Shown: piece by piece, positions 1-64,000 of the stretch
Layout of the letters: each line of letters begins with the position of its first letter
Position numbering within the stretch: position 1 is the first letter of the stretch
Source of the DNA: a marine bacterium B5-7
Lineage (GTDB): Bacteria > Pseudomonadota > Gammaproteobacteria > Arenicellales > CAJQKF01
Assembly (NCBI GenBank): GCA_021604525.1
Contig: BQJD01000018.1
Location: forward strand, 1 to 64,000
DNA: 64,000 bases
Direction of reading: 5' to 3'
Made by a program: the position numbers and the translations under genes
The notes under the pieces: generated by a model
The model's database searches: none
What the model was told of the DNA's origin: nothing
What the model saw: only the letters and a program-made list of their open reading frames with translations

Positions 1-81
1 GAGGCCGAGGACATGACCCTTGAGGGATTGAGTGACTTTATGAGGCGTGTCATCAAAGGGACATGGCACCTGTTTCGTTGA
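1..81 (+). CDS. C-terminal end of an unidentified protein (partial)
   Basis: The frame is open from base 1 to a TGA at 79-81 and encodes 26 residues ending in KGTWHLFR. The start lies outside the window, so neither length nor family can be judged. It could also be chance read-through. Only 34 bases separate it from the antitoxin start. Confidence 0.3.
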   Translation, partial: EAEDMTLEGLSDFMRRVIKGTWHLFR

Positions 82-115
82 TGATGAGCCACCTGGAATA
101 TGCTATAAATAACCC

Positions 116-337
116 ATGACACAATTACTTGAACAAGCGCTATCAAAGGTTCGTTCGCTCCCACCGGAACGTCAAGATGAGATCGCGGAAGTGGTCGAGC
201 AGATGGCGACCACGCATAGTGATTACACCGCCGAGCAAACCGATAAAATCAAGCGCGGCTTAGCTCAAGCAGATGCGGGTGATTTTGTATCCGACGCGCA
301 GGTTGAGACTTTTTTCGCCCAATATCGGAATGTATGA
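116..337 (+). CDS. Antitoxin of a type II toxin-antitoxin pair
   Basis: A 73-residue acidic protein that I take to be the antitoxin of the RelE/ParE-type toxin encoded immediately downstream. The visible basis is mainly context: it is small, starts with a helix-rich segment (MTQLLEQALSKVRSLPPERQ), and its ATGA stop/start overlaps the next gene by four bases, which is typical of translationally coupled toxin-antitoxin operons. Its central segment (residues 35-60, AEQTDKIKRGLAQADAGDFV) resembles the toxin-wrapping tail of ParD/YefM-like antitoxins. In this family the antitoxin neutralises the toxin and represses its own promoter. A TATAAA-like box lies just upstream (about 104-109), but no operator could be identified. 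Confidence 0.75.
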   Translation: MTQLLEQALSKVRSLPPERQDEIAEVVEQMATTHSDYTAEQTDKIKRGLAQADAGDFVSDAQVETFFAQYRNV

Positions 338-627
338 GATTACGCCTCACGCCCGAAGCGTACGCTGACCTCGATAATATCCACTCATACATCGCAGACG
401 AACAACAACGGCCGCAAACAGCCGCCGCAGTGGTTCGGCAAATAGAGCAGTCATTCGAACGCATTTCCAACCACCCACGTATCGGTCGGGTCACACCGTT
501 TCCCGATACCCGCGAGTACACGATTGCTTCTCTCCCCTTTACGGTCATCTATCGCCTACGAGATGAATGGGTCGAGATCATTACCATCTTCCACGAATCC
601 CAGCATCCGGATAAAAAGCGTCGTTAA
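334..627 (+). CDS. RelE/ParE-family toxin
   Basis: A 97-residue basic protein of the RelE/ParE superfamily. It opens with MRLRLTPEAYADLDNIHSYI, has the central IGRVTPFPDTREYTI segment and the late FTVIYRLRDEWVEIITIFH strand pattern seen in ParE-like plasmid stabilisation toxins. Members either cleave ribosome-bound mRNA or poison gyrase, and the sequence alone does not decide which. It overlaps the antitoxin by four bases. Length is normal for the family and no disruption is visible, so the pair may be active. Confidence 0.85.
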   Translation: MRLRLTPEAYADLDNIHSYIADEQQRPQTAAAVVRQIEQSFERISNHPRIGRVTPFPDTREYTIASLPFTVIYRLRDEWVEIITIFHESQHPDKKRR

Positions 628-1053
<426 letters not shown>

Positions 1054-1099
1054 TTGAATTCTCTCTGCGAATACACTGTAATACAATAGAATGCAGTGT
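1054..1099 (+). promoter_or_regulatory. Candidate promoter with overlapping dyad operator
   Basis: A TTGAAT box (1054-1059) and a TGTAAT box (1077-1082) are separated by 17 bases. A perfect 6-bp dyad, ACACTG at 1073-1078 and CAGTGT at 1094-1099, overlaps the -10 box. This is where a ribbon-helix-helix antitoxin would be expected to repress its own operon, which begins at 1123. The assignment is inferred from position and symmetry only. Confidence 0.45.
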
Positions 1100-1122
1100 A
1101 GTTATAGAGGTTTTTCCGTACC

Positions 1123-1410
1123 ATGCCCAATGTCCCGTTTTCCGTCCGAATGGATGAGGATATTAAATCCAGATTGGAAGCCGAAGCTAAGCGGCGGGAT
1201 CGTTCCGCATCCTGGATTGCCACCAAAGCCATTGAGTCTTATTTGTATGCATGCGAAGAGAAGCGCCATGCCATCGCGAAAGCGCTCGCTGAGGCAGATA
1301 AAGGAGTATTCATATCCAGCGAGGCGATGAATTCCTGGGTGGATGCATGGGGTACGGATAAAGAGGATAATCTCCCGGAACCTGAAATTTCGGTCGGCGG
1401 TGATCAGTAG
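1123..1410 (+). CDS. Ribbon-helix-helix antitoxin (ParD/CopG type)
   Basis: A 95-residue protein. Its first 45 residues (PFSVRMDEDIKSRLEAEAKR, then RDRSASWIATKAIESYL) fit the beta strand plus two helices of the ribbon-helix-helix fold, which forms a dimeric DNA-binding unit. The acidic C-terminal half would bind the toxin encoded 11 bases downstream. A candidate operator overlapping the promoter (1073-1099) is consistent with autoregulation. Length and architecture agree with ParD-type antitoxins, and the domain call is clearer than for the first antitoxin of the window. Confidence 0.85.
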   Translation: MPNVPFSVRMDEDIKSRLEAEAKRRDRSASWIATKAIESYLYACEEKRHAIAKALAEADKGVFISSEAMNSWVDAWGTDKEDNLPEPEISVGGDQ

Positions 1411-1421
1411 GTAAGCCATTC

Positions 1422-1709
1422 GTGGAGATCGTTTATCTGGCCAGTGCGCGAGACGATCTCGTATGGATGCGCCGCTACTATGTCGAGGTTTTTCCAGAGG
1501 GTGCGTCCAAGGCCCAGATACAATTTCGTGCCACTGAAAATATTCTGAGCTCTAATCCAGAGATTGGTCATCCCACAGAGTGGGACAGAGTCAGAGAGTT
1601 CTCGATACCGAATATTCCATTTTCAGTCATATATCGGATTAAGGGGGGGCGAGTCGAAGTGCTTCGCATATGGGATGAGCGCCGCAGTAGAAATCAAGAT
1701 TTCGTCTAA
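1422..1709 (+). CDS. RelE/ParE-family toxin
   Basis: A 95-residue protein starting at a GTG codon, 11 bases after the antitoxin stop. Features of the family are the opening VYLASARDDLVWMRRYY helix, the mid-protein NPEIGHPTEWDRVREFSI turn and the closing PFSVIYRIKGGRVEVLRIWD strands. It is a probable gyrase poison or ribosome-dependent RNase, but the sequence does not discriminate. The GTG start is chosen because no ATG precedes the conserved first strand. It is related in layout to the toxin at 334-627 but clearly diverged from it, so this is not a recent duplication. Confidence 0.85.
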   Translation: MEIVYLASARDDLVWMRRYYVEVFPEGASKAQIQFRATENILSSNPEIGHPTEWDRVREFSIPNIPFSVIYRIKGGRVEVLRIWDERRSRNQDFV

Positions 1710-1747
1710 ATGCGACGGATATTATACGGCTATGGTGAGTTAGGTGA

Positions 1748-2230
1748 TTGGTGTGTCGGGCTCACGAACAGCTCGAGAAAAGACTTGCGCATCTTGAGGC
1801 CGAATGTGCAAAGTTACGGGATGAAAATGCCGAACTAAAGAAACAGCTCGGTCTTTCAGAAGAAAAAGGCCAGGTTCCGACCTCTTTCGATACGGTCGCG
1901 TCTCTGGATAAAACATCATCTGTTGGAAAAAAGATCGAAGTTTTTCAGAAACTGTTTCGAGGCCGGGATGATGTCTATCCATTGAGATGGGAGGGCGGAG
2001 GTGGGAAGTCTGGTTATTCTCCTGCCTGCGCGAACGAGTGGGATAGACTGCTTTGCGGCAAGCCACGAGTGAAGTGTGCCAATTGTGAAAACAGACAATT
2101 CATTCCTGTTTCAGCTGAAGTCATACATAGCCATTTGTCGGGTAAATACACAATTGGAGTTTATCCAATTCTGAAGGACGAGACGTGTTGGTTTCTGGCC
2201 GTTGATTTTGACAAGTCGGGCTGGGAGCTA
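1748..2230 (+). pseudogene. TOTE conflict-system primase/helicase, 5' fragment only
   Basis: About 160 residues match the N-terminus of the large proteins of TOTE conflict systems, which join an archaeo-eukaryotic primase domain to a helicase. There is a coiled coil at residues 6-35 (LEKRLAHLEAECAKLRDENA). The primase-domain entry follows: LFRGRDDVYPLRWE, GYSPACANEW, CANCENRQF (a zinc-binding-like pair of Cys), and YPILKDETCWFLAVDFDKS containing the catalytic DFD. Coding stops at GWEL where the IS630-family element begins. The rest of the primase and the helicase are missing on the other side of the element, so the gene is truncated, not merely interrupted. The start (TTG 1748 or GTG 1751) is uncertain. 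Confidence 0.8.
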
Positions 2231-3319
2231 GTGCACTGTCTCTAAAATAGCTTTGCATTTCCCCACCTTTTTTATGATGTTCTCGACTTTGGCGGTCCAA
2301 ATAAAGGGTTTTGGATTTTCGTTGTTCGCATCAATGAACTGTTTGATTGCATCGACCAACTCAGCAACACTCATGAAAACACCGCGTCGAAGTTGCTTGT
2401 CGGTAAGTTGACCAAACCACTGTTCGATGAGGTTTAACCAAGAGCAGCTGGTGGGCGTAAAATGCAGATGAAAACGGGGATGTTTTTTGAGCCAGGCCTT
2501 GACGTTCGGATGCTTGTGTGTGCCGTAGTTATCGAGAATCAGATGCAAAGCCTTGCGCTTGGGAAATGCACGATCAAGTTGGCGCAGAAACTTCAGGAAC
2601 TCTTGGTGGCGATGTCGTTCGTAACAGTTGCCAATGACGGTACCATCGAGCACGTTGAGCGCGGCAAACAATGAGGTCGTACCGTGTCGCTTGTAATCAT
2701 GCGTCATGGTGCCGCAGCGTCCCTTCTTCATCGGCAACCCCGGTTGCGTCCGATCCAGTGCCTGAATTTGACTTTTCTCGTCCATGCAAATGACCACGGC
2801 CTTATCCGGCGGGTTCATATACAAACCAACGATATCCGTCAGCTTGTCGACAAACTCAGGATCCTTGGAAAGCTTGAAGGTTTCAACACGATGCGGCTGT
2901 AAGCCATGCGCATCCCAGATACGCTGAATGGTTGCTGGGCTCACTTCGTGACGATCAGCCATGCTGCGACAGCTCCAGTGGGTAGCACCTTTAGGCAGCG
3001 TATGCAGTGTGTCGTGAATGATCTGTTTCACTTTCGCTGCATCGATCACCCGCTTGCGACCACGACCGCTTTTGATTTGGCTAAGCGAGCCAATACCCTC
3101 TGCCTCGAATCGTTTGCGCCACTCGCGTACCGTAACCACGGTCACACCAATACTCTCAGCAATGTGAGTATTGGCCATGCCCTCGGCCGCATGCAGTACA
3201 ATCTGCGCACGCCATGCCAGCGCCTGTGGCGTGTTGTGTGCCGATACCCAAGACTCCAGAACGTCACGATCTTCATCGCACAGTACCAAGCGTTTCGCTG
3301 AATGGTTCATCGCAGTCAT
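2228..3319 (-). CDS. IS630-family transposase
   Basis: A 363-residue DDE transposase of the IS630/Tc1-mariner group, which inserts into TA dinucleotides by cut and paste. An N-terminal helix-turn-helix pair is visible (residues 50-75, GMANTHIAESIGVTVVTVRE, and a second winged segment to about 130). The catalytic core shows D in VVICMDEKSQI (about residue 180), D in LILDNYGTHKH (about 263) and E in LNLIEQWFGQL (about 298). The reading frame is full length and intact. Its TAG stop lies exactly on the junction with the disrupted TOTE gene, where the TA of CTAG fits an IS630 target. The far end lies between the start codon and about 3361, but I could not align convincing terminal inverted repeats. 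Confidence 0.92.
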   Translation of the reverse strand: MTAMNHSAKRLVLCDEDRDVLESWVSAHNTPQALAWRAQIVLHAAEGMANTHIAESIGVTVVTVREWRKRFEAEGIGSLSQIKSGRGRKRVIDAAKVKQIIHDTLHTLPKGATHWSCRSMADRHEVSPATIQRIWDAHGLQPHRVETFKLSKDPEFVDKLTDIVGLYMNPPDKAVVICMDEKSQIQALDRTQPGLPMKKGRCGTMTHDYKRHGTTSLFAALNVLDGTVIGNCYERHRHQEFLKFLRQLDRAFPKRKALHLILDNYGTHKHPNVKAWLKKHPRFHLHFTPTSCSWLNLIEQWFGQLTDKQLRRGVFMSVAELVDAIKQFIDANNENPKPFIWTAKVENIIKKVGKCKAILETVH

Positions 3320-3361
3320 CCCAACTTGAAGCTTTCTGCAATGGTACCTGTAGCATAACTA
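2229..3361 (-). mobile_element. IS630-family insertion sequence (ends approximate)
   Basis: The element carries one transposase gene. The left boundary is placed at the TA at 2229-2230, where TOTE coding similarity ends. The right boundary is provisional, at a TA at 3360-3361 just after the upstream region of the transposase. Terminal repeats are weak: both ends begin TAGT when read inwards, but little else pairs. The TOTE gene does not resume beyond the element, which implies a deletion after insertion. Confidence 0.6.
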
Positions 3362-3572
3362 AATAGATAGTTATATGTGATACACTACACCAGGTCTATC
3401 AAATCTGTCAACTTTGGGAGCCCCAGAAATATCAGGCGCGCTAATGGCCTATACTCACAAGTAGCTCGGGGTGGCATACAACTCGGCCAATCTCTCGAGT
3501 CGCGACCAATCTGGAATAGGCCGGCTCCGCATGCGTGGGCCGCCAACCGGAAAAAGTCTGTGGAGACCGCAC

Positions 3573-4793
3573 ATGAACGTCAAACACCTCTGCCTCTTCC
3601 TCGCTGCCAGTTGCACTGCCTTCTCACTCCAGGCCCAAAGCGCGGAGCGTACCGGCTACCCTACACTTGATACGCCCCCGCACTACGACGAAAGTTACTA
3701 TCCCGATATCCGCCCGGTGGAAGACCAGACCCAGGCCGCCTATCTGTTGGTACTGCTGAACCTGGTCGACCCGGTCGAGGGTGTGGACCCGGACGAGGTG
3801 GCGCCGCCCGAACACCTTGAGGAAATCGGCCTGTCAAAAGTCCTTTATGATGTCCTCGGCGTATCCATCCGCCAACAATCCTTCGAGAAACTCGCAAGTG
3901 GTTACGGCCTGGAGCCCGGACGTTTCGCACCTTTCTCCGACGACCTTCTGCAGCGGCAACGGGAAGTCGCCAGAAAAATCAGTGAGGATCCCAATCTGTC
4001 GAACATCGCAGAACTTGCGGTGATTTCATTCCACCACCCGGACCCACTGGTGCGTGTCGCTGCCGCGCCGCTCGTACTGGTCACAACCGATGGGCGGGAT
4101 CGAGCTCTCGATACCTTGCGCGAAGGCTCCCGGAGCGATGACGCCCGCATCCGCCCCCTCGCCCTGACTCTGCTGGCGCGCTACAGCCCGCGTGATTCGG
4201 CACTGGTTGCCTGGCGTAAAACGCAACCGACCGACCCGGGCCAGATGGAAGAACCAGGCACAACCCTGGTCATTCATGGCACCTGGGCGCGGAATAATGA
4301 CTGGTGGCAGGACGACGGCAATTTCTTCGAATACCTGCAGCACGACGTGCCGGTCGACGATCTGTTCCTCGGCGACGACCCCTTCGCGTGGTCGGGCGAC
4401 TGGGATCATGACGAGCGCGTTCAGGCGGCCAGCGATCTCGTGTCGTGGATGACCGCTCACGGAGAAACCTGCGTCGATATCATCGCCCACAGCCACGGCG
4501 CCAACGCCGCGTTCATCGCTGCATCGCAACTGGACTACGGTCGCCTGATCGTGCTCTCGACCCCGTCACACAAGACGAAATATCCTACCGACCCGGACAC
4601 TCCGATTCTCTCCATACGTGTGAAACTGGATCTCGTCGTGCTGGCCGACGGCGGCGGCAACAGGTTCCCCGCCGCGCCGAACATCAAAGAGGAATACATC
4701 GGCTGGTTCAACCACTCGGCCACTCACTATCCGGATGAGTGGGAGGAAGAGGGCGTGCCCGGCATAATGCCGCCCGGGCAGTGTTCGCCGTGA
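3573..4793 (+). CDS. Secreted alpha/beta hydrolase (lipase-like)
   Basis: A 406-residue exported protein. The ATG at 3573 is preferred over the longer frame because a GGAG ribosome site precedes it and a typical signal peptide follows (KHLCLFLAASCTAFSLQAQS, cleavage near AQS). The middle part (about residues 120-210) looks helical and repeat-like, with RPLALTLLARY reminiscent of HEAT helices. The C-terminal 180 residues look like an alpha/beta hydrolase: TLVIHGTWARN for the oxyanion strand and DIIAHSHGANAAFIA for the nucleophile elbow, with Ser between two His/Gly positions. The likely acid and His are further on (LDLVVLADGG, FNHSATHYP). The substrate is unknown, and no operon partner is evident. 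Confidence 0.7.
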   Translation: MNVKHLCLFLAASCTAFSLQAQSAERTGYPTLDTPPHYDESYYPDIRPVEDQTQAAYLLVLLNLVDPVEGVDPDEVAPPEHLEEIGLSKVLYDVLGVSIRQQSFEKLASGYGLEPGRFAPFSDDLLQRQREVARKISEDPNLSNIAELAVISFHHPDPLVRVAAAPLVLVTTDGRDRALDTLREGSRSDDARIRPLALTLLARYSPRDSALVAWRKTQPTDPGQMEEPGTTLVIHGTWARNNDWWQDDGNFFEYLQHDVPVDDLFLGDDPFAWSGDWDHDERVQAASDLVSWMTAHGETCVDIIAHSHGANAAFIAASQLDYGRLIVLSTPSHKTKYPTDPDTPILSIRVKLDLVVLADGGGNRFPAAPNIKEEYIGWFNHSATHYPDEWEEEGVPGIMPPGQCSP

Positions 4794-5417
4794 CTCGCGT
4801 CTCAACATTACGCCTCGTAAGATCGATCATAGGATACGGTGGGAAGCGATTCCGCAATTGGGTGGGAATATCGGGGAGATACGTTGTGCATTGTCGTGAT
4901 TCGTTATGCGAACGTTAATCTACTCGTTCGCGATGATTTGCGATGTCTTCCAGGACTGTGGCATGGGGGGTTTTTGCAGTAGCTGTAACTTATGCAAATC
5001 CAGGCAACCTGACCTGCACCCATCATTACTACCGATACCTCCCTGGTTCAGTTCGATTGTGCCTTGTTGCTGTAAGTGTTTGGCCACCTCGGGGGGGTTG
5101 ATACACGAGCATTGAGTGTGGTCGTTCTTCATTGTAGTCCCGATGCCACGCGCTCAAGTTCTATGCTACAGCCCTGTTGGGCAGATGCATGAAGTTATTC
5201 TCTAGTTCACGATCGATCCGCTGATGCCGCCGTGACAGCAAAGCAGGGAACGTTGGATCGAGCCTATACTGCCGACAACTTTTAAATTCGCGTATGTAAA
5301 TTAAAGACCCTATAAGTTTAAACAGAATGCTTTTAATTGAAAGCTAATGACTGTTAAAACAACACGTATCAAAGGATATCTATAACGAGTCTCTTCCCTG
5401 GCAAGAGTAATTTATTT
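4794..5417. other. Intergenic region with an IS3 remnant
   Basis: About 620 bases without an intact gene. The only recognisable content is a transposase remnant on the minus strand (4985-5170). The remainder shows no coding or RNA signal that I can support. Confidence 0.5.
4985..5170 (-). pseudogene. IS3-family transposase (OrfB) C-terminal remnant
   Basis: Reading the minus strand from about 5160 gives AWHRDYNEERPHSMLVYQPP, the signature C-terminal end of IS3-group integrase-core transposases (YN..RPH.SL..PP). An in-frame TAG sits immediately upstream of this block, and no integrase core remains in front of it. The fragment is therefore a decayed remnant. It adds to the evidence that the first 10 kb have received and lost several mobile elements. 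Confidence 0.7.
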
Positions 5418-6377
5418 TCAGTCCTGTTTTTGCAGGGATATCTTGCCGCTACAATCGGGCTTCTTCCCTTGTAAAATACCTTCCCCATATTTTCCACTTA
5501 GTGTGCCCTTCTGCGTTGCGCGGAAATTTCCGGATCCGTCCGTAACAGTAATGATAAATTCCCCGTTTTGTGACACCGAACCGGTTTTCGGTTGGGGGTG
5601 ACCTGGTTCGTTTATAGTCCCGTTAATTACATTTATAGAGAAAGTACGGGCATTATTATTTAAGCATCCGGAAAGATTGCTCAAGGATACTTTCCACAAG
5701 CCATCAAACGGATATTTGAATATCGGCGCGACGGGAGATAGATTCAAAAAATATAAACCTGTAGCAACCACCAGGAGAAGAGCAGCCCCAGCCAGAATTA
5801 TATTTCTGCCACTGGAGAGCCTATGGCTAGGCGATTTTGAATCTGTCCCGGTGTCGGTAACCTTTACTTGTCCCGGGACCAGTCGAAATGCAGGAACCGG
5901 TTCTGGAATGTTCTTGACTTTCTGTTCACCAATATCATCAAAGGTGATCGAGAGTTTATTTTTCACCTGATCAAAAGTGCTTCCGGAAATACAGATTCCA
6001 CCCTTTTCGGCGAGGCCTTCCAGTCGAGCCGCAACGTTGACACCATCCCCGTACAAGTCGTTGCCTTCCACAAGCACATCGCCAACATTGATACCCATGC
6101 GAAACCACATCTGGACCTCTTCAGGTAATTGTGTATTCCTGGCCCTGAAATCCTCCTGAAGTGAAATTGCGCAGCGAACAGCCTGTACCGGGCTTCCGAA
6201 CTCCGCGAGAAAAGCATCTCCCGCGGTATTGAAGATTCGGGCATTATGTTTGTTAATCAGCGCTTCCGCCTGCTCACGAAACGACTTGAGCGTCTTTAGT
6301 GTCTCTTCTTCATTTGCCGCCATCATTTGGCTGTAATTGACAACGTCTGCAGCCAGGATGGTTGTCAGTTTTCGCAT
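5418..6377 (-). CDS. Class III adenylate/guanylate cyclase with membrane anchor
   Basis: A 319-residue protein predicted to convert ATP (or GTP) to a cyclic nucleotide. The cyclase domain fills residues 1-170. The two metal aspartates are D11 (ILAADVVNYSQMM) and D54 (FNTAGDAFLAEF), and the transition-state Asn/Arg pair is in GDGVNVAARLE (N114, R118). A single hydrophobic segment follows at about 192-213 (NIILAGAALLLVVATGLYFL). The last 105 residues would lie outside the cytoplasm and contain two Cys (GCLNNN, PDCSG). The N-terminal catalytic domain with C-terminal export is a common layout in proteobacterial families of this type, usually with TPR or other sensor tails, but I do not recognise this tail. 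It is transcribed away from the amidohydrolase gene. Confidence 0.88.
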   Translation of the reverse strand: MRKLTTILAADVVNYSQMMAANEEETLKTLKSFREQAEALINKHNARIFNTAGDAFLAEFGSPVQAVRCAISLQEDFRARNTQLPEEVQMWFRMGINVGDVLVEGNDLYGDGVNVAARLEGLAEKGGICISGSTFDQVKNKLSITFDDIGEQKVKNIPEPVPAFRLVPGQVKVTDTGTDSKSPSHRLSSGRNIILAGAALLLVVATGLYFLNLSPVAPIFKYPFDGLWKVSLSNLSGCLNNNARTFSINVINGTINEPGHPQPKTGSVSQNGEFIITVTDGSGNFRATQKGTLSGKYGEGILQGKKPDCSGKISLQKQD

Positions 6378-6645
6378 GTCAGGACAAGATATCTACAGGT
6401 TGGGTCGAACAGTTGAGATTTGGTTGTAATCCGTCCACGTACTGTTTAAATGCTACCCATATTTTTTTGCTGCACTGTACATGTTTAATACCTCTTTCAT
6501 AATGGATCGATGAAAAACGGGGATTTGTGATAATTCCAGTAATCATTATTCTGTTAGTATTCAATTAGTTAAACATTTGTACACAAGATAGCGTATTTTA
6601 TATTACCAATATTCATGTTCTGAAACCCGACCATGGGGTTATCAC

Positions 6646-8103
6646 ATGACAATAGTATTCAGATTAATAATTCTGTTCCTGGTTGCTGGCAGTATATTCA
6701 TGCAGGCCAAAGCATCCGGAAAAATCCCGGTAATCGATGTTCACACTCATTTAAGCGGTCATCCCAGTACCAGCATGCAAGAACGGCTGGCAATAAATCG
6801 CGAACGCGTTGCCAAACTGGCGCTTCAGGAAATGGACAATAATAATGTTCGCCTGTCGATTATCATGCCGACTCCAACAATCAATGGAAAATTGAATTAC
6901 GAGAGCCTGGTCGAACAGAGCAGGAAACATCCGGGCCGGTTCGCAGTACTTGGCGGTGGAGCGATGCTCAATCCAATAATCCAGAATACACCACCCGACA
7001 AGGTGACCAGTGCAAAGAAGAAAATATTTGAAGAACGGGCTGAAAGTATCCTGCGCGGCGGTGCAATAGGTTTTGGGGAAATGGCTGGCCTGCATTTTTC
7101 ATATTTTGAAAAACATCCATTCGAAAATTCACCGCCGGATCATCCACTTTTCCTGCTACTGGCCGATATCGCGGCACGACACGATGTCCCCATCGATCTC
7201 CATCACGAACTCGTCGTGAAGGAAATTCCGGTTCCAGAGAAGCTCCGCATACAAAGTAGTAAAAACCCTGCGCGCATTGGTCCTAATGTTGCTGCTTTGG
7301 AACGACTTCTCTCCTACAACACCAAAACCAGGGTTATCCTTGATCACTCCGTTGATTCAACTGGCCACCGAACTGCTGCCATAATTCGTGGACTTATGCA
7401 GAGGCATTCGAATCTTTACATGAGTCTCAATGTTATTCCCGGGTTCCTGTTTTCAGAGAATCTTCCGTTACGAGCATCTGGAAAGATTGATTCTGACTGG
7501 AAGGCGCTAATCGAAGAATTTCCGGACCGATTTCTTATTGGCAGCGATCAGTTCTACTATGAAAAGGAAAAAAAACGTATGAATGCTTGTCGCCCAAACT
7601 GTGATGCGGGAGATCATGTGGGGCCTTCTCAGCGCTGGCTGAAATTTCTTACACCGGCCACGGCCGAAAAAGTTGCTTATGCAAATGCTGAACGGGTATT
7701 TCGTCTTAATGACAAGCCTTCCGCCGTTAGTGAAAGCGACAACCAGACTGAAGCCTCGGAATTATCATCTTCAAAGGCGCAGGGTGAACCCAATGTAACT
7801 TCGATAGTCGTCGGGAATACACTCAAATTTATTGCCCCGAAAAACGGAAAAGAGACATCAATTTACTTTGCGCAAAATGGTATCGCTGTCGTCGTCTTAT
7901 CTGACAGGCCGGGTAATAAGATCAGGAAAAAATGGTTCGTAAACCAAAATGGACTACTTTGCCGGACTGTTGGTAAACAAGATAACGAACACTGTACTTA
8001 TGTGGAAATCATGAATACTAACGACCGAGTAATACTGTCCAACGAGGAAGTCAGCTATCAGGCTATTTTACTAAAAGGCAAGCAGTTGCCTGGACAGCAG
8101 TAA
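6646..8103 (+). CDS. Exported amidohydrolase-superfamily protein
   Basis: A 485-residue protein with an N-terminal signal or anchor (VFRLIILFLVAGSIFMQA). The first metal motif HxH of the amidohydrolase TIM barrel is visible as VIDVHTHLSGH at about residue 30. Further supporting motifs are GFGEMAGLHFS, DVPIDLHHEL (a possible metal His), VILDHSVDS and FLIGSDQFYY (the late metal Asp). The barrel ends near residue 360 (ANAERVFRLND). About 125 further residues form an extra C-terminal domain, with Cys in LLCRTVGKQDNEHC, that I do not recognise. The closest grouping is amidohydrolase 2 (TIM-barrel metal-dependent hydrolase). The substrate is unknown. The promoter region shared with the cyclase gene (6378-6645) is AT-rich. 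Confidence 0.8.
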   Translation: MTIVFRLIILFLVAGSIFMQAKASGKIPVIDVHTHLSGHPSTSMQERLAINRERVAKLALQEMDNNNVRLSIIMPTPTINGKLNYESLVEQSRKHPGRFAVLGGGAMLNPIIQNTPPDKVTSAKKKIFEERAESILRGGAIGFGEMAGLHFSYFEKHPFENSPPDHPLFLLLADIAARHDVPIDLHHELVVKEIPVPEKLRIQSSKNPARIGPNVAALERLLSYNTKTRVILDHSVDSTGHRTAAIIRGLMQRHSNLYMSLNVIPGFLFSENLPLRASGKIDSDWKALIEEFPDRFLIGSDQFYYEKEKKRMNACRPNCDAGDHVGPSQRWLKFLTPATAEKVAYANAERVFRLNDKPSAVSESDNQTEASELSSSKAQGEPNVTSIVVGNTLKFIAPKNGKETSIYFAQNGIAVVVLSDRPGNKIRKKWFVNQNGLLCRTVGKQDNEHCTYVEIMNTNDRVILSNEEVSYQAILLKGKQLPGQQ

Positions 8104-8223
8104 CCTTGAGTTTCAGGGACAGCATACTGAATTAATAATACATTCGGGATACTTGATATTGCATGCATAGAATATTGATTGGTTAATTAGTCGAACCTGA
8201 ATAATTTTGTGTAACAGCCCCCA

Positions 8224-8260
8224 TTACGACGGATCAAATATCATGCGTGTCCGGTCGTAA
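8224..8260. terminator. Stem-loop between amidohydrolase and Fic genes
   Basis: TTACGAC-GGA at 8224-8233 pairs with TCC-GTCGTAA at 8250-8260, leaving one bulged G and a 16-base loop. It lies between two convergent genes, so a bidirectional terminator role is plausible. No clear T run follows on either side. Confidence 0.35.
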
Positions 8261-8308
8261 GCCTCTTCGTGTCAGCTCGTTGGACCCGTTGTCCACAGCA
8301 ACCAATGG

Positions 8309-9370
8309 TCACAATGCGAGCCCGTACCAGGTGCCGCGTCCGGCACCACGCTGCTCGATATGACCTGCTTTTGTCAGCGCCTTTAGATGATCCTTAATCG
8401 TATTGCGGTTTGCGCCGGTAACTTTTACCGTGTCCGCAACTGTTACGCGCCCGCGCTCGCGGCACAGTTCAAGAATCTGCACTGAAAGTTCCGGTAAATC
8501 CCCAAGGATTAACCGCTCGCGCTCTATTTTCTTTTCAAGCCGCGCTTTTTGTTGTTGCAAAGACCTGAGAAAGAATGTCAGCCAGGGCTGCCAATTGGGC
8601 GCATCGGTCCGAGTTGTGCCCTGCGTCTGACGCAGACCGAGATAGTAAGAATCCTTGCTGCGCTCGATGACGCTTTCGAGAGAACTGTAAGACACATATT
8701 CATACCCGGCGCGCAGCAAGAGTAGCGTCGTCAATATCCGCGAGAGTCTGCCGTTCCCATCCTGAAACGGATGAATTTCCAAAAAGACGACGATGAATAA
8801 CGCGATGCTGATGAGCGGGTGTAACTCCCCACCGTCAAGGTTTGCTTGCGCCCACGCGATCAGTTCCTCCATCAGGCGGGGTGTATCGAACGGCGTTGCT
8901 GTATTAAATACGATGCCGATACTCTTACTGTCGGGTCCGAACGCCTCGACATGATTGTTGTGTGTCTTGTATTCACCCCGATGCCGCTCATCTTTTGTTG
9001 AGTATTGCAGCAGGTCGCGATGCAATTGCTTGATGTGATTTTCGTTGAGCGGAATGTCCTGCCAGTGCGCAAAGATCGTTTCCATTGTCTCGGCGTAACC
9101 CGCGACTTCTTCCTCGTCCCGCGAGGCAAATTCCTTAATATCCAGACCGGCCAGTAGTTGCTCGATTTCCTTATCACTGAGTCTGGACCCCTCAATACGG
9201 GTCGAAGAGCCGATACTTTCAATGGTCGCGACACGGCGCAGCGCGGTCAGACGATCAGGCGAAATCCGCCCGATGGCCGTCCACGCGCCCTTGAACTGGT
9301 CGATCTCGGCGATCAGCTTCAGGATCTCTGGGGTGATCGTTAGTGTGTCTGTACGGATGCCTCTATCCAT
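8309..9370 (-). CDS. Fic-family protein (class II, with winged-helix tail)
   Basis: A 353-residue protein expected to transfer AMP (or another nucleotide moiety) to a target protein. The start at 9370 is chosen because AGAGG lies seven bases upstream. The Fic motif IHPFQDGNGRLSR is complete at about residues 199-211, with the catalytic His and the Mg-binding and phosphate-binding Asp/Asn/Arg. An autoinhibitory motif, SSTRIEG (S/TxxxEG), lies at about 55-61, N-terminal to the Fic domain, which defines class II. The C-terminal 70 residues look like a winged helix (VTVADTVKVTGANRNTIKDH), so the protein could bind DNA. Repeats just upstream (9393-9432) may be its own operator. Alternative start: 9388. 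Confidence 0.92.
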   Translation of the reverse strand: MDRGIRTDTLTITPEILKLIAEIDQFKGAWTAIGRISPDRLTALRRVATIESIGSSTRIEGSRLSDKEIEQLLAGLDIKEFASRDEEEVAGYAETMETIFAHWQDIPLNENHIKQLHRDLLQYSTKDERHRGEYKTHNNHVEAFGPDSKSIGIVFNTATPFDTPRLMEELIAWAQANLDGGELHPLISIALFIVVFLEIHPFQDGNGRLSRILTTLLLLRAGYEYVSYSSLESVIERSKDSYYLGLRQTQGTTRTDAPNWQPWLTFFLRSLQQQKARLEKKIERERLILGDLPELSVQILELCRERGRVTVADTVKVTGANRNTIKDHLKALTKAGHIEQRGAGRGTWYGLAL

Positions 9371-9384
9371 TTTTACCTCTAATT

Positions 9385-9433
9385 CCATCCATTTGGATCA
9401 TGACACAGAAGCATCCAATTATCCATCCAATTC
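9385..9433 (-). repeat. Short repeats upstream of the Fic gene
   Basis: On the minus strand AATTGGAT occurs at 9425-9432 and 9413-9420, in tandem 12-base steps. A near-palindromic ATCCATTTGGAT lies at 9387-9398. All are within about 65 bases upstream of the chosen start codon. Such clustered repeats suggest an operator, possibly for the Fic protein's own winged helix. Confidence 0.5.
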
Positions 9434-9599
9434 CATACAATAAAACTGAAGCTGGCCACCCAGGCCGAAAGGGCCGACCGCTAAATGTGCTAACCAAGAG
9501 GAGAACGCCATAATTTCGCGATGTTTTTCGGTGAGTCAGGGCTGTTCGCGATTCTCATAAATCTCCTTTTCGCCGGATTCGCGCAAACGAATACACCTC

Positions 9600-10005
9600 G
9601 CTTTCTCTATGGCATCTGTAACTGTCTATTGGCGGCCCACCTGGCAGGGATTTCAAAGGAACGTATGCAACGAATGCCAATGCTTTTCGGGCATCTGCTC
9701 GAGAACTTTGTTGTCAGTGAGCTGCGTAAGCAAATCGGCTGGTCGAGTATACGGGTTAGCATTTATCACTTTCGGACGACCGCAGGAAAGGAAGTGGATA
9801 TCCTGCTATAGGACGCGGCGGGACGCCTGATTGGTATTGAAGTGAAGCCATCTGCCACGGTGGTGAGGAAGGATTTTCCGGATTTGACGCGCTTATCAAA
9901 AGTGCTGCAAAACGGTTTGTACGCGGGATCGTGTTATACACTGGAAGTCAGGCTGTATCATTCGGGAAGAATTTATCGGCAATACAGGTAAACGCTTTGT
10001 GGTAG
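9600..10005 (+). pseudogene. DUF4143-type AAA ATPase, decayed C-terminal part
   Basis: The translation LAAHLAGISKERMQRMPMLF, then GHLLENFVVSELRK and YHFRTTAGKEVDILL, matches the C-terminal nuclease-like domain (DUF4143) of predicted AAA+ ATPases. The frame is broken by a TAG at 9809-9811. It then continues with AAGRLIGIEVKPSATV and shifts frame near 9905 to RFVRGIVLYTGSQAVSFGKN. The N-terminal ATPase with Walker motifs is absent. The gene is thus truncated, carries a nonsense codon and a frameshift, and is not functional. Adjacent Fic and toxin-antitoxin genes suit a defence or addiction setting. Confidence 0.75.
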
Positions 10006-10184
10006 ACAACAGACAAAGCAAAAAAATGTGGTCACGAAAGAAGATAAACAAATCTCAATGTGGCCGATGTCGGAATTATGGTCTCGGTGGTCTGACTTAA
10101 ACACACCCAGCAATATTCTCGCCGTGCCATGTAACGATTCTTTAGATCGGGTCGGAGTACACTCCATTTTCGGAGGGGTAAAAG

Positions 10185-11156
10185 ATGTCTGATCTCAATA
10201 CCGCAGCTGGACAAAATTACCAGCCAGAAATCGTAATGGTGCCGCCGCTATATGCTTGGCCACCCAAACCGCTTGCCGCACTGCGATATCTGTTTATTGA
10301 CTTACTTTATCCCTGGGGTTTTATCTACCTTATCCTGGCTTTTCCCACCTGGTGGTACCTGACCCCGGGTCTGGAAACTATGACCGACATTGATCCTGGC
10401 TGGATCGCGTTACTATGGTTGCGTAACTGTGCCTTCCTGTTCCTGTTTGCCGGTGGGCAGCATTGGTACCTGCATCGACGACGAGCTCAGGGCGAAGCCT
10501 ATCGGCTCAATCGCAAGAACCTGTCCAGTGACAACAAGCTTTTCCTCTGGAACGACCAGGTCAAGGACAACATGTTCTGGAGCATTGCATCAGGGGTGAC
10601 GATCTGGACCGGATTCGAGGCGATCAGCTATTGGATTTACGCTAGCGGTCGATTACCAATCATCGACAATCCCTGGTATTTCGTTGCGTGCATGTATTTG
10701 CTATTTCTATGGTCAACAGCGAATTTTTACGCAATACATCGTGTACTCCACTTTAAACCGATCTACAAGCACGTACATTTATTGCATCATCGCAACGTCG
10801 ATGTCGGACCCTGGAGCGGGATATCCATGCATCCGCTCGAACACCTGTTTTACTTTTCGCCATTCGTGCTCTGGTGGTTCATGCCGGTACACCCGGTGAT
10901 AATAATCTTGACCGGTTTTTATCAGGGATTGCATCCGACATCATCACATTCCGGCTTCGATTACCTGAGTCTCGGCAAGCTTCGTTTGAAGACAGGCGAC
11001 TGGTTTCATCAACTGCACCACCAGTACTTCAACTTGAATTTTGGTAATACACCAACGCCTTTCGACAAGCTATCCGGCAGTTGGCACGATGGCAGTAAAG
11101 AGTCGCTCCAGGTTCAATTATTGCGTTGGCGCAAAAGTCGTAGGAAGTTGCACTGA
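10185..11156 (+). CDS. Fatty acid hydroxylase / sterol desaturase family membrane protein
   Basis: A 323-residue integral membrane oxygenase. Hydrophobic segments occur near residues 35-57, 78-95, 130-150 and 165-185. The di-iron histidine clusters of the family are present: HRVLHFKPIYKHVHLLHHRN (HxxxH and HxxHH) and, later, HPTSSHSGFD and GDWFHQLHHQYFNLNFG. Relatives hydroxylate or desaturate lipids and sterols using O2 at the membrane; the substrate here is unknown. The start is supported by a GGAGGGG site nine bases upstream. The gene stands alone, and the ATPase pseudogene upstream shows no functional link. Confidence 0.88.
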   Translation: MSDLNTAAGQNYQPEIVMVPPLYAWPPKPLAALRYLFIDLLYPWGFIYLILAFPTWWYLTPGLETMTDIDPGWIALLWLRNCAFLFLFAGGQHWYLHRRRAQGEAYRLNRKNLSSDNKLFLWNDQVKDNMFWSIASGVTIWTGFEAISYWIYASGRLPIIDNPWYFVACMYLLFLWSTANFYAIHRVLHFKPIYKHVHLLHHRNVDVGPWSGISMHPLEHLFYFSPFVLWWFMPVHPVIIILTGFYQGLHPTSSHSGFDYLSLGKLRLKTGDWFHQLHHQYFNLNFGNTPTPFDKLSGSWHDGSKESLQVQLLRWRKSRRKLH

Positions 11157-11531
11157 CCTACGGTGCTGACGGATTTTCATTAGGGGGCATGCGTGCGAGA
11201 TTGATGGGTGTCTATATCCTTTGTGATAATTTGAAGTATACAGACAGAGTTCGCCGTTCAGCACATGGAACGTATCGGTAAATTGCGTTGGGACGGCAGG
11301 CACATGTGGCCTGAACATAGTCACGCCTATCAATGGATGAACGAGCATAGTTCGTGACCGGAGTCTGGGCTGATTAGAAAATAGCTATTGGAATCACCTC
11401 GTAGCCGGATGCAACGTTTGATTAGGCGAAGGCGGACGTTGATTGGAACCGGAATATGGATGTTGTACAACAACGGGACGAACCGGGCGGACTGCCGCGA
11501 TTCTATATTCGCTGCAAAATACCGCTATCAC
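11157..11531. other. Intergenic region, nothing recognised
   Basis: These 375 bases separate two convergent genes. I see no coding similarity, RNA gene or strong hairpin. Confidence 0.4.
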
Positions 11532-13766
11532 TCAGAATTGCCCACCGAGGAGTACATAAGCGCTGCGGTTTGCGTTCTCGCCGATGCCGTAGCCAAAGTA
11601 TAGTGGTCCGGCGAGACTGTCGAGGCCGACCCATGCGCCGACACCCCACAACAGGTTTGTGAAGCTAATCATATTCGTATCCTCGAACACGTTGCCGAGA
11701 CTCAGGTTCAAACCGGCAAATGTATCCATCGAGGTGACGCTGTCGAGCTGGCGCATATAACCAGCCTTGAGCAATAGCAGGTTCTCGCCGATGAGGCGGT
11801 CATTACCGAAACCGGGCAGGCTAAACAGGCCTCCAAGCCGGCCTTGGTCTGGTAGAGGCGCGGTGCCGTCCCAGGTCGTCAGGAAATCAAGACCGGCGCG
11901 CAGGGTATGATGGCCGATGCTGCGCACGCTGGTGAATCGGGCAAGCGCCTGGTTGAACGATTCGTCGGCACCCAGCCGGGTGTCCGACCAGCCCAAGCGA
12001 ACCTGTGAGTTAAAACCGGCACGTGGGAAACTGGTTTTATCGAGGGTGTCGGAGAGGAGACGGGCGAACAGTTGGCCTCCGTCGAGATCGTCGTCTTCCG
12101 CAGTGGGCAAGCCGATCTGAGTTTCGATGTCGCCAGTGTAGCGGTTGTAACCGAGTCTTACTTCGCCCCACGAGCCGAATTCGCGGCCTAACGCGAGACT
12201 GCTACCAAATCGTTGGACACGATTTTCGGCTATCGGTGATCCATCTTTGAGAATCTCGTAGAGATCACTGGTATGGTAAATCGATCCATAGGCGAAATAG
12301 GGAGAACCTTGGGCGATGGGTTTGTAGACCTCCGTGGCAATGCCTCGGGTCCTGCCCAGGAAAAGTGCCGTACGCCACTCACCGCCGCGCTCGCCCCATG
12401 GCAGGCGGATGTGACTCAGCCCCAGAGTAGCGCCTCCGGATTCGCCAAAATCGGTCGCATACCGCAACCCGACCTGCAGGTAGTCTGGCCCCCATGGTTT
12501 TTCCCGGGCGGAGATCATGAGGCCGGTTTCATCGTCCTCACGCACAATCCGGTAGGTGACGCTCTCGAAGATGTCGAGTCCATAGACGTTGGCGATGCCT
12601 GCCTCAAGGCGTGTGAGATCGAGAACATCGCCGGGGGCGACACCGAGCTGCGTGCGTATGACATCGTCGTCGACTGCAGTGTCGTTGTCGATGCGAATGA
12701 AGGCGAGGGTTTCAGTCAACGCGGGTTGGCTGATCTGTCGTGCCCCGGAGTAAATAGCATAGTGCTCCGGGTCAAGGACGAGGTGGCTCAGTCGTGGTGC
12801 GGCTTCGCGTGCAGCATCGGTTCCGGCATCGACGACTGTAAGGGCCTCGGCGAAGTTGGCTGCGCTGAAATCACCGAGCTCGGAAATCAGCAGGATATCG
12901 TCGGGACCAAGAGTGGAGATCTGCATTTCGACGTTTTTGCGCGTGAGTAGGCCGCTGAGCTGCGAGGCGATGGAAATCACGGAACCAAGCTCCGGCCCGG
13001 TGAGTAGCGGCGACGAGATATCCGAGGCGATGACGACGTCGGCCCCCATCGCCCGCACCACATCCACCGGGAGGTTATTGCTGATGCCGCCGTCCACCAG
13101 CAGCACACCGTCGCGTTCCACCGGCGAGAATACCGCCGGCACTGCCATGCTTGCTCGAATCGCAGCCCCGAGGTCGCCATCGCCGATCACCACGGACTCG
13201 CCAGTTGCGATGTCGGCGGCGACACAGCGAAATGGTATCGCGAGGTGATCGAAGTTATCGATCCCTGAGACGTGCAGGGTCAGCTTTTTCAGTTCAAGGT
13301 AGAGCTTCTGCCCCTTGATGATTCCCGACGGCGCTTCCAGTTTGCCGTCCCGCAGCCCCGCTGCCTTGTTAACGAGAAAGAAGTCGTCGTCGCGCTTGCG
13401 CCGGATGGAGAGATGGCGCCGGTCAGTGCTGTCGTCAAAGATGTTGTCCCAGTCGATCCTCGAAAGCGCCGCCTCGATTTCGTCAACGCCAAGGCCCGAC
13501 GCGTATAACCCGCCGACGATCGCGCCCATGCTGGTGCCGGCGATATAATCGATAGGCACGCGTTGGCGCTCAAGCTCGCGTAGCACGCCGATGTGAGCGG
13601 CGCCACGGGCACCGCCGCCGCTTAATACGAGTCCAATCATCGGTCTGTCAGGGTTCGCGAAAACCGGGGTGACCGTAGTGCAGGCAATGGCTAGAATCGC
13701 GGCCGCCGCAAGGCGACGTGGGTCGACCTGCGAGCGCACGCCGCGCATTGCGTGGATGATTGTCAC
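11532..13766 (-). CDS. Patatin-like phospholipase with BamA-type barrel (PlpD-like autotransporter)
   Basis: A 744-residue outer membrane protein of type Vd secretion layout. A signal peptide ends near residue 38 (ACTTVTPVFANPDRP). The patatin domain follows: oxyanion loop GLVLSGGGARGAAH (about 46-58), nucleophile S79 in GTSMG, and the catalytic Asp of the Ser-Asp dyad in LLVDGGISNNLP (about 225). A POTRA-like segment covers about 345-415 (LAFIRIDNDTAVDDDVIRTQ). The rest is a 16-strand-type barrel ending in a C-terminal aromatic (YVLLGGQF). In PlpD of Pseudomonas the passenger is a phospholipase A1. Here both catalytic residues are intact, so lipase activity is likely. The gene is monocistronic. 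Confidence 0.92.
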   Translation of the reverse strand: MTIIHAMRGVRSQVDPRRLAAAAILAIACTTVTPVFANPDRPMIGLVLSGGGARGAAHIGVLRELERQRVPIDYIAGTSMGAIVGGLYASGLGVDEIEAALSRIDWDNIFDDSTDRRHLSIRRKRDDDFFLVNKAAGLRDGKLEAPSGIIKGQKLYLELKKLTLHVSGIDNFDHLAIPFRCVAADIATGESVVIGDGDLGAAIRASMAVPAVFSPVERDGVLLVDGGISNNLPVDVVRAMGADVVIASDISSPLLTGPELGSVISIASQLSGLLTRKNVEMQISTLGPDDILLISELGDFSAANFAEALTVVDAGTDAAREAAPRLSHLVLDPEHYAIYSGARQISQPALTETLAFIRIDNDTAVDDDVIRTQLGVAPGDVLDLTRLEAGIANVYGLDIFESVTYRIVREDDETGLMISAREKPWGPDYLQVGLRYATDFGESGGATLGLSHIRLPWGERGGEWRTALFLGRTRGIATEVYKPIAQGSPYFAYGSIYHTSDLYEILKDGSPIAENRVQRFGSSLALGREFGSWGEVRLGYNRYTGDIETQIGLPTAEDDDLDGGQLFARLLSDTLDKTSFPRAGFNSQVRLGWSDTRLGADESFNQALARFTSVRSIGHHTLRAGLDFLTTWDGTAPLPDQGRLGGLFSLPGFGNDRLIGENLLLLKAGYMRQLDSVTSMDTFAGLNLSLGNVFEDTNMISFTNLLWGVGAWVGLDSLAGPLYFGYGIGENANRSAYVLLGGQF

Positions 13767-14175
13767 GATCCGGCTCTCCCCTTGAGTCGCGCCCGCGCGC
13801 GACGATGTTTATTAATGCAATGGATGATCAAATACCCGGTTCAACAGCTGAAACCTTAACACTGAATGAAGACTAAAGACCTTGGTCTTGTCACCTGCTA
13901 TCTGACTTTATGCGCTGGCATAACGTACTAAACGACTGCTTCGTTTATAATGATCTCCGCGAATATGAAGGGGTCGAAAAGCAGCAAGTTTCTCGCGATC
14001 AGTTGCGTGTCCGAGAAAGTTAGTCTTGTATCTTTAAACTAGACCTCGGCGAACCTTCCACTTTAAGTATTCAGCCTACCCTTTGGTATGTACGTTTGGA
14101 GGAAGTTCACGACATCAACTGGTTTACTGCACGTTAGGTCGCAGTCCTTACTGGCGCGTTGCCAGCCCCAGAGCT
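13767..14175. other. Intergenic region, nothing recognised
   Basis: About 400 bases upstream of the patatin gene and downstream of the FAD oxidoreductase. It presumably contains the patatin promoter, but no clear boxes, repeats or small genes could be supported. Confidence 0.4.
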
Positions 14176-15441
14176 TCACGAATTACCTTGATCCAACCGC
14201 GATGGGCTTAACGCTGAAATATTGTGGACAGGTTCATCGCCGCTTGCCAATTCAGCTACGAGTTGACCGGTGATGCCAGATAGAGTCAGTCCCAAGTGGT
14301 GGTGCCCGATAGCAAAGATCACACGTGTTGAATCCGTACCATAGCCGATAGCCGGTAGCGAGTCTGGAAACGTTGGTCGAAATCCCAGCCAGGTTTGATC
14401 CGGTGTCTCTGGTAAATCGAACATCTCATGGGCTTTGCGAGCGAGATACGCAGTGATGCGTGCATTTTGTTTTTTATGATAGCCGGCAATCTCAACCGTG
14501 CCCGCTAATCGAAGCCCAAGATTCATGGGAGTGGCATAAAAACCAGCGAAATGCCAGCTTACCGGTCTGGATAACAGGTGTTGTTGATCGCGATACAGGA
14601 CGTGATATCCGCGCTCGGTATCAAGTTTTGAGGTGAGCTTTCCGATGCCATCAATAAACTTTGCGAAGGCGCCGGCGGCGACGATAGTTTGATCGACTTT
14701 GATCGTTTCACCATTGTCCAGTGAGAGCTTAACGTTGTCCGAATATTCGCGTAGTGCGACCACACGCGCTTGAACAATTTGACTGTTATTCTGTTCAAGG
14801 TAGGTCGCATAACGCTCGCACAAAGCAAGTGGATCGAGCACTTGGTATATGCCGTCGAACAACAGTCCGCGCTCGAACTTTATTTTCAGGTTGGGTTCAA
14901 GATCGTTAATGTCTCTGGAATCAAGCGGAGTAAAACGTGCTCCATGTTTTGATCGAACCTGATTTGCTGACCACGCAAGATCAAATTCCCTTTGATCACG
15001 GTAGACATGCATGAACCCGCGTTCCTCTATAAGATTTCGCGCTTCAGTCATGTCGAGCAAAGGCGTCAGGCCATCCCATGTATGTGCAAGGAGTCCGCCA
15101 AGCTCGTTGATAATATGTTCTACACGATGGGCGCGACAGTGCATTAGGAAGTCAACCATCCAGCCGAGACGCCGTAGAGCGTAGATACGGTTCACCGTCA
15201 GGGGACTGTTCTTCGCAAATAACAGCGAAGGTAGCCGTCGAAACAGGTCAGGACTGTTTACGGGTATACAACCGTATTCGGCAATCGTGCAGGCACTGCC
15301 AGAGGACGTGCCTGAGCCCGGCGGCTGCGGATCAACTACCGTAACGCGAAAACCTTTTCGTTTTAACCAGAGCGCGCATGACAGGCCGATTATTCCCGCG
15401 CCGATCACTGCAATGTGCTGCGTATGATTCTCTGCATCCAT
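14176..15441 (-). CDS. FAD-dependent amino acid oxidoreductase (DadA-like)
   Basis: A 421-residue flavoprotein of the DAO family. The dinucleotide-binding fingerprint is at residues 12-18 (AVIGAGIIGLSCALWL), followed by the acidic VVDPQ strand end and the GSGTSSGSA segment that contacts FAD. Near the C-terminus PAIGYGTDSTRVIFAIGHHH and LGLTLSGITGQLVAEL close the FAD site, as in D-amino acid dehydrogenase DadA. Relatives oxidise D-amino acids, hydroxyproline or related amines and feed electrons to the respiratory chain. The substrate cannot be read from the sequence. It is transcribed away from an enolase-superfamily gene, and the two may serve one catabolic route. Confidence 0.85.
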   Translation of the reverse strand: MDAENHTQHIAVIGAGIIGLSCALWLKRKGFRVTVVDPQPPGSGTSSGSACTIAEYGCIPVNSPDLFRRLPSLLFAKNSPLTVNRIYALRRLGWMVDFLMHCRAHRVEHIINELGGLLAHTWDGLTPLLDMTEARNLIEERGFMHVYRDQREFDLAWSANQVRSKHGARFTPLDSRDINDLEPNLKIKFERGLLFDGIYQVLDPLALCERYATYLEQNNSQIVQARVVALREYSDNVKLSLDNGETIKVDQTIVAAGAFAKFIDGIGKLTSKLDTERGYHVLYRDQQHLLSRPVSWHFAGFYATPMNLGLRLAGTVEIAGYHKKQNARITAYLARKAHEMFDLPETPDQTWLGFRPTFPDSLPAIGYGTDSTRVIFAIGHHHLGLTLSGITGQLVAELASGDEPVHNISALSPSRLDQGNS

Positions 15442-15876
15442 GGGTTCGCGATTCCTTGATAGGTACGGAACTAAAATGTTGATTCGGTGTTCTCCGCTAT
15501 TTCAAGCGGTGAAAACCTGCTGGGCAAGGCTCATGGGTGGCAGCCATGGGTTGTTGATGCACTGTGATGATAAAGACAAGTCTGAATGTCGGCGCAGACC
15601 TGATATCCTTTTCTACGCTGTGGTGAAAGCGCGAACTTGATGCGGAATGCGTTCACCAAAAGTATTCCATTTTATCGAGTGTTATCGTATCCATCAGCGC
15701 TCCACCAACTCGTTTGACCATGGATGATTGTCGGTCTTTTGTGTTGCAAAAGTGTGCCTGATAAATTGATATGGAAAATTATTCGAAATCGATCTTAATG
15801 CCAAGACAATAATATGTCGAACCATGGTGAGATGCGGATGAGTTTCGGAGTCCATTCAAAACAAGCTGGCGACAAC
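15442..15876. other. Divergent intergenic region
   Basis: About 430 bases between the start codons of the divergent DadA-like and enolase-superfamily genes. Promoters for both are expected here. I could not fix boxes or an operator, and the short open frames inside look random. Confidence 0.4.
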
Positions 15877-16977
15877 ATGAAAATAAAAAGCATAGAAACA
15901 TTCAGTACGGAGTTTGTCGGTTTCGTCCGGGTAACCACGGACGATGGTCAGCATGGGTGGGGTCAGGTGTCGACCTATAACGCGGACATCTCGGCGCTGG
16001 TGCTCCATCGGCAGGTTGCACCCTATGCTCTCGGTACAGACATTATGGAGCTGGACCGATTGATGGAGCTGATTCCCGATCGCGAGCACAAGTTTCCGGG
16101 TTCCTATCTTCGCCGGGCCATGAGCGGTTTGGACACAGCGGTGTGGGATCTTTATGGCAAGCTTGAAAACAAGAGCGTGTGTGAGTTGCTGGGCGGCACT
16201 CCTCGGCCGATCCGGGTTTACGCCTCCAGCATGCGTCGGGATATTAGCGCAAGGGACGAGGCGGATCGGCTCGTCCGGCTGCGTGACACCTGTGGTTACG
16301 ATGCCTTCAAGATCAGGGTGGGTAGTGAGTTCGGTCATAACGTCGACGAATCTCCGGGACGTACCGAATCCGTAATACCGACGGTACGCAAGGTTCTGGG
16401 CGATGATGTCGATCTGCTGGCCGACGCCAATTGCTGCTATACCGTCGACCGCGCTATTAAGGTTGGCCGTATGCTCGAGGACAACGACTATTGTCACTAC
16501 GAAGAGCCTTGCCCGTACTGGGAGTTGGAATGGATCAAGCAGGTAACCGACGCGCTGGATATCGATGTCACAGGCGGTGAACAGGACTGTGATCTGGCAA
16601 CATGGCGGCGCATGGTTGCCATGGGGGTTGTCAATGTATTGCAACCGGATATCTGTTATCTGGGTGGGATCAACCGTACGCTTAAAGTAGCGGAACTGGC
16701 GCTACAGTCCGGATTGCCCTGTACGCCTCACTCGGCCAACCTTTCCCTGGTTACCGTTTTCACGCTGCACCTCATGGGTGCCATCAAGGCGGTGGGTCCT
16801 TACGTCGAGTTCTCCATTGAAGGCGCCGATTACTATCCCTGGCAGGTAGGTCTTTACGAGCCGGTTCTCACGGCTCGCGATGGCAAGGTACAGATTCCCG
16901 AAGGGCCGGGCTGGGGGGTAGATATCAATACGGATTGGCTTGAACGATCGAGTTACCAGATTAGTAACCTGGATTAG
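15877..16977 (+). CDS. Mandelate racemase / muconate lactonizing enzyme family (acid-sugar dehydratase-like)
   Basis: A 366-residue enolase-superfamily enzyme, counted from the ATG at 15877 (an in-frame ATG at 15814 is possible but adds an unusual leader). The capping domain gives way to the barrel near residue 120. The barrel residues are K145 (DAFKIRVG), metal ligands D183 ([10 protein letters not shown]), E209 (YEEPCP) and E235 (TGGEQDCD), a second base H285 (CTPHSANL) and its partner D258 ([10 protein letters not shown]). This is the mandelate racemase-type Lys/His pair. Members abstract a proton next to a carboxylate, mostly in acid-sugar dehydration. The precise substrate is not evident. 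It is divergent from the DadA-like oxidoreductase. Confidence 0.88.
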
Positions 16978-17153
16978 TATCTGGAGTAAATGGTGATGGA
17001 CAACAGACTTAGCACGCCAGACTACAAACTCGAACCCTGCCGGAAAGCTCTATTTAATACTCCATGTCGAGTTGAATGTCGTCACGAGTATTGTTGGTTC
17101 GACAAGAGCAATAAGTGTTGTTTTCCTGCCTTCTTTTTCATATGAGAAATAGA

Positions 17154-17936
17154 ATGGTCAATTTCGTGATTGCAGGCGCACAAAAGTCTGGCACGACCGC
17201 GCTTGGAAGATACCTTCAATGTCATCGTGAAGTACTCATGCCAACCTCGCGTAAGGAACTGCACTTTTTCGACAACGATGAGCTATTTCAACAGGGAGAG
17301 CCGGACTACTCAATCTACCATGCGGATTTCGAGAACCCTGGGTACGGAGTCAAAGTGGTTGGGGAAGCCACTCCGATTTACATGTATTGGAGACCCGTTC
17401 CTGCGAGGATTTTTCAATACAACCGCCGAATGAAATGGATCATTCTGTTGCGGAACCCGATTACACGGGCGTATTCCCACTGGAACATGGATCATCGGCG
17501 GGGCATGGAGACGCATGAATTCATGGATGCACTGATGATGGAACTGGAAGACATGTCCAACCCAAACCCATCATGTCAAAGTCGTACCGCGTATATCAGA
17601 CGGGGGTTGTATAGCGAGCAGCTCGAGCTGATCTATCGTTACTTTCCAAAAGACCAGGTTTTTGTCGAGAAAAGTGAACGGCTAGAACACGATCCAGAAA
17701 CAGTGATTAATAATATCTGTGAGTTTCTAAAACTCTCGCCGTTGGAGAACGTTGAGCTCAGGCGGGAACACGAGACGCCCTACCTGAAACCGTTGGGTAC
17801 GGAAGCACGACGTATCCTATGCGAATTTTATCGATCGGAAATCCATAGGTTGGAAGAAACCCTCGGGTGGAATTGTCGACAATGGCTTGAAGGTGGCGAG
17901 TCAGATACTTCTGTTCACTTTGAAAATTCATGTTGA
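17154..17936 (+). CDS. PAPS-dependent sulfotransferase (Sulfotransfer_1 type)
   Basis: A 260-residue enzyme that would move sulfate from PAPS to a hydroxyl of a sugar or peptide. The ATG at 17154 is preferred because the fold begins there (VNFVIAGAQKSGTTALGRYL). The 5'-phosphosulfate loop KSGTT is at residues 11-15, and the 3'-phosphate motif ILLRNPITRAYSHW at 97-110 includes R100 and S108. The domain resembles heparan N-deacetylase/sulfotransferase and bacterial NodH-like enzymes. It opens the predicted Pro-rich protein modification cluster and is followed after 49 bases by a second, different sulfotransferase. No signal peptide is seen, so it acts in the cytoplasm. Confidence 0.9.
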   Translation: MVNFVIAGAQKSGTTALGRYLQCHREVLMPTSRKELHFFDNDELFQQGEPDYSIYHADFENPGYGVKVVGEATPIYMYWRPVPARIFQYNRRMKWIILLRNPITRAYSHWNMDHRRGMETHEFMDALMMELEDMSNPNPSCQSRTAYIRRGLYSEQLELIYRYFPKDQVFVEKSERLEHDPETVINNICEFLKLSPLENVELRREHETPYLKPLGTEARRILCEFYRSEIHRLEETLGWNCRQWLEGGESDTSVHFENSC

Positions 17937-17985
17937 ACATGACCTGCATTAAATTATTTCGTCGGAACTTACGTGGTGTGAATCT

Positions 17986-18609
17986 GTGCCATCATTGAAA
18001 CCGGTCTTTGTCCATATCAGTAAGAATGCGGGAACCAGCATCAGGAGGACGGCGGGTTCGGCAATCAAGGTTGCCGGGCATCGAACGGCCGCGAGCTGGG
18101 TCTCGCAGCACGGGCGGTCTGATCCGCTTTTCGCTGTAGTTCGTAATCCGTTCGATCGTGTGGTGTCCGAATACTTTTATCGGCACTCGCGTTATCTGGC
18201 AGGTGAAAAAAATCCACACCTCGCCAACCTGGACAAGTCATTCGATGAGTGGGTAATGTCGACTTACCGCGACGGCGAGTATCGTACCCTGAGCTTTTTC
18301 AAAGAACATGGCGTGCCATACAATGCGGTCAATATGATCGACGATTGCCTGATCTGGTTTCTGCCGCAAACGCTCTGGCTCACAGGCGAGAATGGCGAGC
18401 TCCTGGTGGATGAGACATTGCGTTATGAAACGCTTGACGATGACTGGGAATCTTTCGCCAGAAAGCATGGCATTAATGAGCAACTCGTTCGCCACAACTA
18501 CTCCAGCCGAAAGCGGGATTACAACACCTACTACTCAAAGGAGTCACGTGTGGTCGTACGGGAATACTTCAAGTCAGATTTTGATGCTTTTGACTATGCA
18601 ACCGATTGA
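17986..18609 (+). CDS. Sulfotransferase family 2-like protein
   Basis: A 207-residue protein starting at GTG. The opening LKPVFVHISKNAGTSIRR is the 5'-PAPS loop of the Sulfotransfer_2/Gal-3-O-type group, and FAVVRNPFDRVVSEYFYRHS (about residues 48-66) is the 3'-phosphate site. The remaining half is helical with several Asp/Glu residues. It is short compared with eukaryotic relatives but complete for bacterial ones. It is only distantly like the upstream sulfotransferase, so the two should differ in acceptor. Same strand and close spacing suggest one transcript with its neighbours on both sides. Confidence 0.88.
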   Translation: MPSLKPVFVHISKNAGTSIRRTAGSAIKVAGHRTAASWVSQHGRSDPLFAVVRNPFDRVVSEYFYRHSRYLAGEKNPHLANLDKSFDEWVMSTYRDGEYRTLSFFKEHGVPYNAVNMIDDCLIWFLPQTLWLTGENGELLVDETLRYETLDDDWESFARKHGINEQLVRHNYSSRKRDYNTYYSKESRVVVREYFKSDFDAFDYATD

Positions 18610-18754
18610 CATGCTTGCCCACTCACCGAGTATTGATCGAAGGCTTGCCCCGCGTGTCAGCCGACTTGCGGGGACTTTAACGCTTGACTTGTGATGTCCC
18701 AGGCATTGTTATGGAAAAAACGGGACGATTCATTTTCGAACATGGCGACATGAT

Positions 18755-19753
18755 GTGAAGAAAAGCGCACTGGTTTGTGGTGCCGGTGGTTTCATTGGCT
18801 CGCACATGGTCAAGCGGCTCAAGTCCGAGGGCTTCTGGGTGCGGGGCGCTGATTTGAAGCTTCCGGAGTATTCGGAATCGACTGCTGATGAGTTCCTCTT
18901 AGGTGACCTTCGCGAGCCGGAATTTTGTCAGTTGGCGCTGGATCGTCCGTTTGACGAGGTGTATCAGTTTGCAGCGGACATGGGCGGCGCGGGATATCTT
19001 TTCATCGGCGACAACGATGCCGATATCATGCACAACTCGGTGATGATCAATCTTAATGTACTCAGGGTATGTGCACAAAAGAGAATCGGGCGTGTGTTCT
19101 ATGCGTCCTCAGCTTGCGTTTACCCAATGTACAACCAGCTCGATCCAGGCAGCCCGAACTGTACCGAGGATACGGTGTATCCGGCAGATCCGGATAGCGA
19201 ATACGGTTGGGAGAAGTTGTTCAGCGAGCGGCTCTATCTTGCGTTTGCCCGAAATAAGGGAATCGTGTCTCGGGTAGCGCGATACCACAACATCTTCGGT
19301 CCCGAGGGCGCCTGGAACGACGGCCGGGAGAAGGTGCCGGCAGCCCTGTGCCGCAAGGTGGCCATGGCACAGGAAGGTGGCGAGCTAGAGATCTGGGGTG
19401 ATGGCGATCAATCCCGGTCATTTCTGTACATCGACGAGTGCATCGAGGCAACCTTGCGCCTGATGCGTTCGGACTGGATCGGTCCGGTCAACATAGGCTC
19501 CAACGAAATGGTCAGCATCAACCAGCTTGCCGAACGTATTATGGCTATCAGCGGCAAGACTCTAAGGATCCGGCATATCCCTGGACCACTTGGGGTGCGG
19601 GGACGCAACTCGGACAATCGACTTTTCCAGGAGAAGCTCGGGTGGCAGGTTTCCCAACCGTTGGTCGATGGATTGAAGCTGACCTATCCGTGGATAAAAA
19701 GCCAGGTCGAGGCAGCCGCGCGAAACAGAGAGGCTCAAGGTTCCAGCGGATAG
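18755..19753 (+). CDS. GDP-mannose 3,5-epimerase
   Basis: A 332-residue extended SDR enzyme that would convert GDP-D-mannose to GDP-L-galactose (and GDP-L-gulose). NAD binds at GAGGFIGSH (9-17). Motifs typical of plant GME follow: FAADMGGAGYLF, YASSACVYP, RYHNIFGPEG, GREKVPAALCRK, EIWGDGDQSRSF and RGRNSDN. C121, Y150, K154 and K193 sit at a constant offset of 24 from the catalytic C145, Y174, K178 and K217 that I recall for the Arabidopsis enzyme, which is strong support. The start is GTG. Its last 19 bases overlap the convergent glycosyltransferase gene. It probably supplies the nucleotide sugar for a transferase in this cluster, the protein O-fucosyltransferase-like one being the obvious candidate. 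Confidence 0.9.
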   Translation: MKKSALVCGAGGFIGSHMVKRLKSEGFWVRGADLKLPEYSESTADEFLLGDLREPEFCQLALDRPFDEVYQFAADMGGAGYLFIGDNDADIMHNSVMINLNVLRVCAQKRIGRVFYASSACVYPMYNQLDPGSPNCTEDTVYPADPDSEYGWEKLFSERLYLAFARNKGIVSRVARYHNIFGPEGAWNDGREKVPAALCRKVAMAQEGGELEIWGDGDQSRSFLYIDECIEATLRLMRSDWIGPVNIGSNEMVSINQLAERIMAISGKTLRIRHIPGPLGVRGRNSDNRLFQEKLGWQVSQPLVDGLKLTYPWIKSQVEAAARNREAQGSSG

Positions 19754-20886
19754 ACGAGTCTCGGCCCAAATCCGTCGCGACTGGAGTATGGCCATAGCAG
19801 GTATTGTACGGGGGTGTCGGTCAGACGGGTCTGTATTTCCACGTGGTCCGCGCACTTGGTCAGTATCCTGTCGTCCTTGATGTCGTAACGGTATAGCTCC
19901 TCGTCGTCCTCGTCCAAAAGACAAAATATCCAGTACTGATAATCATCACGCGCGTCGATCTCGCTGGTATTCAGTTGCAGGGTCTTTAGGTAGTCGACCG
20001 GATTTCTCTGCCTCTCGGCACGCTCCCGGAAACATATATCGGCGTATGTCTCGAATTCTTCCAGCGTTCGATTCGGACCCAGACCGTATGGGATGAGTTC
20101 GTGGTCTCGTCCCAGGACCAGATGTTGGAGACGCTCGATCGCACCCTTCCTTAAGGTCGTGTGCGTCAATGCATGGTCAGACCAGTGGAGCGGCATATCG
20201 TGGTCGTAGTAATGCCACAGCAAGTCTTCGTTCGGGTAGTAGAAGTTGTAGCCCCAGGTGTAGGCTCGAACGGCCAGGCTAATCTCTTCACCCTCGAAGT
20301 ACATGTTTGGATCGTATTCCACCTCGCGGCAAAAACGTCCGAGCGTAAAGATCATGCCGGCGGCCAGAAACGGGCTCTTCCCCGGCGCGGTCGTATCACA
20401 GGCGGGGATCGTCGACTGCATGGTGGTCAGGTTGCGACGGAATTTCGCCATCTTGAGCCGTTGAATACCACGGTCGAGCGTCAGCTCCTCCCGCCCGTCG
20501 ATGATCCGGTATGGTGGGGGATAGATGGTCAGTAGCGGTTTGTCATGGTCGATCGAACCGAGCATTTCGATACATTTTTCGTCCCAGTCCTGGGCAAAGC
20601 GCGTGTGCGAATCGATTTGAAGCGTGTACATCTCGTCCCGGTACAAGCGGTTAGTACGATGCCGTGCCCAGCAACAGCCGCGGCTTTCCCGATAGTAGAA
20701 CGGTTCGATACGAAAGCGGTTGTCGCCGATCCATTGATCCAGATCCAGCATGGTCGCTTCGTCATATTGCCAGCAAATGCCGAACGACAGCCTGTCAGGA
20801 TAGCGTGAGCGATCGAGGCAACTTTCGATAGTGAACGGTAGTTCCTTATCGCGGTACGAAGCGATCTGAACGAATATGCGATCCAT
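19735..20886 (-). CDS. GT60-like GlcNAc transferase (Skp1 hydroxyproline type)
   Basis: A 383-residue glycosyltransferase of the family that includes Dictyostelium Gnt1, which adds GlcNAc to hydroxyproline of Skp1. The start IFVQIASYRDKELPFTIESC, the middle ESRGCCWARHRTNRLYRDE and the metal/donor motif TLQIDSHTRFAQDWDEKC (DxH in place of a classic DxD) are characteristic. So is the later MYFEGEEISLAVRAYTWGYN acceptor-side segment. The last 100 residues form a small extra domain with many Asp/Glu/Tyr. The same catalytic domain occurs again inside the 1170-residue fusion at 24760-28272, so the locus has two. No signal peptide is seen. Confidence 0.85.
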   Translation of the reverse strand: MDRIFVQIASYRDKELPFTIESCLDRSRYPDRLSFGICWQYDEATMLDLDQWIGDNRFRIEPFYYRESRGCCWARHRTNRLYRDEMYTLQIDSHTRFAQDWDEKCIEMLGSIDHDKPLLTIYPPPYRIIDGREELTLDRGIQRLKMAKFRRNLTTMQSTIPACDTTAPGKSPFLAAGMIFTLGRFCREVEYDPNMYFEGEEISLAVRAYTWGYNFYYPNEDLLWHYYDHDMPLHWSDHALTHTTLRKGAIERLQHLVLGRDHELIPYGLGPNRTLEEFETYADICFRERAERQRNPVDYLKTLQLNTSEIDARDDYQYWIFCLLDEDDEELYRYDIKDDRILTKCADHVEIQTRLTDTPVQYLLWPYSSRDGFGPRLVYPLEP

Positions 20887-20918
20887 GTAACCGATGTCGG
20901 CCGTGCGGGTTGGTTAGC

Positions 20919-22955
20919 CTATCCGAAAAACCGCTGATGGAACTCGGCCATCTGCCCGATCATGTCGGTTTTGAAATGATAGTGATAAGCGTTCTCGACG
21001 GGCACCTGGACGGCCGGGTCTTTGTCAACGTAATCGATCATCCAAACTGACGGGGGCCTGACAAATGTGTTGTCCTCGGTTGGGCGCCGATCGGCGAGAA
21101 TGTTCTCGACGATTTGTTCCTCGGGTGTATCGCTGAAGTGGCGCGCGATCCACGAGCTAATCGCAACGTCGTCCGCGAACCGACCCTCGTTATCCCCGAT
21201 GATGCGGTAGGTGTCGGCGATAATTCGCTTGATCATGTCGATGGAGAAAAGCATCGATGCGCCACTAACGTATGGGCGGCCGGTGAACTCGCAGATGGCG
21301 ACCGGTCCATGAAACAGCATGTCGTCCTCGACTGACTCCACGTAATCTCGCAAGCGAGATTGATCGACGTAGCTGGAGGCACACACCGTGTAGACAAAGT
21401 CGTACTTGTTGGTGCTGGCGAGATGATTGAATGCGATCAGGCGCTTTCTGAGCAAACTGTCGTTTTGCAGGTGTATCGCGTCAGCACAGCCGCAGGCAAT
21501 CACGTTTCCCGATTGACGCGTCTGGAAAGCGGACAAGGATGGCGCGTCTCGACCGATGTATTTCTCGACGGCGTTCGTACTGACCACGGAGGGGTCGAAG
21601 TGTGATCCGATTGCGTAGAAGATGTCGATACCGGTGAATCGTCTGGAAGCCCAGGTCCGTTCGATGACGTCGAGACAGGTCACGTATTGGGGTAGAAGGC
21701 AGCCAAGAACGAGGACTGCGACTGACTTGCCGCGGACACCGCTGTCAGGCACAAGCGCCAACGGACGGCTGTCGGCAATACTGATCCTGGTCGATTCTTC
21801 TTGATCGACGGGTTCGGGTTGTTTGTGATCTGTTTCAACCGCGGCGAGTTGCGATAGGGGGAAATATAGCGTCTTGTCCCCAAGTTCGAGGTAGAACAAC
21901 TCGTTGTCGGCGGTATTCGCGTTGCCGGCGCGGGTTAATGCCAGCAACAACTGGTCCAGGATCGGATTATCGCAAGGGCAGGACAGCTCCAGCGGATCCA
22001 TCCCGTGCAGGTAAACGGTAACGTCGACGATCTCGGCGTCGGTCGTTGCTGGTGAATCGGCACAGTGGTGGTGTTCGACCGGCTCCGCCGGGCGTGCCTC
22101 AGTCAGGGCTCGCCGCCTGAGCGCGTCGCGTTCCTGTCGCGCTTCGTCAAATCCAGCACGCAGGCGTCCATAGTGTTGCAGCATGTCTCGGGCTGTATGT
22201 GATAGTGCCCCGCCAGACGTGTCGACTGTGTCTTCACACAAGGCGCGGTACAAGTCGGTTTGGCTATTGTTCATGAAAGCCAGTTGATCCGGGTCGTGTC
22301 GGGGTGAGATGTCGGGAGCACAGGAGATGACCCGCTTGAGCGCGGTTTCGACTTGCAAGGCAACTTTGAAATCGAGGCCCAGTAGTTTGCACAATCTCGA
22401 CAAGGATGCTTCAAGATTGGTCGCGCTGGATTCTTTGGAAATGAGCAGGCGCCGCGTGTCACGGGTATTCGCGAGGGCGGCGCGCAGGTAGTACTCCCAA
22501 AGCGCTAGCCCGTATGCGATGGGGAATCGCCATGTTTGCTGAAGCCGGGAGGCAACGTCGCAGGGGTGCTCGACGCAAATCACGTACACTGGTCCGGGAA
22601 TGTACTGCCTCCAATAGGGTACAAGGACACACATCGCCGGGTCGTTGCAGGTCCAGCGCTCCAGATGGTTCAGGGTGTCGCCACAGCTTTTTAACTGGCG
22701 ATCCAGGTCATGGGGCAGGGTGGACGGCTCGCCGCCAAGGGGCAAATTTTCGACGTGGTACCAGGTCGATTGCAGGGCTGAAAAAATCTGTTCGTTGATG
22801 AGACGAATCTGGTTAACAGGTGGCGCGTCGCCGGCTGCTGTACCCGCTGCATCGGCTTCACCCGAGTCCGATTCCAGCGGCCAGCCTGTCGAGTCGACGA
22901 GTCGTGCGTGCCACTCGGCATCTCCGCCGGGTGCCGACAACAGGATCAATTGCAT
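20919..22955 (-). CDS. Fusion of sulfotransferase-like and GT31-like domains
   Basis: A 678-residue protein of three parts. Residues 1-205 resemble sulfotransferase-like proteins (LILLSAPGGDAEWHARLVD, CVLVPYWRQYIPGPVYVICV, EHPCDVASRL), but the usual SGTS of the PAPS loop is replaced by GGDAE, so sulfate transfer is doubtful. Residues 308-374 are a roughly 65-residue domain (DVTVYLHGMDPLELSC...) that also occurs in the 1170-residue neighbour. Residues 409-605 look like a GT31/Fringe-type galactosyltransferase: VAVLVLGCLLPQYVTC, KYDFVYTVCASSYVD, PYVSGASMLFS, and the late RFADDVAIS with the catalytic Asp pair. A divergent promoter region of about 180 bases separates it from the Pro-rich protein gene. 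Confidence 0.7.
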   Translation of the reverse strand: MQLILLSAPGGDAEWHARLVDSTGWPLESDSGEADAAGTAAGDAPPVNQIRLINEQIFSALQSTWYHVENLPLGGEPSTLPHDLDRQLKSCGDTLNHLERWTCNDPAMCVLVPYWRQYIPGPVYVICVEHPCDVASRLQQTWRFPIAYGLALWEYYLRAALANTRDTRRLLISKESSATNLEASLSRLCKLLGLDFKVALQVETALKRVISCAPDISPRHDPDQLAFMNNSQTDLYRALCEDTVDTSGGALSHTARDMLQHYGRLRAGFDEARQERDALRRRALTEARPAEPVEHHHCADSPATTDAEIVDVTVYLHGMDPLELSCPCDNPILDQLLLALTRAGNANTADNELFYLELGDKTLYFPLSQLAAVETDHKQPEPVDQEESTRISIADSRPLALVPDSGVRGKSVAVLVLGCLLPQYVTCLDVIERTWASRRFTGIDIFYAIGSHFDPSVVSTNAVEKYIGRDAPSLSAFQTRQSGNVIACGCADAIHLQNDSLLRKRLIAFNHLASTNKYDFVYTVCASSYVDQSRLRDYVESVEDDMLFHGPVAICEFTGRPYVSGASMLFSIDMIKRIIADTYRIIGDNEGRFADDVAISSWIARHFSDTPEEQIVENILADRRPTEDNTFVRPPSVWMIDYVDKDPAVQVPVENAYHYHFKTDMIGQMAEFHQRFFG

Positions 22956-23136
22956 GGCTAATTCCTGGCGAACATGACGAAGGGATTTAATATGCGGTTG
23001 ACGATTGGCGAAGCGCCATCTCTTGCCGTCGAAGCCGACCTGACATGAATTGACTTATGTAGTGATAGACAGATAGACTTCAATTAATCTAACGGCTACG
23101 GCAAATTCGCGCAAGCTTTGCCTTGAGGTCCACGAT
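22956..23136. promoter_or_regulatory. Divergent promoter region of the Pro-rich protein gene
   Basis: The gap separates the 678-residue fusion gene from the Pro-rich protein gene. TTGACT (23050-23055) and TAGACT (23074-23079) lie 18 bases apart facing the Pro-rich gene, a weak but usable sigma70 match. A good ribosome site, TTGAGGT, ends nine bases before the ATG at 23137. Confidence 0.4.
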
Positions 23137-23466
23137 ATGTCAGACGAAGAAAACAAGACTCCCGAAGAGAAAAACAAGCAAAGCGCTCAACCCGATAAAC
23201 GCAAGACGGTCCGTCGGCTATTGACCGGCGGTGGCATCGTGACCGGCGCCAGCGCAGCGGGTGGCCGTTGGACCAAACCGGTGGTCGATTCCGTTCTACT
23301 GCCCGCGCATGCGCAAACGACCGGCGGGTCGCCGTCTCCAACGCCGTCCGTATCCCCGGCACCGACACCGCCACCCACCGACGTGCCGCCGCCGACACCA
23401 CAACCAAGCCCTAGCCCAACACCCGTGACGACGCCTTCGACGACGCCTTCGACGACAGGTGCTTAG
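23137..23466 (+). CDS. Small exported Pro/Ser/Thr-rich protein, candidate glycoprotein substrate
   Basis: A 109-residue protein with three parts. The first is a charged, Lys/Glu-rich head (1-23). The second is a Tat-like leader with R26-R27 (VRRLLTGGGIVTGASAAGG) leading into WTKPVVDSVLLPAHAQ, where AHA-Q (57-60) looks like a signal peptidase site. The third is a tail (64-109) of 46 residues holding 18 Pro and 19 Ser/Thr, largely SP, TP, PPP and TTPS repeats. Such a tail resembles plant extensin and arabinogalactan-protein modules. It is flanked by a prolyl-hydroxylase/glycosyltransferase fusion and other sugar and sulfate transferases, so I infer that it is their substrate. Nothing in it suggests an enzyme. 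The PAHAQT leader end recurs in small proteobacterial proteins of unknown role. Confidence 0.85.
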   Translation: MSDEENKTPEEKNKQSAQPDKRKTVRRLLTGGGIVTGASAAGGRWTKPVVDSVLLPAHAQTTGGSPSPTPSVSPAPTPPPTDVPPPTPQPSPSPTPVTTPSTTPSTTGA

Positions 23467-23495
23467 GGCGGATATTAAACCGGATATTTTCTGGA

Positions 23496-24737
23496 TTGAT
23501 TGTCTATTGGTGTGCCGACGATGAGTCGTGTCGGGACTATTTGCCGTCTTCCAGGCAGCGGAAGTACCTTACGTTTGAAGTCGACCGGGGTGGGCTAAAC
23601 AACATCCGCATGGCATTCGAATACGTGGTCGTCGTGGCCGCAGTTACCGGACGTACCCTCGTTCTACCGCCGCCCCAATCATGGTACCTTCTGCATCACG
23701 GACCGACGCACGAGAAACAATCGGGCGGTTACTGTGGCTTCGAGGACGTGTTCGACATCGATGCGTTGTCGAAGGTTGTACCAACCATCACCACTGCCGC
23801 TTTTTTACGCGCCGAACATCTCCATCTGGACATTGAGCCTTCGTTTGCGGACCCTGCAAGTCCGCTTTTGCAGGAGACGGCTCCTGTACCCATCGACCTT
23901 ATACGGCAATGGCAGCGTTGGCTGTTTGCAAGCACGCGCGTCATGTCATGGAACCCGTACGACACCGTGATCTGCCTGCCGGGCGTCGAGGCAGTGATGC
24001 GTGCGAACGTCCTGACAGAGCCGTTCATCGACCGTCGGGAACTGGTCGAGTTCACGCCGGCCATGGACGCTGCGCCGGTGATTCATTTCCCGTCCGGCAA
24101 CCACTACCGTCAACTCGGGCAGATCGCGACGATGCTGGCATGCAGTGATCCACAGTTTTTGAAAAATATACGCTTGCTGCTCAAGCACCACGTGCGCTAC
24201 GTGTCCCGCGTTTTCGAGGTTGCGGCGAGGTGTGTCGCGATGCTTCCCAAAGCTGGTTACTCCACCCTGCATATTCGGCGCAACGATTTCCAGTACTCGA
24301 ATTCGCGTGCGGATGCGGGACGTACCCTGGACAATATTCGCGCTCTCCTGAAAGAGGGCGAGCCGCTCTACATTGCGACTGATGAGTCCGATGAATCGTT
24401 TCTCGATCTGTTTCGACGGGAGCGTCCGGTTTATAGCTGGGCCGATTTCCGGTCGCCGCGTTGCGATGAGGTTGTAAACCACGAAAAGCTGAGGGATGAG
24501 CTCGTCGGTCCAGTAGAGCAGGTCATCTGCGCCACGGGTCGCGTATTTATTGGAACGGAGCTTTCAACTTTTTCAGGCTATATCACGCGACTCAGGGGCT
24601 ACATGGCGTCGCCGGATCGAAACACGTATTTTCATACGACCCGATATGATCGGTCAGATACGGCAGACGCACCCTCATCGCCCCACCGTGGTCGTGATTA
24701 CTTGCACGAATCACCCGAGCTGTGGGAGGGTCTTTAA
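23496..24737 (+). CDS. Protein O-fucosyltransferase-like glycosyltransferase
   Basis: A 413-residue protein related to eukaryotic GDP-fucose protein O-fucosyltransferases (PF10250 type). The donor-site region is YLTFEVDRGGLNNIRMAFEY at about 24-43, followed by GRTLVLPPPQSW. The C-terminal Rossmann half has STLHIRRNDF (conserved Arg for GDP-sugar binding), PLYIATDESDESFLDLF and VFIGTELSTFSGYITRLRGY. It starts at TTG 23496, 29 bases after the Pro-rich protein gene, the only plausible start before the conserved region. The pair is likely co-transcribed, implying that this protein acts on it. GDP-L-fucose is the usual donor, but the nearby GDP-mannose 3,5-epimerase points to GDP-L-galactose, a close analogue. 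Confidence 0.82.
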   Translation: MIVYWCADDESCRDYLPSSRQRKYLTFEVDRGGLNNIRMAFEYVVVVAAVTGRTLVLPPPQSWYLLHHGPTHEKQSGGYCGFEDVFDIDALSKVVPTITTAAFLRAEHLHLDIEPSFADPASPLLQETAPVPIDLIRQWQRWLFASTRVMSWNPYDTVICLPGVEAVMRANVLTEPFIDRRELVEFTPAMDAAPVIHFPSGNHYRQLGQIATMLACSDPQFLKNIRLLLKHHVRYVSRVFEVAARCVAMLPKAGYSTLHIRRNDFQYSNSRADAGRTLDNIRALLKEGEPLYIATDESDESFLDLFRRERPVYSWADFRSPRCDEVVNHEKLRDELVGPVEQVICATGRVFIGTELSTFSGYITRLRGYMASPDRNTYFHTTRYDRSDTADAPSSPHRGRDYLHESPELWEGL

Positions 24738-24759
24738 TCTTCCGTGGATAGATCAGGTT

Positions 24760-27700
24760 CTAGACAACGAACTCGTCATCGGTCTTATTGCTATCGTCTC
24801 CCGGTCTGAAGTGCACGAAAACGCTGGCGTAGCTGTCGCCGGCGAGCGCATCGGGCCTGCCGTGCAACAAACGTGCTCCCTCGTATAGCAACATGTCCCC
24901 GGGATGCATGTTGATCTTTAGCGGACGGTAGTAATTATCCTCGAGGTGTAGCGGCCAGTCCTTGTCAACAATCTGTTCAATATTCAGGATGGCGCTGAGT
25001 ATGTGAGTATCGATTCGATCACGGTGTAATGTCAGTGTGGCGCCGCGCCTGTAACGCCGAATTCCATACACAGCAGTCGACTCGAGTTTCTGACCGCACC
25101 AGCTCTCGAGGATCGGGCGCAAGGCCTTGCTCACTTCGATTTTAAGTGACCGAGGCAACTCGATCAGCTCGCTGGGGGTTCCCGATTCACTGCTGATATA
25201 GCCGGGAATAGATTCATCGAACGCCGACGCGCCCTGCTGCGTGTAGAATTGTTGCAGGCGTGACAACAGGTCCGATGGCATTTGCTCCTGCTTGTATCCC
25301 AATCGAGTATGGTTTGGTAAACACTCGGCCGGCTCCCGGCACCACATCTCCCCGCTCCCCTTCGATCTGAACCAAAACGTCAACACGGCCTTTTCGCCGG
25401 AGATCACCGGCTGGGCCCGATGCAATACGTCGGGATTCGGTGTCCCTGTGGGATAGAGATTATTCCACAGAACCACGCGTCCCGACGTTGGCTCGATAGT
25501 TCGACCAAGGCGAACCAACTCGGTCCCGCCGCCTTCGGCCACTTCGTTCAGATAGACCAGAGCGGTCCAGGTCCTTTGCCCACCCTTGGCATCATTGGCA
25601 TGTGTCTCAAAGGATTCTGTACCCGGGTCAAACCAGTCATAGTGCTCCTTGTATTCCTGACCCGGGAAGTAAATATGACCCTGCACGGGCTCGGCGTAGT
25701 TCGGGTTGATGCCCATCAACTTGCAAAGTCGCGTGCGCACACTATCGGCCAGCGGCACGTCCTTGAAATAACAGGTACTACTGGTGCGACCGGTCTCCGC
25801 ACCGGGCCCGCTGACCGTCGTGGACGGCTCCAGATCGGCCTTGATGGCAGAGACCAGCTCGGTGCATTCCTCGGCATTAAGGAAATCATCGACTACGTAG
25901 ATCTCGGCATTCGGCGTATCCAGCCGTTCGCCATTGGCGATGAAATGGTCCTCCGTTGCTGGTCTTTCAAACTCCAGTTCGCCGATGATCCGCTCCAGTG
26001 GCTCGGCGAGTTCGTGGCCGAGTTCCCGGGCAATCATTTCGTAGGCAAATCCTTTGTGGAGAAGTACTTTGAACAGGCTGTCCCGCGTACAGCCACGATT
26101 AACGTTGTCCCAGATCCAGTGCTTCCAGGTGTCGTCGAAACGAGCAGCTGCCGGAGACACCTGGCTTGTTGCACACTGCGACAGGAAAGCCTGACTGACC
26201 GGCGGCGACGCCTCTATCATCAGAAGTTGTGAACTCCTGAAGTAAAAAGCTGTCGGCGGATCGTCACCGAACTCGAGGTAAATGACGTCGTCACCGGCGC
26301 CGCCTGCCTGTTGGTTGAACAGCGCCTTGAACAGGGTCGCCAGCACCGGATTATCCTCGGAGCATGCCAGCTCCAGGGCGTCCATGTCGCGCAGCCGTAT
26401 GGTCAGCTCCAGCTCGGTTGGAGGTGAATTCGTGGTCACCGGTGTTACTCCAGATTTTTTTTCGTGTATTGATCCAGGCTTCGAGCGTAACGCCGGAATT
26501 GACGGTGGCACGCCGTTGGCGGCATCAGGATGAATGCTGTACGTACGGCAATCAAGTCCGGAGAAGCGCGTGAAATCTTCAAGCGTGCGCTGTTGTCCCG
26601 GACCGTAGCGTCCTAGCACTCCATCAGGGTCTCCTTCGAGCAGCGTCCGCAAACGATCCACGGCGATTTCGTGTTTTCGCCGGACTACCTCATCCGCGCC
26701 GTCGCTGATGAATTTTGGGTTGGGCTTCGAATGGCACCGGTGCCAAACTACGATCCGGCTCGGGTTGAAAAGATCATAGCCGTGGGTGTAAGACCGAAGG
26801 GTGAGCGCGAACTCCTCACCGGTATAAAGATGCTCGGGGTCCTGCCTGACCTCTTCGTTCCACTCGCCGAGCGTAAAAACAAAAGCGCCGGACAGGAATC
26901 GGGTGGCCCTTGGAAAGTCGGTGTTATTAGTGATGCGTTTGTGGGGATGATGGATCCAGCCTTCCACGCTCCATGACTCGGCGATCGCGGTCGGTACAGC
27001 GGCGGGGTTGTCGATGTCGGTCAGTTTGATATTGTCGTCTGCATCCCGCGTATAAAGCGGCGGAAACCCGGTGATCAACGGCTTGTCGCCTGGCAGGTCG
27101 TCGAGCATCTGTATCAGCAGCAGATCCCAGCTCTCGATGAAACGCGTGTGGGAGTCGACCTGCAGGGTATACGTCTCGTCCCGATACAATCCCTGGACCT
27201 GGTGCCTTGCCCAGCATCCACCGTTTGATTCAGTGTAATCGAAGTTGAGAATCCGAAACCTGTCGTCGGATGAGAAACAGTCCAGACAATACCGATTAAC
27301 ATCGGGCCCGCCATCGTCGTCATATTGCAAGCAGATTCCGAATCGCAGATTCTCAGGCTGCGCGGCCTTGGCCAGGCAATTCTCGATTGTCGACACCAAC
27401 TCGGGCTCTCGATAGGCCGCGATGGCGATAAAGATCGTACTGTGTCTCGTTCTCTCTGCCGTCTGTCGAAGCTCTGCATACTCGTTAACAAGTCCGATAA
27501 CGTCGCGGCAGTAATCCAACGCCGGCGCCTCCGGCAACTCGACACGACGCCAAGGCTTATAGCTGTACTTTGACCACAATTTGCGGTCGTTGCGAGCGCG
27601 AATAATCTGACAGTAGTGAACGATTGGCGCGCCTTTCACTCGTTCCTCGGGCCAAGGCATCCAGGCGGCCAAATTTTCCAGGGAATAAACGATCCCAAGC

Positions 27701-28272
27701 TCCGCCGAAGCGACTACGAGAGCGAACATGTCGCTCTCCCAGCCGCCGGTTCGGGTGCGATACTCCCGCGTAAGCTCGATCCAGCGTGGCATCAAGCGTT
27801 TGAGGTCGTCGGTGTGAATAAGCATCGGCCATGTACATGGCTGAAGTGCGGCGTAATCAACGTCGCTGAACTCACGTGTAATTGCCTTTCGGGAATCGGT
27901 GAAGCCGAAATCCAGCCAGTGTTGACATCGGGGACTGCCTGGTACGACCTCCGTTGCCAGACTTTTACGGAAAAGGAAGTCCGGATCGAGAATCAGCACG
28001 GTGCCCGACGGCTGGTGTTTCGATAGCCATTCGTCGAGTGAATACAGTCTGTTATACGGTGGGTACGTGTCCCCGGTATCCGGATCGGTGTTGGTGAATC
28101 GCGTACGAATCACCTGGGCGTGGCGGTGGACAGGAAGCGGCGTCGAATCCGGGCATGCCACCAGTCTGATAAGCTCACCCGGTTGCTCGCACTTGCTCCA
28201 CGAGTACTCGATCAGCTCGCATTGCCAATGAATCAGGTCGGACGTGTCCGTGCAGATCAAGGAATATATCAA
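24760..28272 (-). CDS. Fused HPAT/SERGT-like + GT60-like transferases + prolyl-4-hydroxylase + second 2OG oxygenase
   Basis: A 1170-residue fusion. (1) Residues 1-230 resemble plant Hyp O-arabinosyltransferase (HPAT) and peptidyl-Ser galactosyltransferase (SERGT): DTYPPYNRLYSLDEWL, metal motif D96-P-D98 in VLILDPDFLF, WPMLIHTDDLKRLMPRW, GGWESDMFALVVASAELG. (2) Residues 277-570 are a GT60-like GlcNAc transferase (GGCWARHQVQGLYRDE, QVDSHTRFIESWD). (3) Residues 619-688 are the small domain shared with the 678-residue protein. (4) Residues 787-970 are a prolyl-4-hydroxylase: H877 and D879 in KEHYDWF, H951, K961, and QRTWTALVYLNEVAEGGGTE. (5) Residues 985-1157 are another 2OG-Fe(II) domain with H1083-R-D1085 and H1137. 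It could thus hydroxylate Pro and glycosylate Hyp or Ser in one polypeptide. The start is TTG. It converges on the fucosyltransferase-like gene. Confidence 0.87.
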   Translation of the reverse strand: MIYSLICTDTSDLIHWQCELIEYSWSKCEQPGELIRLVACPDSTPLPVHRHAQVIRTRFTNTDPDTGDTYPPYNRLYSLDEWLSKHQPSGTVLILDPDFLFRKSLATEVVPGSPRCQHWLDFGFTDSRKAITREFSDVDYAALQPCTWPMLIHTDDLKRLMPRWIELTREYRTRTGGWESDMFALVVASAELGIVYSLENLAAWMPWPEERVKGAPIVHYCQIIRARNDRKLWSKYSYKPWRRVELPEAPALDYCRDVIGLVNEYAELRQTAERTRHSTIFIAIAAYREPELVSTIENCLAKAAQPENLRFGICLQYDDDGGPDVNRYCLDCFSSDDRFRILNFDYTESNGGCWARHQVQGLYRDETYTLQVDSHTRFIESWDLLLIQMLDDLPGDKPLITGFPPLYTRDADDNIKLTDIDNPAAVPTAIAESWSVEGWIHHPHKRITNNTDFPRATRFLSGAFVFTLGEWNEEVRQDPEHLYTGEEFALTLRSYTHGYDLFNPSRIVVWHRCHSKPNPKFISDGADEVVRRKHEIAVDRLRTLLEGDPDGVLGRYGPGQQRTLEDFTRFSGLDCRTYSIHPDAANGVPPSIPALRSKPGSIHEKKSGVTPVTTNSPPTELELTIRLRDMDALELACSEDNPVLATLFKALFNQQAGGAGDDVIYLEFGDDPPTAFYFRSSQLLMIEASPPVSQAFLSQCATSQVSPAAARFDDTWKHWIWDNVNRGCTRDSLFKVLLHKGFAYEMIARELGHELAEPLERIIGELEFERPATEDHFIANGERLDTPNAEIYVVDDFLNAEECTELVSAIKADLEPSTTVSGPGAETGRTSSTCYFKDVPLADSVRTRLCKLMGINPNYAEPVQGHIYFPGQEYKEHYDWFDPGTESFETHANDAKGGQRTWTALVYLNEVAEGGGTELVRLGRTIEPTSGRVVLWNNLYPTGTPNPDVLHRAQPVISGEKAVLTFWFRSKGSGEMWCREPAECLPNHTRLGYKQEQMPSDLLSRLQQFYTQQGASAFDESIPGYISSESGTPSELIELPRSLKIEVSKALRPILESWCGQKLESTAVYGIRRYRRGATLTLHRDRIDTHILSAILNIEQIVDKDWPLHLEDNYYRPLKINMHPGDMLLYEGARLLHGRPDALAGDSYASVFVHFRPGDDSNKTDDEFVV

Positions 28273-28753
28273 GGTATTCTTCTGTGCCTACCAGGGAATG
28301 GTTTGTGATTGGCCATGTTCCGGGTATCAGACGTTCTCATCCGCGAAGCTGTCGGTGCTGATCGCTGCCGCGGCCTTCACTATTTAACCGCCGCCCCGGG
28401 TTGCGGATGGTAATCGGGCTGAATTTCTTCTTACTTTACCGGTCACTTTCCGACGGGTCACAGTATAGCTTCGCGAGCGACACGATTGTAGCGAGTAACG
28501 CCCGTCATCGAATCGCGAGAGGGTGGCTGGCAAACGAAAAGGGACTCAGGCGGAGGTGGCGCGTCAGGGTGAACAGGATTGATACAGTGGTCGACGGGCT
28601 GTTGGGGTGATCCGAACCCGGGACGCTGTGAGACGCGTATAATTCCGCGATACCCCGTTCGTCGTAATGTCAGTTGCCACAGCGCGTTCGTTCGGTTTCG
28701 AGAAAACCGCGTCTGTTGTTACGGGTTTTCATTGTTGAGTCGGACGGGAAGTT
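28273..28753. other. Intergenic region between the fusion gene and a sulfotransferase
   Basis: About 480 bases between two divergently transcribed genes of the modification cluster. Promoters for both are expected. I see no convincing small gene, tRNA or repeat. Confidence 0.4.
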
Positions 28754-29458
28754 ATGCCGGTATATTTCAAGCACAAGTTGGTCCACATTCACATCCCCAA
28801 GACGGCGGGTACGGCAATCGAACGGTTCTTCCATCGTATAGGTGATATGGAATGGGGAACGAAATCATGGCTCGGCCAAAAACGGCATGACGAACGGTGG
28901 TATGAATATCAACACTTTTCCCTGGAAGAACTGTGGCACTTTGCGGGCACGCGTTTTCCCGGTTTCACGTCTTTTGCGGTCGTACGCGACCCGTTGACGC
29001 GATTGATCTCGGATTTTATCTGGCGTAGCTGGATACAGGAAGCACATCCGAATTCGCCTACGCAATTCTTCGACTCCTTCGATGAGTTTCTGGATGCGAT
29101 TCCAGACGATATCAACAGTGGCTGGTCAAAACATATCCAGGGCACCGATCAAAAGTGGGCAAACTTCCTGATTCATGTTCGTCCGCAGCACCATTTTGTT
29201 CTCGACGATTCGGGGAACTGTCTGGTGGACGTAATTCTCCGCTACGAGGTCCTGCCACAGGACTTTGCGTTGTTTCTCGAGCCTTTCGGATTGCGTGCAG
29301 ACAATATCAAGACGCCGCCGATCCGGGATCCTGACGAGTATTTCACCCGCGAACAAATCGAGCGGATCAAGACAATTTATGCCGGAGACTTCGCATTAAC
29401 ATCGCTCCCGAAGAACGCGACAGTCCCTATGATGTATGAGGGGGGTAATGCGTCATGA
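28754..29458 (+). CDS. Sulfotransferase family 2-like protein
   Basis: A 234-residue PAPS-dependent sulfotransferase. The 5'-loop is HKLVHIHIPKTAGTAIERFF (residues 6-25), an exact fit to the IPKTAGT signature. The 3'-phosphate motif is SFAVVRDPLTRLISDFIWRS (about 74-93). The remaining part ends with a helix typical of heparan 2-O and uronyl-type enzymes (YFTREQIERIKTIYAGDFAL). It is followed after 58 bases by the GT77-like gene, and then by a GT92-like gene on the same strand, which suggests a three-gene transcript. It is clearly different from the other sulfotransferases in the cluster, so a distinct acceptor is likely. Confidence 0.9.
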   Translation: MPVYFKHKLVHIHIPKTAGTAIERFFHRIGDMEWGTKSWLGQKRHDERWYEYQHFSLEELWHFAGTRFPGFTSFAVVRDPLTRLISDFIWRSWIQEAHPNSPTQFFDSFDEFLDAIPDDINSGWSKHIQGTDQKWANFLIHVRPQHHFVLDDSGNCLVDVILRYEVLPQDFALFLEPFGLRADNIKTPPIRDPDEYFTREQIERIKTIYAGDFALTSLPKNATVPMMYEGGNAS

Positions 29459-29516
29459 TAGAGCCCTGGAATAGGCGACGGATCACGCCGCAGACCTGCA
29501 CCTGACGGAGGACAAC

Positions 29517-30368
29517 TTGACGGATCAGACGCCAACCAAAAAGTTGTCGTCCCTTGCAGTCGACATGCATCGAGCATACGTCGCCGAGGAAGAAAATCGT
29601 CGGCACAAACTCGATGCGCTGTTGGCGGGAGGCTCGCGTAACAACGTTGTATTGGTGATGATGGCAAACCGGGGATACAACGACCTGTTCAACAACTGGG
29701 TTCGCTCGTGTGACTTAAAAGGCATTGAGGTGCGCTCCTGGTCCATTCTCTTCGCAGTCGATGAGGAGGCCGCCGCCAACGCTGAGCGTCAGGGATTTCG
29801 TAACTATATTGATGCCATCTCATATGGCGACCAGCCACGAGAAGCTGTTAAGGCTTTCGGTGATCGGGACTTTCGCCTCCTGATGTTCCAAAAGACAGCG
29901 ATCGTTCGAGACGTCCTGAGTCTTGGCTATGACGTTTTGTTCCAGGATGTCGACATGGTCTGGCGAAAGGATCCTTTAACTTATTTGCTGGATGAGGGGG
30001 CAGTGGAATTCGATGCCCGTTTTATGTATGACGGCCGTAACCGGTTTCACAAACCACTCCACGCCAATACCGGTTTCTTTCTGCTGCGCAACCGTCCGGC
30101 CAGTCGGAAATTCTGGGACGAAGCGGTGTTAAGCTTCGCCGAGATGGCTCGCCGCGGCAGCCAGCAGTCCGTGATCAATTCTTTACTCGCCCAAGGGGGG
30201 TTGAGGGTCGATATCCTGCCCGAAGAGCACTTCGCCAACGGCCATCTTTTTAGCGTTAACCAACCGTCAAGGCTACCCGCCGACCCGTTCGTCATTCACT
30301 GTAGCTGGACCAGCAATCGCGAGCACAAGCTGTTGAAATACAAGCGCGAGAATTTGTGGTATCTCTAG
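29517..30368 (+). CDS. GT77-like nucleotide-diphospho-sugar transferase
   Basis: A 283-residue glycosyltransferase of the PF03407 type, related to GT77. That family includes plant extensin Hyp-arabinoside arabinosyltransferases (RRA, XEG113) and xylosyltransferases. The catalytic DxD is in LGYDVLFQDVDMVWRKDPL (about residues 138-156). Before it lies LLMFQKTAIVRDVLSLGYD, and after it the acceptor/donor segments HANTGFFLLRNRPASRKFWD, SQQSVINSLLA and FVIHCSWTSNREHK are conserved. The start is TTG with a strong GGAGG site seven bases upstream. No membrane anchor is seen, unlike the Golgi enzymes. In this cluster it would be suited to extend a sugar already attached to Hyp or Ser. Confidence 0.85.
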   Translation: MTDQTPTKKLSSLAVDMHRAYVAEEENRRHKLDALLAGGSRNNVVLVMMANRGYNDLFNNWVRSCDLKGIEVRSWSILFAVDEEAAANAERQGFRNYIDAISYGDQPREAVKAFGDRDFRLLMFQKTAIVRDVLSLGYDVLFQDVDMVWRKDPLTYLLDEGAVEFDARFMYDGRNRFHKPLHANTGFFLLRNRPASRKFWDEAVLSFAEMARRGSQQSVINSLLAQGGLRVDILPEEHFANGHLFSVNQPSRLPADPFVIHCSWTSNREHKLLKYKRENLWYL

Positions 30369-30412
30369 TGGCCCACGTGAGCCAATTGATCCTTAAATAA
30401 AGCAGGGTCGAC

Positions 30413-31483
30413 ATGCGTACTCCGACAGTCTCGATTCTTTGTGTCGCAAGAAACGAACCACCCTTTATAGAGGAGTGGCTGGAATACCACCTTATCCTTG
30501 GATTCGACCGGATCCATCTCGTCAGCACGGATGACTCCGTCACCGAGTTTGAGTCGTTCGCAAATGGATACCGCTTTGCTGAGAGCATCGAGCTGTATCA
30601 CTTCGACGACTTCAGGCCGGGGTGGCAGGTCAGATGCTATAACGCCTGTCTTCCCTTCATCAAGGAGGACTGGTTATTGGTAATGGATGTCGACGAATTC
30701 CTCTATCTGAGTGTTTACCAAACCATACAGGATTTCCTCGATGCCGTGCCCGGCGATGCAGGCCAGGTTCAGCTTCCCTGGTTAAACGTGCTTTCAGACA
30801 GCTACTTTCATGAGTGTACTTTTGATGTGCTAAATGAATCAAAAAAGTACGTTTCCAATCATGTAAAGAGTCTCGTCCGGCGGGAGCATGTGAGTGGACT
30901 CGGCATTCACTCTCATAAAATACATGGCCTCAAGAACATCTCTGGCGGCGCGGTTGAATTGCCTGCAAGTAATGTCCATCAGTTCGCCTTCGACAACCCG
31001 GGGTATTATGAAGAGCACCCGTTCGTGTTGCATTTTTTTTCGCGGGGTCATCTCGATGTTTTGAATCGGATTATTGACCATCGATTTTTCAACGCGAAAA
31101 ACGGGCCCATCGAAAGACAGAGACTCCACGACTTTCTGACGGGGGATCCCAACTGGACGAACATTCCCACCAAGTGCCTGATGATGCACTTTTATCGCAC
31201 GTTCCCCACGGTGGAATTAGACCTTGTTCTGCCGGATCTCAAGGCCGGGATTAATTTACCGGCGCTGAGACGTATATTTCTGGACAAGATTAACAGGGTT
31301 GTAGAATTTGATAGTGTTAGCAAAGAGTCGTTGGAGCATGATTTCGAGGCCCGCTACCTGCTTGCACATAAGCTCGCCATCATGGACTTGCCCGAAGTAT
31401 GGAGCCACGACGACTACTTTGAGTGTGGTACGCAACTTGAATATATCAAGCGACTACGAAACCTGTTGACGAGCACGACGTGA
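30413..31483 (+). CDS. GT92/GT2-like glycosyltransferase
   Basis: A 356-residue protein of the Glyco_tranf_2_4 / GT92 type. The N-terminal nucleotide-binding region SILCVARNEPPFIEEWLEYH is followed by LGFDRIHLVSTDDS and the DxD motif in DWLLVMDVDEFLYLS (about residues 83-97). The conserved SHKIHGLKN and IDHRFFNAKNG regions belong to the rest of the fold. Eukaryotic GT92 members add galactose to glycans, but bacterial relatives are mostly uncharacterised and occur with sulfotransferases in polysaccharide loci. It starts 44 bases after the GT77-like gene and appears to be the last gene of that transcript. Acceptor and donor are unknown. Confidence 0.85.
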   Translation: MRTPTVSILCVARNEPPFIEEWLEYHLILGFDRIHLVSTDDSVTEFESFANGYRFAESIELYHFDDFRPGWQVRCYNACLPFIKEDWLLVMDVDEFLYLSVYQTIQDFLDAVPGDAGQVQLPWLNVLSDSYFHECTFDVLNESKKYVSNHVKSLVRREHVSGLGIHSHKIHGLKNISGGAVELPASNVHQFAFDNPGYYEEHPFVLHFFSRGHLDVLNRIIDHRFFNAKNGPIERQRLHDFLTGDPNWTNIPTKCLMMHFYRTFPTVELDLVLPDLKAGINLPALRRIFLDKINRVVEFDSVSKESLEHDFEARYLLAHKLAIMDLPEVWSHDDYFECGTQLEYIKRLRNLLTSTT

Positions 31484-31599
31484 AGACTCCGTATTCTTCG
31501 AACCGGTGCCAATCAGCCCCCATCTTCGTTGCATTTTTGCAGTCATCCAGGCCGTTCAACACCGATGAACATTGATCGGTGGGGTTGTTAAAGAAATGA

Positions 31600-32385
31600 T
31601 CAAGTGAACAGGTTCGCGTGCTTGACCAGATCAATCCCCCATTGTTTGGCAAATGCTATGTCGCCTGCATATGCCTGGTAAACGGCGTCCAAAGTATCAG
31701 GGTCGTAATACTCGCTCATTTGTTCCGCGGCGTTTGTACGTGTGGGTAGCATATTTTGCTCAAAGATCACCTGGTTTTCATCGGCTCCCCAGCCGCTTAC
31801 GCCGTAGGGGTGCCAACAGTTTGCGGCATGGAGTACGTTGTGAATCCAGGATACTCGATCCAGGTAGTCACCCACAGGGTCGAGTGCCGAAGCCACTTTT
31901 TCAAGAGGTCCTACGAGGTGCTGGGATCTCCAGTGAGGATCGGTGTTCTCATGCAGACCGGTTGGTTTGCGCGGATCATCATTTGATTCCAGAATGTAGC
32001 CAAGGAACTCGGTGAACGGCATACCTCGGCCACCAGCACGAAACACGTTTGCTGCATAGCCGCCGTTGTAAATCAATTTATCAAGGTAGGCGGAAAGTAG
32101 TCTCTCCGCTGGATCTCGCAATAAGAGTGCTTTCGTCCATGAAGAGTCGTTGACTATTTTCTCAACGCGTTCCAGGCCCAATTTATTCAGGAAGGGTCGG
32201 TCGGAAGTATAGTGAGGATTATCACGCCAGTTTGTTGATCCGTTCATACGTCGCATGAGCTTGATCAGTTGTGTGCAGCAAACCTTCGGTATGGTGAATA
32301 GAACGAGCCGGTGACGTTCGTTTACAAGTACATGGTGTGCCATATACCGTAGATCGGCCTCGTCCAATCGTATCCTTGTATTCAT
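31600..32385 (-). CDS. Carbohydrate sulfotransferase (chondroitin/HNK-1 type)
   Basis: A 261-residue protein of the Sulfotransfer_2 group that includes chondroitin 4-O and HNK-1 sulfotransferases. The 5'-PAPS loop is LVLFTIPKVCCTQLIKLMRR (IPKVAC-like) and the 3'-phosphate site is TKALLLRDPAERLLSAYLDK. The eukaryotic relatives sulfate GalNAc, Gal or GlcA on glycoproteins and proteoglycans. I prefer the ATG at 32385 to the TTG at 32403. Convergent with the GT92-like gene, it closes the predicted modification cluster on its right. Length is normal and motifs are intact. Confidence 0.88.
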   Translation of the reverse strand: MNTRIRLDEADLRYMAHHVLVNERHRLVLFTIPKVCCTQLIKLMRRMNGSTNWRDNPHYTSDRPFLNKLGLERVEKIVNDSSWTKALLLRDPAERLLSAYLDKLIYNGGYAANVFRAGGRGMPFTEFLGYILESNDDPRKPTGLHENTDPHWRSQHLVGPLEKVASALDPVGDYLDRVSWIHNVLHAANCWHPYGVSGWGADENQVIFEQNMLPTRTNAAEQMSEYYDPDTLDAVYQAYAGDIAFAKQWGIDLVKHANLFT

Positions 32386-32479
32386 ATCGTCAGACGGTAT
32401 CAAGATGCTCGGTTTTACTCAAAAAATTCAGTTCATCATGCGGCTTTAAAAGATTGTTGAGTTAGATAAGAATAAGTAA

Positions 32480-32815
32480 ATGTGCAGTGACAGGATATCA
32501 AAAATTCAACGACCACATGTCCAGATCGGTCTTATAGCATCATTGCTGATTGTGGGATTTATTGATGCAGAGCGAGACTCTTTAGAGCAAGACTTATCCA
32601 ATAAAATGATTCAGGATCAAATGGTGAAAGCAGGACATCATGTGATTAACCTTACTCTTGCGGATAATATCGAAGATCTAAGCGCGGACTACTTCATACA
32701 TGAACTGGACAAACATCCCACATCGAAAGCGAATGCTGCCCAAGCAAACCTTCTTGGTAACTATATAAAAAGATATCTTGGGGCCATTGCCAACCAGGAT
32801 CCGAAAGCACTTTGA
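32480..32815 (+). CDS. Small hypothetical protein
   Basis: A 111-residue frame that I do not recognise. It has one hydrophobic stretch (residues 14-30, VQIGLIASLLIVGFIDA) that could be a signal or anchor, followed by a hydrophilic, probably helical region (DSLEQDLSNKMIQDQMVKAG, then ENIEDLSADYFIHEL-like acidic text). Composition looks coding, and no overlapping gene explains it. There is no clear ribosome site and no operon partner, so it might be a remnant. Confidence 0.4.
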   Translation: MCSDRISKIQRPHVQIGLIASLLIVGFIDAERDSLEQDLSNKMIQDQMVKAGHHVINLTLADNIEDLSADYFIHELDKHPTSKANAAQANLLGNYIKRYLGAIANQDPKAL

Positions 32816-32935
32816 CACTATCCATCAGGTGGGCCGCCGCCCGCTTTTTGCATAATCAGAATGCTGAAAATCTCTAGCTCCCAATTGCCACTTGACTGGG
32901 GGTACGTAGACTTGTGATCGACAGTATCACCTGTA

Positions 32936-33940
32936 TCAGTGATTAACCACCAGGACAAGCTTGCCGATGTGCTCACCACTTTCCAATGATGCGTGTGCTT
33001 GCGATGCTTGTTGCAGATCGAAGGTCTCGTGAATTATTGGTCGAATCCGTCCGTCAGCCAGGATTGGCCAGACCTTGTTGCGTAATTCTTCAGCGATTAC
33101 CGATTTTTCTGCAGTCGTTCGCGCCCGCATTGTTGAACCCGTCACAAGCGCACGCTTGAGTGCAAGCTCTTGCAGGTTGAAGCTTTTGGCAGTGACGCCA
33201 CCTAGAAATCCGATGATCACCAATCGGCCATCCCGGGCTAACGCTTTCATGTTTTTTTCAAAGTACGAGGCACCCATGATGTCGAGAATCACCGAGACCC
33301 CACTGCCGTTGGTTTCTTGAAGGACGACATCGACAAATTCGGCGTCGCGATAATTAATCGCGCGACCGCCGAGCTTTTCAATGACCTCGCATTTCTCTGT
33401 GGAGCCAGCGGTCGCGATCGTGTGAATCCCGAACGCCTTGCACAACATCAGCGCGGTGGTTCCAATTCCGCTCGTACCACCATGAATGAGCACCGTTTCA
33501 CCCGTTTTGGCGCAACCGATGTCGAAGAGGTTCGCCCACACGGTGAAGAACGTTTCTGGAATTGCTGCTGCCTCAATCATGCCGATGCCATCCGGAATCG
33601 GCAGCGCTTGTGTATATGGCAAACGGCAGTACTCTGCATAACCGCCACCGTTAGTAAGCCCACAAACCTCGTCGCCAATCGCGAAAGATGTGACTTCACT
33701 GCCCAGGTCCACGACTTCCCCGGCAACCTCAAGGCCAGGCACGGGTGTCACGCCATCCGGCATTGGGTATTTCCCCTGGCGTTGAATAACGTCCGGTCGA
33801 TTAACGCCGGCGGCCGAGACCTTGATCAATATTTCGTTTGATTCCGGCGTCGGCACTGGGGTTCGAATGGCCTGCAGCACGTCCGGCCCACCAGGTTCAG
33901 TTATGACGATATGAGTCATCTCTTTTGGTATATCAGTCAA
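32936..33940 (-). CDS. NAD(P)H:quinone oxidoreductase, zinc-less MDR family
   Basis: A 334-residue medium-chain reductase of the quinone oxidoreductase / PIG3 group. The GroES-like half contains ILIKVSAAGVNRPDVIQRQG and VPGLEVAGEVVDLG. The nucleotide-binding half has VLIHGGTSGIGTTALMLCKA (about residues 148-167) with no zinc-binding Cys set. Such enzymes reduce quinones or enones with NADPH in the cytoplasm. TTG 33940 is chosen because GTGGGGGT lies upstream; ATG 33919 is possible but its GAG is directly adjacent. Immediately upstream is a decayed sensor gene on the same strand. No link with the modification cluster is evident. Confidence 0.9.
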   Translation of the reverse strand: MTDIPKEMTHIVITEPGGPDVLQAIRTPVPTPESNEILIKVSAAGVNRPDVIQRQGKYPMPDGVTPVPGLEVAGEVVDLGSEVTSFAIGDEVCGLTNGGGYAEYCRLPYTQALPIPDGIGMIEAAAIPETFFTVWANLFDIGCAKTGETVLIHGGTSGIGTTALMLCKAFGIHTIATAGSTEKCEVIEKLGGRAINYRDAEFVDVVLQETNGSGVSVILDIMGASYFEKNMKALARDGRLVIIGFLGGVTAKSFNLQELALKRALVTGSTMRARTTAEKSVIAEELRNKVWPILADGRIRPIIHETFDLQQASQAHASLESGEHIGKLVLVVNH

Positions 33941-33944
33941 CTTG

Positions 33945-34372
33945 CTACCCCCACTTGTTTGAACGATGTTCGAATTCCAGGAATTGTTGCTTATGTGTAC
34001 CGCCGGTGCAACAGAGATCGTGCAGCCTCATCGCAAGAAGGATTTCATCAGATACCGTTTCTGTATTTTTCTCGCCGAGAGAATGAACAACGATTCCTGT
34101 CGGATTGAATACGGTAAGTTTCGTAATAGCATCATCGAGACTCCGTGCGCGAATCAAAATGTCTTTGGCATTTCTGACGGAGGACAACGGCGGTCCAAGG
34201 TCAACGATAGGACGAAATGAAGCCGCCGTAGACAGTGCTACTACGGATAGCCGTTGTTGAATCAGTTTGCGAGAATCGCATTGTGTTGAAACACTGACAG
34301 GATAGTCATAACAGTAAGAACAATTGCTGTCATGGCTGTGATCGCAATCCAGCTACGCCAGAGTAGTGACAT
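33945..34372 (-). pseudogene. Membrane sensor protein, N-terminal fragment with frameshift
   Basis: From ATG 34372 the minus strand gives an N-terminal membrane segment (MSLLWRSWIAITAMTAIVLT, then VMTILSVFQHNAILAN) and a stop. Shifting the frame by one base restores LIQQRLSVVALSTAASFRPI, then VDLGPPLSSVRNAKDILIRA and VFNPTGIVVHS. That pattern fits the extracytoplasmic part of HAMP-type sensors (cyclases or kinases). The fragment ends at 33945 with no second membrane helix, HAMP or output domain. I infer a broken gene; the exact parent family is not known. Confidence 0.6.
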
Positions 34373-34674
34373 CGTTATATACCGATGAGTCGGGCACAAT
34401 CCTCGTTTGCTCTTTCGTAGAAGAACAATTTCCCAGATAGAATCCCAATGATGGCTGTGCCATGACTGTTGTTATGAATTAGCGTCATTACACTCTAACC
34501 TGCACCGCTGTTAAGTTTTGACCGCTATCCTCCACTTAGTCTGCTAGCCAATATAATGTTAGGCATCTGTCTTGTCCAAGGTCTCAGGGACATCGTTTCC
34601 TGATTCTGGTTTACTTTTATCAGATGAAATTTGATCAGATCTTGCCCACTACATTCGGAGCGGTCGCAGGAAAC

Positions 34675-34795
34675 TATCAATATTAATAGTAAATTATCAA
34701 TTATTTAAAAATTGATACTAAGTGATAGAAAACTTATTCCTTGATGCATAGAGTTGGAGTCATTAATATAACTATCAATTTTACAGAAAATGATA
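34675..34795. repeat. Cluster of TATCA/TGATA repeats before a Fic gene
   Basis: TATCA or its complement TGATA occurs six times in 121 bases: at 34675, 34695, 34713, 34723, 34773 and 34791 (positions of the five-base core). They occur in both orientations within a very AT-rich stretch, immediately upstream of the Fic start at 34803. An operator array for an autoregulator is the simplest explanation. The repeats are too short and uneven for CRISPR. Confidence 0.6.
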
Positions 34796-34802
34796 GATAA
34801 AG

Positions 34803-36119
34803 ATGAAATTACCTGTTTTACCACCTAAGCTTTCGGACTTGATTGCTAAAAATAATTCCGATATCCCGCGGATCATGTCAACGGGAAATACTGCTCTACA
34901 AGGACGATATCTGCATTGGGATGAACTGAGACGTAGAGACCCACCTGACGGATTGGATCATGAACAGTGGTGGTTAGCGATCAAACTATCTCGGGGATCG
35001 GCTACACAAGTTCCATTGACGGACGCTGAGGGAAAGCAATTCAAATTCTTTCTTCCAAAAAAGATCCAGGAACTTTTGCACTATATTGACAGGCATTCAT
35101 CGATGGGGGATGCAAAGGAGGTTATTACGGATGAGGTTAGGCGACGTTTTGTTGTTTCTGCGCTAATGGAAGAATCCATCACGAGTTCGCAATTGGAAGG
35201 GGCTTCTACTACACGACTGGTCGCACAAGAAATGTTGAGGTACGGAAGGGCTCCGAGAAACAAGTCGGAGATCATGATTCTTAACAATTACAGAGGAATG
35301 CGACTAATAAGTGATTTGTGCAACGACCCGCTTACAAAGGAGCGTGTGCTGAATCTTCATAAGATACTTACAGCAGGAACACTTGATGATCCGAGAGATA
35401 CGGGACGGCTCCAAATACCAGGAGAAGAAAGAGTAAAGGTCATGGACCAGACAATTACCCATTTGTTGCATTTACCACCGCCGGCAGAACAACTGCCTCG
35501 CAGATTCACGGAAATGTTGAAATTCGCGAACGATAAAGACAAAAGTGATTGGATACACCCGCTGATTCGCGCGATTATTCTACATTTTTGGCTGGCATTT
35601 GATCACCCTTTTGTTGACGGCAACGGTAGAACTTCACGCTCAATATTTTATTGGTATGTTCTCAAGCACGACTACAAACTTTTCGAGTTTCTACCCATAT
35701 CAGCGTTGCTACTTGAGGCGCCTGCTAAATATTACCGATCGTTTCTCTACACAGAAACCGATGATCAGGATCTGACGTATTTTATAATCCATCAACTGGA
35801 AACAATTCGGAAAGCAATAGATAGATTGAACGAGTACTTGAACAAAAAGATGGAGCAAGTGCTAAGGATTGAGAAACTACTGAAGAACAAAAAGCATTTC
35901 AATTATCGTCAACTGGCGTTGCTTGGTCATGCAATTTGTCACCCGGGTACGTCATATACTATTAAAAGTCATCAAAATAGTCACGAGGTAGCATACGCAA
36001 CTGCGCGATCCGATCTTCTGGGTTTGTCAAACCTGAACTTGCTGACCCTGAGGAAGAGTGGTCACGCGTTGCTTTTTGAAGGGCCTCCGGATTTGGAGAG
36101 TCGAGTAAAGGCATTATAG
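34803..36119 (+). CDS. Fic-family protein (class II) with winged-helix-like tail
   Basis: A 438-residue protein with a complete Fic motif DHPFVDGNGRTSRS at residues 267-280 and the inhibitory SSQLEGA helix at 128-134. This makes it an autoinhibited adenylyltransferase, longer than the family average. The N-terminal 100 residues (WDELRRRDPPDGLDHEQWWL) form an extra domain found in one Fic subgroup. The C-terminal 90 residues (FNYRQLALLGHAICHPGTSY, LLGLSNLNLLTLRKSGH) look like a helix-turn-helix module. It is not a close relative of the Fic protein at 8309-9370. Base composition is lower in GC than its neighbours, which hints at transfer. The repeats just upstream may be its operator. Confidence 0.9.
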   Translation: MKLPVLPPKLSDLIAKNNSDIPRIMSTGNTALQGRYLHWDELRRRDPPDGLDHEQWWLAIKLSRGSATQVPLTDAEGKQFKFFLPKKIQELLHYIDRHSSMGDAKEVITDEVRRRFVVSALMEESITSSQLEGASTTRLVAQEMLRYGRAPRNKSEIMILNNYRGMRLISDLCNDPLTKERVLNLHKILTAGTLDDPRDTGRLQIPGEERVKVMDQTITHLLHLPPPAEQLPRRFTEMLKFANDKDKSDWIHPLIRAIILHFWLAFDHPFVDGNGRTSRSIFYWYVLKHDYKLFEFLPISALLLEAPAKYYRSFLYTETDDQDLTYFIIHQLETIRKAIDRLNEYLNKKMEQVLRIEKLLKNKKHFNYRQLALLGHAICHPGTSYTIKSHQNSHEVAYATARSDLLGLSNLNLLTLRKSGHALLFEGPPDLESRVKAL

Positions 36120-36659
36120 TTTTTCATTGATTTGCGGAATGTGTCTATTCACAATGGATCTGGTCCGATATCTTCTCTTCATTCGCGACGTTACCCACGT
36201 TCGATGCAAGATAGACGCCAAGGTTTACGATTGCCTGCGGCGTTAATTCCATCACTGCTCGGCGAACGACAATTTCTTTTCGTCTAATGGTAACGGCGCA
36301 AGTGGTTCAAGTGGCGAGCGTCGATCGAATTAAGCAAAGAACATGTTACGTTTATCAGGTACAGAAATATACTAAAAGTCATCACACTGCTTTACGAGAT
36401 ACTTCTCTTGTACGTTTTTCAGTCAGTTATTGATATCGGCTGATATACATCACACATTGCCAATGCTCTTCCGGATTGGTCACAGTATTTATGTACGCTT
36501 CAAATCAATCGTGCAAGCCGAAGTAATGGCGAGCCGATGGCTGTGGTATTACAATAACAAACGGTGCAATATGGCTTCGACAACATATCCTCAAGAATGA
36601 AGTTACGACAAGCAACAAAGTGTTTACTTCTGAATGCAACGATAAGAGGGGGGTTATAA
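36120..36659. other. Intergenic region, nothing recognised
   Basis: About 540 bases between the Fic gene and the serine hydrolase gene. No open frame with family features, RNA gene or hairpin is convincing. The last 20 bases include AGAGGGGGG, the ribosome site of the next gene. Confidence 0.4.
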
Positions 36660-37814
36660 ATGAAAACCATGGTTATGACTTTGGGTGCTTTTATCCTGGT
36701 GGTTTCTTTTTCACTTACTGTGTTGGATGCAATTGCTGAAGATGGTGATTGGCCGTATACGCTCACCATACACCCAACCACAGAATTAAAGACGCCACAA
36801 CCAGGTGAGCATCTTGGGATTTCCTACCCTTGCAAATGGAAGAGTTCCGACTGTGATCTCGATGACTTCATGGAGCATCTGGACGTTTGCGCACTTTACG
36901 TATTGCACAAAGGAACGCCTGTACTACACCGCGTCGCCAGTGAGAACGAAGATTGTGCAGAAAAAGTATCCCGTGAGCGCTACGGAATTGCGTCCATCAC
37001 CAAATCAATCACGTCCTTGATTCTTGGATATGTAATTTTAAGCACCGATTTGAATCTGAAAACCACAATCTCTGATGAACTCGGACGTATCGGGATTAAC
37101 TATCCGAATAAGAAGGTAACCATTCGCGATCTTCTCCGTATGTCATCGGGTATGAATTGGAATGAAAAACGTGAGAAAGAATCGATTCGGATCAATGAAC
37201 ATAGTGACCCGGATACCTTGAAGCAAGTCGTTGCCGGGAGACTTGAGAATGCTGTTTTCAAAGACAAGGATGTTGGAAAGTACAACTACTCGGGATTTGA
37301 CACGACGATATTGGGACTCGTAATCGCAGGTCGTTGGGATCTGGAGCAGTCGATTGACAAGGTGCTGGAAGAACAAGTTTGGAAACCACAAGGTATGCGA
37401 AAAAAGGCGGAGTGGAAAGCAGACGCTGACAGGTTCCCGTCACCGCACTGCTGTTTCTACGCATCAGCGGGAGACCTGGCAATTCTGGGGCAGTGGGTCC
37501 TTCAGAAATACAAATCAGGACAGGATCAGATAGCGAACTGGATTCGGCAGTCCATAAGTGATTCGCGAGAAACCGACGAAAGTTGTAAATTCAAGACCAT
37601 GGAGCAAGAGATTCGCTACGGGTATCAGTGGCGAGTTTTGTCAGGTGACGGAAATGGTTTCACTGCCTACGGCGCAGGTGGGCAGTATATGCATGTCTTC
37701 CCGGATCAAGACGTTGTTGTCGTGCAGTTAAGTAGCGATGCTCGCGTGAGCAGCGAAAACTGGTGTGAAGCATTCCTTGTGCAGCGCGCCATCGCAGACA
37801 AGGTTGCACAGTAA
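36660..37814 (+). CDS. Exported serine hydrolase (class C beta-lactamase family)
   Basis: A 384-residue periplasmic protein with a signal peptide (TLGAFILVVSFSLTVLDAIA). The SxxK motif is S112-I-T-K115 in YGIASITKSITSLILGY. The Y-S-N equivalent is Y210 in GKYNYSGFDTTILGLVI, and the third box is probably GAGGQYMHVF, which lacks the KTG of true beta-lactamases. This family covers esterases, D-aminopeptidases and transferases as well as beta-lactamases, so resistance should not be assumed. Six or more Cys in the mature part (YPCKWKSSDCDLD, PHCCFYA) suggest disulfides. It stands alone, with a strong AGAGGGGGG site before the ATG. Confidence 0.88.
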   Translation: MKTMVMTLGAFILVVSFSLTVLDAIAEDGDWPYTLTIHPTTELKTPQPGEHLGISYPCKWKSSDCDLDDFMEHLDVCALYVLHKGTPVLHRVASENEDCAEKVSRERYGIASITKSITSLILGYVILSTDLNLKTTISDELGRIGINYPNKKVTIRDLLRMSSGMNWNEKREKESIRINEHSDPDTLKQVVAGRLENAVFKDKDVGKYNYSGFDTTILGLVIAGRWDLEQSIDKVLEEQVWKPQGMRKKAEWKADADRFPSPHCCFYASAGDLAILGQWVLQKYKSGQDQIANWIRQSISDSRETDESCKFKTMEQEIRYGYQWRVLSGDGNGFTAYGAGGQYMHVFPDQDVVVVQLSSDARVSSENWCEAFLVQRAIADKVAQ

Positions 37815-37976
37815 CGCAAACTTTCATCTGCAAGAGTAACCGGCCAAGGCACCGTGGGGCTTCAGAGGTTTATAAGTTTTTATCAAAACCAAAAAAGTTA
37901 AACCTTAAAGGCAATTTATTGGAGATGCGTTGTGCATCGTTGTAAACCCGGATGCAGAGATGCAAACGGCGCCGGG

Positions 37977-38819
37977 TTAATCAAGATAGGAATCTTCGCG
38001 CCACCCGGCACGCTCGAAGTGTATAGGTAACGCTTTGCCATAAAGCTGTTTGGACCGCTCTGGTGTGCCGACCATGCCAGGTTTTTGCACATACGAAAAG
38101 ATAGCAACGTATCTTGGGATTGATCCGGAAAGCGGGGCGACTCGATGCAATGAATAACGACCTTGGAACAACTGCAGGTCCCCGGGTTCAAGATTGATGG
38201 TTCTAACCCTATTTGATGTCCCCTCCAAGACTTTTTTAACTTCTGGAAAATTTTCATCGTCGACGCGAATATGCGGCGCATATTCAAACTCACCACCAGA
38301 GGTTGCGTTTTGAATAGCCAATGTCACGGTGAAGTTATTGGTATCAAAATGCCACGGAAATCCATTACCCGTTTCAGCCATATTAATAATGACGTCAGCT
38401 AATGGATCAGCATATCGATAAAAATTTTCTTCTTGTAAACAGTCTCTGATGAATGGATCAAATGACGGAAAATCATGAATTGTACGCAGCGCTCCTGAAG
38501 GTGCAAAGTTGTCTGCGGAAATAAAGTTGTTGGACCGGTCAAAAAAAGCTCTGCGAGGATCATCCTCCGATAGAGATGGCTCATCTTGCGTGAAGTAGGG
38601 GTTCGTTCGGCTGAACGAGCGATGGCCATTTCTGGAAACGGAATCCGCTTCGTTTTTTAAAGCACATACCCCATAGTCGGTCAGAAAGCGCTTAACAATC
38701 GCGCAGCCATCTGCTGCAAGATCAGTACGAATCCGTTCAATCAGTTTTTGGTGTCGCTGCCCTTTAACATGAATTGGGTAGTCTTGCAGGTTGATTAAAT
38801 CGTTGGCAGTGAAGTTCAC
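37977..38819 (-). CDS. 2OG-Fe(II) oxygenase of the HalD/BesD-like family, HxD triad intact
   Basis: A 280-residue enzyme that resembles BesD-type amino acid oxygenases over its whole length (FPWHFDTNNFTVTLAIQNAT, SGGEFEYAPHIR, PGDLQLFQGRYSLHRVAPL). BesD and HalD are radical halogenases because a Gly replaces the Asp of the iron triad, leaving room for chloride. Here the triad appears complete: H157 and D159 in WHFDT, and H225 in SLHRV, with R236 for 2OG. I therefore infer hydroxylation, not chlorination, probably of a free amino acid. The gene stands alone between a serine hydrolase and a sulfatase, with no clear pathway partner. Confidence 0.8.
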   Translation of the reverse strand: MNFTANDLINLQDYPIHVKGQRHQKLIERIRTDLAADGCAIVKRFLTDYGVCALKNEADSVSRNGHRSFSRTNPYFTQDEPSLSEDDPRRAFFDRSNNFISADNFAPSGALRTIHDFPSFDPFIRDCLQEENFYRYADPLADVIINMAETGNGFPWHFDTNNFTVTLAIQNATSGGEFEYAPHIRVDDENFPEVKKVLEGTSNRVRTINLEPGDLQLFQGRYSLHRVAPLSGSIPRYVAIFSYVQKPGMVGTPERSKQLYGKALPIHFERAGWREDSYLD

Positions 38820-39247
38820 GGCAACCTCTTTTCATGTTGGCGCTGAAAGACATAATACTTGGAATTAATTCCAGCAAGCTTCAATGCGAACTTTATTCAA
38901 AGGCGCTTGATGCTTCCTCGGCTCGCAAATATATCGACAAAGTGACTACTTCTTCAAGTAGTACGACTACACTGAAAGAATGCTAGTGGAAAACAGTAAC
39001 AGTATGAATTTTGGTATGGATATAATCATGAAGTTTGACGCCAACATTGTTCGTCTCGGTATTACACTCCGGATTGAGGCATGTAATGAAAAATAAGGTT
39101 TGCTCCATTCCAGTCATTGACTGATGTTATGACGTCGCGAACGCATCATTGTCATGTAGATGGAGTAGAATCCAGGTTCATTTGGGGGCTAACTATTCAG
39201 GTTTGCTTCCATAAAACACGCAGTCCAGTATTACTCAAGCATTCACT
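38820..39247. other. Divergent intergenic region
   Basis: About 430 AT-rich bases between the 2OG oxygenase and sulfatase genes, which run in opposite directions. It must contain both promoters. I see no reliable boxes or small genes. Confidence 0.4.
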
Positions 39248-40783
39248 ATGAACGTACTATTCATAACTGCGGATCAGTGGCGTGGTGAATGCCTGTCTGC
39301 GTTGGGTCATCCACATGTAAAAACGCCGAACCTTGATCAACTGGCGTCTGATGGCGTGATCTTCAAAAATCATTATGGGCAGGCGGTGCCTTGTGGGCCT
39401 TCGCGGGCGAGCTTGTATACGGGCATGTACTTGCACAATCACCGATCCCTCATGAACGGTACGCCGCTCGACGCGCGTCACACCAATATTGCACTTGAGG
39501 CCAGGAAGGCGGGTTATGCGCCAGCCTTGTTTGGCTACACGGATGTTAGTCTTGATCCTCGATCCCAGGATATTTCCGATGGCTATGAAGGCGTTCTGCC
39601 TGGCATGGACCCCGTTTGTAAGCTCCTGAGTGATGGCGCGCCGTGGCTGGCTCGATTAATGGATAAAGGTTATGACGTTTCCAATGGCGTGAACGGAGTA
39701 ATGTCTCCTCAAAAAGATTATCCTGGCGCTGAAAATAGAGGTAAAACATTTGCCGCCCCCGTGTATTCTGCCGAAGACAGCAATACAGCATTTCTGGTTG
39801 ATGAGGCGATGCGTTTTATCTCGGAGCAGAAGAGCGCCCCCTGGTTTGCGCACCTATCGTTTGTGTCTCCGCATCCGCCCTTTATCGTACCCGAGCCATA
39901 CAACAGTATGTATGAAGAAACCAGGATGCCGCTGCCCGTTCGATGCGCGACCCTGGAGGAAGAGATTGCGCAACACCCCTGGCATAAACACTTTGTTACT
40001 AACCCAGGAGGAGCCCCCTTGACCGAGGGCTCCAAATCAAGTGACAACATTCGTTTAAATGATCAGAGTCTCCGCCAGGTCAAGGCGACGTACTACGGTA
40101 TGATTTCAGAAGTTGATGATCAAATTGGACGGCTGATCGACTATCTCAAGGAGACCGGTGCCTATAAGGATACGATGATTGTATTTACCTCGGATCATGG
40201 TGAGAACCTGGGCGATCACTGGGCTTTTGCAAAGTACACCTACTTCGATCAAACATTCCATGTTCCTTTGATCATCCGTGATCCTGCCGCTGAAGCTGAT
40301 TCATCCCGCGAAACCATTGTCGAGGCGTTCACAGAGAGCGTCGATATCATGCCAACAATTCTGGATAGAATTTCCCTGGCGGTACCTGATCAATGTGATG
40401 GACGATCATTGCTGCCGTTCTGTCGAGGAGAAGTGCCGGAGCTTTGGCGAGAAGAGGCGCATATGGAGTTCGATATCCGCGCACCTTATGATGGAGAAAG
40501 TCCGTTACCCTGCGGATTAAGAATGAACCAGTGCATAGCAACGATTATTCGCGGTGAGCGCTATAAATATATTCACTTTGTAGCGCTTCCGCCCTTGCTG
40601 TTCGATATGCAGGAAGATCCGAATGAGTTTAACAACCTTGCGAATGATCCAGCCTATCAGGCAATTGCTCACGATTACGTCGGGAAGCTATTGAGTTGGC
40701 GCGTGGAGCATGACGCAACGGCCCTTACCGACTTTCACTTGACCGAAGAAAAAGCGCTTGAGCAGGGTCTCCGATCAAGATAA
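39248..40783 (+). CDS. Sulfatase / phosphonate monoester hydrolase family enzyme
   Basis: A 511-residue alkaline-phosphatase-superfamily hydrolase. The formylglycine motif is C49-G-P-S-R53 in VPCGPSRASLYTG, and metal ligands include D9 and Q10 (FITADQWRGE) and VFTSDHGENLGDH. The layout with FDQTFHVPLIIRDP resembles the phosphonate monoester hydrolase / arylsulfatase subgroup. No signal peptide is visible, so it is probably cytoplasmic. Maturation needs a formylglycine-generating enzyme or anSME, which is not in the window. It may release sulfate from a small sulfated compound; no sulfated substrate can be named. Confidence 0.9.
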   Translation: MNVLFITADQWRGECLSALGHPHVKTPNLDQLASDGVIFKNHYGQAVPCGPSRASLYTGMYLHNHRSLMNGTPLDARHTNIALEARKAGYAPALFGYTDVSLDPRSQDISDGYEGVLPGMDPVCKLLSDGAPWLARLMDKGYDVSNGVNGVMSPQKDYPGAENRGKTFAAPVYSAEDSNTAFLVDEAMRFISEQKSAPWFAHLSFVSPHPPFIVPEPYNSMYEETRMPLPVRCATLEEEIAQHPWHKHFVTNPGGAPLTEGSKSSDNIRLNDQSLRQVKATYYGMISEVDDQIGRLIDYLKETGAYKDTMIVFTSDHGENLGDHWAFAKYTYFDQTFHVPLIIRDPAAEADSSRETIVEAFTESVDIMPTILDRISLAVPDQCDGRSLLPFCRGEVPELWREEAHMEFDIRAPYDGESPLPCGLRMNQCIATIIRGERYKYIHFVALPPLLFDMQEDPNEFNNLANDPAYQAIAHDYVGKLLSWRVEHDATALTDFHLTEEKALEQGLRSR

Positions 40784-40810
40784 TCCCCATCTGTGATTTT
40801 GTATCGCAAA

Positions 40811-41161
40811 TTAGATCAAGATCAAGTTCAATCGTTCAACAGGTTGTTTTTGTACCCTGACCTTGTTCATGAGCGCCCTTAGGCGCCAAGGTCTCGGTGT
40901 AGGGGTGCTGGGGTGAACAGTATAATTTTCTGTGGAGGCAATCTCTGCGACTCGCCCCAAATACATCACAGCAACCCGGTCGCAGGCGCAGGCAACGGCG
41001 GCGAGATCATGTGAGATGTATAAATAAGTCAGATCAAGCTGCGCCTGCAGGTCTTTAAGCAAATTCAGAATTTGGGCCTGTATCGAGACGTAGAGGGCAG
41101 AGACCGCCTCATCACATACAATAAATCCGGAGTGGAGGATCAACGCACGAGCTATGGCCAT
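40811..41161 (-). pseudogene. Oligopeptide/dipeptide ABC transporter ATPase (OppF/DppF), decayed 3' fragment
   Basis: The frame retains MAIARALILHSGFIVCDEAV, the Walker B DE and YLYISHDLAAVACACDRVAV followed by MYLGRVAEIAS. Upstream parts with Walker A and the LSGGQ signature are absent. The Walker B neighbour SALD reads SALY. After TENYT the frame shifts: the other frame continues with SPQHPYTETL, the family's normal sequence. Truncation, a changed key residue and a frameshift show it is not functional. Confidence 0.8.
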
Positions 41162-41283
41162 GCAGGATGGGTGTGCACAAGAAGGGGGAAATAGTCGCCA
41201 TCAGCATAATTAATTAATCCTGTTTGCCAGATTTATGCTCGATTATTACTCACATGCCCCTTGAACAACAAAATCCCAGTTGT

Positions 41284-42192
41284 TCAGACCCCCTGATTAT
41301 TTATTTGCTCGATTGTTGATGTGGCGGATTCCACTGCCAATTGCATTTGTTGCTGTAATGAGTGACTCATGGGTAGTAGTGGTTGTCGTACATGACCGCC
41401 AGGTAGTCCTCGCAGCTCGCAAACATATTTGACACATTGGACAAACTTGCCGCCACGTTCAAATACAGTCATGACCGGGAGCAAAGCTTTCATGATCTTC
41501 CGACCTTTTTCATAGTTATTCTCTATAACGCAGGCGTTATAGAGCGCCAATGTCTCTTCAGCCAGACAGTTCGTTGCCGCGCACACCCAACTTTTTGCCC
41601 CCCACACGAAAAACTCCAATGCCTGGTCATCAGCACCACAGCTTAATTCAAGTTGCGGAAACTGCGTTGACAGAAGCTGGATTCGACTATAGTCGCCACT
41701 GCTTTCCTTGATCGCCTTGAAATTCTTATGCTCAACGATTCCTCGTAAAAAATCCTCACCCATCATTGTTCCGGTTCGTCCCGGATAGTTATATAAAATG
41801 ATTGGTAAGTTACAGATGTTATCGATTTTCACACAGTGATGTATAAGCTCCTCGGCAGATGGTTGAGAGTAAGGAGGAGCAGCGATCAATAAACCTTGTG
41901 CGCCATGTTCGAGTGCTGCGCGAGCGTAATCGCAACAATCTTCAGTTCGAAAGTCATTGACGCCTGCCACCCATGGAACACGACGATTAATAACTGCGTT
42001 TGCTATTTCGAATTGTTCTAATCTCTCTTTCCGTTTGAGTGCATAAAATTCACCAGTGGTTCCTGAAACAACGATGCCATGCACACCGCTGTCAATCAGG
42101 TGATCGACCATGATTGACCAGGCATCCTGGTCCAATGTCCCGTTTGCTCTAAATGGCGTGATTACGGGCGTATAAATACCTTCGAATGTCAT
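41284..42192 (-). CDS. DapA-family Schiff-base aldolase/dehydratase
   Basis: A 302-residue class I aldolase of the dihydrodipicolinate synthase/N-acetylneuraminate lyase family, counted from ATG 42192. GTTGEFYAL (44-52) binds the carboxylate of the keto acid. Y134 in LYNYPGRTG is the proton relay and K162 in FKAIKESSGD is the Schiff-base Lys. The sequence does not fix the substrate. With the glucarate dehydratase-like gene at 46536 and the transporter genes beside it, a 5-dehydro-4-deoxyglucarate dehydratase or similar keto-acid step is a reasonable guess. It lies just downstream of the permease gene aapM, 24 bases away, on the same strand and in the same operon. Confidence 0.88.
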   Translation of the reverse strand: MTFEGIYTPVITPFRANGTLDQDAWSIMVDHLIDSGVHGIVVSGTTGEFYALKRKERLEQFEIANAVINRRVPWVAGVNDFRTEDCCDYARAALEHGAQGLLIAAPPYSQPSAEELIHHCVKIDNICNLPIILYNYPGRTGTMMGEDFLRGIVEHKNFKAIKESSGDYSRIQLLSTQFPQLELSCGADDQALEFFVWGAKSWVCAATNCLAEETLALYNACVIENNYEKGRKIMKALLPVMTVFERGGKFVQCVKYVCELRGLPGGHVRQPLLPMSHSLQQQMQLAVESATSTIEQINNQGV

Positions 42193-42216
42193 CGCAAAAT
42201 CTCCAGACAACTCATA

Positions 42217-43332
42217 TTACTGATGTGAAACAACCTTGAACTTTTTCTCCAGGTACTTGCTGTACTTTGATAAAGAATATGCTCCTGAAAAATAAACCAG
42301 AGCAACAAAAAGATAGGCCTCCGTGAAATAGGAAATCCATTGTGGATCTGCAACTGATGCGCTGGTTGCATTCAGGATATCGAACAAGCCGACAATGATG
42401 ACCAGCGTACTATTCTTGAAGGCCTGGATAATGTGATTCATAAGACCTGGAATTACGATCCGAATGGCCTGTGGAAGAACAATAAGCCAGTTAATTTGCC
42501 ATGCTGATAATCCGATCGATTTTCCCGCCTCTAGCTGGCTCACAGGGACTGCTTGTAGTCCTCCGCGAATAACTTCAGCTTGCAGGCAGGCGAAATAAAA
42601 TCCGAGTGCAAGCACGATTCGAACCATTTTGTCGATGTCGAAACCTGTGGGCAGAAATATCGGAAAGATAACGGCTGCAATCAGGAGAACCGTGACAGGT
42701 GGAATCGCACGCATTGTCTCGATGACTACAATGCAGATGGTTTTAAGAATGGGCAATTTTTCAGATCGCCTGCCGAGTGCCAGCAAAACAGCAAGGGGCA
42801 TTCCAACAGACACCTGCCCACTAAATACAATCATTGTTAGTGGGAGCCCTCCCCATTGGGCTGTTTCAATAACTGGAAGACCAAATACCCCGCCAAGCAT
42901 TAAAGTGATGATTGTGATAATTCCAAATACCCACAAAGGCAAAAGAATTCTCCAATTCCAGAAAACGGGCAGGGCAGTAATAACGAGTACCCCCAGGTAG
43001 ATCACGACAGCGAGAAAGGGTCGCCACTGTTCGGCATATGGATAGAATCCAAAGAGCATGACGCGATGCTTTTCAGCAATTACCGCCCAGCATGCTCCAC
43101 CCGCTTCAACGCAGGCCTGTGGGTCCGTGCTGTTCCACACGCTGTTAATGAATGCCCAACTAATGAGCGGTGGGACTAAAATCACCAGAAGAACCATGAG
43201 GGCCGTGGTGATTAATGTATTTATCCAGTTGTTAAACAGATTTTTATGCAACCAGCGCAAGATTCCGATTCGTTCAATCGGTGGTGCACGCATAACGACA
43301 GGATCCGTTGGGGCAACGTTAAGCGCCGTCAT
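42217..43332 (-). CDS. aapM: Polar amino acid ABC transporter permease (AapM-like)
   Basis: A 371-residue inner membrane permease with about seven to eight hydrophobic segments, among them LITTALMVLLVILVPPLISW and VALLAVVIYLGVLVI-type regions. The cytoplasmic EAA loop is EAGKSIGLSAWQINWLIVLP (about residue 270), which docks the ATPase. The periplasmic insertion VEAGGACWAVIAEKHRVMLF and overall length match AapM of the Rhizobium general L-amino acid transporter. The gene overlaps aapQ by four bases and follows it in the order J-Q-M. The usual fourth gene, aapP (the ATPase), is replaced here by the DapA-family gene. Confidence 0.9.
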   Translation of the reverse strand: MTALNVAPTDPVVMRAPPIERIGILRWLHKNLFNNWINTLITTALMVLLVILVPPLISWAFINSVWNSTDPQACVEAGGACWAVIAEKHRVMLFGFYPYAEQWRPFLAVVIYLGVLVITALPVFWNWRILLPLWVFGIITIITLMLGGVFGLPVIETAQWGGLPLTMIVFSGQVSVGMPLAVLLALGRRSEKLPILKTICIVVIETMRAIPPVTVLLIAAVIFPIFLPTGFDIDKMVRIVLALGFYFACLQAEVIRGGLQAVPVSQLEAGKSIGLSAWQINWLIVLPQAIRIVIPGLMNHIIQAFKNSTLVIIVGLFDILNATSASVADPQWISYFTEAYLFVALVYFSGAYSLSKYSKYLEKKFKVVSHQ

Positions 43333-44513
43333 GGTTTTTCAACCAGTGCGATTCGCTTGTTATACCTGTTCATAATTAACGCGACACTCGCGCTGATGCC
43401 AACGTATACAATCATCATAAGAAACAGGATTTCTATTGCTTGCCCTGTCTGATTGATGGCAGTGTTTCCCACACTGACGAGATCGGGATAACCGATTGCC
43501 ACGGCAAGTGAACTGTCTTTGGCAATATTGACGTATTGATTTGTCATGGGTGGGACGACCACCCTTAATGCTTGCGGCAGGATAACGAGTCGAAGAATCA
43601 GACTGCCACGCAGCCCAAGAGATCGTGCAGCATCCTTTTGGCCTGCATCTACCGACTGAATTCCCGATCTGACTATCTCGGCGACGAATGCAGACGTATA
43701 AGCGACAAGACCCAGAACCAGAGCAAGAAATTCTGGAGAATACGTTAAACCGCCAACAAAATTAAATCCCTTCAGAACTGGTTGTTCGAATTCCAGTGAG
43801 GAACTACCCAAGAGCCAGACTAAAACAGGAGGAACGATAATCAGCGGTAGTACGATTGTTATGAAGGGTAACGATCGTCCGCTTGCATAGAGTCGTTTCC
43901 TGCGCCATAAAGCATATCCTGTCGCCAGGACGATACCTGCAATGAAAGCCAGGATAAGTGAATATAAATAATCATTGAGAACCGGTACTGTGTGGATTAT
44001 TCCACGGTTCGTCAAAAAGAGGCCGGTGACCGGGTTGTATGCCTGTCGGGGTGAGGGAAGTTGCCGCATCAGTGCGATCCAGAACATGACCTGGAGCAAG
44101 AGCGGCGTGTTTCTGAAAATCTCGACGTATCCAGCACTGAGTCGACTCAACAACCAGTGTGATGAGGCGCGTGCAATCCCGATTAAGGTACCGATGATCG
44201 TTGTAAAAACAATCGCGATGGCGGTTACATAGAGGGTGTTAAGAAAACCTGCCAGTAGTGCACGTGCATAGGTGTCACTTGGAGAGTAGGTAATCCACGT
44301 TTCCCCAATGGCGTAACCGGCTTCTTGATGAAGAAACCCAAACCCCGAGGCAATTCCCTGATCAACCAGGTTTTCAGTGGCTGTCGAGGCAAAGTAATAG
44401 AGGATGAGGCCGGTGGTGAGAAGCGTCAGTGTCTCAAGGACGAAACGTTTCAGATCAAACTTTTCAGCCTTATCTATCAACCTGTTCCGGGACAAGACAC
44501 TGGATGAAATCAT
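43329..44513 (-). CDS. aapQ: Polar amino acid ABC transporter permease (AapQ-like)
   Basis: A 394-residue permease, the partner of AapM. The N-terminal helix VLETLTLLTTGLILYYF is followed by the periplasmic GFLHQEAGYAIGETWITY segment typical of AapQ. Further helices lie near residues 90-115 and 185-260, and the EAA loop SLGLRGSLILRLVILPQALR is near 315. It forms the translocation pore with AapM. The last four bases overlap aapM (ATGA), so they are translationally coupled. A strong stem-loop at 44563-44593 separates it from the upstream binding-protein gene, which may keep permease expression below that of the binding protein. Confidence 0.9.
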   Translation of the reverse strand: MISSSVLSRNRLIDKAEKFDLKRFVLETLTLLTTGLILYYFASTATENLVDQGIASGFGFLHQEAGYAIGETWITYSPSDTYARALLAGFLNTLYVTAIAIVFTTIIGTLIGIARASSHWLLSRLSAGYVEIFRNTPLLLQVMFWIALMRQLPSPRQAYNPVTGLFLTNRGIIHTVPVLNDYLYSLILAFIAGIVLATGYALWRRKRLYASGRSLPFITIVLPLIIVPPVLVWLLGSSSLEFEQPVLKGFNFVGGLTYSPEFLALVLGLVAYTSAFVAEIVRSGIQSVDAGQKDAARSLGLRGSLILRLVILPQALRVVVPPMTNQYVNIAKDSSLAVAIGYPDLVSVGNTAINQTGQAIEILFLMMIVYVGISASVALIMNRYNKRIALVEKP

Positions 44514-44562
44514 TTAATCGACTGCCACCACACGTAAACCACTAAATTTTGATAGCTCATGG

Positions 44563-44593
44563 ATGACGCGCAGCCGTTAGAGCTGCGCGTCAT
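44563..44593. promoter_or_regulatory. Perfect stem-loop between aapJ and aapQ
   Basis: ATGACGCGCAGC (44563-44574) pairs perfectly with GCTGCGCGTCAT (44582-44593) around a 7-base loop. It lies just after the binding-protein gene and before the permeases. No T run follows on the minus strand, so partial termination or 3' stabilisation of the aapJ mRNA is more likely than full termination. Confidence 0.7.
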
Positions 44594-44605
44594 ATTGATA
44601 TCAGT

Positions 44606-45634
44606 CTATTGGAATGGTGGAGGGTAATGCAGTCCGCCATTTAACCAAAGTTCGTTTAATCCGCGTTCAAGCTTTAGTGGTGCGTTTGCGCCGATGTTGT
44701 TTTCGAAGATCTCTGCGTAGTTACCTACCTGTTTAACAATCTGGTAAGCCCAATCATTAGACAATCCCAACTTTTCACCCAGATCACCGGATACCCCAAG
44801 AAAGCGTTGAATCTTCGGGTTATCAGATTTCAACATGTCGTCAACATTGGTCGAATCAATGCCCCATTCTTCCGCCTCGAAGGTGGCGTATACCACCCAG
44901 GTGACGATATTGAAGAACTGGTCATCGCCGCCGCGTATTGCAGGAGCAAGCGGTTCCTTTTCGATGTCTTCTGGGAGAATAACGTGATCATCGGTTTGTC
45001 CCGCACGCAAACGAGTAAGGGCAAGACCCGGTTCGAAACTCGCCATTCCATCACAACGGTTCTGGAGATATGCATCACCCAATTCCTTTATATTGTCGAT
45101 AACGACCGAGTTGTACTCCATGTTGTGTCTTCTGAAAAAGTCAGCAATGGCTCGTTCCTGAGATGAGCCCGGAGGAATACACATTGATGCGCCATTAAGA
45201 TCCAGAGCGCTGTCAACATTTAAAGCCTTGTGCACCATGATCTTTGTGCCGGAATAAAAATTTACCGGTGCAAAGTTAATGCCGAGAGTTACTGCGCGAG
45301 TCAGCGTGAGTGTCGTTACGCGGGAAAGCATATCGATCTCTCCAGACTGTAAAGACGGAAAGCGTTGTGCAGGACTCAATGCGATATATTTCACCTTGTC
45401 CGCATCTCCAAGGACTGCAGCCGCTACAGCCCGACAAAAATCCACATCAAAACCTTGCCAGACGCCTTCGCTGTTTGGCGCAGAAAATCCGGGGCGTTTA
45501 CCATCCGCTCCACAAATTAAATCACCTCGTGCTTGAATCGTTTTCAGACTGTCGCCATCGGCGGACATTGCAATGGGTGGGACAATGGTAGTCAGGGTTA
45601 CGGCTAAAACTGCCGCAAAACTAATCGTTCTCAT
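44606..45634 (-). CDS. aapJ: Periplasmic amino acid-binding protein (AapJ-like)
   Basis: A 342-residue solute-binding protein. ATG 45634 is chosen over the longer frame because GAGGAGGT lies six bases upstream and a signal peptide follows (FAAVLAVTLTTIVPPIAMSA). The mature sequence is typical of AapJ: GDLICGADGKRPGFSAPNSE, GFDVDFCRAVAAAVLGD, the ligand-site SRVTTLTLTRAVTLGINF, and IPPGSSQERAIADFF. Relatives bind several L-amino acids, but acid-specific members exist. It heads the operon aapJ-aapQ-aapM-dapA-like. The XRE-cupin regulator is divergently encoded and shares the upstream region, so it probably controls this operon. Confidence 0.92.
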   Translation of the reverse strand: MRTISFAAVLAVTLTTIVPPIAMSADGDSLKTIQARGDLICGADGKRPGFSAPNSEGVWQGFDVDFCRAVAAAVLGDADKVKYIALSPAQRFPSLQSGEIDMLSRVTTLTLTRAVTLGINFAPVNFYSGTKIMVHKALNVDSALDLNGASMCIPPGSSQERAIADFFRRHNMEYNSVVIDNIKELGDAYLQNRCDGMASFEPGLALTRLRAGQTDDHVILPEDIEKEPLAPAIRGGDDQFFNIVTWVVYATFEAEEWGIDSTNVDDMLKSDNPKIQRFLGVSGDLGEKLGLSNDWAYQIVKQVGNYAEIFENNIGANAPLKLERGLNELWLNGGLHYPPPFQ

Positions 45635-45799
45635 ATCAACCTCCTCGTAGTTGGATCGGGTGCCGCGAACATCGTCACGCCACATTCGACACGGATGCTT
45701 AGTTGCTATCGGGGTGCAACTATTGCCGTTTAAAGCCGGAGGATCTACTCAACAAACTTCAACGACAGGGTCTGGTTTTTTGAGTAGAATTTCGACTAC

Positions 45800-45813
45800 A
45801 GTATATTTATACT
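45800..45813. promoter_or_regulatory. 14-bp palindrome in the aapJ / regulator intergenic region
   Basis: AGTATA-TT-TATACT is a perfect inverted repeat with a 2-base centre. It lies 39 bases before the XRE-cupin regulator start and about 165 bases upstream of aapJ, in an AT-rich stretch that could also contain -10 boxes. It is a candidate operator for the regulator. Confidence 0.45.
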
Positions 45814-45851
45814 AATGTAATTAAATTTAGTCAATAGGAAAATTTTGAGCA

Positions 45852-46496
45852 ATGAGGAAAGACGCATCATTGAACGGAAATATCGTTGAAGACAAGGCGC
45901 ATTCCCTATCGCCATCCAGCTCTTCACAGCTCGGTGTGCGAGTGAGAGACATACGAAAACGACGAAAGTGGACTCAAGGGGAGTTGGGAAAACGTACCGG
46001 ACTCGCGGTATCCACTATTTCGAAAATTGAAAATGGTCAACTTTCACCGACATTTGAAACGCTAATGCGGCTGGCAGAAGGACTGTCATTGGATATTCCG
46101 GATTTGCTCGAACGTGAGGCGTTACCACCCGCGTTGACCAGACTGTCTGTTACACGAAGAGGGCATGGAGAGGTACATGAAATGCCCCATTACAACTATC
46201 GACTGCTCTGTAGTGATCTGGCAAACAAACAAATGAACCCATTGATTGCCGAGCTCAAGGCGCACAGCAAGAAAGAATTTGGGCCACTGTTTTCGCACCC
46301 TGGTGAAGAATTATTCCTGGTGCTCAAAGGAAAGGTTGAACTACATACGGAACACTATACAACCCGTTATATGGGTGAAGGTGACTGTGCTTATTTCGAT
46401 AGCACCATGGGTCATGCCTGTATATCTGTGGGTGAAGAAGACGCCGTACTGTTTTGGGTATCCACTCTTCGTGACACCAAAGTTGATTGGGGATGA
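45852..46496 (+). CDS. XRE-family regulator with C-terminal cupin
   Basis: A 214-residue transcription factor. The helix-turn-helix is at about residues 27-82: LGVRVRDIRKRRKWTQGELG and LAVSTISKIENGQLSPTFET. The second half is a cupin (FSHPGEELFLVLKGKVELHT, GEGDCAYFDSTMGHACISVG), which in relatives such as PuuR or SinR-cupin types binds a small molecule. It is divergent from aapJ and followed, 39 bases later, by a glucarate dehydratase-like gene on the same strand. It would be expected to sense the transported compound or a breakdown product. The palindrome at 45800-45813 is a possible binding site. Confidence 0.9.
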   Translation: MRKDASLNGNIVEDKAHSLSPSSSSQLGVRVRDIRKRRKWTQGELGKRTGLAVSTISKIENGQLSPTFETLMRLAEGLSLDIPDLLEREALPPALTRLSVTRRGHGEVHEMPHYNYRLLCSDLANKQMNPLIAELKAHSKKEFGPLFSHPGEELFLVLKGKVELHTEHYTTRYMGEGDCAYFDSTMGHACISVGEEDAVLFWVSTLRDTKVDWG

Positions 46497-46535
46497 CGTG
46501 TGCCGAGTAGACGTTTGTATAGAGCACGATGAAAT

Positions 46536-47696
46536 ATGAGAGTTATATCGATACGCCTTAACAAGATCACTGTTCCACTAAGGAAGATTTACTTAAGCTC
46601 AAGAAGTCTGCTTCGCTCCTATGACAGGGTCATTGTCACGATACTGACCGATGAAGGACTTTGTGGCTATGGAGAAGCAGACGGTTCCGATAGGGTATTC
46701 CATTTCCTTGGATACCTGTCGCAAAACATGATTGGACAAGACCTTCTTGAATGGACAGCATGCCCCGATAATCAATTGGATTCTGCTTCGGCTTCAGATA
46801 AACGGGCGTTCAATATAGCTAAAGGCGGACTTGAGATTGCGTATTTCGACTTGCTCGGTAAATATCTGGAATTGCCTGTTTACAAACTATTGGGGGGTGC
46901 AGTCAAAACGCAAATACCAATGGTCTGCGAATTATCCGCTGCGCCGTTGGGGTGTGATGTTTCGGAGTCGGAAATCAAGGAGTTTTTCAAATCCGGAACG
47001 AGTAAAAACCGGGTGGTAGAGTCTGCCATACAGCAAATAGACCGGTACGGATACAAAACGCTCAAAATGAAATCCATTGGCCATGACCCACAGTGGGATA
47101 TTGAGGTGATGACCACGTTAAGAAAAGAAGCAGGGCCGGGAATTCAATTACGTCATGACCCGAACGGCGCTTATGCATTGCCGCAGGCCCAACTACTATA
47201 TCAAAAGCTTGATTCGTGCGGATTGCAGTGGTTTGAAGATCCAGTCAGTTCCATCGATGATTTTCGGCGTTTAAAGCGCACGCTAAAAACTGCACTGGCA
47301 ACCAACATGTGTATCGTTCGTCCGGATCATCTAACACCGGCGATCCGGAATGACACTATCGATGTCATTGGCGTGGATCTTTTTAGCTGGGGTGGTTACA
47401 CGGGGGCGCAAACGGGGCTTACTATATGTGACGCCTACCATCTCGATGTGTTTGGGCACTACTTCTTTGATTTGGGCATTGCGACTGCCGCTAGCTTACA
47501 CTTGGCAGCAGCTTCCCGAAACATGACAAACGGCGTCGATACCAGTCTTTATCTGCATGACGACGATGTGATTGCAGGAGGGAGGCTAAAAGTTAAAGAC
47601 GGATTTTTGCCGGTTTCCGATATACCCGGATTAGGTATTGATCTGGACGACGATGCACTGACAGGAATGACAACTCATATCGAATCATTCTCGTGA
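46536..47696 (+). CDS. Enolase-superfamily enzyme, glucarate dehydratase-like
   Basis: A 386-residue enzyme. The glucarate dehydratase subgroup is indicated by the KxK base pair K177-M-K179 (YKTLKMKSIG), metal ligands D208 (LRHDPNGAY) and E234 (WFEDP), N257 in the ATNMC segment in place of the third acid, and the D281/H308 dyad (GVDLFSWGG, DVFGHYFFDLG). Such enzymes dehydrate D-glucarate, galactarate or related diacids. It is distinct from the enolase-superfamily enzyme at 15877. With the DapA-family gene and the transporter nearby it could form a short acid-sugar route. The start is 39 bases after the regulator and may be co-transcribed with it. Confidence 0.87.
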   Translation: MRVISIRLNKITVPLRKIYLSSRSLLRSYDRVIVTILTDEGLCGYGEADGSDRVFHFLGYLSQNMIGQDLLEWTACPDNQLDSASASDKRAFNIAKGGLEIAYFDLLGKYLELPVYKLLGGAVKTQIPMVCELSAAPLGCDVSESEIKEFFKSGTSKNRVVESAIQQIDRYGYKTLKMKSIGHDPQWDIEVMTTLRKEAGPGIQLRHDPNGAYALPQAQLLYQKLDSCGLQWFEDPVSSIDDFRRLKRTLKTALATNMCIVRPDHLTPAIRNDTIDVIGVDLFSWGGYTGAQTGLTICDAYHLDVFGHYFFDLGIATAASLHLAAASRNMTNGVDTSLYLHDDDVIAGGRLKVKDGFLPVSDIPGLGIDLDDDALTGMTTHIESFS

Positions 47697-47831
47697 TGGT
47701 TACAATCAGATAATGCACAGGCATCGTCACCAGGGTATTTAGTCGGTGTTTTGTTTTCCGGTATGGGGTGTCGCTAGAGTGGGTGTGTATGATCACACAA
47801 TACCCAGGCTAATAATTCAGACAGATCAGTC

Positions 47832-50081
47832 ATGACAATAAATGAAAATGAGAAGCGCGTGATCGGCCGGTTTCGATTCATGAACGAGCAGGCGGTGAAC
47901 CTGGACGGGTTTGCAACACCGGCACCGGAGTTGGGTTTAATCGCTTTCGACAGTCCGCACGATCCGCTTCCATCAATCGTCATCAGGGATGGCGTTGTGG
48001 TTGAGATGGATGGACGTGGTGAGGATGCGTTCGATGCCCTCGACGAATTCATCGCCCGACATGGCATCGATATCGGGATCGCTGAGGAGGCGATGGCAAT
48101 TGATAGCCTTCAGTTTGCGCGCCAGTTGGTAGACCCATACGAGAGTCGTGAATCCTTGGTCCGTTTGGCATCAGGTATGACACCCGCCAAACTTGCCGAG
48201 GTACTCGCCCGCCTGACTGCCGCGGAATTGGTTATTGCCATGACCAAGATGCGTGCGCGTAAAACGCCCAGCAATCAGGCGCATGTCACCAATCGGTCCG
48301 ACGACCCTTTGCTGTTGGCGGCGGACGCTGCAACGGCCGCCGCATTCGGCTTCCGCGAGATTGAGACTACCGTGCCGGTACTGGCCGACGCGCCATCCAA
48401 CGCAGTGGCGGTGTCCGTGGGGGCGGCAGTGGGATCGCCCGGTGTATTGGTGCAGTGTTCAGTTGAGGAGGCCATGGAACTTGCTCTTGGAATGCGTGGA
48501 CTGGTTTCCTATGCAGAAACCGTATCTCTCTATGGCACGGAACAGATTTTTATCGAAGGCGATGATACACCCTGGTCGAAAGCATTTTTAACCAGTGCCT
48601 ATGCATCGCGTGGGATTAAGATGCGTGTCACTTCAGGTGGCGGAGCGGAAGCGCTTATGGGTGGCGCCGAGCGATGCAGCATGTTCTATCTGGAGGCGAG
48701 ATGCGTTGCACTGGCGCGGGCGATGGGGGCGCAAGGGGTACAAAACGGTGGCATCGACTCCGCGGCTGTAGCCGGCTCGGTGCCAGGTGGGGTGCGATCC
48801 CTGATGGCGGAAAATTTAATGGTGATGTTACGGAATCTTGAATCCTGCACGGGTAACGATGCATTGATGAGTGAATCGCATGTGCGCCGTACCTCGCGCA
48901 CGCACCCGATTTTCATTGCCGGATCGGATTTTATTTGCAGCGGTTTTGGTTCGATACAACGATATGACAACATGTTCGGTCCAAGTCAGTGGAATGCCGA
49001 AGACATCGACGATTTCCTGGCAATGCAACGTGACTGGGGTGTTGACGGTGGCCTTAAAACCGCGCGCGAAGACGACGTTGAGGGTTTAAGGAGCAGAGCA
49101 ACCGAAGCGGTGTCAGCGGTATATGGCTGGCTCGGACTCGGTGACTTTACAGCTTCCTGGGCACAGCAGGCAGTAGACGCAGCCGGATCGAAGGATATAG
49201 CCGATGCCGATTTGATGTTACCGGTGAATGCCTCGGCCACCATCATGGATACCAATGTGACCATGCTGGATGTGATCGCAGCCCTGGCAGAGAACGGTTT
49301 TGATGTCGAGGCACAACGTTGCCTTGATATGTTGAAGGCCCGGGTGCAGGGAGACTATCTGCAAACCTCGGCCATATTCGATGAGGATATGAATGTCCTG
49401 TCTCTGGTGACGGATCCCAATGACTATGCCGGTCCCGGAACCGGCTACAAGCCTTCCATCGCGCGGCAGGCAGAGATAGATACCATTCGCCAGCAGGTTT
49501 CGGTCGACGATCTGCGGGTGCAACAAAGACAATATCGAACCTTTGAATTACGAGTGATCGGCACGGCAGAAACAAGCCACGATCCCCGTGACGTAGTCAT
49601 CGGCGTATCGCCGGCAACCGGTCGTGACATATGGCAAACGCTGTCAGGGTTGCTGGTGTGTGATGTCCTTGAAGAATTAATGGCAGGACTCGAGGAGGAG
49701 GGTTGCGTCGGCAGGATTATCCGAATCAATGATTCAATCGATCTGGGCAAGATTGGCCTGGCCGCAGCGCAACTGTCCGGCTCCGGTATCGGTATCGGTC
49801 TGCAGGGTAAGGGCACGGCGTTAATCCACCGCCACGATCTGGCGCCGCTGGCTAATCTCGAGCTGTATTCGGTGGCACCAACCTTGACCGCCCGGCTTTA
49901 TCGCCTGATGGGCATTAATGCCGGCAGACATGCCAAGAGCATGACGCCAGAACCGATGCGTAATCCATATTCCGATGAAGCGATTGAAGCGAGGTATCAC
50001 ACCAAGGTGGTTGCACTGGTGGCGATAGAGCGGGAGTGCAGTTCAAACAGTGCATCGGAGATGCTGGAGATGGTCAAATGA
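47832..50081 (+). CDS. pduCD: B12-dependent diol/glycerol dehydratase, fused large and medium subunits
   Basis: A 749-residue fusion of PduC-like (about residues 1-550) and PduD-like (about 560-745) subunits. Large-subunit motifs are RFRFMNEQAVNLDGFATPAP, EEAMELALGMRGLVSYAETV, GGAEALMGGAERCSMFYLEA and QNGGIDSAAVAGSVPGGVR. Medium-subunit motifs are GTAETSHDPRDVVIGVSPAT and GLQGKGTALIHRHDLAPLAN-type B12 contacts. The enzyme turns 1,2-propanediol, glycerol or a similar vicinal diol into the aldehyde by an adenosylcobalamin radical. In Salmonella the two subunits are separate, and PduD has an N-terminal targeting peptide; no such peptide is seen here at the N-terminus. The small subunit gene overlaps by four bases. 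Confidence 0.92.
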   Translation: MTINENEKRVIGRFRFMNEQAVNLDGFATPAPELGLIAFDSPHDPLPSIVIRDGVVVEMDGRGEDAFDALDEFIARHGIDIGIAEEAMAIDSLQFARQLVDPYESRESLVRLASGMTPAKLAEVLARLTAAELVIAMTKMRARKTPSNQAHVTNRSDDPLLLAADAATAAAFGFREIETTVPVLADAPSNAVAVSVGAAVGSPGVLVQCSVEEAMELALGMRGLVSYAETVSLYGTEQIFIEGDDTPWSKAFLTSAYASRGIKMRVTSGGGAEALMGGAERCSMFYLEARCVALARAMGAQGVQNGGIDSAAVAGSVPGGVRSLMAENLMVMLRNLESCTGNDALMSESHVRRTSRTHPIFIAGSDFICSGFGSIQRYDNMFGPSQWNAEDIDDFLAMQRDWGVDGGLKTAREDDVEGLRSRATEAVSAVYGWLGLGDFTASWAQQAVDAAGSKDIADADLMLPVNASATIMDTNVTMLDVIAALAENGFDVEAQRCLDMLKARVQGDYLQTSAIFDEDMNVLSLVTDPNDYAGPGTGYKPSIARQAEIDTIRQQVSVDDLRVQQRQYRTFELRVIGTAETSHDPRDVVIGVSPATGRDIWQTLSGLLVCDVLEELMAGLEEEGCVGRIIRINDSIDLGKIGLAAAQLSGSGIGIGLQGKGTALIHRHDLAPLANLELYSVAPTLTARLYRLMGINAGRHAKSMTPEPMRNPYSDEAIEARYHTKVVALVAIERECSSNSASEMLEMVK

Positions 50082-50437
50082 GTCGTGGATATTCAGGAAT
50101 CGATGTGGATCGGATTTCAGTCGATGATGTACGCCGTGGGGATCTGACCCTCGAGGACATCAGAATCCATCCGGAGACACTCGAACATCAGGCACAGGTG
50201 GCTGAAGAACATGGTAATCCGCAGTTGGCCAGCAATTTCCGGCGGGCTGCGGAACTTACCCGCTTCAAGGACGATGAAATCATGCAGTTGTACGAGGCAT
50301 TGCGCCCACATCGTTCTACCGTGGAGGAACTACAAACTATTGCAGATGATCTTGAATCTCGCGATGCGCCATTGAATGCCGCATTGTTTGCCCAAGCGGC
50401 GAGTGTTTATCAGCGGCGTGGTCTGGCGAGAAAATAG
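50078..50437 (+). CDS. pduE: Diol dehydratase small subunit
   Basis: A 119-residue gamma subunit. The ATG at 50078 overlaps the stop of the fused large/medium gene (ATGA). Family motifs are DVRRGDLTLEDIRIHPETLE, the helix QAQVAEEHGNPQLASNFRRA, ELTRFKDDEIMQLYEALRPH, and NAALFAQAASVYQRRGL at the end. Together with the upstream protein it would form the (alpha-beta-gamma)2 holoenzyme. It is shorter than Salmonella PduE because the variable N-terminal tail is absent. Confidence 0.92.
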   Translation: MSRGYSGIDVDRISVDDVRRGDLTLEDIRIHPETLEHQAQVAEEHGNPQLASNFRRAAELTRFKDDEIMQLYEALRPHRSTVEELQTIADDLESRDAPLNAALFAQAASVYQRRGLARK

Positions 50438-50446
50438 ATCGCAGAC

Positions 50447-52111
50447 ATGTCGTTGATAGCGGGGGTGGATATCGGTAACTCAACCACCGAAATCGTGGTG
50501 GCGGATGGCAAGTCGCCCATCGCCTGGGATCGTCGACCGACGCGTGGTCGTAAGGGATCGGAATCTTCGATTCGTGCGGCTGCGGCACTGCTTCGCAGCA
50601 TCGAGCGAAAAATTGGTTCTCCCGTCGAACGGGTGGTAGTGGCGCCATGGAAACCTGTGCTGACAGAGGCTACCGCTTATAAAGAGCCGCCTCCGGATAC
50701 TGGTCGTATCAAACTGCTTGAGTGCGCGGACCACAGTGTGATGGGCGATGGTTGGGCAGTGGGACAACCATGGAACATTTCACAGCAACCATCTGCGGCG
50801 GATTCCCTGATAGCGGTGGTTGCAACCGGAACCGGATATCAACAGGCAGCTTCGATCATCAGCGACGCGATACGGCAAGGCATGCCGATAACCGCTGTGA
50901 TCGTAGCCGATGACGAAGCGGTGCTGATTGCCAGCCGGATCAAAGCACAAATACCCGTGGTGGATGGCGTTGATGTTTCATCGGCGCTTGAGGCGAAGAG
51001 ACTCTTCATCGAGGTTCGGCCCCCTGGCCAGTGTGTGAATGTCGCAACGGATGTTTGGGCATTGCATAGTGCGTTTGAAACTGAAAGCAATGAGACAGAA
51101 TTCTTGGGTGTCGTGGCGCGGTGGTCAAAGGATCTTCGTGCCATCGTCATTGCAAAATTCGACAACGCTGAAACGGTAATTTCATCGGCGCAAACGCCAA
51201 TGGTGACCTGGCATAACGGTCAGGCATCCGCGCTGGCCGATGCCATTCCTGTGTTTAGTCAACAACCGGTTGGCGCGGTCCGTTCACTGACCTTGCAGCA
51301 CACGGTGATTACCGAGGATGTATGGGGTGTCGATGTCACCGCTATCCTGGTTGAACGTGGTGCTCGTGCAACAAGCAAGGTTAAAAGCCTGGCGCTGGCG
51401 AGTTTGACCAATGCAAACAGCGAGTCTTCCATCAGCTTGAATGAGCTATTCGACAAACCGGTATCGGTCGTATCTTCAGAGGCAGACATGGCATCCATTG
51501 GTGCACGAACGACGCCAGGCTTGTCGGATGATGCACTCATTCTGGATATCGGTGGCGGGACGATCGATCTGATTGGTAATGTCGGCAGCATTACTGCGGC
51601 GGGAGCGGGAGACCTTCTGACTGCGGCAGTCGCACAGGTGATTGATACCTCACGCGGTGCTGCCGACTGGATCAAACGAGGCCCGGCGCAACGGGTGGAA
51701 TCATCCCAGGTTTTACTGAGTGAAAACGGGTCTTATGATTTTGTCAGTAGCGATCATGGGCCGCTGCCCGCCAACCTGACGGGTAGACTGGTTGTTAAGG
51801 GGCCAAGTGGACTGATGCCCTTTGCACGGGAAATGCAGCCTGCGGAATGGCGAATCATAAGGCAATCACTCAAGCTGGAGGTCATCGCCAAAAACGTGTC
51901 CCGCATTCTTGCAACTTACATGGAAAAGATCGCTTTGAAGGAATCGGTTAATCTTGTCATCGTCGGCGGACCGGCTGCTGACGATGAACTATTGCCGACG
52001 CTTGGTCGTCTGTCGATGGTAAGTGGAATCGGGCGTGGTAATGTGGCAGGGACTCTCGGTCACCGCTATGGGGTGGCTTACGGGCTTACCCAAAGCGCTG
52101 ACAACCACTGA
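50447..52111 (+). CDS. pduG: Diol dehydratase reactivase large subunit
   Basis: A 554-residue chaperone-like ATPase that removes damaged cobalamin from diol dehydratase. Actin/Hsp70-like phosphate loops are visible as AGVDIGNSTTEIVVADG (residues 5-21) and LILDIGGGTIDLIGNVG (about 364-380). Also conserved are the TRTR-like PIAWDRRPTRGRKG region and the ending VIVGGPAADDELLPTLG. It follows the small subunit by nine bases. The partner PduH-type small subunit, usually next in the operon, is not present here; the next gene is an AraC regulator on the other strand. Confidence 0.92.
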   Translation: MSLIAGVDIGNSTTEIVVADGKSPIAWDRRPTRGRKGSESSIRAAAALLRSIERKIGSPVERVVVAPWKPVLTEATAYKEPPPDTGRIKLLECADHSVMGDGWAVGQPWNISQQPSAADSLIAVVATGTGYQQAASIISDAIRQGMPITAVIVADDEAVLIASRIKAQIPVVDGVDVSSALEAKRLFIEVRPPGQCVNVATDVWALHSAFETESNETEFLGVVARWSKDLRAIVIAKFDNAETVISSAQTPMVTWHNGQASALADAIPVFSQQPVGAVRSLTLQHTVITEDVWGVDVTAILVERGARATSKVKSLALASLTNANSESSISLNELFDKPVSVVSSEADMASIGARTTPGLSDDALILDIGGGTIDLIGNVGSITAAGAGDLLTAAVAQVIDTSRGAADWIKRGPAQRVESSQVLLSENGSYDFVSSDHGPLPANLTGRLVVKGPSGLMPFAREMQPAEWRIIRQSLKLEVIAKNVSRILATYMEKIALKESVNLVIVGGPAADDELLPTLGRLSMVSGIGRGNVAGTLGHRYGVAYGLTQSADNH

Positions 52112-52186
52112 ACATCCTTAAGACAATGTTGAGGAAACATCCGATCGGGTGCTTTAATTCCAATTGGTTGTTTAACGGGCTATGGG

Positions 52187-53224
52187 TTAATTCTGATTGA
52201 TACGTCGGTATCTCTGGGGACTCATGCCCGTCCAAGATCTGAATGCACGCGAGAAGGCACTCAGCTCGGAATAACCCAGATTATAGGCAATTTCCGTAAA
52301 CGGCATTTCAGGTTCATTCATGTAGTGCAACGCCAGTTCCTGGCGCGCCGCACGAAGCAGATCGGAAAAGAGCAGGTTATGTGCTTTCAACTGCTTCTGG
52401 AACGCTGAATCATGTAATCCGAATATTCCTGCAATCTCGGATAGCGTTGGTATCTTTTCACCCAGATGAAGCTTGATCTGGTTTCTGACAATGGTGGCGA
52501 AGTCTTCAGGGTTGCCAACCAGGCGTGATCGGGATTCGAGATAAGACGAGATAATCGAGAACAGGTAGGGATCCTGATCAGGCATTCTCGTATCGAGATC
52601 ACTTCGTCTGAATCCGATGGCATTGGTTCTGCGGCCGAATTTAACCGGCGCGTTAAAACAGGCTTCGTGACTATAGCTGCCTTCAGGACGGTCGTGTTCG
52701 AATCTTATTTCAAGCGGGAACCAATCATCACCCAATGCATTCTTGAAGATGTTGCAGAACATGCCGAGGGAGAGTTCCGCATCCTGCCTTCGACAGGTAA
52801 TTCTCGGATCGTATATTCGATAACTAAGCCAGAGTATGTCGCTGTCTTGCAGTAACCCGAAGCTCGTTTGCTCCTGATGCGCGGAAAAATACCGCTCCAT
52901 GTTTCGCAAGGCAGCCGATAGCGTGGGTGAAGTGATGGCGGCATAACCGATGGGCCCCAACTGCTTGGGAGCGAAATGCTTGCCGAACTCCAGACCGATG
53001 TTGTGATTGCCTGTCTTGTTGGCAGCCACTTCAAACAAGTTGCAATATTGAATCAGGTTCAACTCATTAATCGGATCGTTGATGTCCTTCTCGCGTATGC
53101 CTACCTGACCGAAAATGCTATCGATATCGCCCTTGTTCTTTTCTATATGCGTGACGACGCCACAGGCAGCGGAGGCGAGCACCTTGGATGGCGGGAGAAA
53201 ACTATTGTTGACTTCTGGGTGCAT
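52187..53224 (-). CDS. AraC-family regulator with Arabinose_bd-type sensor domain
   Basis: A 345-residue regulator counted from ATG 53224, as the longer frame adds an unlikely hydrophobic leader. The N-terminal 220 residues (QLGPIGYAAITSPTLSAALR, NMERYFSAHQEQTSFGL) match the arabinose-binding-like domain (PF12625) of OruR/ArgR-type regulators. The C-terminal 100 residues hold two helix-turn-helix units (PTLSEIAGIFGLHDSAFQKQ, FTEIAYNLGYSELSAFSRAF) and the terminal SWTGMSPQRYRR. It converges on the dehydratase operon and diverges from the Pot-type transporter/BMC operon, which it probably controls in response to the substrate. Confidence 0.9.
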   Translation of the reverse strand: MHPEVNNSFLPPSKVLASAACGVVTHIEKNKGDIDSIFGQVGIREKDINDPINELNLIQYCNLFEVAANKTGNHNIGLEFGKHFAPKQLGPIGYAAITSPTLSAALRNMERYFSAHQEQTSFGLLQDSDILWLSYRIYDPRITCRRQDAELSLGMFCNIFKNALGDDWFPLEIRFEHDRPEGSYSHEACFNAPVKFGRRTNAIGFRRSDLDTRMPDQDPYLFSIISSYLESRSRLVGNPEDFATIVRNQIKLHLGEKIPTLSEIAGIFGLHDSAFQKQLKAHNLLFSDLLRAARQELALHYMNEPEMPFTEIAYNLGYSELSAFSRAFRSWTGMSPQRYRRINQN

Positions 53225-53620
53225 ATCATCAGTTGCGGAAACTGACCATTGGGAATCAATAATGTCAACAACAAAAATAAATGTCAAATATGAAAACAGT
53301 AAGATATCAAATACTTCGAGACTGAAAATGTACTGGATTATCAAAAATTTCCCAACTGAAACAGGAATTTGATGTCAAGCGAAGGCAGGAAATAGGGCGG
53401 ATACTATATTTGTGATGTGCACCTTGTGATGTGTCGCTGATGTGTCAAGCGGATTCAGTTGCCTTCACTAATGGCTATTAATGGTGCATCGATACAGGCC
53501 GTGTAAGCGGTATGAATTGGAAATAGTAGCCGCTAATGCCAAATCGGAACTTGGTAGGGTAAATGTACGGATATAACGAACACGATACCAAAGTAGTACT
53601 CACTAAGCAGGAGATGAAGC
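53225..53620. promoter_or_regulatory. Divergent regulatory region between araC-type regulator and potD-like gene
   Basis: About 395 bases. A strong ribosome site, AGGAGATG, lies seven bases before the binding-protein start. The region should contain the regulator's binding sites and the promoter of the long transporter/microcompartment operon. I could not identify boxes or repeats with confidence. Confidence 0.45.
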
Positions 53621-54754
53621 ATGAAAATTAACAGACGACAATTCTCATTGGGTATGGCCGGCGCCGCTGGATTGGCAGCAATGGGTCCGCTGCGAAACGC
53701 ATTCGCAGCCCGTGACAACGAAATGAATATCCTCTGTTGGGAAGGTTATAACTCTGATGAGGTTCTCGGCCCATTCCGACGTGCCAATAATGGCGCCAGT
53801 GTTCGAGCCGAGAGCGGTACATCGGATCCGGACATGATTAACAAGCTGCGCGCGGGCGAGGTCAATGTCTGGGATCTCATTAATCTGAATCAGCCGTGGG
53901 CCAGGGACCAGTTGTATCCGGAGGGCTTGATCAAGCCCTTGAACAAGGATCGGTTCATGCCGTACTTCGAGAAGATGATGCCTGAATTTTCCAAGCCATA
54001 TCCATTGGCGTTCGCCGACGATGGAAATCTGATCGGCATGCCGCAGAGGTTCGGTCCTTTCAGCTTCGTTGTGAACACCGACAAGATAAGTCGGGAGATG
54101 GCGGAGGACCAGGGGTGGAATCTGTTTCTCGATCCGGCAATGAAAGACCGCTACGGTGTTCTGACCTATGACAACTGGAATGTTATGCATATGTGTCTGA
54201 CTGCCGGCCTGAATCCGTTCAATGAAGTGGTTGGTGACGATGAACAGAAGTTCAGAGCCGTTGCCGATACAATCTTCGGCGGCGCCAAACTGTTGACAGA
54301 CGATCTGGTAGCGATGAACACCGCCTTGATCAATGGCGAGATTGACGCCTACTTTACCGGTGGAACCTATACTGCGTCTCCCGCGCGCTTTGATGGTGCT
54401 ACTAACATACGAGGCATTACGCCAAACTCGGGTCCGGTTGATGGCAAGGGTGGTGTCGTGTGGATCGAGCTGACATCGGCTGTGAACAATCCGAACCCGT
54501 CAAAGCTTGCGGAGGATTTCCTTGAGTTCGTGCAAGGTCCGGACATCTGCAAGGCGGCGGCATTTGCTGAAGGCACCTACAACCCGGTTTGTCAGATGGG
54601 TAGTCAGGAAGTCATGAGCAAGTTCGATAAAGACGAACTGGATGCAATCCAGTGGGATAGTCTGGAAGAAGAAATGTCACGGTCGCTCGACTATCAGGTG
54701 ATTGCTTCCTACGACAAGCTGATTGAAATCTACAATAGCGCGAAACGCGGATAA
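53621..54754 (+). CDS. potD: Polyamine-type ABC transporter binding protein
   Basis: A 377-residue periplasmic solute-binding protein with a Tat signal (KINRRQFSLGMAGAAGLAAM, cleavage near AFAAR). The PotD/PotF fold is shown by MNILCWEGYNSDEVLGPF, GTSDPDMINKLRAGEVNVWD, LINLNQPWARDQLYPEGLIK and GNLIGMPQRFGPFSFVVNTD. Relatives bind polyamines or other cationic small molecules. In this operon, with a kinase and an aminotransferase, a small amino-alcohol such as 1-amino-2-propanol is the likeliest ligand (inference). It is followed by a strong stem-loop (54777-54805) and then the ATPase and two permeases. Confidence 0.88.
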   Translation: MKINRRQFSLGMAGAAGLAAMGPLRNAFAARDNEMNILCWEGYNSDEVLGPFRRANNGASVRAESGTSDPDMINKLRAGEVNVWDLINLNQPWARDQLYPEGLIKPLNKDRFMPYFEKMMPEFSKPYPLAFADDGNLIGMPQRFGPFSFVVNTDKISREMAEDQGWNLFLDPAMKDRYGVLTYDNWNVMHMCLTAGLNPFNEVVGDDEQKFRAVADTIFGGAKLLTDDLVAMNTALINGEIDAYFTGGTYTASPARFDGATNIRGITPNSGPVDGKGGVVWIELTSAVNNPNPSKLAEDFLEFVQGPDICKAAAFAEGTYNPVCQMGSQEVMSKFDKDELDAIQWDSLEEEMSRSLDYQVIASYDKLIEIYNSAKRG

Positions 54755-54776
54755 CAACGCGGATAACTAATGTGTC

Positions 54777-54805
54777 GCGTGTCCCGGTGTCATTCCGGGA
54801 CACGC
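54777..54805. promoter_or_regulatory. Perfect stem-loop between the binding protein and ATPase genes
   Basis: GCGTGTCCCGG (54777-54787) pairs perfectly with CCGGGACACGC (54795-54805) around a 7-base loop. It follows the binding-protein gene by 22 bases and precedes the ATPase start by 19. No T run follows, so it probably stabilises the upstream mRNA or attenuates transcription. Confidence 0.7.
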
Positions 54806-54824
54806 CAACCAAGCAGTTATAAAG

Positions 54825-55907
54825 ATGTCATCAGAAACCATTCTGCGTCTCGACAACATTGTAAAACGCTTCGGCGACTTTACTGCCGTCGATGGTGTCA
54901 GCCTCGATATATACGAAGGTGAGTTTCTTACCATTGTCGGTCCATCCGGTAGCGGCAAGTCGACACTCATTCGGCTTCTGGTCGGTATGGATGAGCTGAC
55001 CGAGGGTAGTCTCTGGCTGCGTGGTGAGCGTATCGACCAAACACCTGCAAACAAACGTCCAACCTGTATGGTGTTTCAGTCCCTGGCTTTGTTTCCGCAT
55101 ATGTCGGTAGGACAGAATATTGAGTTTCCACTGAAGATCAGAGGCGAGAGCGCTGAAGACAGACGCAACAGAGCCCTTGAGCTGATGGCTCTGTTGCGCT
55201 TGCCGGAACACTATTACACCAAGGGAGTCACCCAGTGCTCCGGTGGTGAACGACAGCGCATTGCCCTGGCACGAGCGCTGGCATTCGATCCGGAAATCCT
55301 GTTTTTCGATGAGCCCTTATCGGCGCTTGATTTTCGATTACGAAAAGCCCTGGAGAAGGAACTGAAGGACTTGCACGAGCGTACCGGGAAAACATTTGTC
55401 TACATCACCCATAGCCTTGAAGAGGCGATGGTGATGTCTGACCGGATCGCGATCATGAACGCGGGTCAGTTTGTTCAAATTGCTGAATCCGATGATATCT
55501 ATGCACGGCCCAACAGCCGGTTCGTTGCAGAGTTCATGGGTGAGGTGAATCTTTTTGGCGTGGAGGGTACGGGCTCCGGTGAATTACATGGCAATGGTGT
55601 AGAGATTCACGTCAATGGCAGAGCCGATGAATTTGGCATAGCGCTTGCGCCCGGTAAACAGGGCACCTTGATGGTAAGGCCCGAGTTCGTGAAATTTCTG
55701 TCCTCGGGTGAAACATCCGATTTTGTTGTTCGTGGCGTGTTGCGGGCGGAATATGCGCTGGGCTCAAGGATTCAGTACAAGGTGGAAAGCGCGGATGGAT
55801 CGAATCTTATTGTTGAAAATCTGCGTGAAGATCGTTATCAGGGACACGTCGGGGATTCGGTAATTCTCGGTTGGGATATCGAATCAACCCATATGATTGT
55901 TGAATAG
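54825..55907 (+). CDS. potA: Polyamine-type ABC transporter ATPase
   Basis: A 360-residue ATPase. Walker A is GPSGSGKST (39-47). The signature is CSGGERQRIALARA and Walker B is EILFFDEPLSALD, followed by the switch His in YITHSLEEA. The C-terminal 120 residues form the TOBE-type regulatory domain (GTLMVRPEFVKFL, IQYKVESADGSNLIVEN). All motifs are intact. It powers the two permeases encoded downstream at 55917 and 56771; the genes are closely spaced and co-directional. Confidence 0.93.
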   Translation: MSSETILRLDNIVKRFGDFTAVDGVSLDIYEGEFLTIVGPSGSGKSTLIRLLVGMDELTEGSLWLRGERIDQTPANKRPTCMVFQSLALFPHMSVGQNIEFPLKIRGESAEDRRNRALELMALLRLPEHYYTKGVTQCSGGERQRIALARALAFDPEILFFDEPLSALDFRLRKALEKELKDLHERTGKTFVYITHSLEEAMVMSDRIAIMNAGQFVQIAESDDIYARPNSRFVAEFMGEVNLFGVEGTGSGELHGNGVEIHVNGRADEFGIALAPGKQGTLMVRPEFVKFLSSGETSDFVVRGVLRAEYALGSRIQYKVESADGSNLIVENLREDRYQGHVGDSVILGWDIESTHMIVE

Positions 55908-55916
55908 GCACTCATT

Positions 55917-56774
55917 ATGGAACGTCTCGACAGAAAACACGGTACGTTAAGCTCACTACCCATATTAACGATTCTACTTATCAGTTTTGTGGCGCCGATG
56001 CTGGTGGTGGCTGCTTTCTCGATAATGCCACGCAAGGTTTTCTCCCTTTTCAACATACCCGACTTATCGGCATACGCTGCGTTACTCGAGCATGGTTACT
56101 ATCGCTCATTGCTGTGGTCGTTGGGCATGGCATTCGTGTCCACGATAATACTTTTTCTCATTTCCTGGCCTCTGGCATACGGTATGGCCAAGGTGTTCCG
56201 CAAGTTCACGCTGGTTATCACCATAGCCGTTGTTATCAGCCTTTTTGTATCCGAGAACATCCGTTTATTCGGTTGGGTCCTAACGATTATGAAGGGCGGA
56301 TTGATTGAAGGACACTTAAGGGCCTTGACAGGGGTAGGTTTTGAAAGTCCGCTTTATAACGTACCGATCATCATTTTCAGTCTGGTGTACGTTTATTTTC
56401 CTTTCATGTTATTTCCCCTGGCCCAGGGAATTTCAATGGTTCCTGACGATGCCAGGCAGGCTGCAGCGGACCTCGGCGCATCCCGCTGGCGCGTGTTGTT
56501 CGAGATCGATTTGCCACTTGCTGCACCGGGCATTGTGGTTGGTTCATTATTGAGTTTTGTGCTGGCGGCGGGTGCACTGGCGGAAAGTAAAATACTCGGT
56601 GGACAAACCGTTATCGTCATAGCCGACGAGATTGAAACGGCTTTCACCTATGGACAGGATTGGCCGCTCGGTTCGGCCTTGTCCATGGTGTTGATTGTTA
56701 TAATCGCGGTCCTGGCAATCTATGGAATTGCCAAGGTGGATCTGGATGCAATCATGGGGAAGAAGGCTGAATGA
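55917..56774 (+). CDS. potB: Polyamine-type ABC transporter permease 1
   Basis: A 285-residue inner membrane permease with six probable helices, starting with LPILTILLISFVAPMLVVAAF. The EAA loop is DARQAAADLGASRWRVLFEI (about residue 182). Length and motif positions agree with PotB/PotH. It lies nine bases after the ATPase and overlaps the next permease by four bases, so the three are translationally coupled. Confidence 0.9.
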   Translation: MERLDRKHGTLSSLPILTILLISFVAPMLVVAAFSIMPRKVFSLFNIPDLSAYAALLEHGYYRSLLWSLGMAFVSTIILFLISWPLAYGMAKVFRKFTLVITIAVVISLFVSENIRLFGWVLTIMKGGLIEGHLRALTGVGFESPLYNVPIIIFSLVYVYFPFMLFPLAQGISMVPDDARQAAADLGASRWRVLFEIDLPLAAPGIVVGSLLSFVLAAGALAESKILGGQTVIVIADEIETAFTYGQDWPLGSALSMVLIVIIAVLAIYGIAKVDLDAIMGKKAE

Positions 56775-57574
56775 AAACGCCCCGTATACTTCGTGTTGCA
56801 TTATATGTTTATGGCGTACTCGTCATCGTTTGGCTTTATATCCCCCTGGTGTCGGTAACTTTTGCGTCTATTTCCAAGGCGCGATACCTTACCTTTCCCA
56901 TTAAGAGATACTCAACGGCCTGGTATGCCAAAGCAGTGGAAAGCGATACGGTCAGGGATATCGTATCTACATCGCTGAAGGTCGCTATCATTGTCACGAT
57001 CATATCGATGATAGTCGGGTTCTTTGGTGCCTTGGCATTCGCCAGGTATCAATGGCGCTATCGCCGTATCTTTCAGAAATTGATCCTGCTGCCGATATTC
57101 TTTCCACAAACGGTATTGGGTCTGGCGCTACTGATGTGGTTCAACTCCGTTGGCATTATTCCAACCTGGAAGACCGCAGTGGTCGCGCATCTGGTATGGA
57201 TATCACCCATAGCCACATTGATTATCGCCATACGCGCCTACTCGTTCGATCATTCACTTGAAGAAGCAGCCAGAGATATGGGCGCAAGTACATGGACTGT
57301 TATGCGCGAGATTACATTGCCATTACTCATGCCCGGTATTGTCTCTGCGGGTCTGTTTGCATTTCTTCTAAGCTGGGGCAATTTTCCGTTGTCCCTGTTT
57401 ACAACCGGCGCCGATTCGACGTTGCCTGAATGGCTTTACGCAAAAATGGTTTCTGGCTACTCGCCCCTTGTGCCGACGGTCGGGGTGATATCCATTCTTT
57501 CATCCTTCTGTATCGTTCTGATTGCGGTTGTTGTCATGTGGGGTATGCGATTGACGAGGAAGGCGCGCTCGTAA
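56771..57574 (+). CDS. potC: Polyamine-type ABC transporter permease 2
   Basis: A 267-residue permease with six hydrophobic segments (LYVYGVLVIVWLYIPLVSVT at the start, then the loop FPIKRYSTAWYAKAVESD typical of PotC/PotI). The EAA loop is SLEEAARDMGASTWTVMREI (about 165). Overlapping the upstream permease by four bases, it completes a full D-A-B-C importer. A gap of 65 bases separates it from the SDR gene, which is likely in the same transcript. Confidence 0.9.
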   Translation: MKTPRILRVALYVYGVLVIVWLYIPLVSVTFASISKARYLTFPIKRYSTAWYAKAVESDTVRDIVSTSLKVAIIVTIISMIVGFFGALAFARYQWRYRRIFQKLILLPIFFPQTVLGLALLMWFNSVGIIPTWKTAVVAHLVWISPIATLIIAIRAYSFDHSLEEAARDMGASTWTVMREITLPLLMPGIVSAGLFAFLLSWGNFPLSLFTTGADSTLPEWLYAKMVSGYSPLVPTVGVISILSSFCIVLIAVVVMWGMRLTRKARS

Positions 57575-57639
57575 GGCAAAAAGATTCATCAGCCGTATTG
57601 GTAAATCATAGAGCATGAATATTCGACAGAGGTGGTCAA

Positions 57640-58419
57640 ATGCTTACATCAATCAAGGATAAATCCGTTATCGTAACCGGCGGTTCAAAAGGTATTGGCC
57701 GGGGTATCGCAAAAGTTTTTGCTGCACAGGGAGCCAAGGTAACAATCGCCGCGAGAGGCGAGCAGGCAGCAATGGATGCCTGTAACGAGATCAACAATGG
57801 CGGAGGTGTCGCAAGCTTTCAACAGTGTGATGTCAGTGATTGGGAAAGCGTAAAGAGCATGGTCGATGCTGTTGCCAAGGCCCAGGGCGGTGTCGATATC
57901 ATGTGCGCCAACGCCGGCGCCTTTCCGCAGACCAAAATCGTCGACATGGAGCCGGATGAATGGGATCAGGTCATGGGTACCAATCTTCGCTCTGCCTTTT
58001 TGTCAGTAAAAGCCTGTATTCCTTATTTTGAAAAAGCCGGCAAGGGTCGGGTTGTTCTGACTTCATCAATAACAGGTCCCGTTACTGGTTATCCCGGCTG
58101 GGCTCACTACGGTGCTTCGAAATCCGGTCAATTGGGATTCCTTAAAACGGCGGCCATGGAGTTATCCAAATACAACACGACGATCAATGCCGTCATGCCC
58201 GGCAATATTTATACAGAGGGATTGCAGGATCTGGGTCAGGACTATCTGGATACCATGGCGGCATCCATACCGCTTAAGCGCCTTGGGGCGGTTGAAGATA
58301 TCGGCAATGCTGCCTTGTTTTTTGCATCTGAAGAAGCGGCATATATCACCGGCCAGACAATTATCGTCGATGGCGGTCAGATTCTGCCGGAGTCCCTGGA
58401 AGCCATGGAAGAAATTTAA
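57640..58419 (+). CDS. SDR-family dehydrogenase (candidate amino-alcohol dehydrogenase)
   Basis: A 259-residue classical short-chain dehydrogenase. NAD(P) is bound by TGGSKGIGRGIAKVF (residues 13-27). NAG is at CANAGAFPQ, the catalytic Ser is in VVLTSSITGP and the YxxxK is in WAHYGASKSGQLG. The fold ends with YITGQTIIVDGGQILPES. In the mycobacterial RMM microcompartment an SDR acts as (S)-1-amino-2-propanol dehydrogenase, so this gene could interconvert amino-alcohol and amino-ketone or adjust stereochemistry. That role is inferred from the neighbouring kinase, aminotransferase and shell genes; the sequence alone says only SDR. A good AGAGGTGG site precedes the ATG. Confidence 0.88.
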   Translation: MLTSIKDKSVIVTGGSKGIGRGIAKVFAAQGAKVTIAARGEQAAMDACNEINNGGGVASFQQCDVSDWESVKSMVDAVAKAQGGVDIMCANAGAFPQTKIVDMEPDEWDQVMGTNLRSAFLSVKACIPYFEKAGKGRVVLTSSITGPVTGYPGWAHYGASKSGQLGFLKTAAMELSKYNTTINAVMPGNIYTEGLQDLGQDYLDTMAASIPLKRLGAVEDIGNAALFFASEEAAYITGQTIIVDGGQILPESLEAMEEI

Positions 58420-58465
58420 AAATTCTTCCAACCGCATAGTGATTGAAACCAACACGAGTAAAGAT

Positions 58466-59467
58466 ATGTCCGGCAACGATATTCCAATGGAATTGTTGCT
58501 TGAACACCTGGGTGTGCTTGCGAACCGGTCATTGTCCCTTTGGGATTTGCCTGATGACGCCGTGGCAAGGCTGATCAATGTCTCTGAAAACGCAACTTAC
58601 CTGGTGGAAGGTACCGATTGGAAATCCATATTACGTATCCATCGCGAGAACTATCATTCGAAGCGTGCGATACAGTGTGAGTTGACCTGGTCCAGGGCCT
58701 TGAACGATGAAGGCGGGATTATTACACCGGGCACCTATACAGGTCGGGATGGCGAAGTCATTCAGTCGGGAATAACGGATGGATTGCCGGCGCCTCGTTA
58801 CATGGTGATGTTTCATTTCGTTGAAGGTACGCAGCCAGATGAAACCCACGATTTGGTTGGTGCGTTTGAAGAGCTGGGAGAGATTGCCGCCAGGACACAT
58901 ATTCATTCAATGAAATGGAAACGCCCTGAACCTTTCGAGAGACTGACCTGGGATCTTGATTCGGTATTTGGTTCCACGCCAACCTGGGGTCATTGGCGTG
59001 ACGCGCCTAATGTGACCGAGGAAATCAGTACGGTACTAAAGGACGTTGAGGATACCGTCATCCGCCGCCTCAATAAATTCGGCAAGCAACCGGATCGCTA
59101 TGGATTGATACACGCCGACATGCGTCTCGCCAACTTGTTGATCGATGATGATGGCACACGTCTTATCGATTTTGACGATTGCGGCTTCGGCTGGTTTCTC
59201 TATGATTTCGCCACCGGCATCAGTTTCATGGAAGACCACGTGAAGGTACCGGCATTGAAGGAATCCTGGGTTAAAGGCTATCGAAGATTGCGGCCGTTAT
59301 CCGACGAGGATGTGAATGAGATCGACACGGTCGTCATGTTACGCAGACTGGCCTTGCTGGCTTGGATCGGCAGTCACATAGAGGCGCCGGAGCCACAAGC
59401 GCTGGCGCCCGATTTTGCCAGGGTATCGGCGGAATTGGGAACCGCATACTTACAGCGCTACGGTTGA
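58466..59467 (+). CDS. APH-family phosphotransferase (candidate amino-alcohol kinase)
   Basis: A 333-residue kinase of the aminoglycoside phosphotransferase/choline kinase fold, counted from ATG 58466. The longer overlapping frame is rejected because it runs inside the SDR gene. The ATP-site Lys strand is WKSILRIHRENYHS. The catalytic loop is YGLIHADMRLANLLIDDDGT (Brenner motif HxDxxxxN), and the metal Asp is in TRLIDFDDCGFG. In the RMM locus a homologous kinase phosphorylates 1-amino-2-propanol before the aminotransferase-fold lyase removes phosphate and ammonia. Antibiotic resistance is unlikely given the operon. The SDR stop is 46 bases upstream. Confidence 0.87.
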   Translation: MSGNDIPMELLLEHLGVLANRSLSLWDLPDDAVARLINVSENATYLVEGTDWKSILRIHRENYHSKRAIQCELTWSRALNDEGGIITPGTYTGRDGEVIQSGITDGLPAPRYMVMFHFVEGTQPDETHDLVGAFEELGEIAARTHIHSMKWKRPEPFERLTWDLDSVFGSTPTWGHWRDAPNVTEEISTVLKDVEDTVIRRLNKFGKQPDRYGLIHADMRLANLLIDDDGTRLIDFDDCGFGWFLYDFATGISFMEDHVKVPALKESWVKGYRRLRPLSDEDVNEIDTVVMLRRLALLAWIGSHIEAPEPQALAPDFARVSAELGTAYLQRYG

Positions 59468-59564
59468 TTCGCTGTCAACCAAATCGGTGAGACTGTCAAG
59501 CACGGTGAACCCTTTTAGGTAATTCTGGTTCCTTCTTCCGCTACCAATTGAGAAGAGGAATGGC

Positions 59565-60836
59565 ATGAGCCAGGCAAAGCTCGAATTTCTCGAAAGATCC
59601 AAATACTTCTGGAATCCCGGCAAGACTCAGGATTGGCAGGATATGGGCATCGATCTGGTCATTGATCGACGCGAGGGATATTACCTGTATGACATGGATG
59701 GACGTCGGCTGATTGACGTCCACTTAAATGGTGGGACTTACAATCTGGGCCATCGGCACCCGGAGCTGGTGGAGGTGTTGAAAGCGGGAACTGCGCGTTT
59801 CGATATGGGCAATCATCACTTCCCGGCGCTGGCGCGAACTGCTCTGGCCGAAGCGCTCGCGGCATGTGCGCCTGCCCCGGACATGAAGTACACCATCTAT
59901 GGCGCTGGTGGCGCGGAAGCCATCGATATTGCCTTGAAGACGGCCCGTCATGCGGCCCAGAAACGCAAGATAGTCTCCATCGTAAAGGCTTACCACGGAC
60001 ACTCGGGATTGTCGGTTAAAACCGGCGATGAACGGTTCTCGAAAATCTTCCTTTCCGAGGACACCCAAGGTGAATTTGTCCAGGTTCCATTCAATGATCT
60101 GAATGCCATGGAAGACGCCTTGAAAAAACGTGACGTCGCTGCGGTCATTATGGAGTCTATTCCGGCAACCTATGGTTTCCCGATGCCCCATGAAGGTTAC
60201 CTGCCTGGGGTCAAGAAACTGTGCGAACGCTACGACGTCTTCTATATTGCCGACGAAGTTCAAACCGGGTTGATGCGCAGCGGCGAGATGTGGTGCTGTA
60301 ACCGGTACGGTGTCGAGCCCGATATCATGGTGACCGGGAAAGGCATCTCCGGCGGTATGTATCCAATCGCCTGCGTGCTGGTTTCTGAAAAATGCGGCGG
60401 CTGGCTAAAAGAGGATGGCTTTGCCCATATGTCCACAATGGGTGGCGCGGAACTGGGTTGCGTCGTGGCAATGAAAACACTGGAGATTCTGCAACGTCCG
60501 GCAATATCAACCATGGTGCGCTACGTTGCCGACTACATCCGCAACGGGCTTGATGACATCATGTCTGCCTATCCGGATTTCTTTGTTGGCATCCGTCAGC
60601 ACGGGCTGATCATGGGATTGGAATTCAATCATGAGCAGGGTGCAAAGCCCGTCATGAAACATCTTTATGACAATGGCGTCTGGGCCATCTTTTCAACGCT
60701 GGATCCACGGGTACTGCAGTTCAAGCCTGGTGTCCTGCTCACTCAAAAGGACGCCGAAGATCTGCTACGCAGAGTGGAGATCGCTGTGTCCCTGGCGAGG
60801 GATGAAGTCATGGGCAAGAAGCAGAGGTGGACGTGA
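59565..60836 (+). CDS. Class III PLP enzyme (candidate amino-alcohol-phosphate phospho-lyase)
   Basis: A 423-residue class III aminotransferase-fold protein. The cofactor region shows GAGGAEAIDIALKTARHAAQ, the aromatic/His pair in VKAYHGHSGLS, the PLP-binding Asp in YIADEVQTGLMRSGEMW, and the Schiff-base Lys in IMVTGKGISGGMYPIACVL (about residue 258). Members are transaminases or, as with ethanolamine-phosphate phospho-lyase (AGXT2L1/EtnPPL), lyases. Being paired with an APH-type kinase and a BMC aldehyde dehydrogenase, it most likely converts an amino-alcohol phosphate to propionaldehyde or acetaldehyde (inference). The ribosome site GAAGAGGAA precedes the ATG. Its stop codon overlaps the next start (TGATG). 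Confidence 0.88.
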   Translation: MSQAKLEFLERSKYFWNPGKTQDWQDMGIDLVIDRREGYYLYDMDGRRLIDVHLNGGTYNLGHRHPELVEVLKAGTARFDMGNHHFPALARTALAEALAACAPAPDMKYTIYGAGGAEAIDIALKTARHAAQKRKIVSIVKAYHGHSGLSVKTGDERFSKIFLSEDTQGEFVQVPFNDLNAMEDALKKRDVAAVIMESIPATYGFPMPHEGYLPGVKKLCERYDVFYIADEVQTGLMRSGEMWCCNRYGVEPDIMVTGKGISGGMYPIACVLVSEKCGGWLKEDGFAHMSTMGGAELGCVVAMKTLEILQRPAISTMVRYVADYIRNGLDDIMSAYPDFFVGIRQHGLIMGLEFNHEQGAKPVMKHLYDNGVWAIFSTLDPRVLQFKPGVLLTQKDAEDLLRRVEIAVSLARDEVMGKKQRWT

Positions 60837-62419
60837 TGGAGCCGCAAATCAGAAATCTGGTCGATATATCGTCAACAGCGGCTGCTCTGCAAGGCCATGC
60901 AGACATACTTCTTGAGCGTGCTCGTTGGGCCACCACGGTTTTCCAGCGATACGATCGGCAGACAACCATGAATATCGTCGACGCAGTGGCAAAGACAGCT
61001 CATGAAAATGCCGCTTATTATGCTGAATGGGCCGTCAGGGAAACCGGCTTTGGTGTGGTCGAACATAAGAAGCTGAAGAACGAGCTGACTGCTTATCCGC
61101 TGGTTGATTACTATCGGGATGAGGATTACGTCAACTTCAAAATCGACGAGGCCAGGAAGATTGTCGAGATACCGAGACCGGCAGGTGTGGTGTTTGCCCT
61201 TACTCCGTCCACCAATCCGATTGCAACGGTTAACTATAAAATCATCATCGCCTTGATGACAAGAAATGCCATCGTGATCAGCCCGCATCCCGCCGCGCGG
61301 GAATGCTGTGTCGACGCCGCCAACAAGCTTGCGGCTGCAGCAGTGGCGGCGGGTGCTCCTGAAGGCGTTATCCAGATTATCGATAAGCCCACCATACCGC
61401 TGGTGGAGACATTCATGGCATCGGAAAAAACCAATGTCATATTGGCAACTGGCGGAACAGCCATGGTGCGCGCAGCGTATTCGTCATCCAATCCGGCCAT
61501 CGGTGTCGGGCCGGGTAATGCACCGGTGTTCGTGGATAGCTCTGCGGATGTCGTTGAAGCTGCGAAGCACATCGTTAACAGCAAGAGTTTCGATAACTCG
61601 ATTCTTTGTACTAACGAGAGCGTGTTGATCACACTCCCTGAAATCGAAAAACAACTGATTCAGGCCCTGCGTGCGGCTCATGCGTATATCTGTGACGAAG
61701 ACGACGTCACAAGATTGCGTCGTCTGTTGTTTCACGAACGGGGTTTCAATATTGAATGTATCGGTCGGGATGCTACCTGGATCGCAAACGAATGCGGTAT
61801 TCGGGTGCCAGGCAATACCAGAATACTTATCGCACCCATTACGCATATCGGGGTTGAGGAAAAACTCAGTCGCGAAAAACTGTGTCCCGTGCTTGCGATG
61901 CATGTTGCAAGCAATCGCAACCAGGCGATTGCATTGGCTAAAGCAACATTGCGCATGACCGGTGCCGGCCATTCCGCGGCCATACACGCACAAGACGAAC
62001 AAGTGACTATTAAATTCGCCAACTCTGTGGAAGTCTACCGGGTGGTTGTAAACGCGCCATGTTCCCAGGGCGCCGCTGGCTACGAGACGCATCTACCGCC
62101 CACATTCACCATCGGAACCGGTTACTTCGGTCGGTCATCCGTAGGTGAAAATATAGGCCCACATCACCTGGTTCATTGGACAAGGATGGCATACAACACG
62201 AAAGAGTCGATGAATGTCGATCGGTATCGCGAGTTGAGCCAGGGTTTTAACGGTCCGTTGCCGACAGCTCCATCCGATGGCGTGCCCGGTTCCGCTAGTG
62301 CCAGGCGGGTAGTGACTGCAACCGTTCATAGCCAGAATTCAAATCAGGTGGATGCGACTACTCGTGAACAGATCAGAAGGATTATCGCCGAAGAATTGCG
62401 GGACATTTTGAAGAAATAA
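60836..62419 (+). CDS. pduP: CoA-acylating aldehyde dehydrogenase of a microcompartment
   Basis: A 527-residue acylating aldehyde dehydrogenase (PduP/EutE type). ATG 60836 overlaps the upstream stop, with GAGGTGG eight bases before it; GTG 60827 is the alternative. Family features are GVVFALTPSTNPIATVNYK, the NAD region GVGPGNAPVFVD, and the catalytic Cys (C258) in SFDNSILCTNESVL, with the expected Glu absent as in acylating enzymes. It makes acyl-CoA from the toxic aldehyde inside the shell. A linker leads to an amphipathic C-terminal helix (TTREQIRRIIAEELRDILKK), a typical encapsulation peptide, as in RMM and other BMC aldehyde dehydrogenases where the peptide is C-terminal. Confidence 0.92.
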   Translation: MEPQIRNLVDISSTAAALQGHADILLERARWATTVFQRYDRQTTMNIVDAVAKTAHENAAYYAEWAVRETGFGVVEHKKLKNELTAYPLVDYYRDEDYVNFKIDEARKIVEIPRPAGVVFALTPSTNPIATVNYKIIIALMTRNAIVISPHPAARECCVDAANKLAAAAVAAGAPEGVIQIIDKPTIPLVETFMASEKTNVILATGGTAMVRAAYSSSNPAIGVGPGNAPVFVDSSADVVEAAKHIVNSKSFDNSILCTNESVLITLPEIEKQLIQALRAAHAYICDEDDVTRLRRLLFHERGFNIECIGRDATWIANECGIRVPGNTRILIAPITHIGVEEKLSREKLCPVLAMHVASNRNQAIALAKATLRMTGAGHSAAIHAQDEQVTIKFANSVEVYRVVVNAPCSQGAAGYETHLPPTFTIGTGYFGRSSVGENIGPHHLVHWTRMAYNTKESMNVDRYRELSQGFNGPLPTAPSDGVPGSASARRVVTATVHSQNSNQVDATTREQIRRIIAEELRDILKK

Positions 62420-62420
62420 A

Positions 62421-63035
62421 ATGGCTGAACTGCGCTCGTTTATTTTTATCGATCAACTGCAGCCGCAAACGCTCGCGTACATGGCGACGTGGATGCGGGG
62501 TACGTTACCACGTGCCAATATGGCGGCGCAGGTGATCGAGATCGCCCCCGGTCTCGATATAGAATCCCTTACGGATGTGGCCTTGAAAGGCTCGAACGTT
62601 CATCCGGGTATGCTGGTCGTGGAAAGACAGTTTGGTACGGTGGAATTACATTCGAAGTCAATCGCCGAGGTCAAGGCGGCTGGGCAGGCGATTCTGGACG
62701 AACTCGATGCAACACAGGATGATGCGGCGCCACCAAAGATCCTCGCTTCTAAAATTGTTACCCGAATCGATCAGCAACACGCTTTCTTAATCAATCGAAA
62801 CAAGTTGGGATCCATGATACTGGGCGGCGAGAGTCTCTATTTGCTTGAATGTCAGTCGGCTTCCTACGCCATATTGGCCAGTAACGAAGCAGAAAAAACA
62901 TCCAATATAAAATTGATCGATTACCGGATGATCGGTGCCAACGGGCGTTTGTATCTTGCCGGTGACGAGGCTGAAGTGCGAAACGCAAAACAAGCGGCGG
63001 AAGCGGCGTTGTATGGCCTTGGAGCTGCTGCTTGA
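62421..63035 (+). CDS. Tandem-domain microcompartment shell protein (BMC-T)
   Basis: A 204-residue protein with two BMC domains (about residues 1-95 and 105-200). Each has the short strand-helix pattern of shell proteins: AAQVIEIAPGLDIESLTDVA and SSMILGGESLYLLECQSASY-type segments, then a C-terminal AKQAAEAALYGLGAAA helix. BMC-T trimers make the pseudohexagonal tiles that often carry larger, gated pores. It starts one base after the aldehyde dehydrogenase stop. It resembles the BMC-T of RMM/choline-type loci more than PduB, as it lacks PduB's long N-terminal extension. Confidence 0.85.
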   Translation: MAELRSFIFIDQLQPQTLAYMATWMRGTLPRANMAAQVIEIAPGLDIESLTDVALKGSNVHPGMLVVERQFGTVELHSKSIAEVKAAGQAILDELDATQDDAAPPKILASKIVTRIDQQHAFLINRNKLGSMILGGESLYLLECQSASYAILASNEAEKTSNIKLIDYRMIGANGRLYLAGDEAEVRNAKQAAEAALYGLGAAA

Positions 63036-63463
63036 TGTCCGACATGCGCGCCCTGATCAGGGAAATCCTGATGGAGGAACTGGCCGGTTTAAAGAAGGGT
63101 AGTACCTTCAGAACGCCTCAGCTTGAAGCAGTAGCGATTAATAGTAATGAAGACCTTAAAGCATTCGCCTTGAAAGTACTTGAGTTATCGAAGAACCGTG
63201 ATCTTAAAAGTGATATTCAATCGGGAAATTTTCAGTTCGTTCTTAATGGGGGTGTCCGTGGTGAAACCTGGACAGCGCCGATGACGAATATATCGCGGTG
63301 CGAAGGATCCCGTTTTGAGAAGGGACTTATTACGGAAAAGGATATCGCCAGACTGGATGCGGGTACCCGAAGTATAGCTACGGGCAAGAACGTTTGTTTT
63401 ACCCCTTTGGCGAGGGATGAGATTCGTCGACGGGGAATCAAGATCGAGAGGAATTCTCAATGA
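63035..63463 (+). CDS. Microcompartment-associated small protein (PduM-like C-terminus)
   Basis: A 142-residue protein whose ATG overlaps the BMC-T stop (TGATG). The N-terminal helix MRALIREILMEELAGLKKG looks like an encapsulation peptide and is similar to the C-terminal helix of the aldehyde dehydrogenase two genes upstream. The C-terminal half (VRGETWTAPMTNISRCEGS, then ITEKDIARLDAGTRS and VCFTPLARDEIRRRGI) resembles the tail of PduM-type proteins, of structural rather than enzymatic role. It overlaps the BMC-P gene by four bases. The function is unknown; I infer a lumen or core-to-shell linker role. Confidence 0.65.
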   Translation: MSDMRALIREILMEELAGLKKGSTFRTPQLEAVAINSNEDLKAFALKVLELSKNRDLKSDIQSGNFQFVLNGGVRGETWTAPMTNISRCEGSRFEKGLITEKDIARLDAGTRSIATGKNVCFTPLARDEIRRRGIKIERNSQ

Positions 63464-63696
63464 TTCGCGGAAAAGTTACCGGCCGAATTTGGTCGTCGAA
63501 ACATATAGAGACCTTACCGAACGGCGGACTCCTTGAGGTGGAAACCGACAGGGGAGACAAACTGGTGGCATTCGATCCACTCGGCTGCGCGATCGATGAG
63601 TCTGTTCTGATCACGCAAGGTTCGGTGGCCGCTGCTTACTTTACAAAACTGAAGGCGCCTATAGACGCTCTCATTGTCGGCTCGATAGATGAATAG
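63460..63696 (+). CDS. Pentameric microcompartment vertex protein (BMC-P, EutN/CcmL)
   Basis: A 78-residue beta-barrel vertex protein. EutN/CcmL motifs are MIRGKVTGRIWSSKH, GGLLEVETDRGDKLVAFDPL, and the conserved loop GCAIDESVLITQGSVAAAYF followed by APIDALIVGSID. Five copies cap each vertex of the icosahedral shell. It overlaps the PduM-like gene by four bases and precedes the BMC-H gene by 49. The length is slightly short of typical EutN (about 85-100) but complete. Confidence 0.9.
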   Translation: MIRGKVTGRIWSSKHIETLPNGGLLEVETDRGDKLVAFDPLGCAIDESVLITQGSVAAAYFTKLKAPIDALIVGSIDE

Positions 63697-63745
63697 AGCC
63701 ATGTATGTCCAATCAGAACCAGTCACACTACTGCAGGAGTAGAAA

Positions 63746-64000
63746 ATGGCAAATCAAGCAATAGGTATGATCGAAACTCGGGGTTATGTTCCAGCCCTGG
63801 CAGCCGCGGACGCAATGGTTAAAGCTGCGAACGTTGAAATTGTCTCGAAGAATGAAATCGGTGGCGGCCTGGTATCCGTTGTCGTCAAAGGCGATGTCGG
63901 TGCGGTCAAGGCTGCCACTGAAGCCGCCGCGGAGGCAGCGAATCAAATAGGTGAGGTGGTAGCGGTTCATGTTATTCCGCGTCCTCACAACGACCTTGGA
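63746..64000 (+). CDS. Hexameric microcompartment shell protein (BMC-H), cut by the window end
   Basis: The first 85 residues of a BMC-H protein, still open at base 64000. The canonical start [20 protein letters not shown] is followed by [20 protein letters not shown] and [20 protein letters not shown]. The closing strand [15 protein letters not shown] is where BMC-H proteins nearly end. A GCAGGAGT site precedes the ATG. BMC-H hexamers make up most of the shell facets. More shell or enzyme genes probably follow outside the window. Confidence 0.93.

Follow-up and report, generated by a model that had tools for sequence, protein, structure and literature searches.

The window analyzed here (the whole stretch of DNA, 64,000 nucleotides) contains a gene for a 109-aa protein that lies among genes for predicted oxygenases, glycosyltransferases, and sulfotransferases. 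The features of this region are as follows (handles beginning with G denote genomes, G000 being the genome from which the window comes).

17115-17936, plus strand: sulfotransferase (PF00685)
17986-18609, plus strand: sulfotransferase (PF03567)
18755-19753, plus strand: GDP-mannose 3,5-epimerase (source of GDP-L-galactose); match to Arabidopsis GME 2c59, E 6e-95
19735-20886, minus strand: stand-alone GT60 (PF11397) glycosyltransferase, 383 aa, E 1e-60, 206 bits against a cut-off of 21
20919-22955, minus strand: 678-aa protein, family unassigned, with a small domain shared by several cluster proteins; N-terminal part conserved in the G001, G003, G439, and G475 clusters
22956-23136, unstranded: intergenic region between divergent genes, with a GAGG ribosome-site-like stretch 5' of the ATG and a putative promoter
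23137-23466, plus strand: 109-aa candidate substrate gene, N-terminal Tat-like leader and Pro/Ser/Thr-rich tail; orthologues in G001, G475, and G022, split form in G003 and G439
23137-23313, plus strand: leader, residues 1-59, with K21-R22 at the Tat twin-arginine site, a W45-x-K-P48 basic c-region motif, and an LPAHA cleavage site
23314-23463, plus strand: predicted mature peptide, residues 60-109, 18 Pro and no Tyr, with putative cleavage after AHA
23496-24737, plus strand: protein O-fucosyltransferase-like glycosyltransferase (O-FucT; PF10250), 413 aa, Pfam E 7e-27, PDB POFUT2 4ap5 E 1.5e-6
24760-28272, minus strand: 1170-aa multidomain enzyme (HPAT-like glycosyltransferase, GT60 GlcNAc-transferase-like domain, the shared small domain, prolyl-4-hydroxylase (P4H), and a second 2OG-Fe(II) oxygenase)
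24763-25317, minus strand: second 2OG-Fe(II) oxygenase domain (HRD...H) of the 1170-aa protein; structural match 6n1f, Z 16.5
25318-25905, minus strand: P4H domain of the 1170-aa protein, with HxD...H...K unchanged across six genomes
26548-27438, minus strand: GT60-like domain (PF11397) of the 1170-aa protein, 163 bits for the fused protein
27613-28260, minus strand: HPAT-like domain (PF23452) of the 1170-aa protein, E 2e-10
28754-29458, plus strand: sulfotransferase (PF03567); homologues in the G001, G003, and G475 clusters
29517-30368, plus strand: PF03407 nucleotide-sugar transferase; also in the G003, G439, and G475 clusters
30413-31483, plus strand: GT2/GT92-like glycosyltransferase; also in G475
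31600-32403, minus strand: sulfotransferase (PF03567)

The product of the ORF at 23137-23466 is MSDEENKTPEEKNKQSAQPDKRKTVRRLLTGGGIVTGASAAGGRWTKPVVDSVLLPAHAQTTGGSPSPTPSVSPAPTPPPTDVPPPTPQPSPSPTPVTTPSTTPSTTGA. Our analysis recovered the leader ending in PAHA|QT that the initial annotation had reported for this ORF, the 18 Pro and 19 Ser/Thr it had counted in the 46 residues from 64 to 109, and the POFUT-like gene it had placed 29 bases downstream, a gap of 24 bases in the same-genus orthologue from G001 (L112:4219-4539). The presence of at least 18 Pro in the 48-codon tail has a binomial P of 7e-12 against the 5.0% Pro of the long ORFs of the window, and since the remaining five frames of the same DNA encode just 2-13% Pro, this richness does not merely reflect C-rich DNA. 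When the gene is compared with the G001 orthologue, the reading frame is preserved, the dN/dS of the leader is 0.07 (0.094/1.38), and third codon positions hold 26 of the 48 differences in the aligned tail, an excess. These results show that the ORF, including the tail, is translated, as the annotation had supposed, and that the gene is under purifying selection. Its description of the tail as extensin-like is apt in a loose sense, with no SPPP repeats (the longest Pro run is 3) and no Tyr, hence no Tyr-X-Tyr cross-link motif. Literal membership of the extensins was rejected on the absence of both Ser-Pro(3-5) repeats and Tyr-X-Tyr.

The leader belongs to a larger family. In its own genome it has 20 matches, whose payloads are otherwise different, and matches were found in 22 of 41 genomes of the order (own genome included; about 18 strong), with the consensus RRxLLKxLTxGGG...LPxxWxKPVVESVxLPAHAQTT. 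Among 398 genomes sampled across the phylum the full leader occurs in the own genome only, and those relatives that carry names are uncultured Gammaproteobacteria MAGs. Because about 20 paralogues carry other payloads, the leader alone is not diagnostic of modification; this lineage uses it for export in general. About 120 copies are present in all genomes examined, mostly without such modifying enzymes nearby, and we therefore rejected the general rule that the leader marks modified proteins. The initial annotation had regarded widespread homologues lacking these enzymes as evidence against its proposal, a situation that holds for the leader and does not hold for the tail. Among the immediate neighbors of about 118 other leader genes, GT2 enzymes account for at least 8 and GT25 enzymes for at least 4 of 181, compared with fewer than 2 members of each among 117 distant control ORFs in the families listed, all of these counts being bounds drawn from the 25 commonest families. 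Two G000 payloads (L016 and L019) end like an S74 intramolecular chaperone domain, and others are Gly-rich (20 places, L009-L023). A split architecture, in which a leader-only ORF of 59-85 aa precedes a small leaderless payload ORF, also recurs (L113:12762-13475, L230:10768-11472, L017:5012-5617, L119:7155-7827, and L115:657-1417). The family is notable in its own right for joining one Tat-like leader, specific to the lineage, to about 20 unrelated payloads per genome.

As judged by inspection, Tat export of the focal protein is likely. The leader has a Gly-rich, weakly hydrophobic h-region, a basic c-region residue, and an AHA|QT cleavage site; Lys or Arg is found two residues after the conserved Trp in 94 of 121 leader homologues (K47 in the focal protein), and the genome encodes TatC (E 1.7e-70). 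A basic residue in the c-region, here at this position, is known to discourage Sec export. What counts against the Tat assignment is the twin-arginine site itself, when set beside the (S/T)RRxFLK-type motif of Tat substrates. The RR pair noted previously does exist (R26-R27), but in the family alignment the twin arginines fall on K21-R22, about four residues upstream; R22 is invariant in the family and R21 nearly always present, and the focal protein has K-R instead of R-R. In favor of Tat, the G003 and G475 orthologues keep RR. The Trp, the Pro, and LP.HAQ.T are invariant in the leader, a conservation beyond the needs of Tat.

Several lines of evidence bear on the enzymes. By sequence, the P4H domain matches the Bacillus anthracis, algal, and human P4Hs, with the B. 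anthracis enzyme the most similar (E 2e-20). We modeled the C-terminal 386 residues of the 1170-aa protein with AlphaFold (pLDDT 82). The P4H in this model, a double-stranded beta-helix, had as its first-ranked Foldseek match the algal P4H bound to a (Ser-Pro)5 peptide (3gze, E 1e-15), on which it superimposes with a Z of 24.1 and an rmsd of 2.4 Å over 181 residues; the iron ligands H93, D95, and H167 and the 2OG-binding K177 (A3 numbering) do not vary across six genomes. The last ~170 residues of the protein, for which a sequence search of the PDB gave nothing useful, did match another 2OG oxygenase in the structure search. The HPAT (GT95, PF23452) match scores 40.9 bits against a cut-off of 23.9 (38.8 in G022), a modest score from which acceptor and donor do not follow. 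GT60 and O-FucT are confined to the cluster and occur nowhere else in this genome. The PF03407 family includes GT77 enzymes. The 678-aa protein has no Pfam match, and its AlphaFold model (pLDDT 48) was too poor for a structure search. A GDP-mannose dehydratase (gmd) is encoded elsewhere in the genome (C10), so that restriction of the donor to GDP-L-galactose was not supported.

Two further features of these proteins were observed. An unnamed domain of ~70 aa without a Pfam match, possibly a docking module, is common to the 1170-aa protein (about residues 621-690), the 678-aa protein (310-377), and the PF03407 and O-FucT/HPAT proteins; outside the window it is encoded at L118:1365-3989, L113:7320-8741, and L233:651-2018. 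Close homologues of an enolase-superfamily sugar-acid dehydratase lie near the cluster in G000 (window 15814-16977) and G475 (L233:5267-6475).

A leader gene and an SP/TP/AP-rich protein occur together with P4H, GT60, HPAT-like, and O-FucT enzymes in six genomes (G000, G001, G003, G022, G439, and G475) that span four families of the order, and the substrate is present in every cluster in which the wider enzyme set is present. This recurrence, through fused, split, and rearranged forms, strongly supports the earlier proposal of a dedicated Tat-exported substrate beside its enzymes. Leader and Pro-rich part are fused in 4 of the 6 clusters and form two adjacent ORFs in the other 2. Among the fused forms, the G001 protein (tail SEPPTGNPSPTPATPQPTPSPTP...) and the G475 protein (L232:14115-14546, tail SPTPPPTLPPTGAPTSAPTGAPT) are each followed by O-FucT, and that of G022, whose cluster is on two contigs, lies at a contig edge (L118:4057-4254, tail SPTPPPSGATPQPTPGPTPAPTP...) adjoining an O-FucT-HPAT fusion and P4H, with GT60 on contig L116. 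In G003 (L113) a leader-only ORF of 73 aa is followed by a separate ORF starting MTTISPTCPPSSPCPTSAPIAPP..., and in G439 (L230) one of 59 aa by an ORF starting MPTIITSAPTSPPTTFSPTSAPTTFSPT...; neither Pro-rich ORF has a leader of its own. Readthrough joining the split ORFs was rejected, since several in-frame stops lie between them and they are separate genes.

A fully Pro-rich mature part (at least 25% Pro over at least 20 residues) was found behind 4 of the 6 cluster leaders and none of 118 others (Fisher P = 1.6e-6, a guide only, as the cut-off was set with the data already in view, the clusters have a common ancestry, and Pro-rich linkers occur elsewhere); for the remaining two cluster leaders, those of G003 and G439, the Pro-rich part is in the adjacent ORF. 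Because other leader proteins (L168, L154, L167, and L155) have Pro-rich linkers before folded domains without these enzymes, Pro-richness alone is no proof. The tail together with its neighborhood, unlike the leader alone, is diagnostic.

Of 109 genomes of the order, 9 contain GT60, and in three of these (G002, G444, and G447) the gene is on a short contig or at a contig edge, with the rest of any cluster beyond reach. Across the phylum, 28 of the 398 sampled genomes have GT60, and HPAT was not found in any of the 397 other than the own genome. At 20 bacterial GT60 loci outside the order there was no leader, and P4H was found at one only, in an 875-aa protein of G367 that fuses P4H and GT60 (L266:6545-9172). 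The domain fusions thus vary (HPAT, GT60, and P4H in the focal genome, O-FucT and HPAT in G022, P4H and GT60 in G367), and such differing fusions of the same domains point to one pathway.

Based on the above genomic evidence, we propose, with a probability of roughly 70%, that the cluster acts on its own Pro-rich substrate, which would be hydroxylated and glycosylated in the cytoplasm, possibly sulfated, and then exported by Tat. The 109-aa protein is very probably the one decorated by the surrounding enzymes, with the tail as the putative site. Prolines of the tail (SP, TP, and PPP) would be hydroxylated by the P4H domain of the 1170-aa protein, and the adjacent second 2OG oxygenase may carry out another oxidation. 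Hyp, and perhaps Thr/Ser too, would be glycosylated by the GT60, HPAT-like, O-FucT, and PF03407 enzymes; in the sugar order that we infer, GT60 and the HPAT-like domain would modify Hyp first, and O-FucT, PF03407, and other transferases would extend the glycan, with L-galactose or L-fucose as the putative donor sugar, supplied in part via the epimerase at 18755. The glycosylated tail may then be sulfated. The modified precursor would presumably be routed to Tat by the leader that this order uses for many proteins, and cleavage at PAHA|QT would release a Hyp-rich glycopeptide of roughly 50 residues into the periplasm or beyond. The cosubstrates of these enzyme families, 2-oxoglutarate and nucleotide sugars, are found in the cytoplasm, and on inspection no secretion leader was apparent on the cluster enzymes, so that modification is expected before export. 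The Tat route accepts cargo that is folded or bulky.

The strongest alternative, which we consider unlikely, is that the tail glycans are mainly on Thr/Ser in a mucin-like (GT60/GT96-type) arrangement and that P4H acts elsewhere or on few prolines. The 19 Ser/Thr of the tail suit such a reading, and two relationships count against Hyp-linked glycans: relatives of GT60 can act on Thr and include mucin-type pp-alphaGlcNAcTs (PMC8724618), and among the relatives of GT95 is GT96, the family of the extensin Ser galactosyltransferase (PMC8012813). Against it, GT60 and HPAT share a polypeptide with the P4H in the focal genome, as GT60 does in G367 from outside the order, and the tails of all six clusters keep Pro spaced by Ser, Thr, or Ala.

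A RiPP-like arrangement, somewhat less probable again, would be compatible with our proposal and concerns recognition: the leader would serve the enzymes as a recognition site as well as being a Tat signal, possibly via the shared small domain or PqqD-like proteins. It is in keeping with the unusual conservation of the leader, the ~70-aa domain common to several cluster enzymes, and PqqD-like genes near several leader genes, but modifying enzymes are absent near most leader genes, the payload of the split form has no leader, and four PqqD probes found no PqqD-like RRE in the window or near the focal gene. PqqD-like proteins are encoded near leader or GT60 genes at L009:8469-8738, L012:8907-9233, L116:25-333, and L121:7416-9011, that at L116 (G022) adjoining the GT60 gene; such neighbors hint at RiPP-like recognition in part of the leader family. 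It is equally improbable that the cluster serves to make or decorate a surface polysaccharide, or some other protein, and that the 109-aa protein is an ordinary member of the exported family whose disordered Pro/Thr tail is filler. The unrelated payloads of the paralogues, the Pro-rich linkers away from such enzymes, and the several glycosyltransferases and sulfotransferases of the window (as in polysaccharide clusters) might suggest as much. Against this, P4H belongs to a family of protein-modifying enzymes, the linkage is found again and again across four families, only in these clusters is the mature part Pro-rich throughout, and the tails remain Pro-rich although their sequences diverge.

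If cytoplasmic hydroxylation and glycosylation of the tail are correct, the cluster would work like eukaryotic Hyp-O-glycosylation and be a bacterial version of it. The broader claim, to which we give even odds, is that one gammaproteobacterial order has a complete and self-contained Hyp-O-glycosylation pathway (P4H, Hyp-GlcNAc- and Hyp-arabinosyl-type transferases, further sugars, and possibly sulfation) with its own Tat-exported substrate, an unrecognized counterpart of plant HRGP and Skp1 glycosylation. Literature searches on bacterial Hyp glycosylation, on bacterial P4H with glycosylation, and on LPAHAQT returned nothing relevant from a literature set with few subscription papers. Hyp-linked glycans are described as predominant among the O-glycans on wall proteins of plants and green algae, and in protists as a modification of the nucleus and cytoplasm (PMC8724618).

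The cluster resembles the O-arabinosylation of plant extensins and other HRGPs (P4H, the GT95 enzyme HPAT, and the GT77 enzymes RRA/XEG113) in having a Pro/Ser/Thr-rich exported substrate and in bringing together a P4H, an HPAT-like domain, and a PF03407 enzyme. It differs in being bacterial, in having apparently cytoplasmic enzymes whose genes are clustered with that of the substrate, in its Tat-like leader rather than a Sec/ER route, and in a tail without SPPP(P) repeats or a Tyr cross-link motif. In Dictyostelium, the Hyp-glycan of Skp1 (PhyA and the GT60 enzyme Gnt1) is likewise made by a cytoplasmic P4H followed by a GT60-type enzyme, and the enzymes of that pathway are cytosolic and often fused (PMC8724618). 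Skp1 is a folded cytosolic protein, whereas the candidate here is a Pro-rich, repetitive tail behind an export leader. Of the bacterial P4Hs (that of B. anthracis and the Pseudomonas enzyme acting on EF-Tu), the former is closest in sequence; we know of no description of a bacterial P4H with a clustered set of Hyp-glycosyltransferases or a dedicated exported substrate. If our reading is true, such a bacterial cassette, in which enzyme and substrate genes are neighbors, would provide a compact genetic system for Hyp-glycopeptides, would show cytoplasmic modification finished before Tat export, and would bear on the origin of the eukaryotic Hyp-glycosylation pathways.

Follow-up and report, generated by a model that had tools for sequence, protein, structure and literature searches.

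What a single polypeptide carrying two glycosyltransferase and two 2OG oxygenase domains might do in marine bacterium B5-7 is the question raised by P0001, a gene in the 64,000-nucleotide stretch of DNA analysed here (the window). The open reading frame of 1170 codons lies on the minus strand (28272-24760) and has a TTG start, with a stop codon 5 codons upstream. Whole-genome searches, which define the distribution of P0001, revealed full-length orthologs in four related genomes with 47-72% identity and the same domain order, namely in G001 (72%), G091 (51%), G003 (47%) and G086 (48-52%); a single-sequence contig scan gave the same-genus ortholog only. These bacterial genomes are draft assemblies or MAGs, and the orthologous loci are mutually non-independent. 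Because orthologs with the same domain order exist, the reading frame is not due to chance, and the 1170-residue protein proposed in a sequence-only reading of this DNA is real. The domain assignments and catalytic residues of that reading also agree with the Pfam matches, the folds and the invariance of D96/D98, H877/D879/H951/K961 and H1083/D1085/H1137 across all five orthologs. In the full-length structure model residues 36-154 and 584-710 have pLDDT values below 50, and both stretches were left uninterpreted. The features of the locus are listed in Table 1.

Table 1. Features of the P0001 locus in the window, ordered by position.
Feature	Position	Strand	Basis or remark
GDP-mannose-3',5'-epimerase (GDP-L-galactose donor)	18755..19753	+	Arabidopsis GME 2c59, E 5.7e-95
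P0003, stand-alone GT60	19735..20886	-	PF11397, E 1.3e-60; conserved beside P0001 orthologs
P0002, accessory module at aa ~300-385	20919..22955	-	module HMM
P0004, candidate substrate, Tat-type leader ...WTKPVVDSVLLPAHA and 50-aa Pro/Ser/Thr tail	23137..23466	+	
P0005, GDP-fucose protein O-fucosyltransferase-like (PoFUT2-like)	23496..24737	+	PF10250, E 7e-27; 4ap5, E 1.5e-6
P0001, HPAT - GT60 - module - helical - P4H - 2OG fusion enzyme	24760..28272	-	ORF, Pfam, five full-length orthologs
Second 2OG-Fe(II) domain, aa ~989-1161	24790..25308	-	H1083, D1085, H1137; 6n1f, PHROG 2954
Prolyl 4-hydroxylase (P4H) domain, aa ~777-977	25342..25944	-	H877, D879, H951, K961; Bacillus P4H, 3gze
Small helical segment, aa ~712-762	25987..26139	-	precedes P4H; helices in model
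Accessory module, aa ~612-698	26179..26439	-	common to several enzymes of the locus; HMM of 13 copies
GT60 (polypeptide GlcNAc-transferase-type) domain, aa 274-582	26527..27453	-	PF11397, ppGalNAc-T2 fold
GT60 D373-x-H375	27148-27156	-	plus H511 downstream
HPAT/SERGT-type GT-A domain, aa 1-246	27535..28272	-	PF23452, model, GT6/glycogenin fold
DPD metal-site motif of HPAT domain, aa 96-98	27979-27987	-	
Sulfotransferase (PF03567)	28754..29458	+	Pfam; conserved near P0001 orthologs
Nucleotid_trans PF03407 (GT77-type) glycosyltransferase	29517..30368	+	Pfam
GT2_4/GT92-type glycosyltransferase	30413..31483	+	Pfam, genome comparison

The N-terminal domain matches PF23452 (HPAT) at residues 5-220 (E 2e-10) with a score of 40.9 bits against a gathering cut-off of 23.9, and the matches in seven genomes of the order all lie above this cut-off. 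This Pfam family also takes in Ser-galactosyltransferases. Since the PDB contains no sequence relatives of the domain, it was assessed by fold comparison. Modelled alone, the domain is predicted to adopt a GT-A fold (pLDDT 86.9) that is GT6/glycogenin-like (Z about 16.5), with the DPD motif at the end of strand 91-95. The transferase fold on which the earlier claim hinged at residues 1-230 is thus predicted over residues 1-246. Residues D96, D98, M182 and H219 are invariant, in bacteria and phages alike. The adjoining GT60 domain is matched by PF11397 (GlcNAc/GT60) at 337-575 (E 1.5e-47), and structure comparison showed a ppGalNAc-T2 fold (Z 17.3), with D373, H375, W510 and H511 invariant in the orthologs. 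What had been described as one small domain following it is made up of two pieces, a new accessory module and a helical segment. The module HMM found two copies genome-wide, both inside the locus, and the helical segment recurs ahead of P4H domains in other genomes.

The P4H domain is matched by 2OG-FeII_Oxy_3 at 864-969 (E 3e-15) and is similar to Bacillus P4H (E 1e-19). Comparison with P4H structures gave Z scores of 20-22, and the closest solved structure is 3gze, the complex of an algal P4H and (Ser-Pro)5 (VIA Z 22.6). Alignment to 5hv0 places H877, D879, H951 and K961 in a DSBH fold with the HxD...H iron triad and the Lys for 2OG; the iron ligands, whose loss had been named as grounds against the assignment, are aligned with those of real P4H enzymes. 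Bacterial P4Hs that, by their structure titles, modify EF-Tu (4iw3, 5v7y) are also among the structural matches. With regard to the target of the P0001 domain it should be kept in mind that folded proteins, EF-Tu among them, are substrates of P4H folds, too. No Pfam match was obtained for the second 2OG domain proposed earlier. It is confident in the model, where residues 989-1161 resemble 6n1f, a solved 2OG oxygenase (Z 15.9), and it is matched by PHROG 2954; the predicted DSBH fold and the invariant H1083/D1085/H1137 argue for its assignment. With regard to a basic residue that would bind the 2OG carboxylate downstream of the distal His, an Arg at H+2 is conserved in bacteria and phages, and position H+12 is Arg in phage relatives and Ala, Ser or His in bacterial proteins, in which the domain is hence a putative active oxygenase.

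The P0001 orthologs are adjoined by O-FucT, GT60, P0002-like and sulfotransferase genes, which form a conserved locus. P0005 starts 30 bp after P0004 and is conserved in G001, G091, G003, G086 and G022. Homologs of the epimerase occur in G001, G086 and phage cassettes, and homologs of the GT77-type gene in G003, G091 and G086, two of these homologs carrying the accessory module. P0002 has no Pfam matches; by eye, its N-terminal part is sulfotransferase-like and its C-terminal part GT-like. The locus thus encodes members of the P4H, HPAT and GT77 families as well as a leader-bearing protein rich in Pro. A defence-system reading was rejected, as PADLOC matched a generic 2OG model only.

The Pro-rich protein is P0004, the tail of which had been suggested as a source of peptides for the P4H domain. 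This tail is of the Ser/Thr-Pro type and contains 36% Pro, by far the highest content within its leader family (at most 13% elsewhere); it has no Ser followed by three to five consecutive Pro. In each of the six HPAT loci whose flanks are long enough for analysis, a Pro-rich protein is encoded at most about 2 kb away, and the sequence comparisons thus favour P0004 as candidate substrate. Leader and Pro-rich tail are found in one protein in G000, G001, G091 and G022, with tails under 60 aa. G003 and G086 instead have a leader peptide followed by a separate Pro-rich ORF, which has no leader itself; readthrough joining the two was rejected, since at least two stops lie between them and both ORFs start with an ATG. 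Also rejected was the leader as a specific enzyme tag, because across the order it serves for export in general, occurring on many unrelated proteins and in many genomes without the cluster. Nor does P4H alone predict a Pro-rich neighbour, as the bacterial and phage P4H-2OG loci without HPAT have no leader or Pro-rich partner. In G014 a leader protein encoded beside the P4H gene was discarded as a partner because it is not Pro-rich.

Uncultivated aquatic phages harbor cassettes of P4H-2OG, an HPAT-O-FucT-GT60 fusion and GT60, located near long, fibre-like proteins full of (A/S/V/T)P repeats; among cultured phages no HPAT-bearing cassette was found. A Pro-rich ORF is present in 11 of 13 HPAT-positive phage lineages versus 0 of 27 HPAT-negative relatives (p 3e-8), the latter set being mostly relatives of one lineage, found via that lineage's RNR gene. 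The available flanks of the HPAT-positive lineages L260-263 and L274-276 contain no Pro-rich ORF. The phage P4H profile matches Chlamydomonas P4H (2e-29), and the phage HPAT relative P0006 gave no match to PF23452 at E 0.01. The domain fusions vary, with HPAT-GT60-P4H-2OG in bacteria, O-FucT-HPAT in G022 and HPAT-O-FucT-GT60 in phages.

Among known enzymes, LH3 (PLOD3), the structure of which (6fxk) is among the structural matches of P0001, combines 2OG hydroxylase and glycosyltransferase activities in one protein. Similar to what is proposed for P0001, hydroxylase and glycosyltransferase in a single chain modify their target sequentially, whereas LH3 is an ER enzyme acting on lysine (collagen) instead of proline and its GT arrangement is unrelated. 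The P4Hs of Bacillus anthracis and Pseudomonas putida and vCPH of PBCV-1 share the catalytic fold and ligands of the P0001 P4H; we know of no fusion or clustering of these with HPAT, GT60 or O-FucT. The statement in the sequence-only reading that the eukaryotic activities are separate ER or Golgi proteins does not hold in general, as hydroxylase and transferase are joined in LH3, the Skp1 enzymes are cytoplasmic and the Pythium enzyme is fused. The latter is a dual P4H/GlcNAc-transferase for Skp1, according to PMC8724618, which cites van der Wel 2019. Because a P4H-GT60 fusion is thus known, the claim that proline hydroxylation and glycosylation in one chain would be new is only half right; what is new with P0001 is that an HPAT domain is included, that the fusion occurs in bacteria, and how the locus is made up. 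The Skp1 pathway (P4H1/PhyA, Gnt1 of GT60, AgtA of GT77) shares with this locus the joined P4H and GT60, a GT77-type gene, the cytoplasmic location predicted for P0001 and hydroxyproline (Hyp) as likely acceptor. It differs in its substrate, Skp1 being part of the eukaryotic SCF ligase (PMC8724618) and the candidate here a Pro-rich exported protein, and the P0001 system is bacterial or phage-borne and has an extra HPAT-type domain, a second 2OG domain and the accessory module. The plant and algal extensin and arabinogalactan-protein pathway (P4H, HPAT of GT95, SERGT of GT96, RRA/XEG113 of GT77) is similar in its HPAT family and GT77-type gene, in the P4H, which in P0001 is closest to the algal (Ser-Pro)n enzyme, and in a candidate substrate rich in Ser/Thr/Ala-Pro. 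The plant enzymes are separate ER/Golgi proteins, unlike the partly fused and predicted cytoplasmic P0001 system, and GT60 and O-FucT are absent from the plant extensin pathway. Synechococcus phage S-SCSM1 has an O-FucT between 2OG oxygenases together with GDP-mannose epimerase and carbamoyltransferase genes, whereas the HPAT and GT60 domains of the HPAT-positive cassettes are unmatched there.

Taken together, P0001 is probably the core enzyme of a prokaryotic glycosylation system for Pro-rich Ser/Thr-Pro segments of exported or virion proteins. Observed are the domains, residues, folds, neighbourhood and alternative fusions and the co-occurrence of the enzymes with Pro-rich proteins in two unrelated substrate settings; we infer every chemical step, which sugars are attached, whether Hyp or Ser/Thr accepts them, and export by way of Tat. 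As P0001 has no export signal, it is placed in the cytoplasm, where its P4H domain would form 4-hydroxyproline at X-Pro sites in the P0004 tail. Glycosylation would then be started by the GT60 and HPAT-type domains, with Hyp, neighbouring Ser/Thr or both as acceptors, and extension and sulfation of the glycan may be carried out by P0005, the stand-alone GT60 P0003, the glycosyltransferases of GT77 and GT92 type and sulfotransferases. In view of the GDP-mannose-3,5-epimerase gene in the locus, GDP-L-galactose or GDP-L-fucose is the likely donor for P0005. The accessory module found in P0001, P0002 and further enzymes encoded here may serve to attach them to a shared substrate or to one another, and the Tat-type leader would export P0004 after decoration. 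Phages would use the same domain set on their own (A/S/V/T)P-repeat fibre-like proteins.

Thr and Ser are abundant beside Pro in the tails, and in a mucin-type variant of this scheme the substrates would be the same, with the GT60 and HPAT/SERGT-type domains acting on Ser/Thr and Hyp shaping a polyproline helix or marking sites. The ppGalNAc-T fold of the GT60 domain and the Ser-galactosyltransferases of the Pfam HPAT family fit such a modification. GT60 enzymes, moreover, use Ser/Thr of mucins as acceptors besides the Hyp of Skp1 (PMC8724618). The P4H-GT60 fusion is nevertheless that of the Hyp-specific Pythium Skp1 enzyme, and we consider modification of Ser/Thr instead of Hyp rather unlikely. 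Oxygen sensing as in the Skp1 system, through modification of a folded protein of the cytosol, would agree with the P4H1-Gnt1-type enzyme pairing and with the EF-Tu-modifying bacterial P4Hs (4iw3, 5v7y titles). It is hardly credible for a locus that encodes a Pro-rich partner and many further transferases, including HPAT and sulfotransferases foreign to the Skp1 pathway.

The nucleotide-sugar, sulfotransferase and GT genes around P0001 could also belong to a surface polysaccharide or LPS locus, in which sugars or lipids would be the substrates of the oxygenases and the Pro-rich mini-protein would take no part. This is improbable, as no Wzx/Wzy, polymerase or flippase was recognised among the window genes scanned, P4H, GT60 and PoFUT2-like proteins are protein-modifying families, and the Pro-rich partner is kept in bacteria and, independently, in phages. 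Being small and composed of leader and core, with tails under 60 aa in four genomes, P0004 might instead be the precursor of a RiPP-like bioactive glycopeptide, the short core of which is hydroxylated, glycosylated and released. The order-wide use of the leader for export of unrelated proteins, also in genomes without the cluster, and the long repeat proteins that are the phage counterparts make such a secreted product very improbable.

Plants, algae and protists are the organisms from which Hyp-linked glycans have been described (PMC8724618). Evenly balanced, in our judgement, is whether the core-enzyme reading of P0001 extends to a complete prokaryotic Hyp-glycoprotein (extensin/mucin-like) system that is mobile between bacteria and tailed phages, the phages modifying Pro-rich stalks of their own fibres. 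A bacterial and phage version would be a simple way of making hydroxyproline glycoproteins in the cytoplasm, and the system bears on the origin of the HPAT and GT60 families. The viral use of prolyl 4-hydroxylase has been termed cryptic (PMC9301287); if phages do modify Pro-rich fibre stalks, this would answer what their prolyl hydroxylases are for, and a defined enzyme-substrate pair makes the question directly testable.

The 1170-residue fusion enzyme P0001, which had been proposed from the sequence alone, is the product of a gene and not a chance frame. A weak AGAAG precedes the TTG start, an upstream stop lies 5 codons before it, and a whole-genome search gave full-length relatives in the compared genomes G001 (72% identity), G091 (51%) and G003 (47%), with one also in G086. 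Five orthologs, of which one comes from the MAG of a 'Gammaproteobacteria bacterium', were aligned (A1); they retain the order of the domains and every catalytic residue named in the sequence-only reading. The home genome is a 4.4-Mb draft of 119 contigs.

Features of the P0001 locus and of related loci (P0001 domains in residues)
Feature	Location	Strand	Description
P0001	28272-24760	-	1170 codons
P0001, HPAT	5-220		Pfam
P0001, GlcNAc/GT60	337-575		Pfam
P0001, 2OG-FeII_Oxy_3	864-969		Pfam
P0002	20919-22955	-	neighbour of P0001
P0003	19735-20886	-	stand-alone GT60, neighbour of P0001
P0004	23137-23466	+	109 aa; twin-arginine type leader and 50-aa tail
P0005	23496-24737	+	O-FucT, closest to PoFUT2, neighbour of P0001
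PF03407 gene			GT77-type, neighbour of P0001
GT92-type gene			neighbour of P0001
Sulfotransferases			neighbours of P0001
GDP-mannose-3',5'-epimerase			P0001 locus; E 5.7e-95 to Arabidopsis enzyme
Region of higher G+C	20001-28000
HalD-like protein	37977-38819
Diol/glycerol dehydratase	47832-50081
Homolog of HalD-like protein, G003	L055:19206-20000
Leader peptide and Pro-rich ORF, G003 and G086	L055:12762-13475; L057:18768-19472
P4H-2OG and (TP)n proteins, G079	L062:569-1957; 7935-8507
Phage carbamoyltransferases	L148:6863-8410; 9322-10884

The full-length model of P0001 is confident over much of GT60 and over both the P4H and the second 2OG domain; HPAT and residues 584-710 are poorly modelled. 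The top structural match of the P4H domain (model 777-977) is 3gze, an algal P4H with bound (Ser-Pro)5 (Z 22.6); the GT60 domain (261-582) matches the mucin-type ppGalNAc-T2 (Z 17.3) and the second 2OG domain (989-1161) matches 6n1f (Z 15.9). The Foldseek matches also include LH3, which is likewise a hydroxylase-glycosyltransferase. Folded alone, together with phage relatives, the HPAT domain reached a pLDDT of 86.9 and matched retaining GT-A enzymes of the GT6 and glycogenin type (Z about 16.5), with the DPD motif (96-98) immediately following strand 91-95. Neither of the two results that the sequence-only reading had named as refuting it was therefore obtained: a GT-A fold is predicted for the N-terminal part (1-246), and the iron ligands of the P4H domain align with those of known P4H enzymes.

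In G001, G091, G003 and G086 the orthologs again have O-FucT, GT60 and P0002-like genes beside them, and mostly also sulfotransferase and GT77-type genes. Genome G022 combines the same domains differently: one protein is O-FucT-HPAT, a second has two GT60s and a third is P4H-2OG. About 85 residues of P0001 form a module that is found again in P0002, in the GT77-type enzymes of G003 and G091 and, in two copies, in the O-FucT-HPAT protein of G022; the home genome has only 2 copies, both inside the P0001 locus. We infer that it is a shared docking or substrate-recognition module. The G+C content of the region listed in the table is 0.56-0.57 versus 0.46-0.55 elsewhere in the window, as would fit a cluster gained by lateral transfer. 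Farther downstream lies the gene of a HalD-like (halogenase D) protein of the 2OG family, a homolog of which adjoins the G003 cluster. Also in the window, the large and medium subunits of a diol/glycerol dehydratase are fused in one ORF, which is followed by the reactivase of this enzyme.

The candidate substrate P0004 ends 30 bp before the start of P0005. Its leader ends in ...WTKPVVDSVLLPAHA, and its tail is 36% Pro, mostly following Thr, Ser or Ala. The leader is common to about 20 otherwise unrelated proteins of the home genome, and it also occurs in many genomes without the cluster; a role as modification tag was therefore rejected, the leader being an export signal. Among the leader proteins of the home genome, P0004 has by far the highest proline content. 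Across this large family of exported proteins (P0004 and loci L035-L051) a Tat-like leader W-x-KPVV-x-x-V-x-LPAHA-QTT is conserved beyond the needs of a plain signal peptide, and the mature parts behind it are unrelated to each other.

Of the 109 genomes of the order, 7 have HPAT domains; among 398 genomes sampled from the phylum, the home genome was the only one with such a domain. A Pro-rich partner is present at all six HPAT loci with enough flank, the seventh having been left out of this count because it is cut by a contig end. In G001 and G091 the position equivalent to P0004 is taken by a leader protein whose Pro-rich tail is a different one, and in G022 a leader protein with a Pro-rich tail adjoins the O-FucT-HPAT gene at a contig end. 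The leader peptide of G003 and G086 lacks the Pro-rich tail and is followed by a separate ORF starting with SPT/APT-type sequence. These two are consecutive same-frame ORFs with at least 2 stops between them, and the Pro-rich ORF itself lacks a leader. No leader/Pro-rich partner was found nearby in genomes with P4H-2OG and without HPAT. In G079, about 6 kb separate the gene of a P4H-2OG protein from one whose product has a CxxCH motif and a long (TP)n repeat.

Scanning IMG/VR with A1 yielded 25 phage contigs, with a P4H-2OG protein, an HPAT-O-FucT-GT60 fusion (about 917 aa), a stand-alone GT60, carbamoyltransferases and an epimerase; long APTPAPTPSPT or VTPSPVTPSP repeat proteins lie near these enzymes. 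Profile comparison showed homology between the HPAT parts of the phage and the bacterial proteins. Further loci were added and collapsed into lineages by shared sequence. A Pro-rich ORF occurs in 11 of 13 HPAT+ lineages versus 0 of 27 HPAT- lineages with at least 15 kb of sequence (Fisher p 3e-8), the latter set, mostly relatives of one lineage found via its RNR gene, being a fair but narrow control. In the GT60 tree the fused GT60 of the bacteria groups, with full support, next to the stand-alone GT60 of the phages, which is consistent with bacteria and phages having exchanged parts of the cassette. No HPAT cassette was found in a cultured-phage collection; the cultured phage S-SCSM1 has 2OG-O-FucT-2OG genes. 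The one or two NodU/CmcH-type carbamoyltransferases of the phage cassettes suggest carbamoylated glycans. PHROG 2954 and 3531, labelled ferrochelatase, match the 2OG-Fe(II) oxygenase domain (P0001 1049-1160); this label, also found in GenBank phage records, looks wrong.

Skp1 enzymes are often fused, and a P4H fused to GT60 is described for Skp1 in Pythium (PMC8724618). The novelty claimed for a chain of two glycosyltransferases and two 2OG domains is therefore reduced by the P4H/GT60 pair. Literature searches in one open-access library turned up no Hyp-glycosylation system from bacteria or phages, which is not proof of absence. In plant extensin glycosylation the P4H, HPAT (GT95) and GT77 enzymes are separate proteins (PMC5371791), whereas P0001 carries P4H and HPAT in one chain. 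Viral use of P4H has been called cryptic (PMC9301287).

The main rival explanation retains the same substrate and places the sugars on Ser/Thr. We consider prolyl hydroxylation followed by glycosylation most likely. The genes, residues, folds, neighbourhood and co-occurrence are observed; chemistry, donors, acceptor residue and localisation we infer. P0001 would hydroxylate X-Pro sites in the cytoplasm and the same chain would then glycosylate the segment, other enzymes of the locus would extend and sulfate the glycan, and the finished protein would be exported via Tat. In phages, the cassette would decorate fibre stalks.
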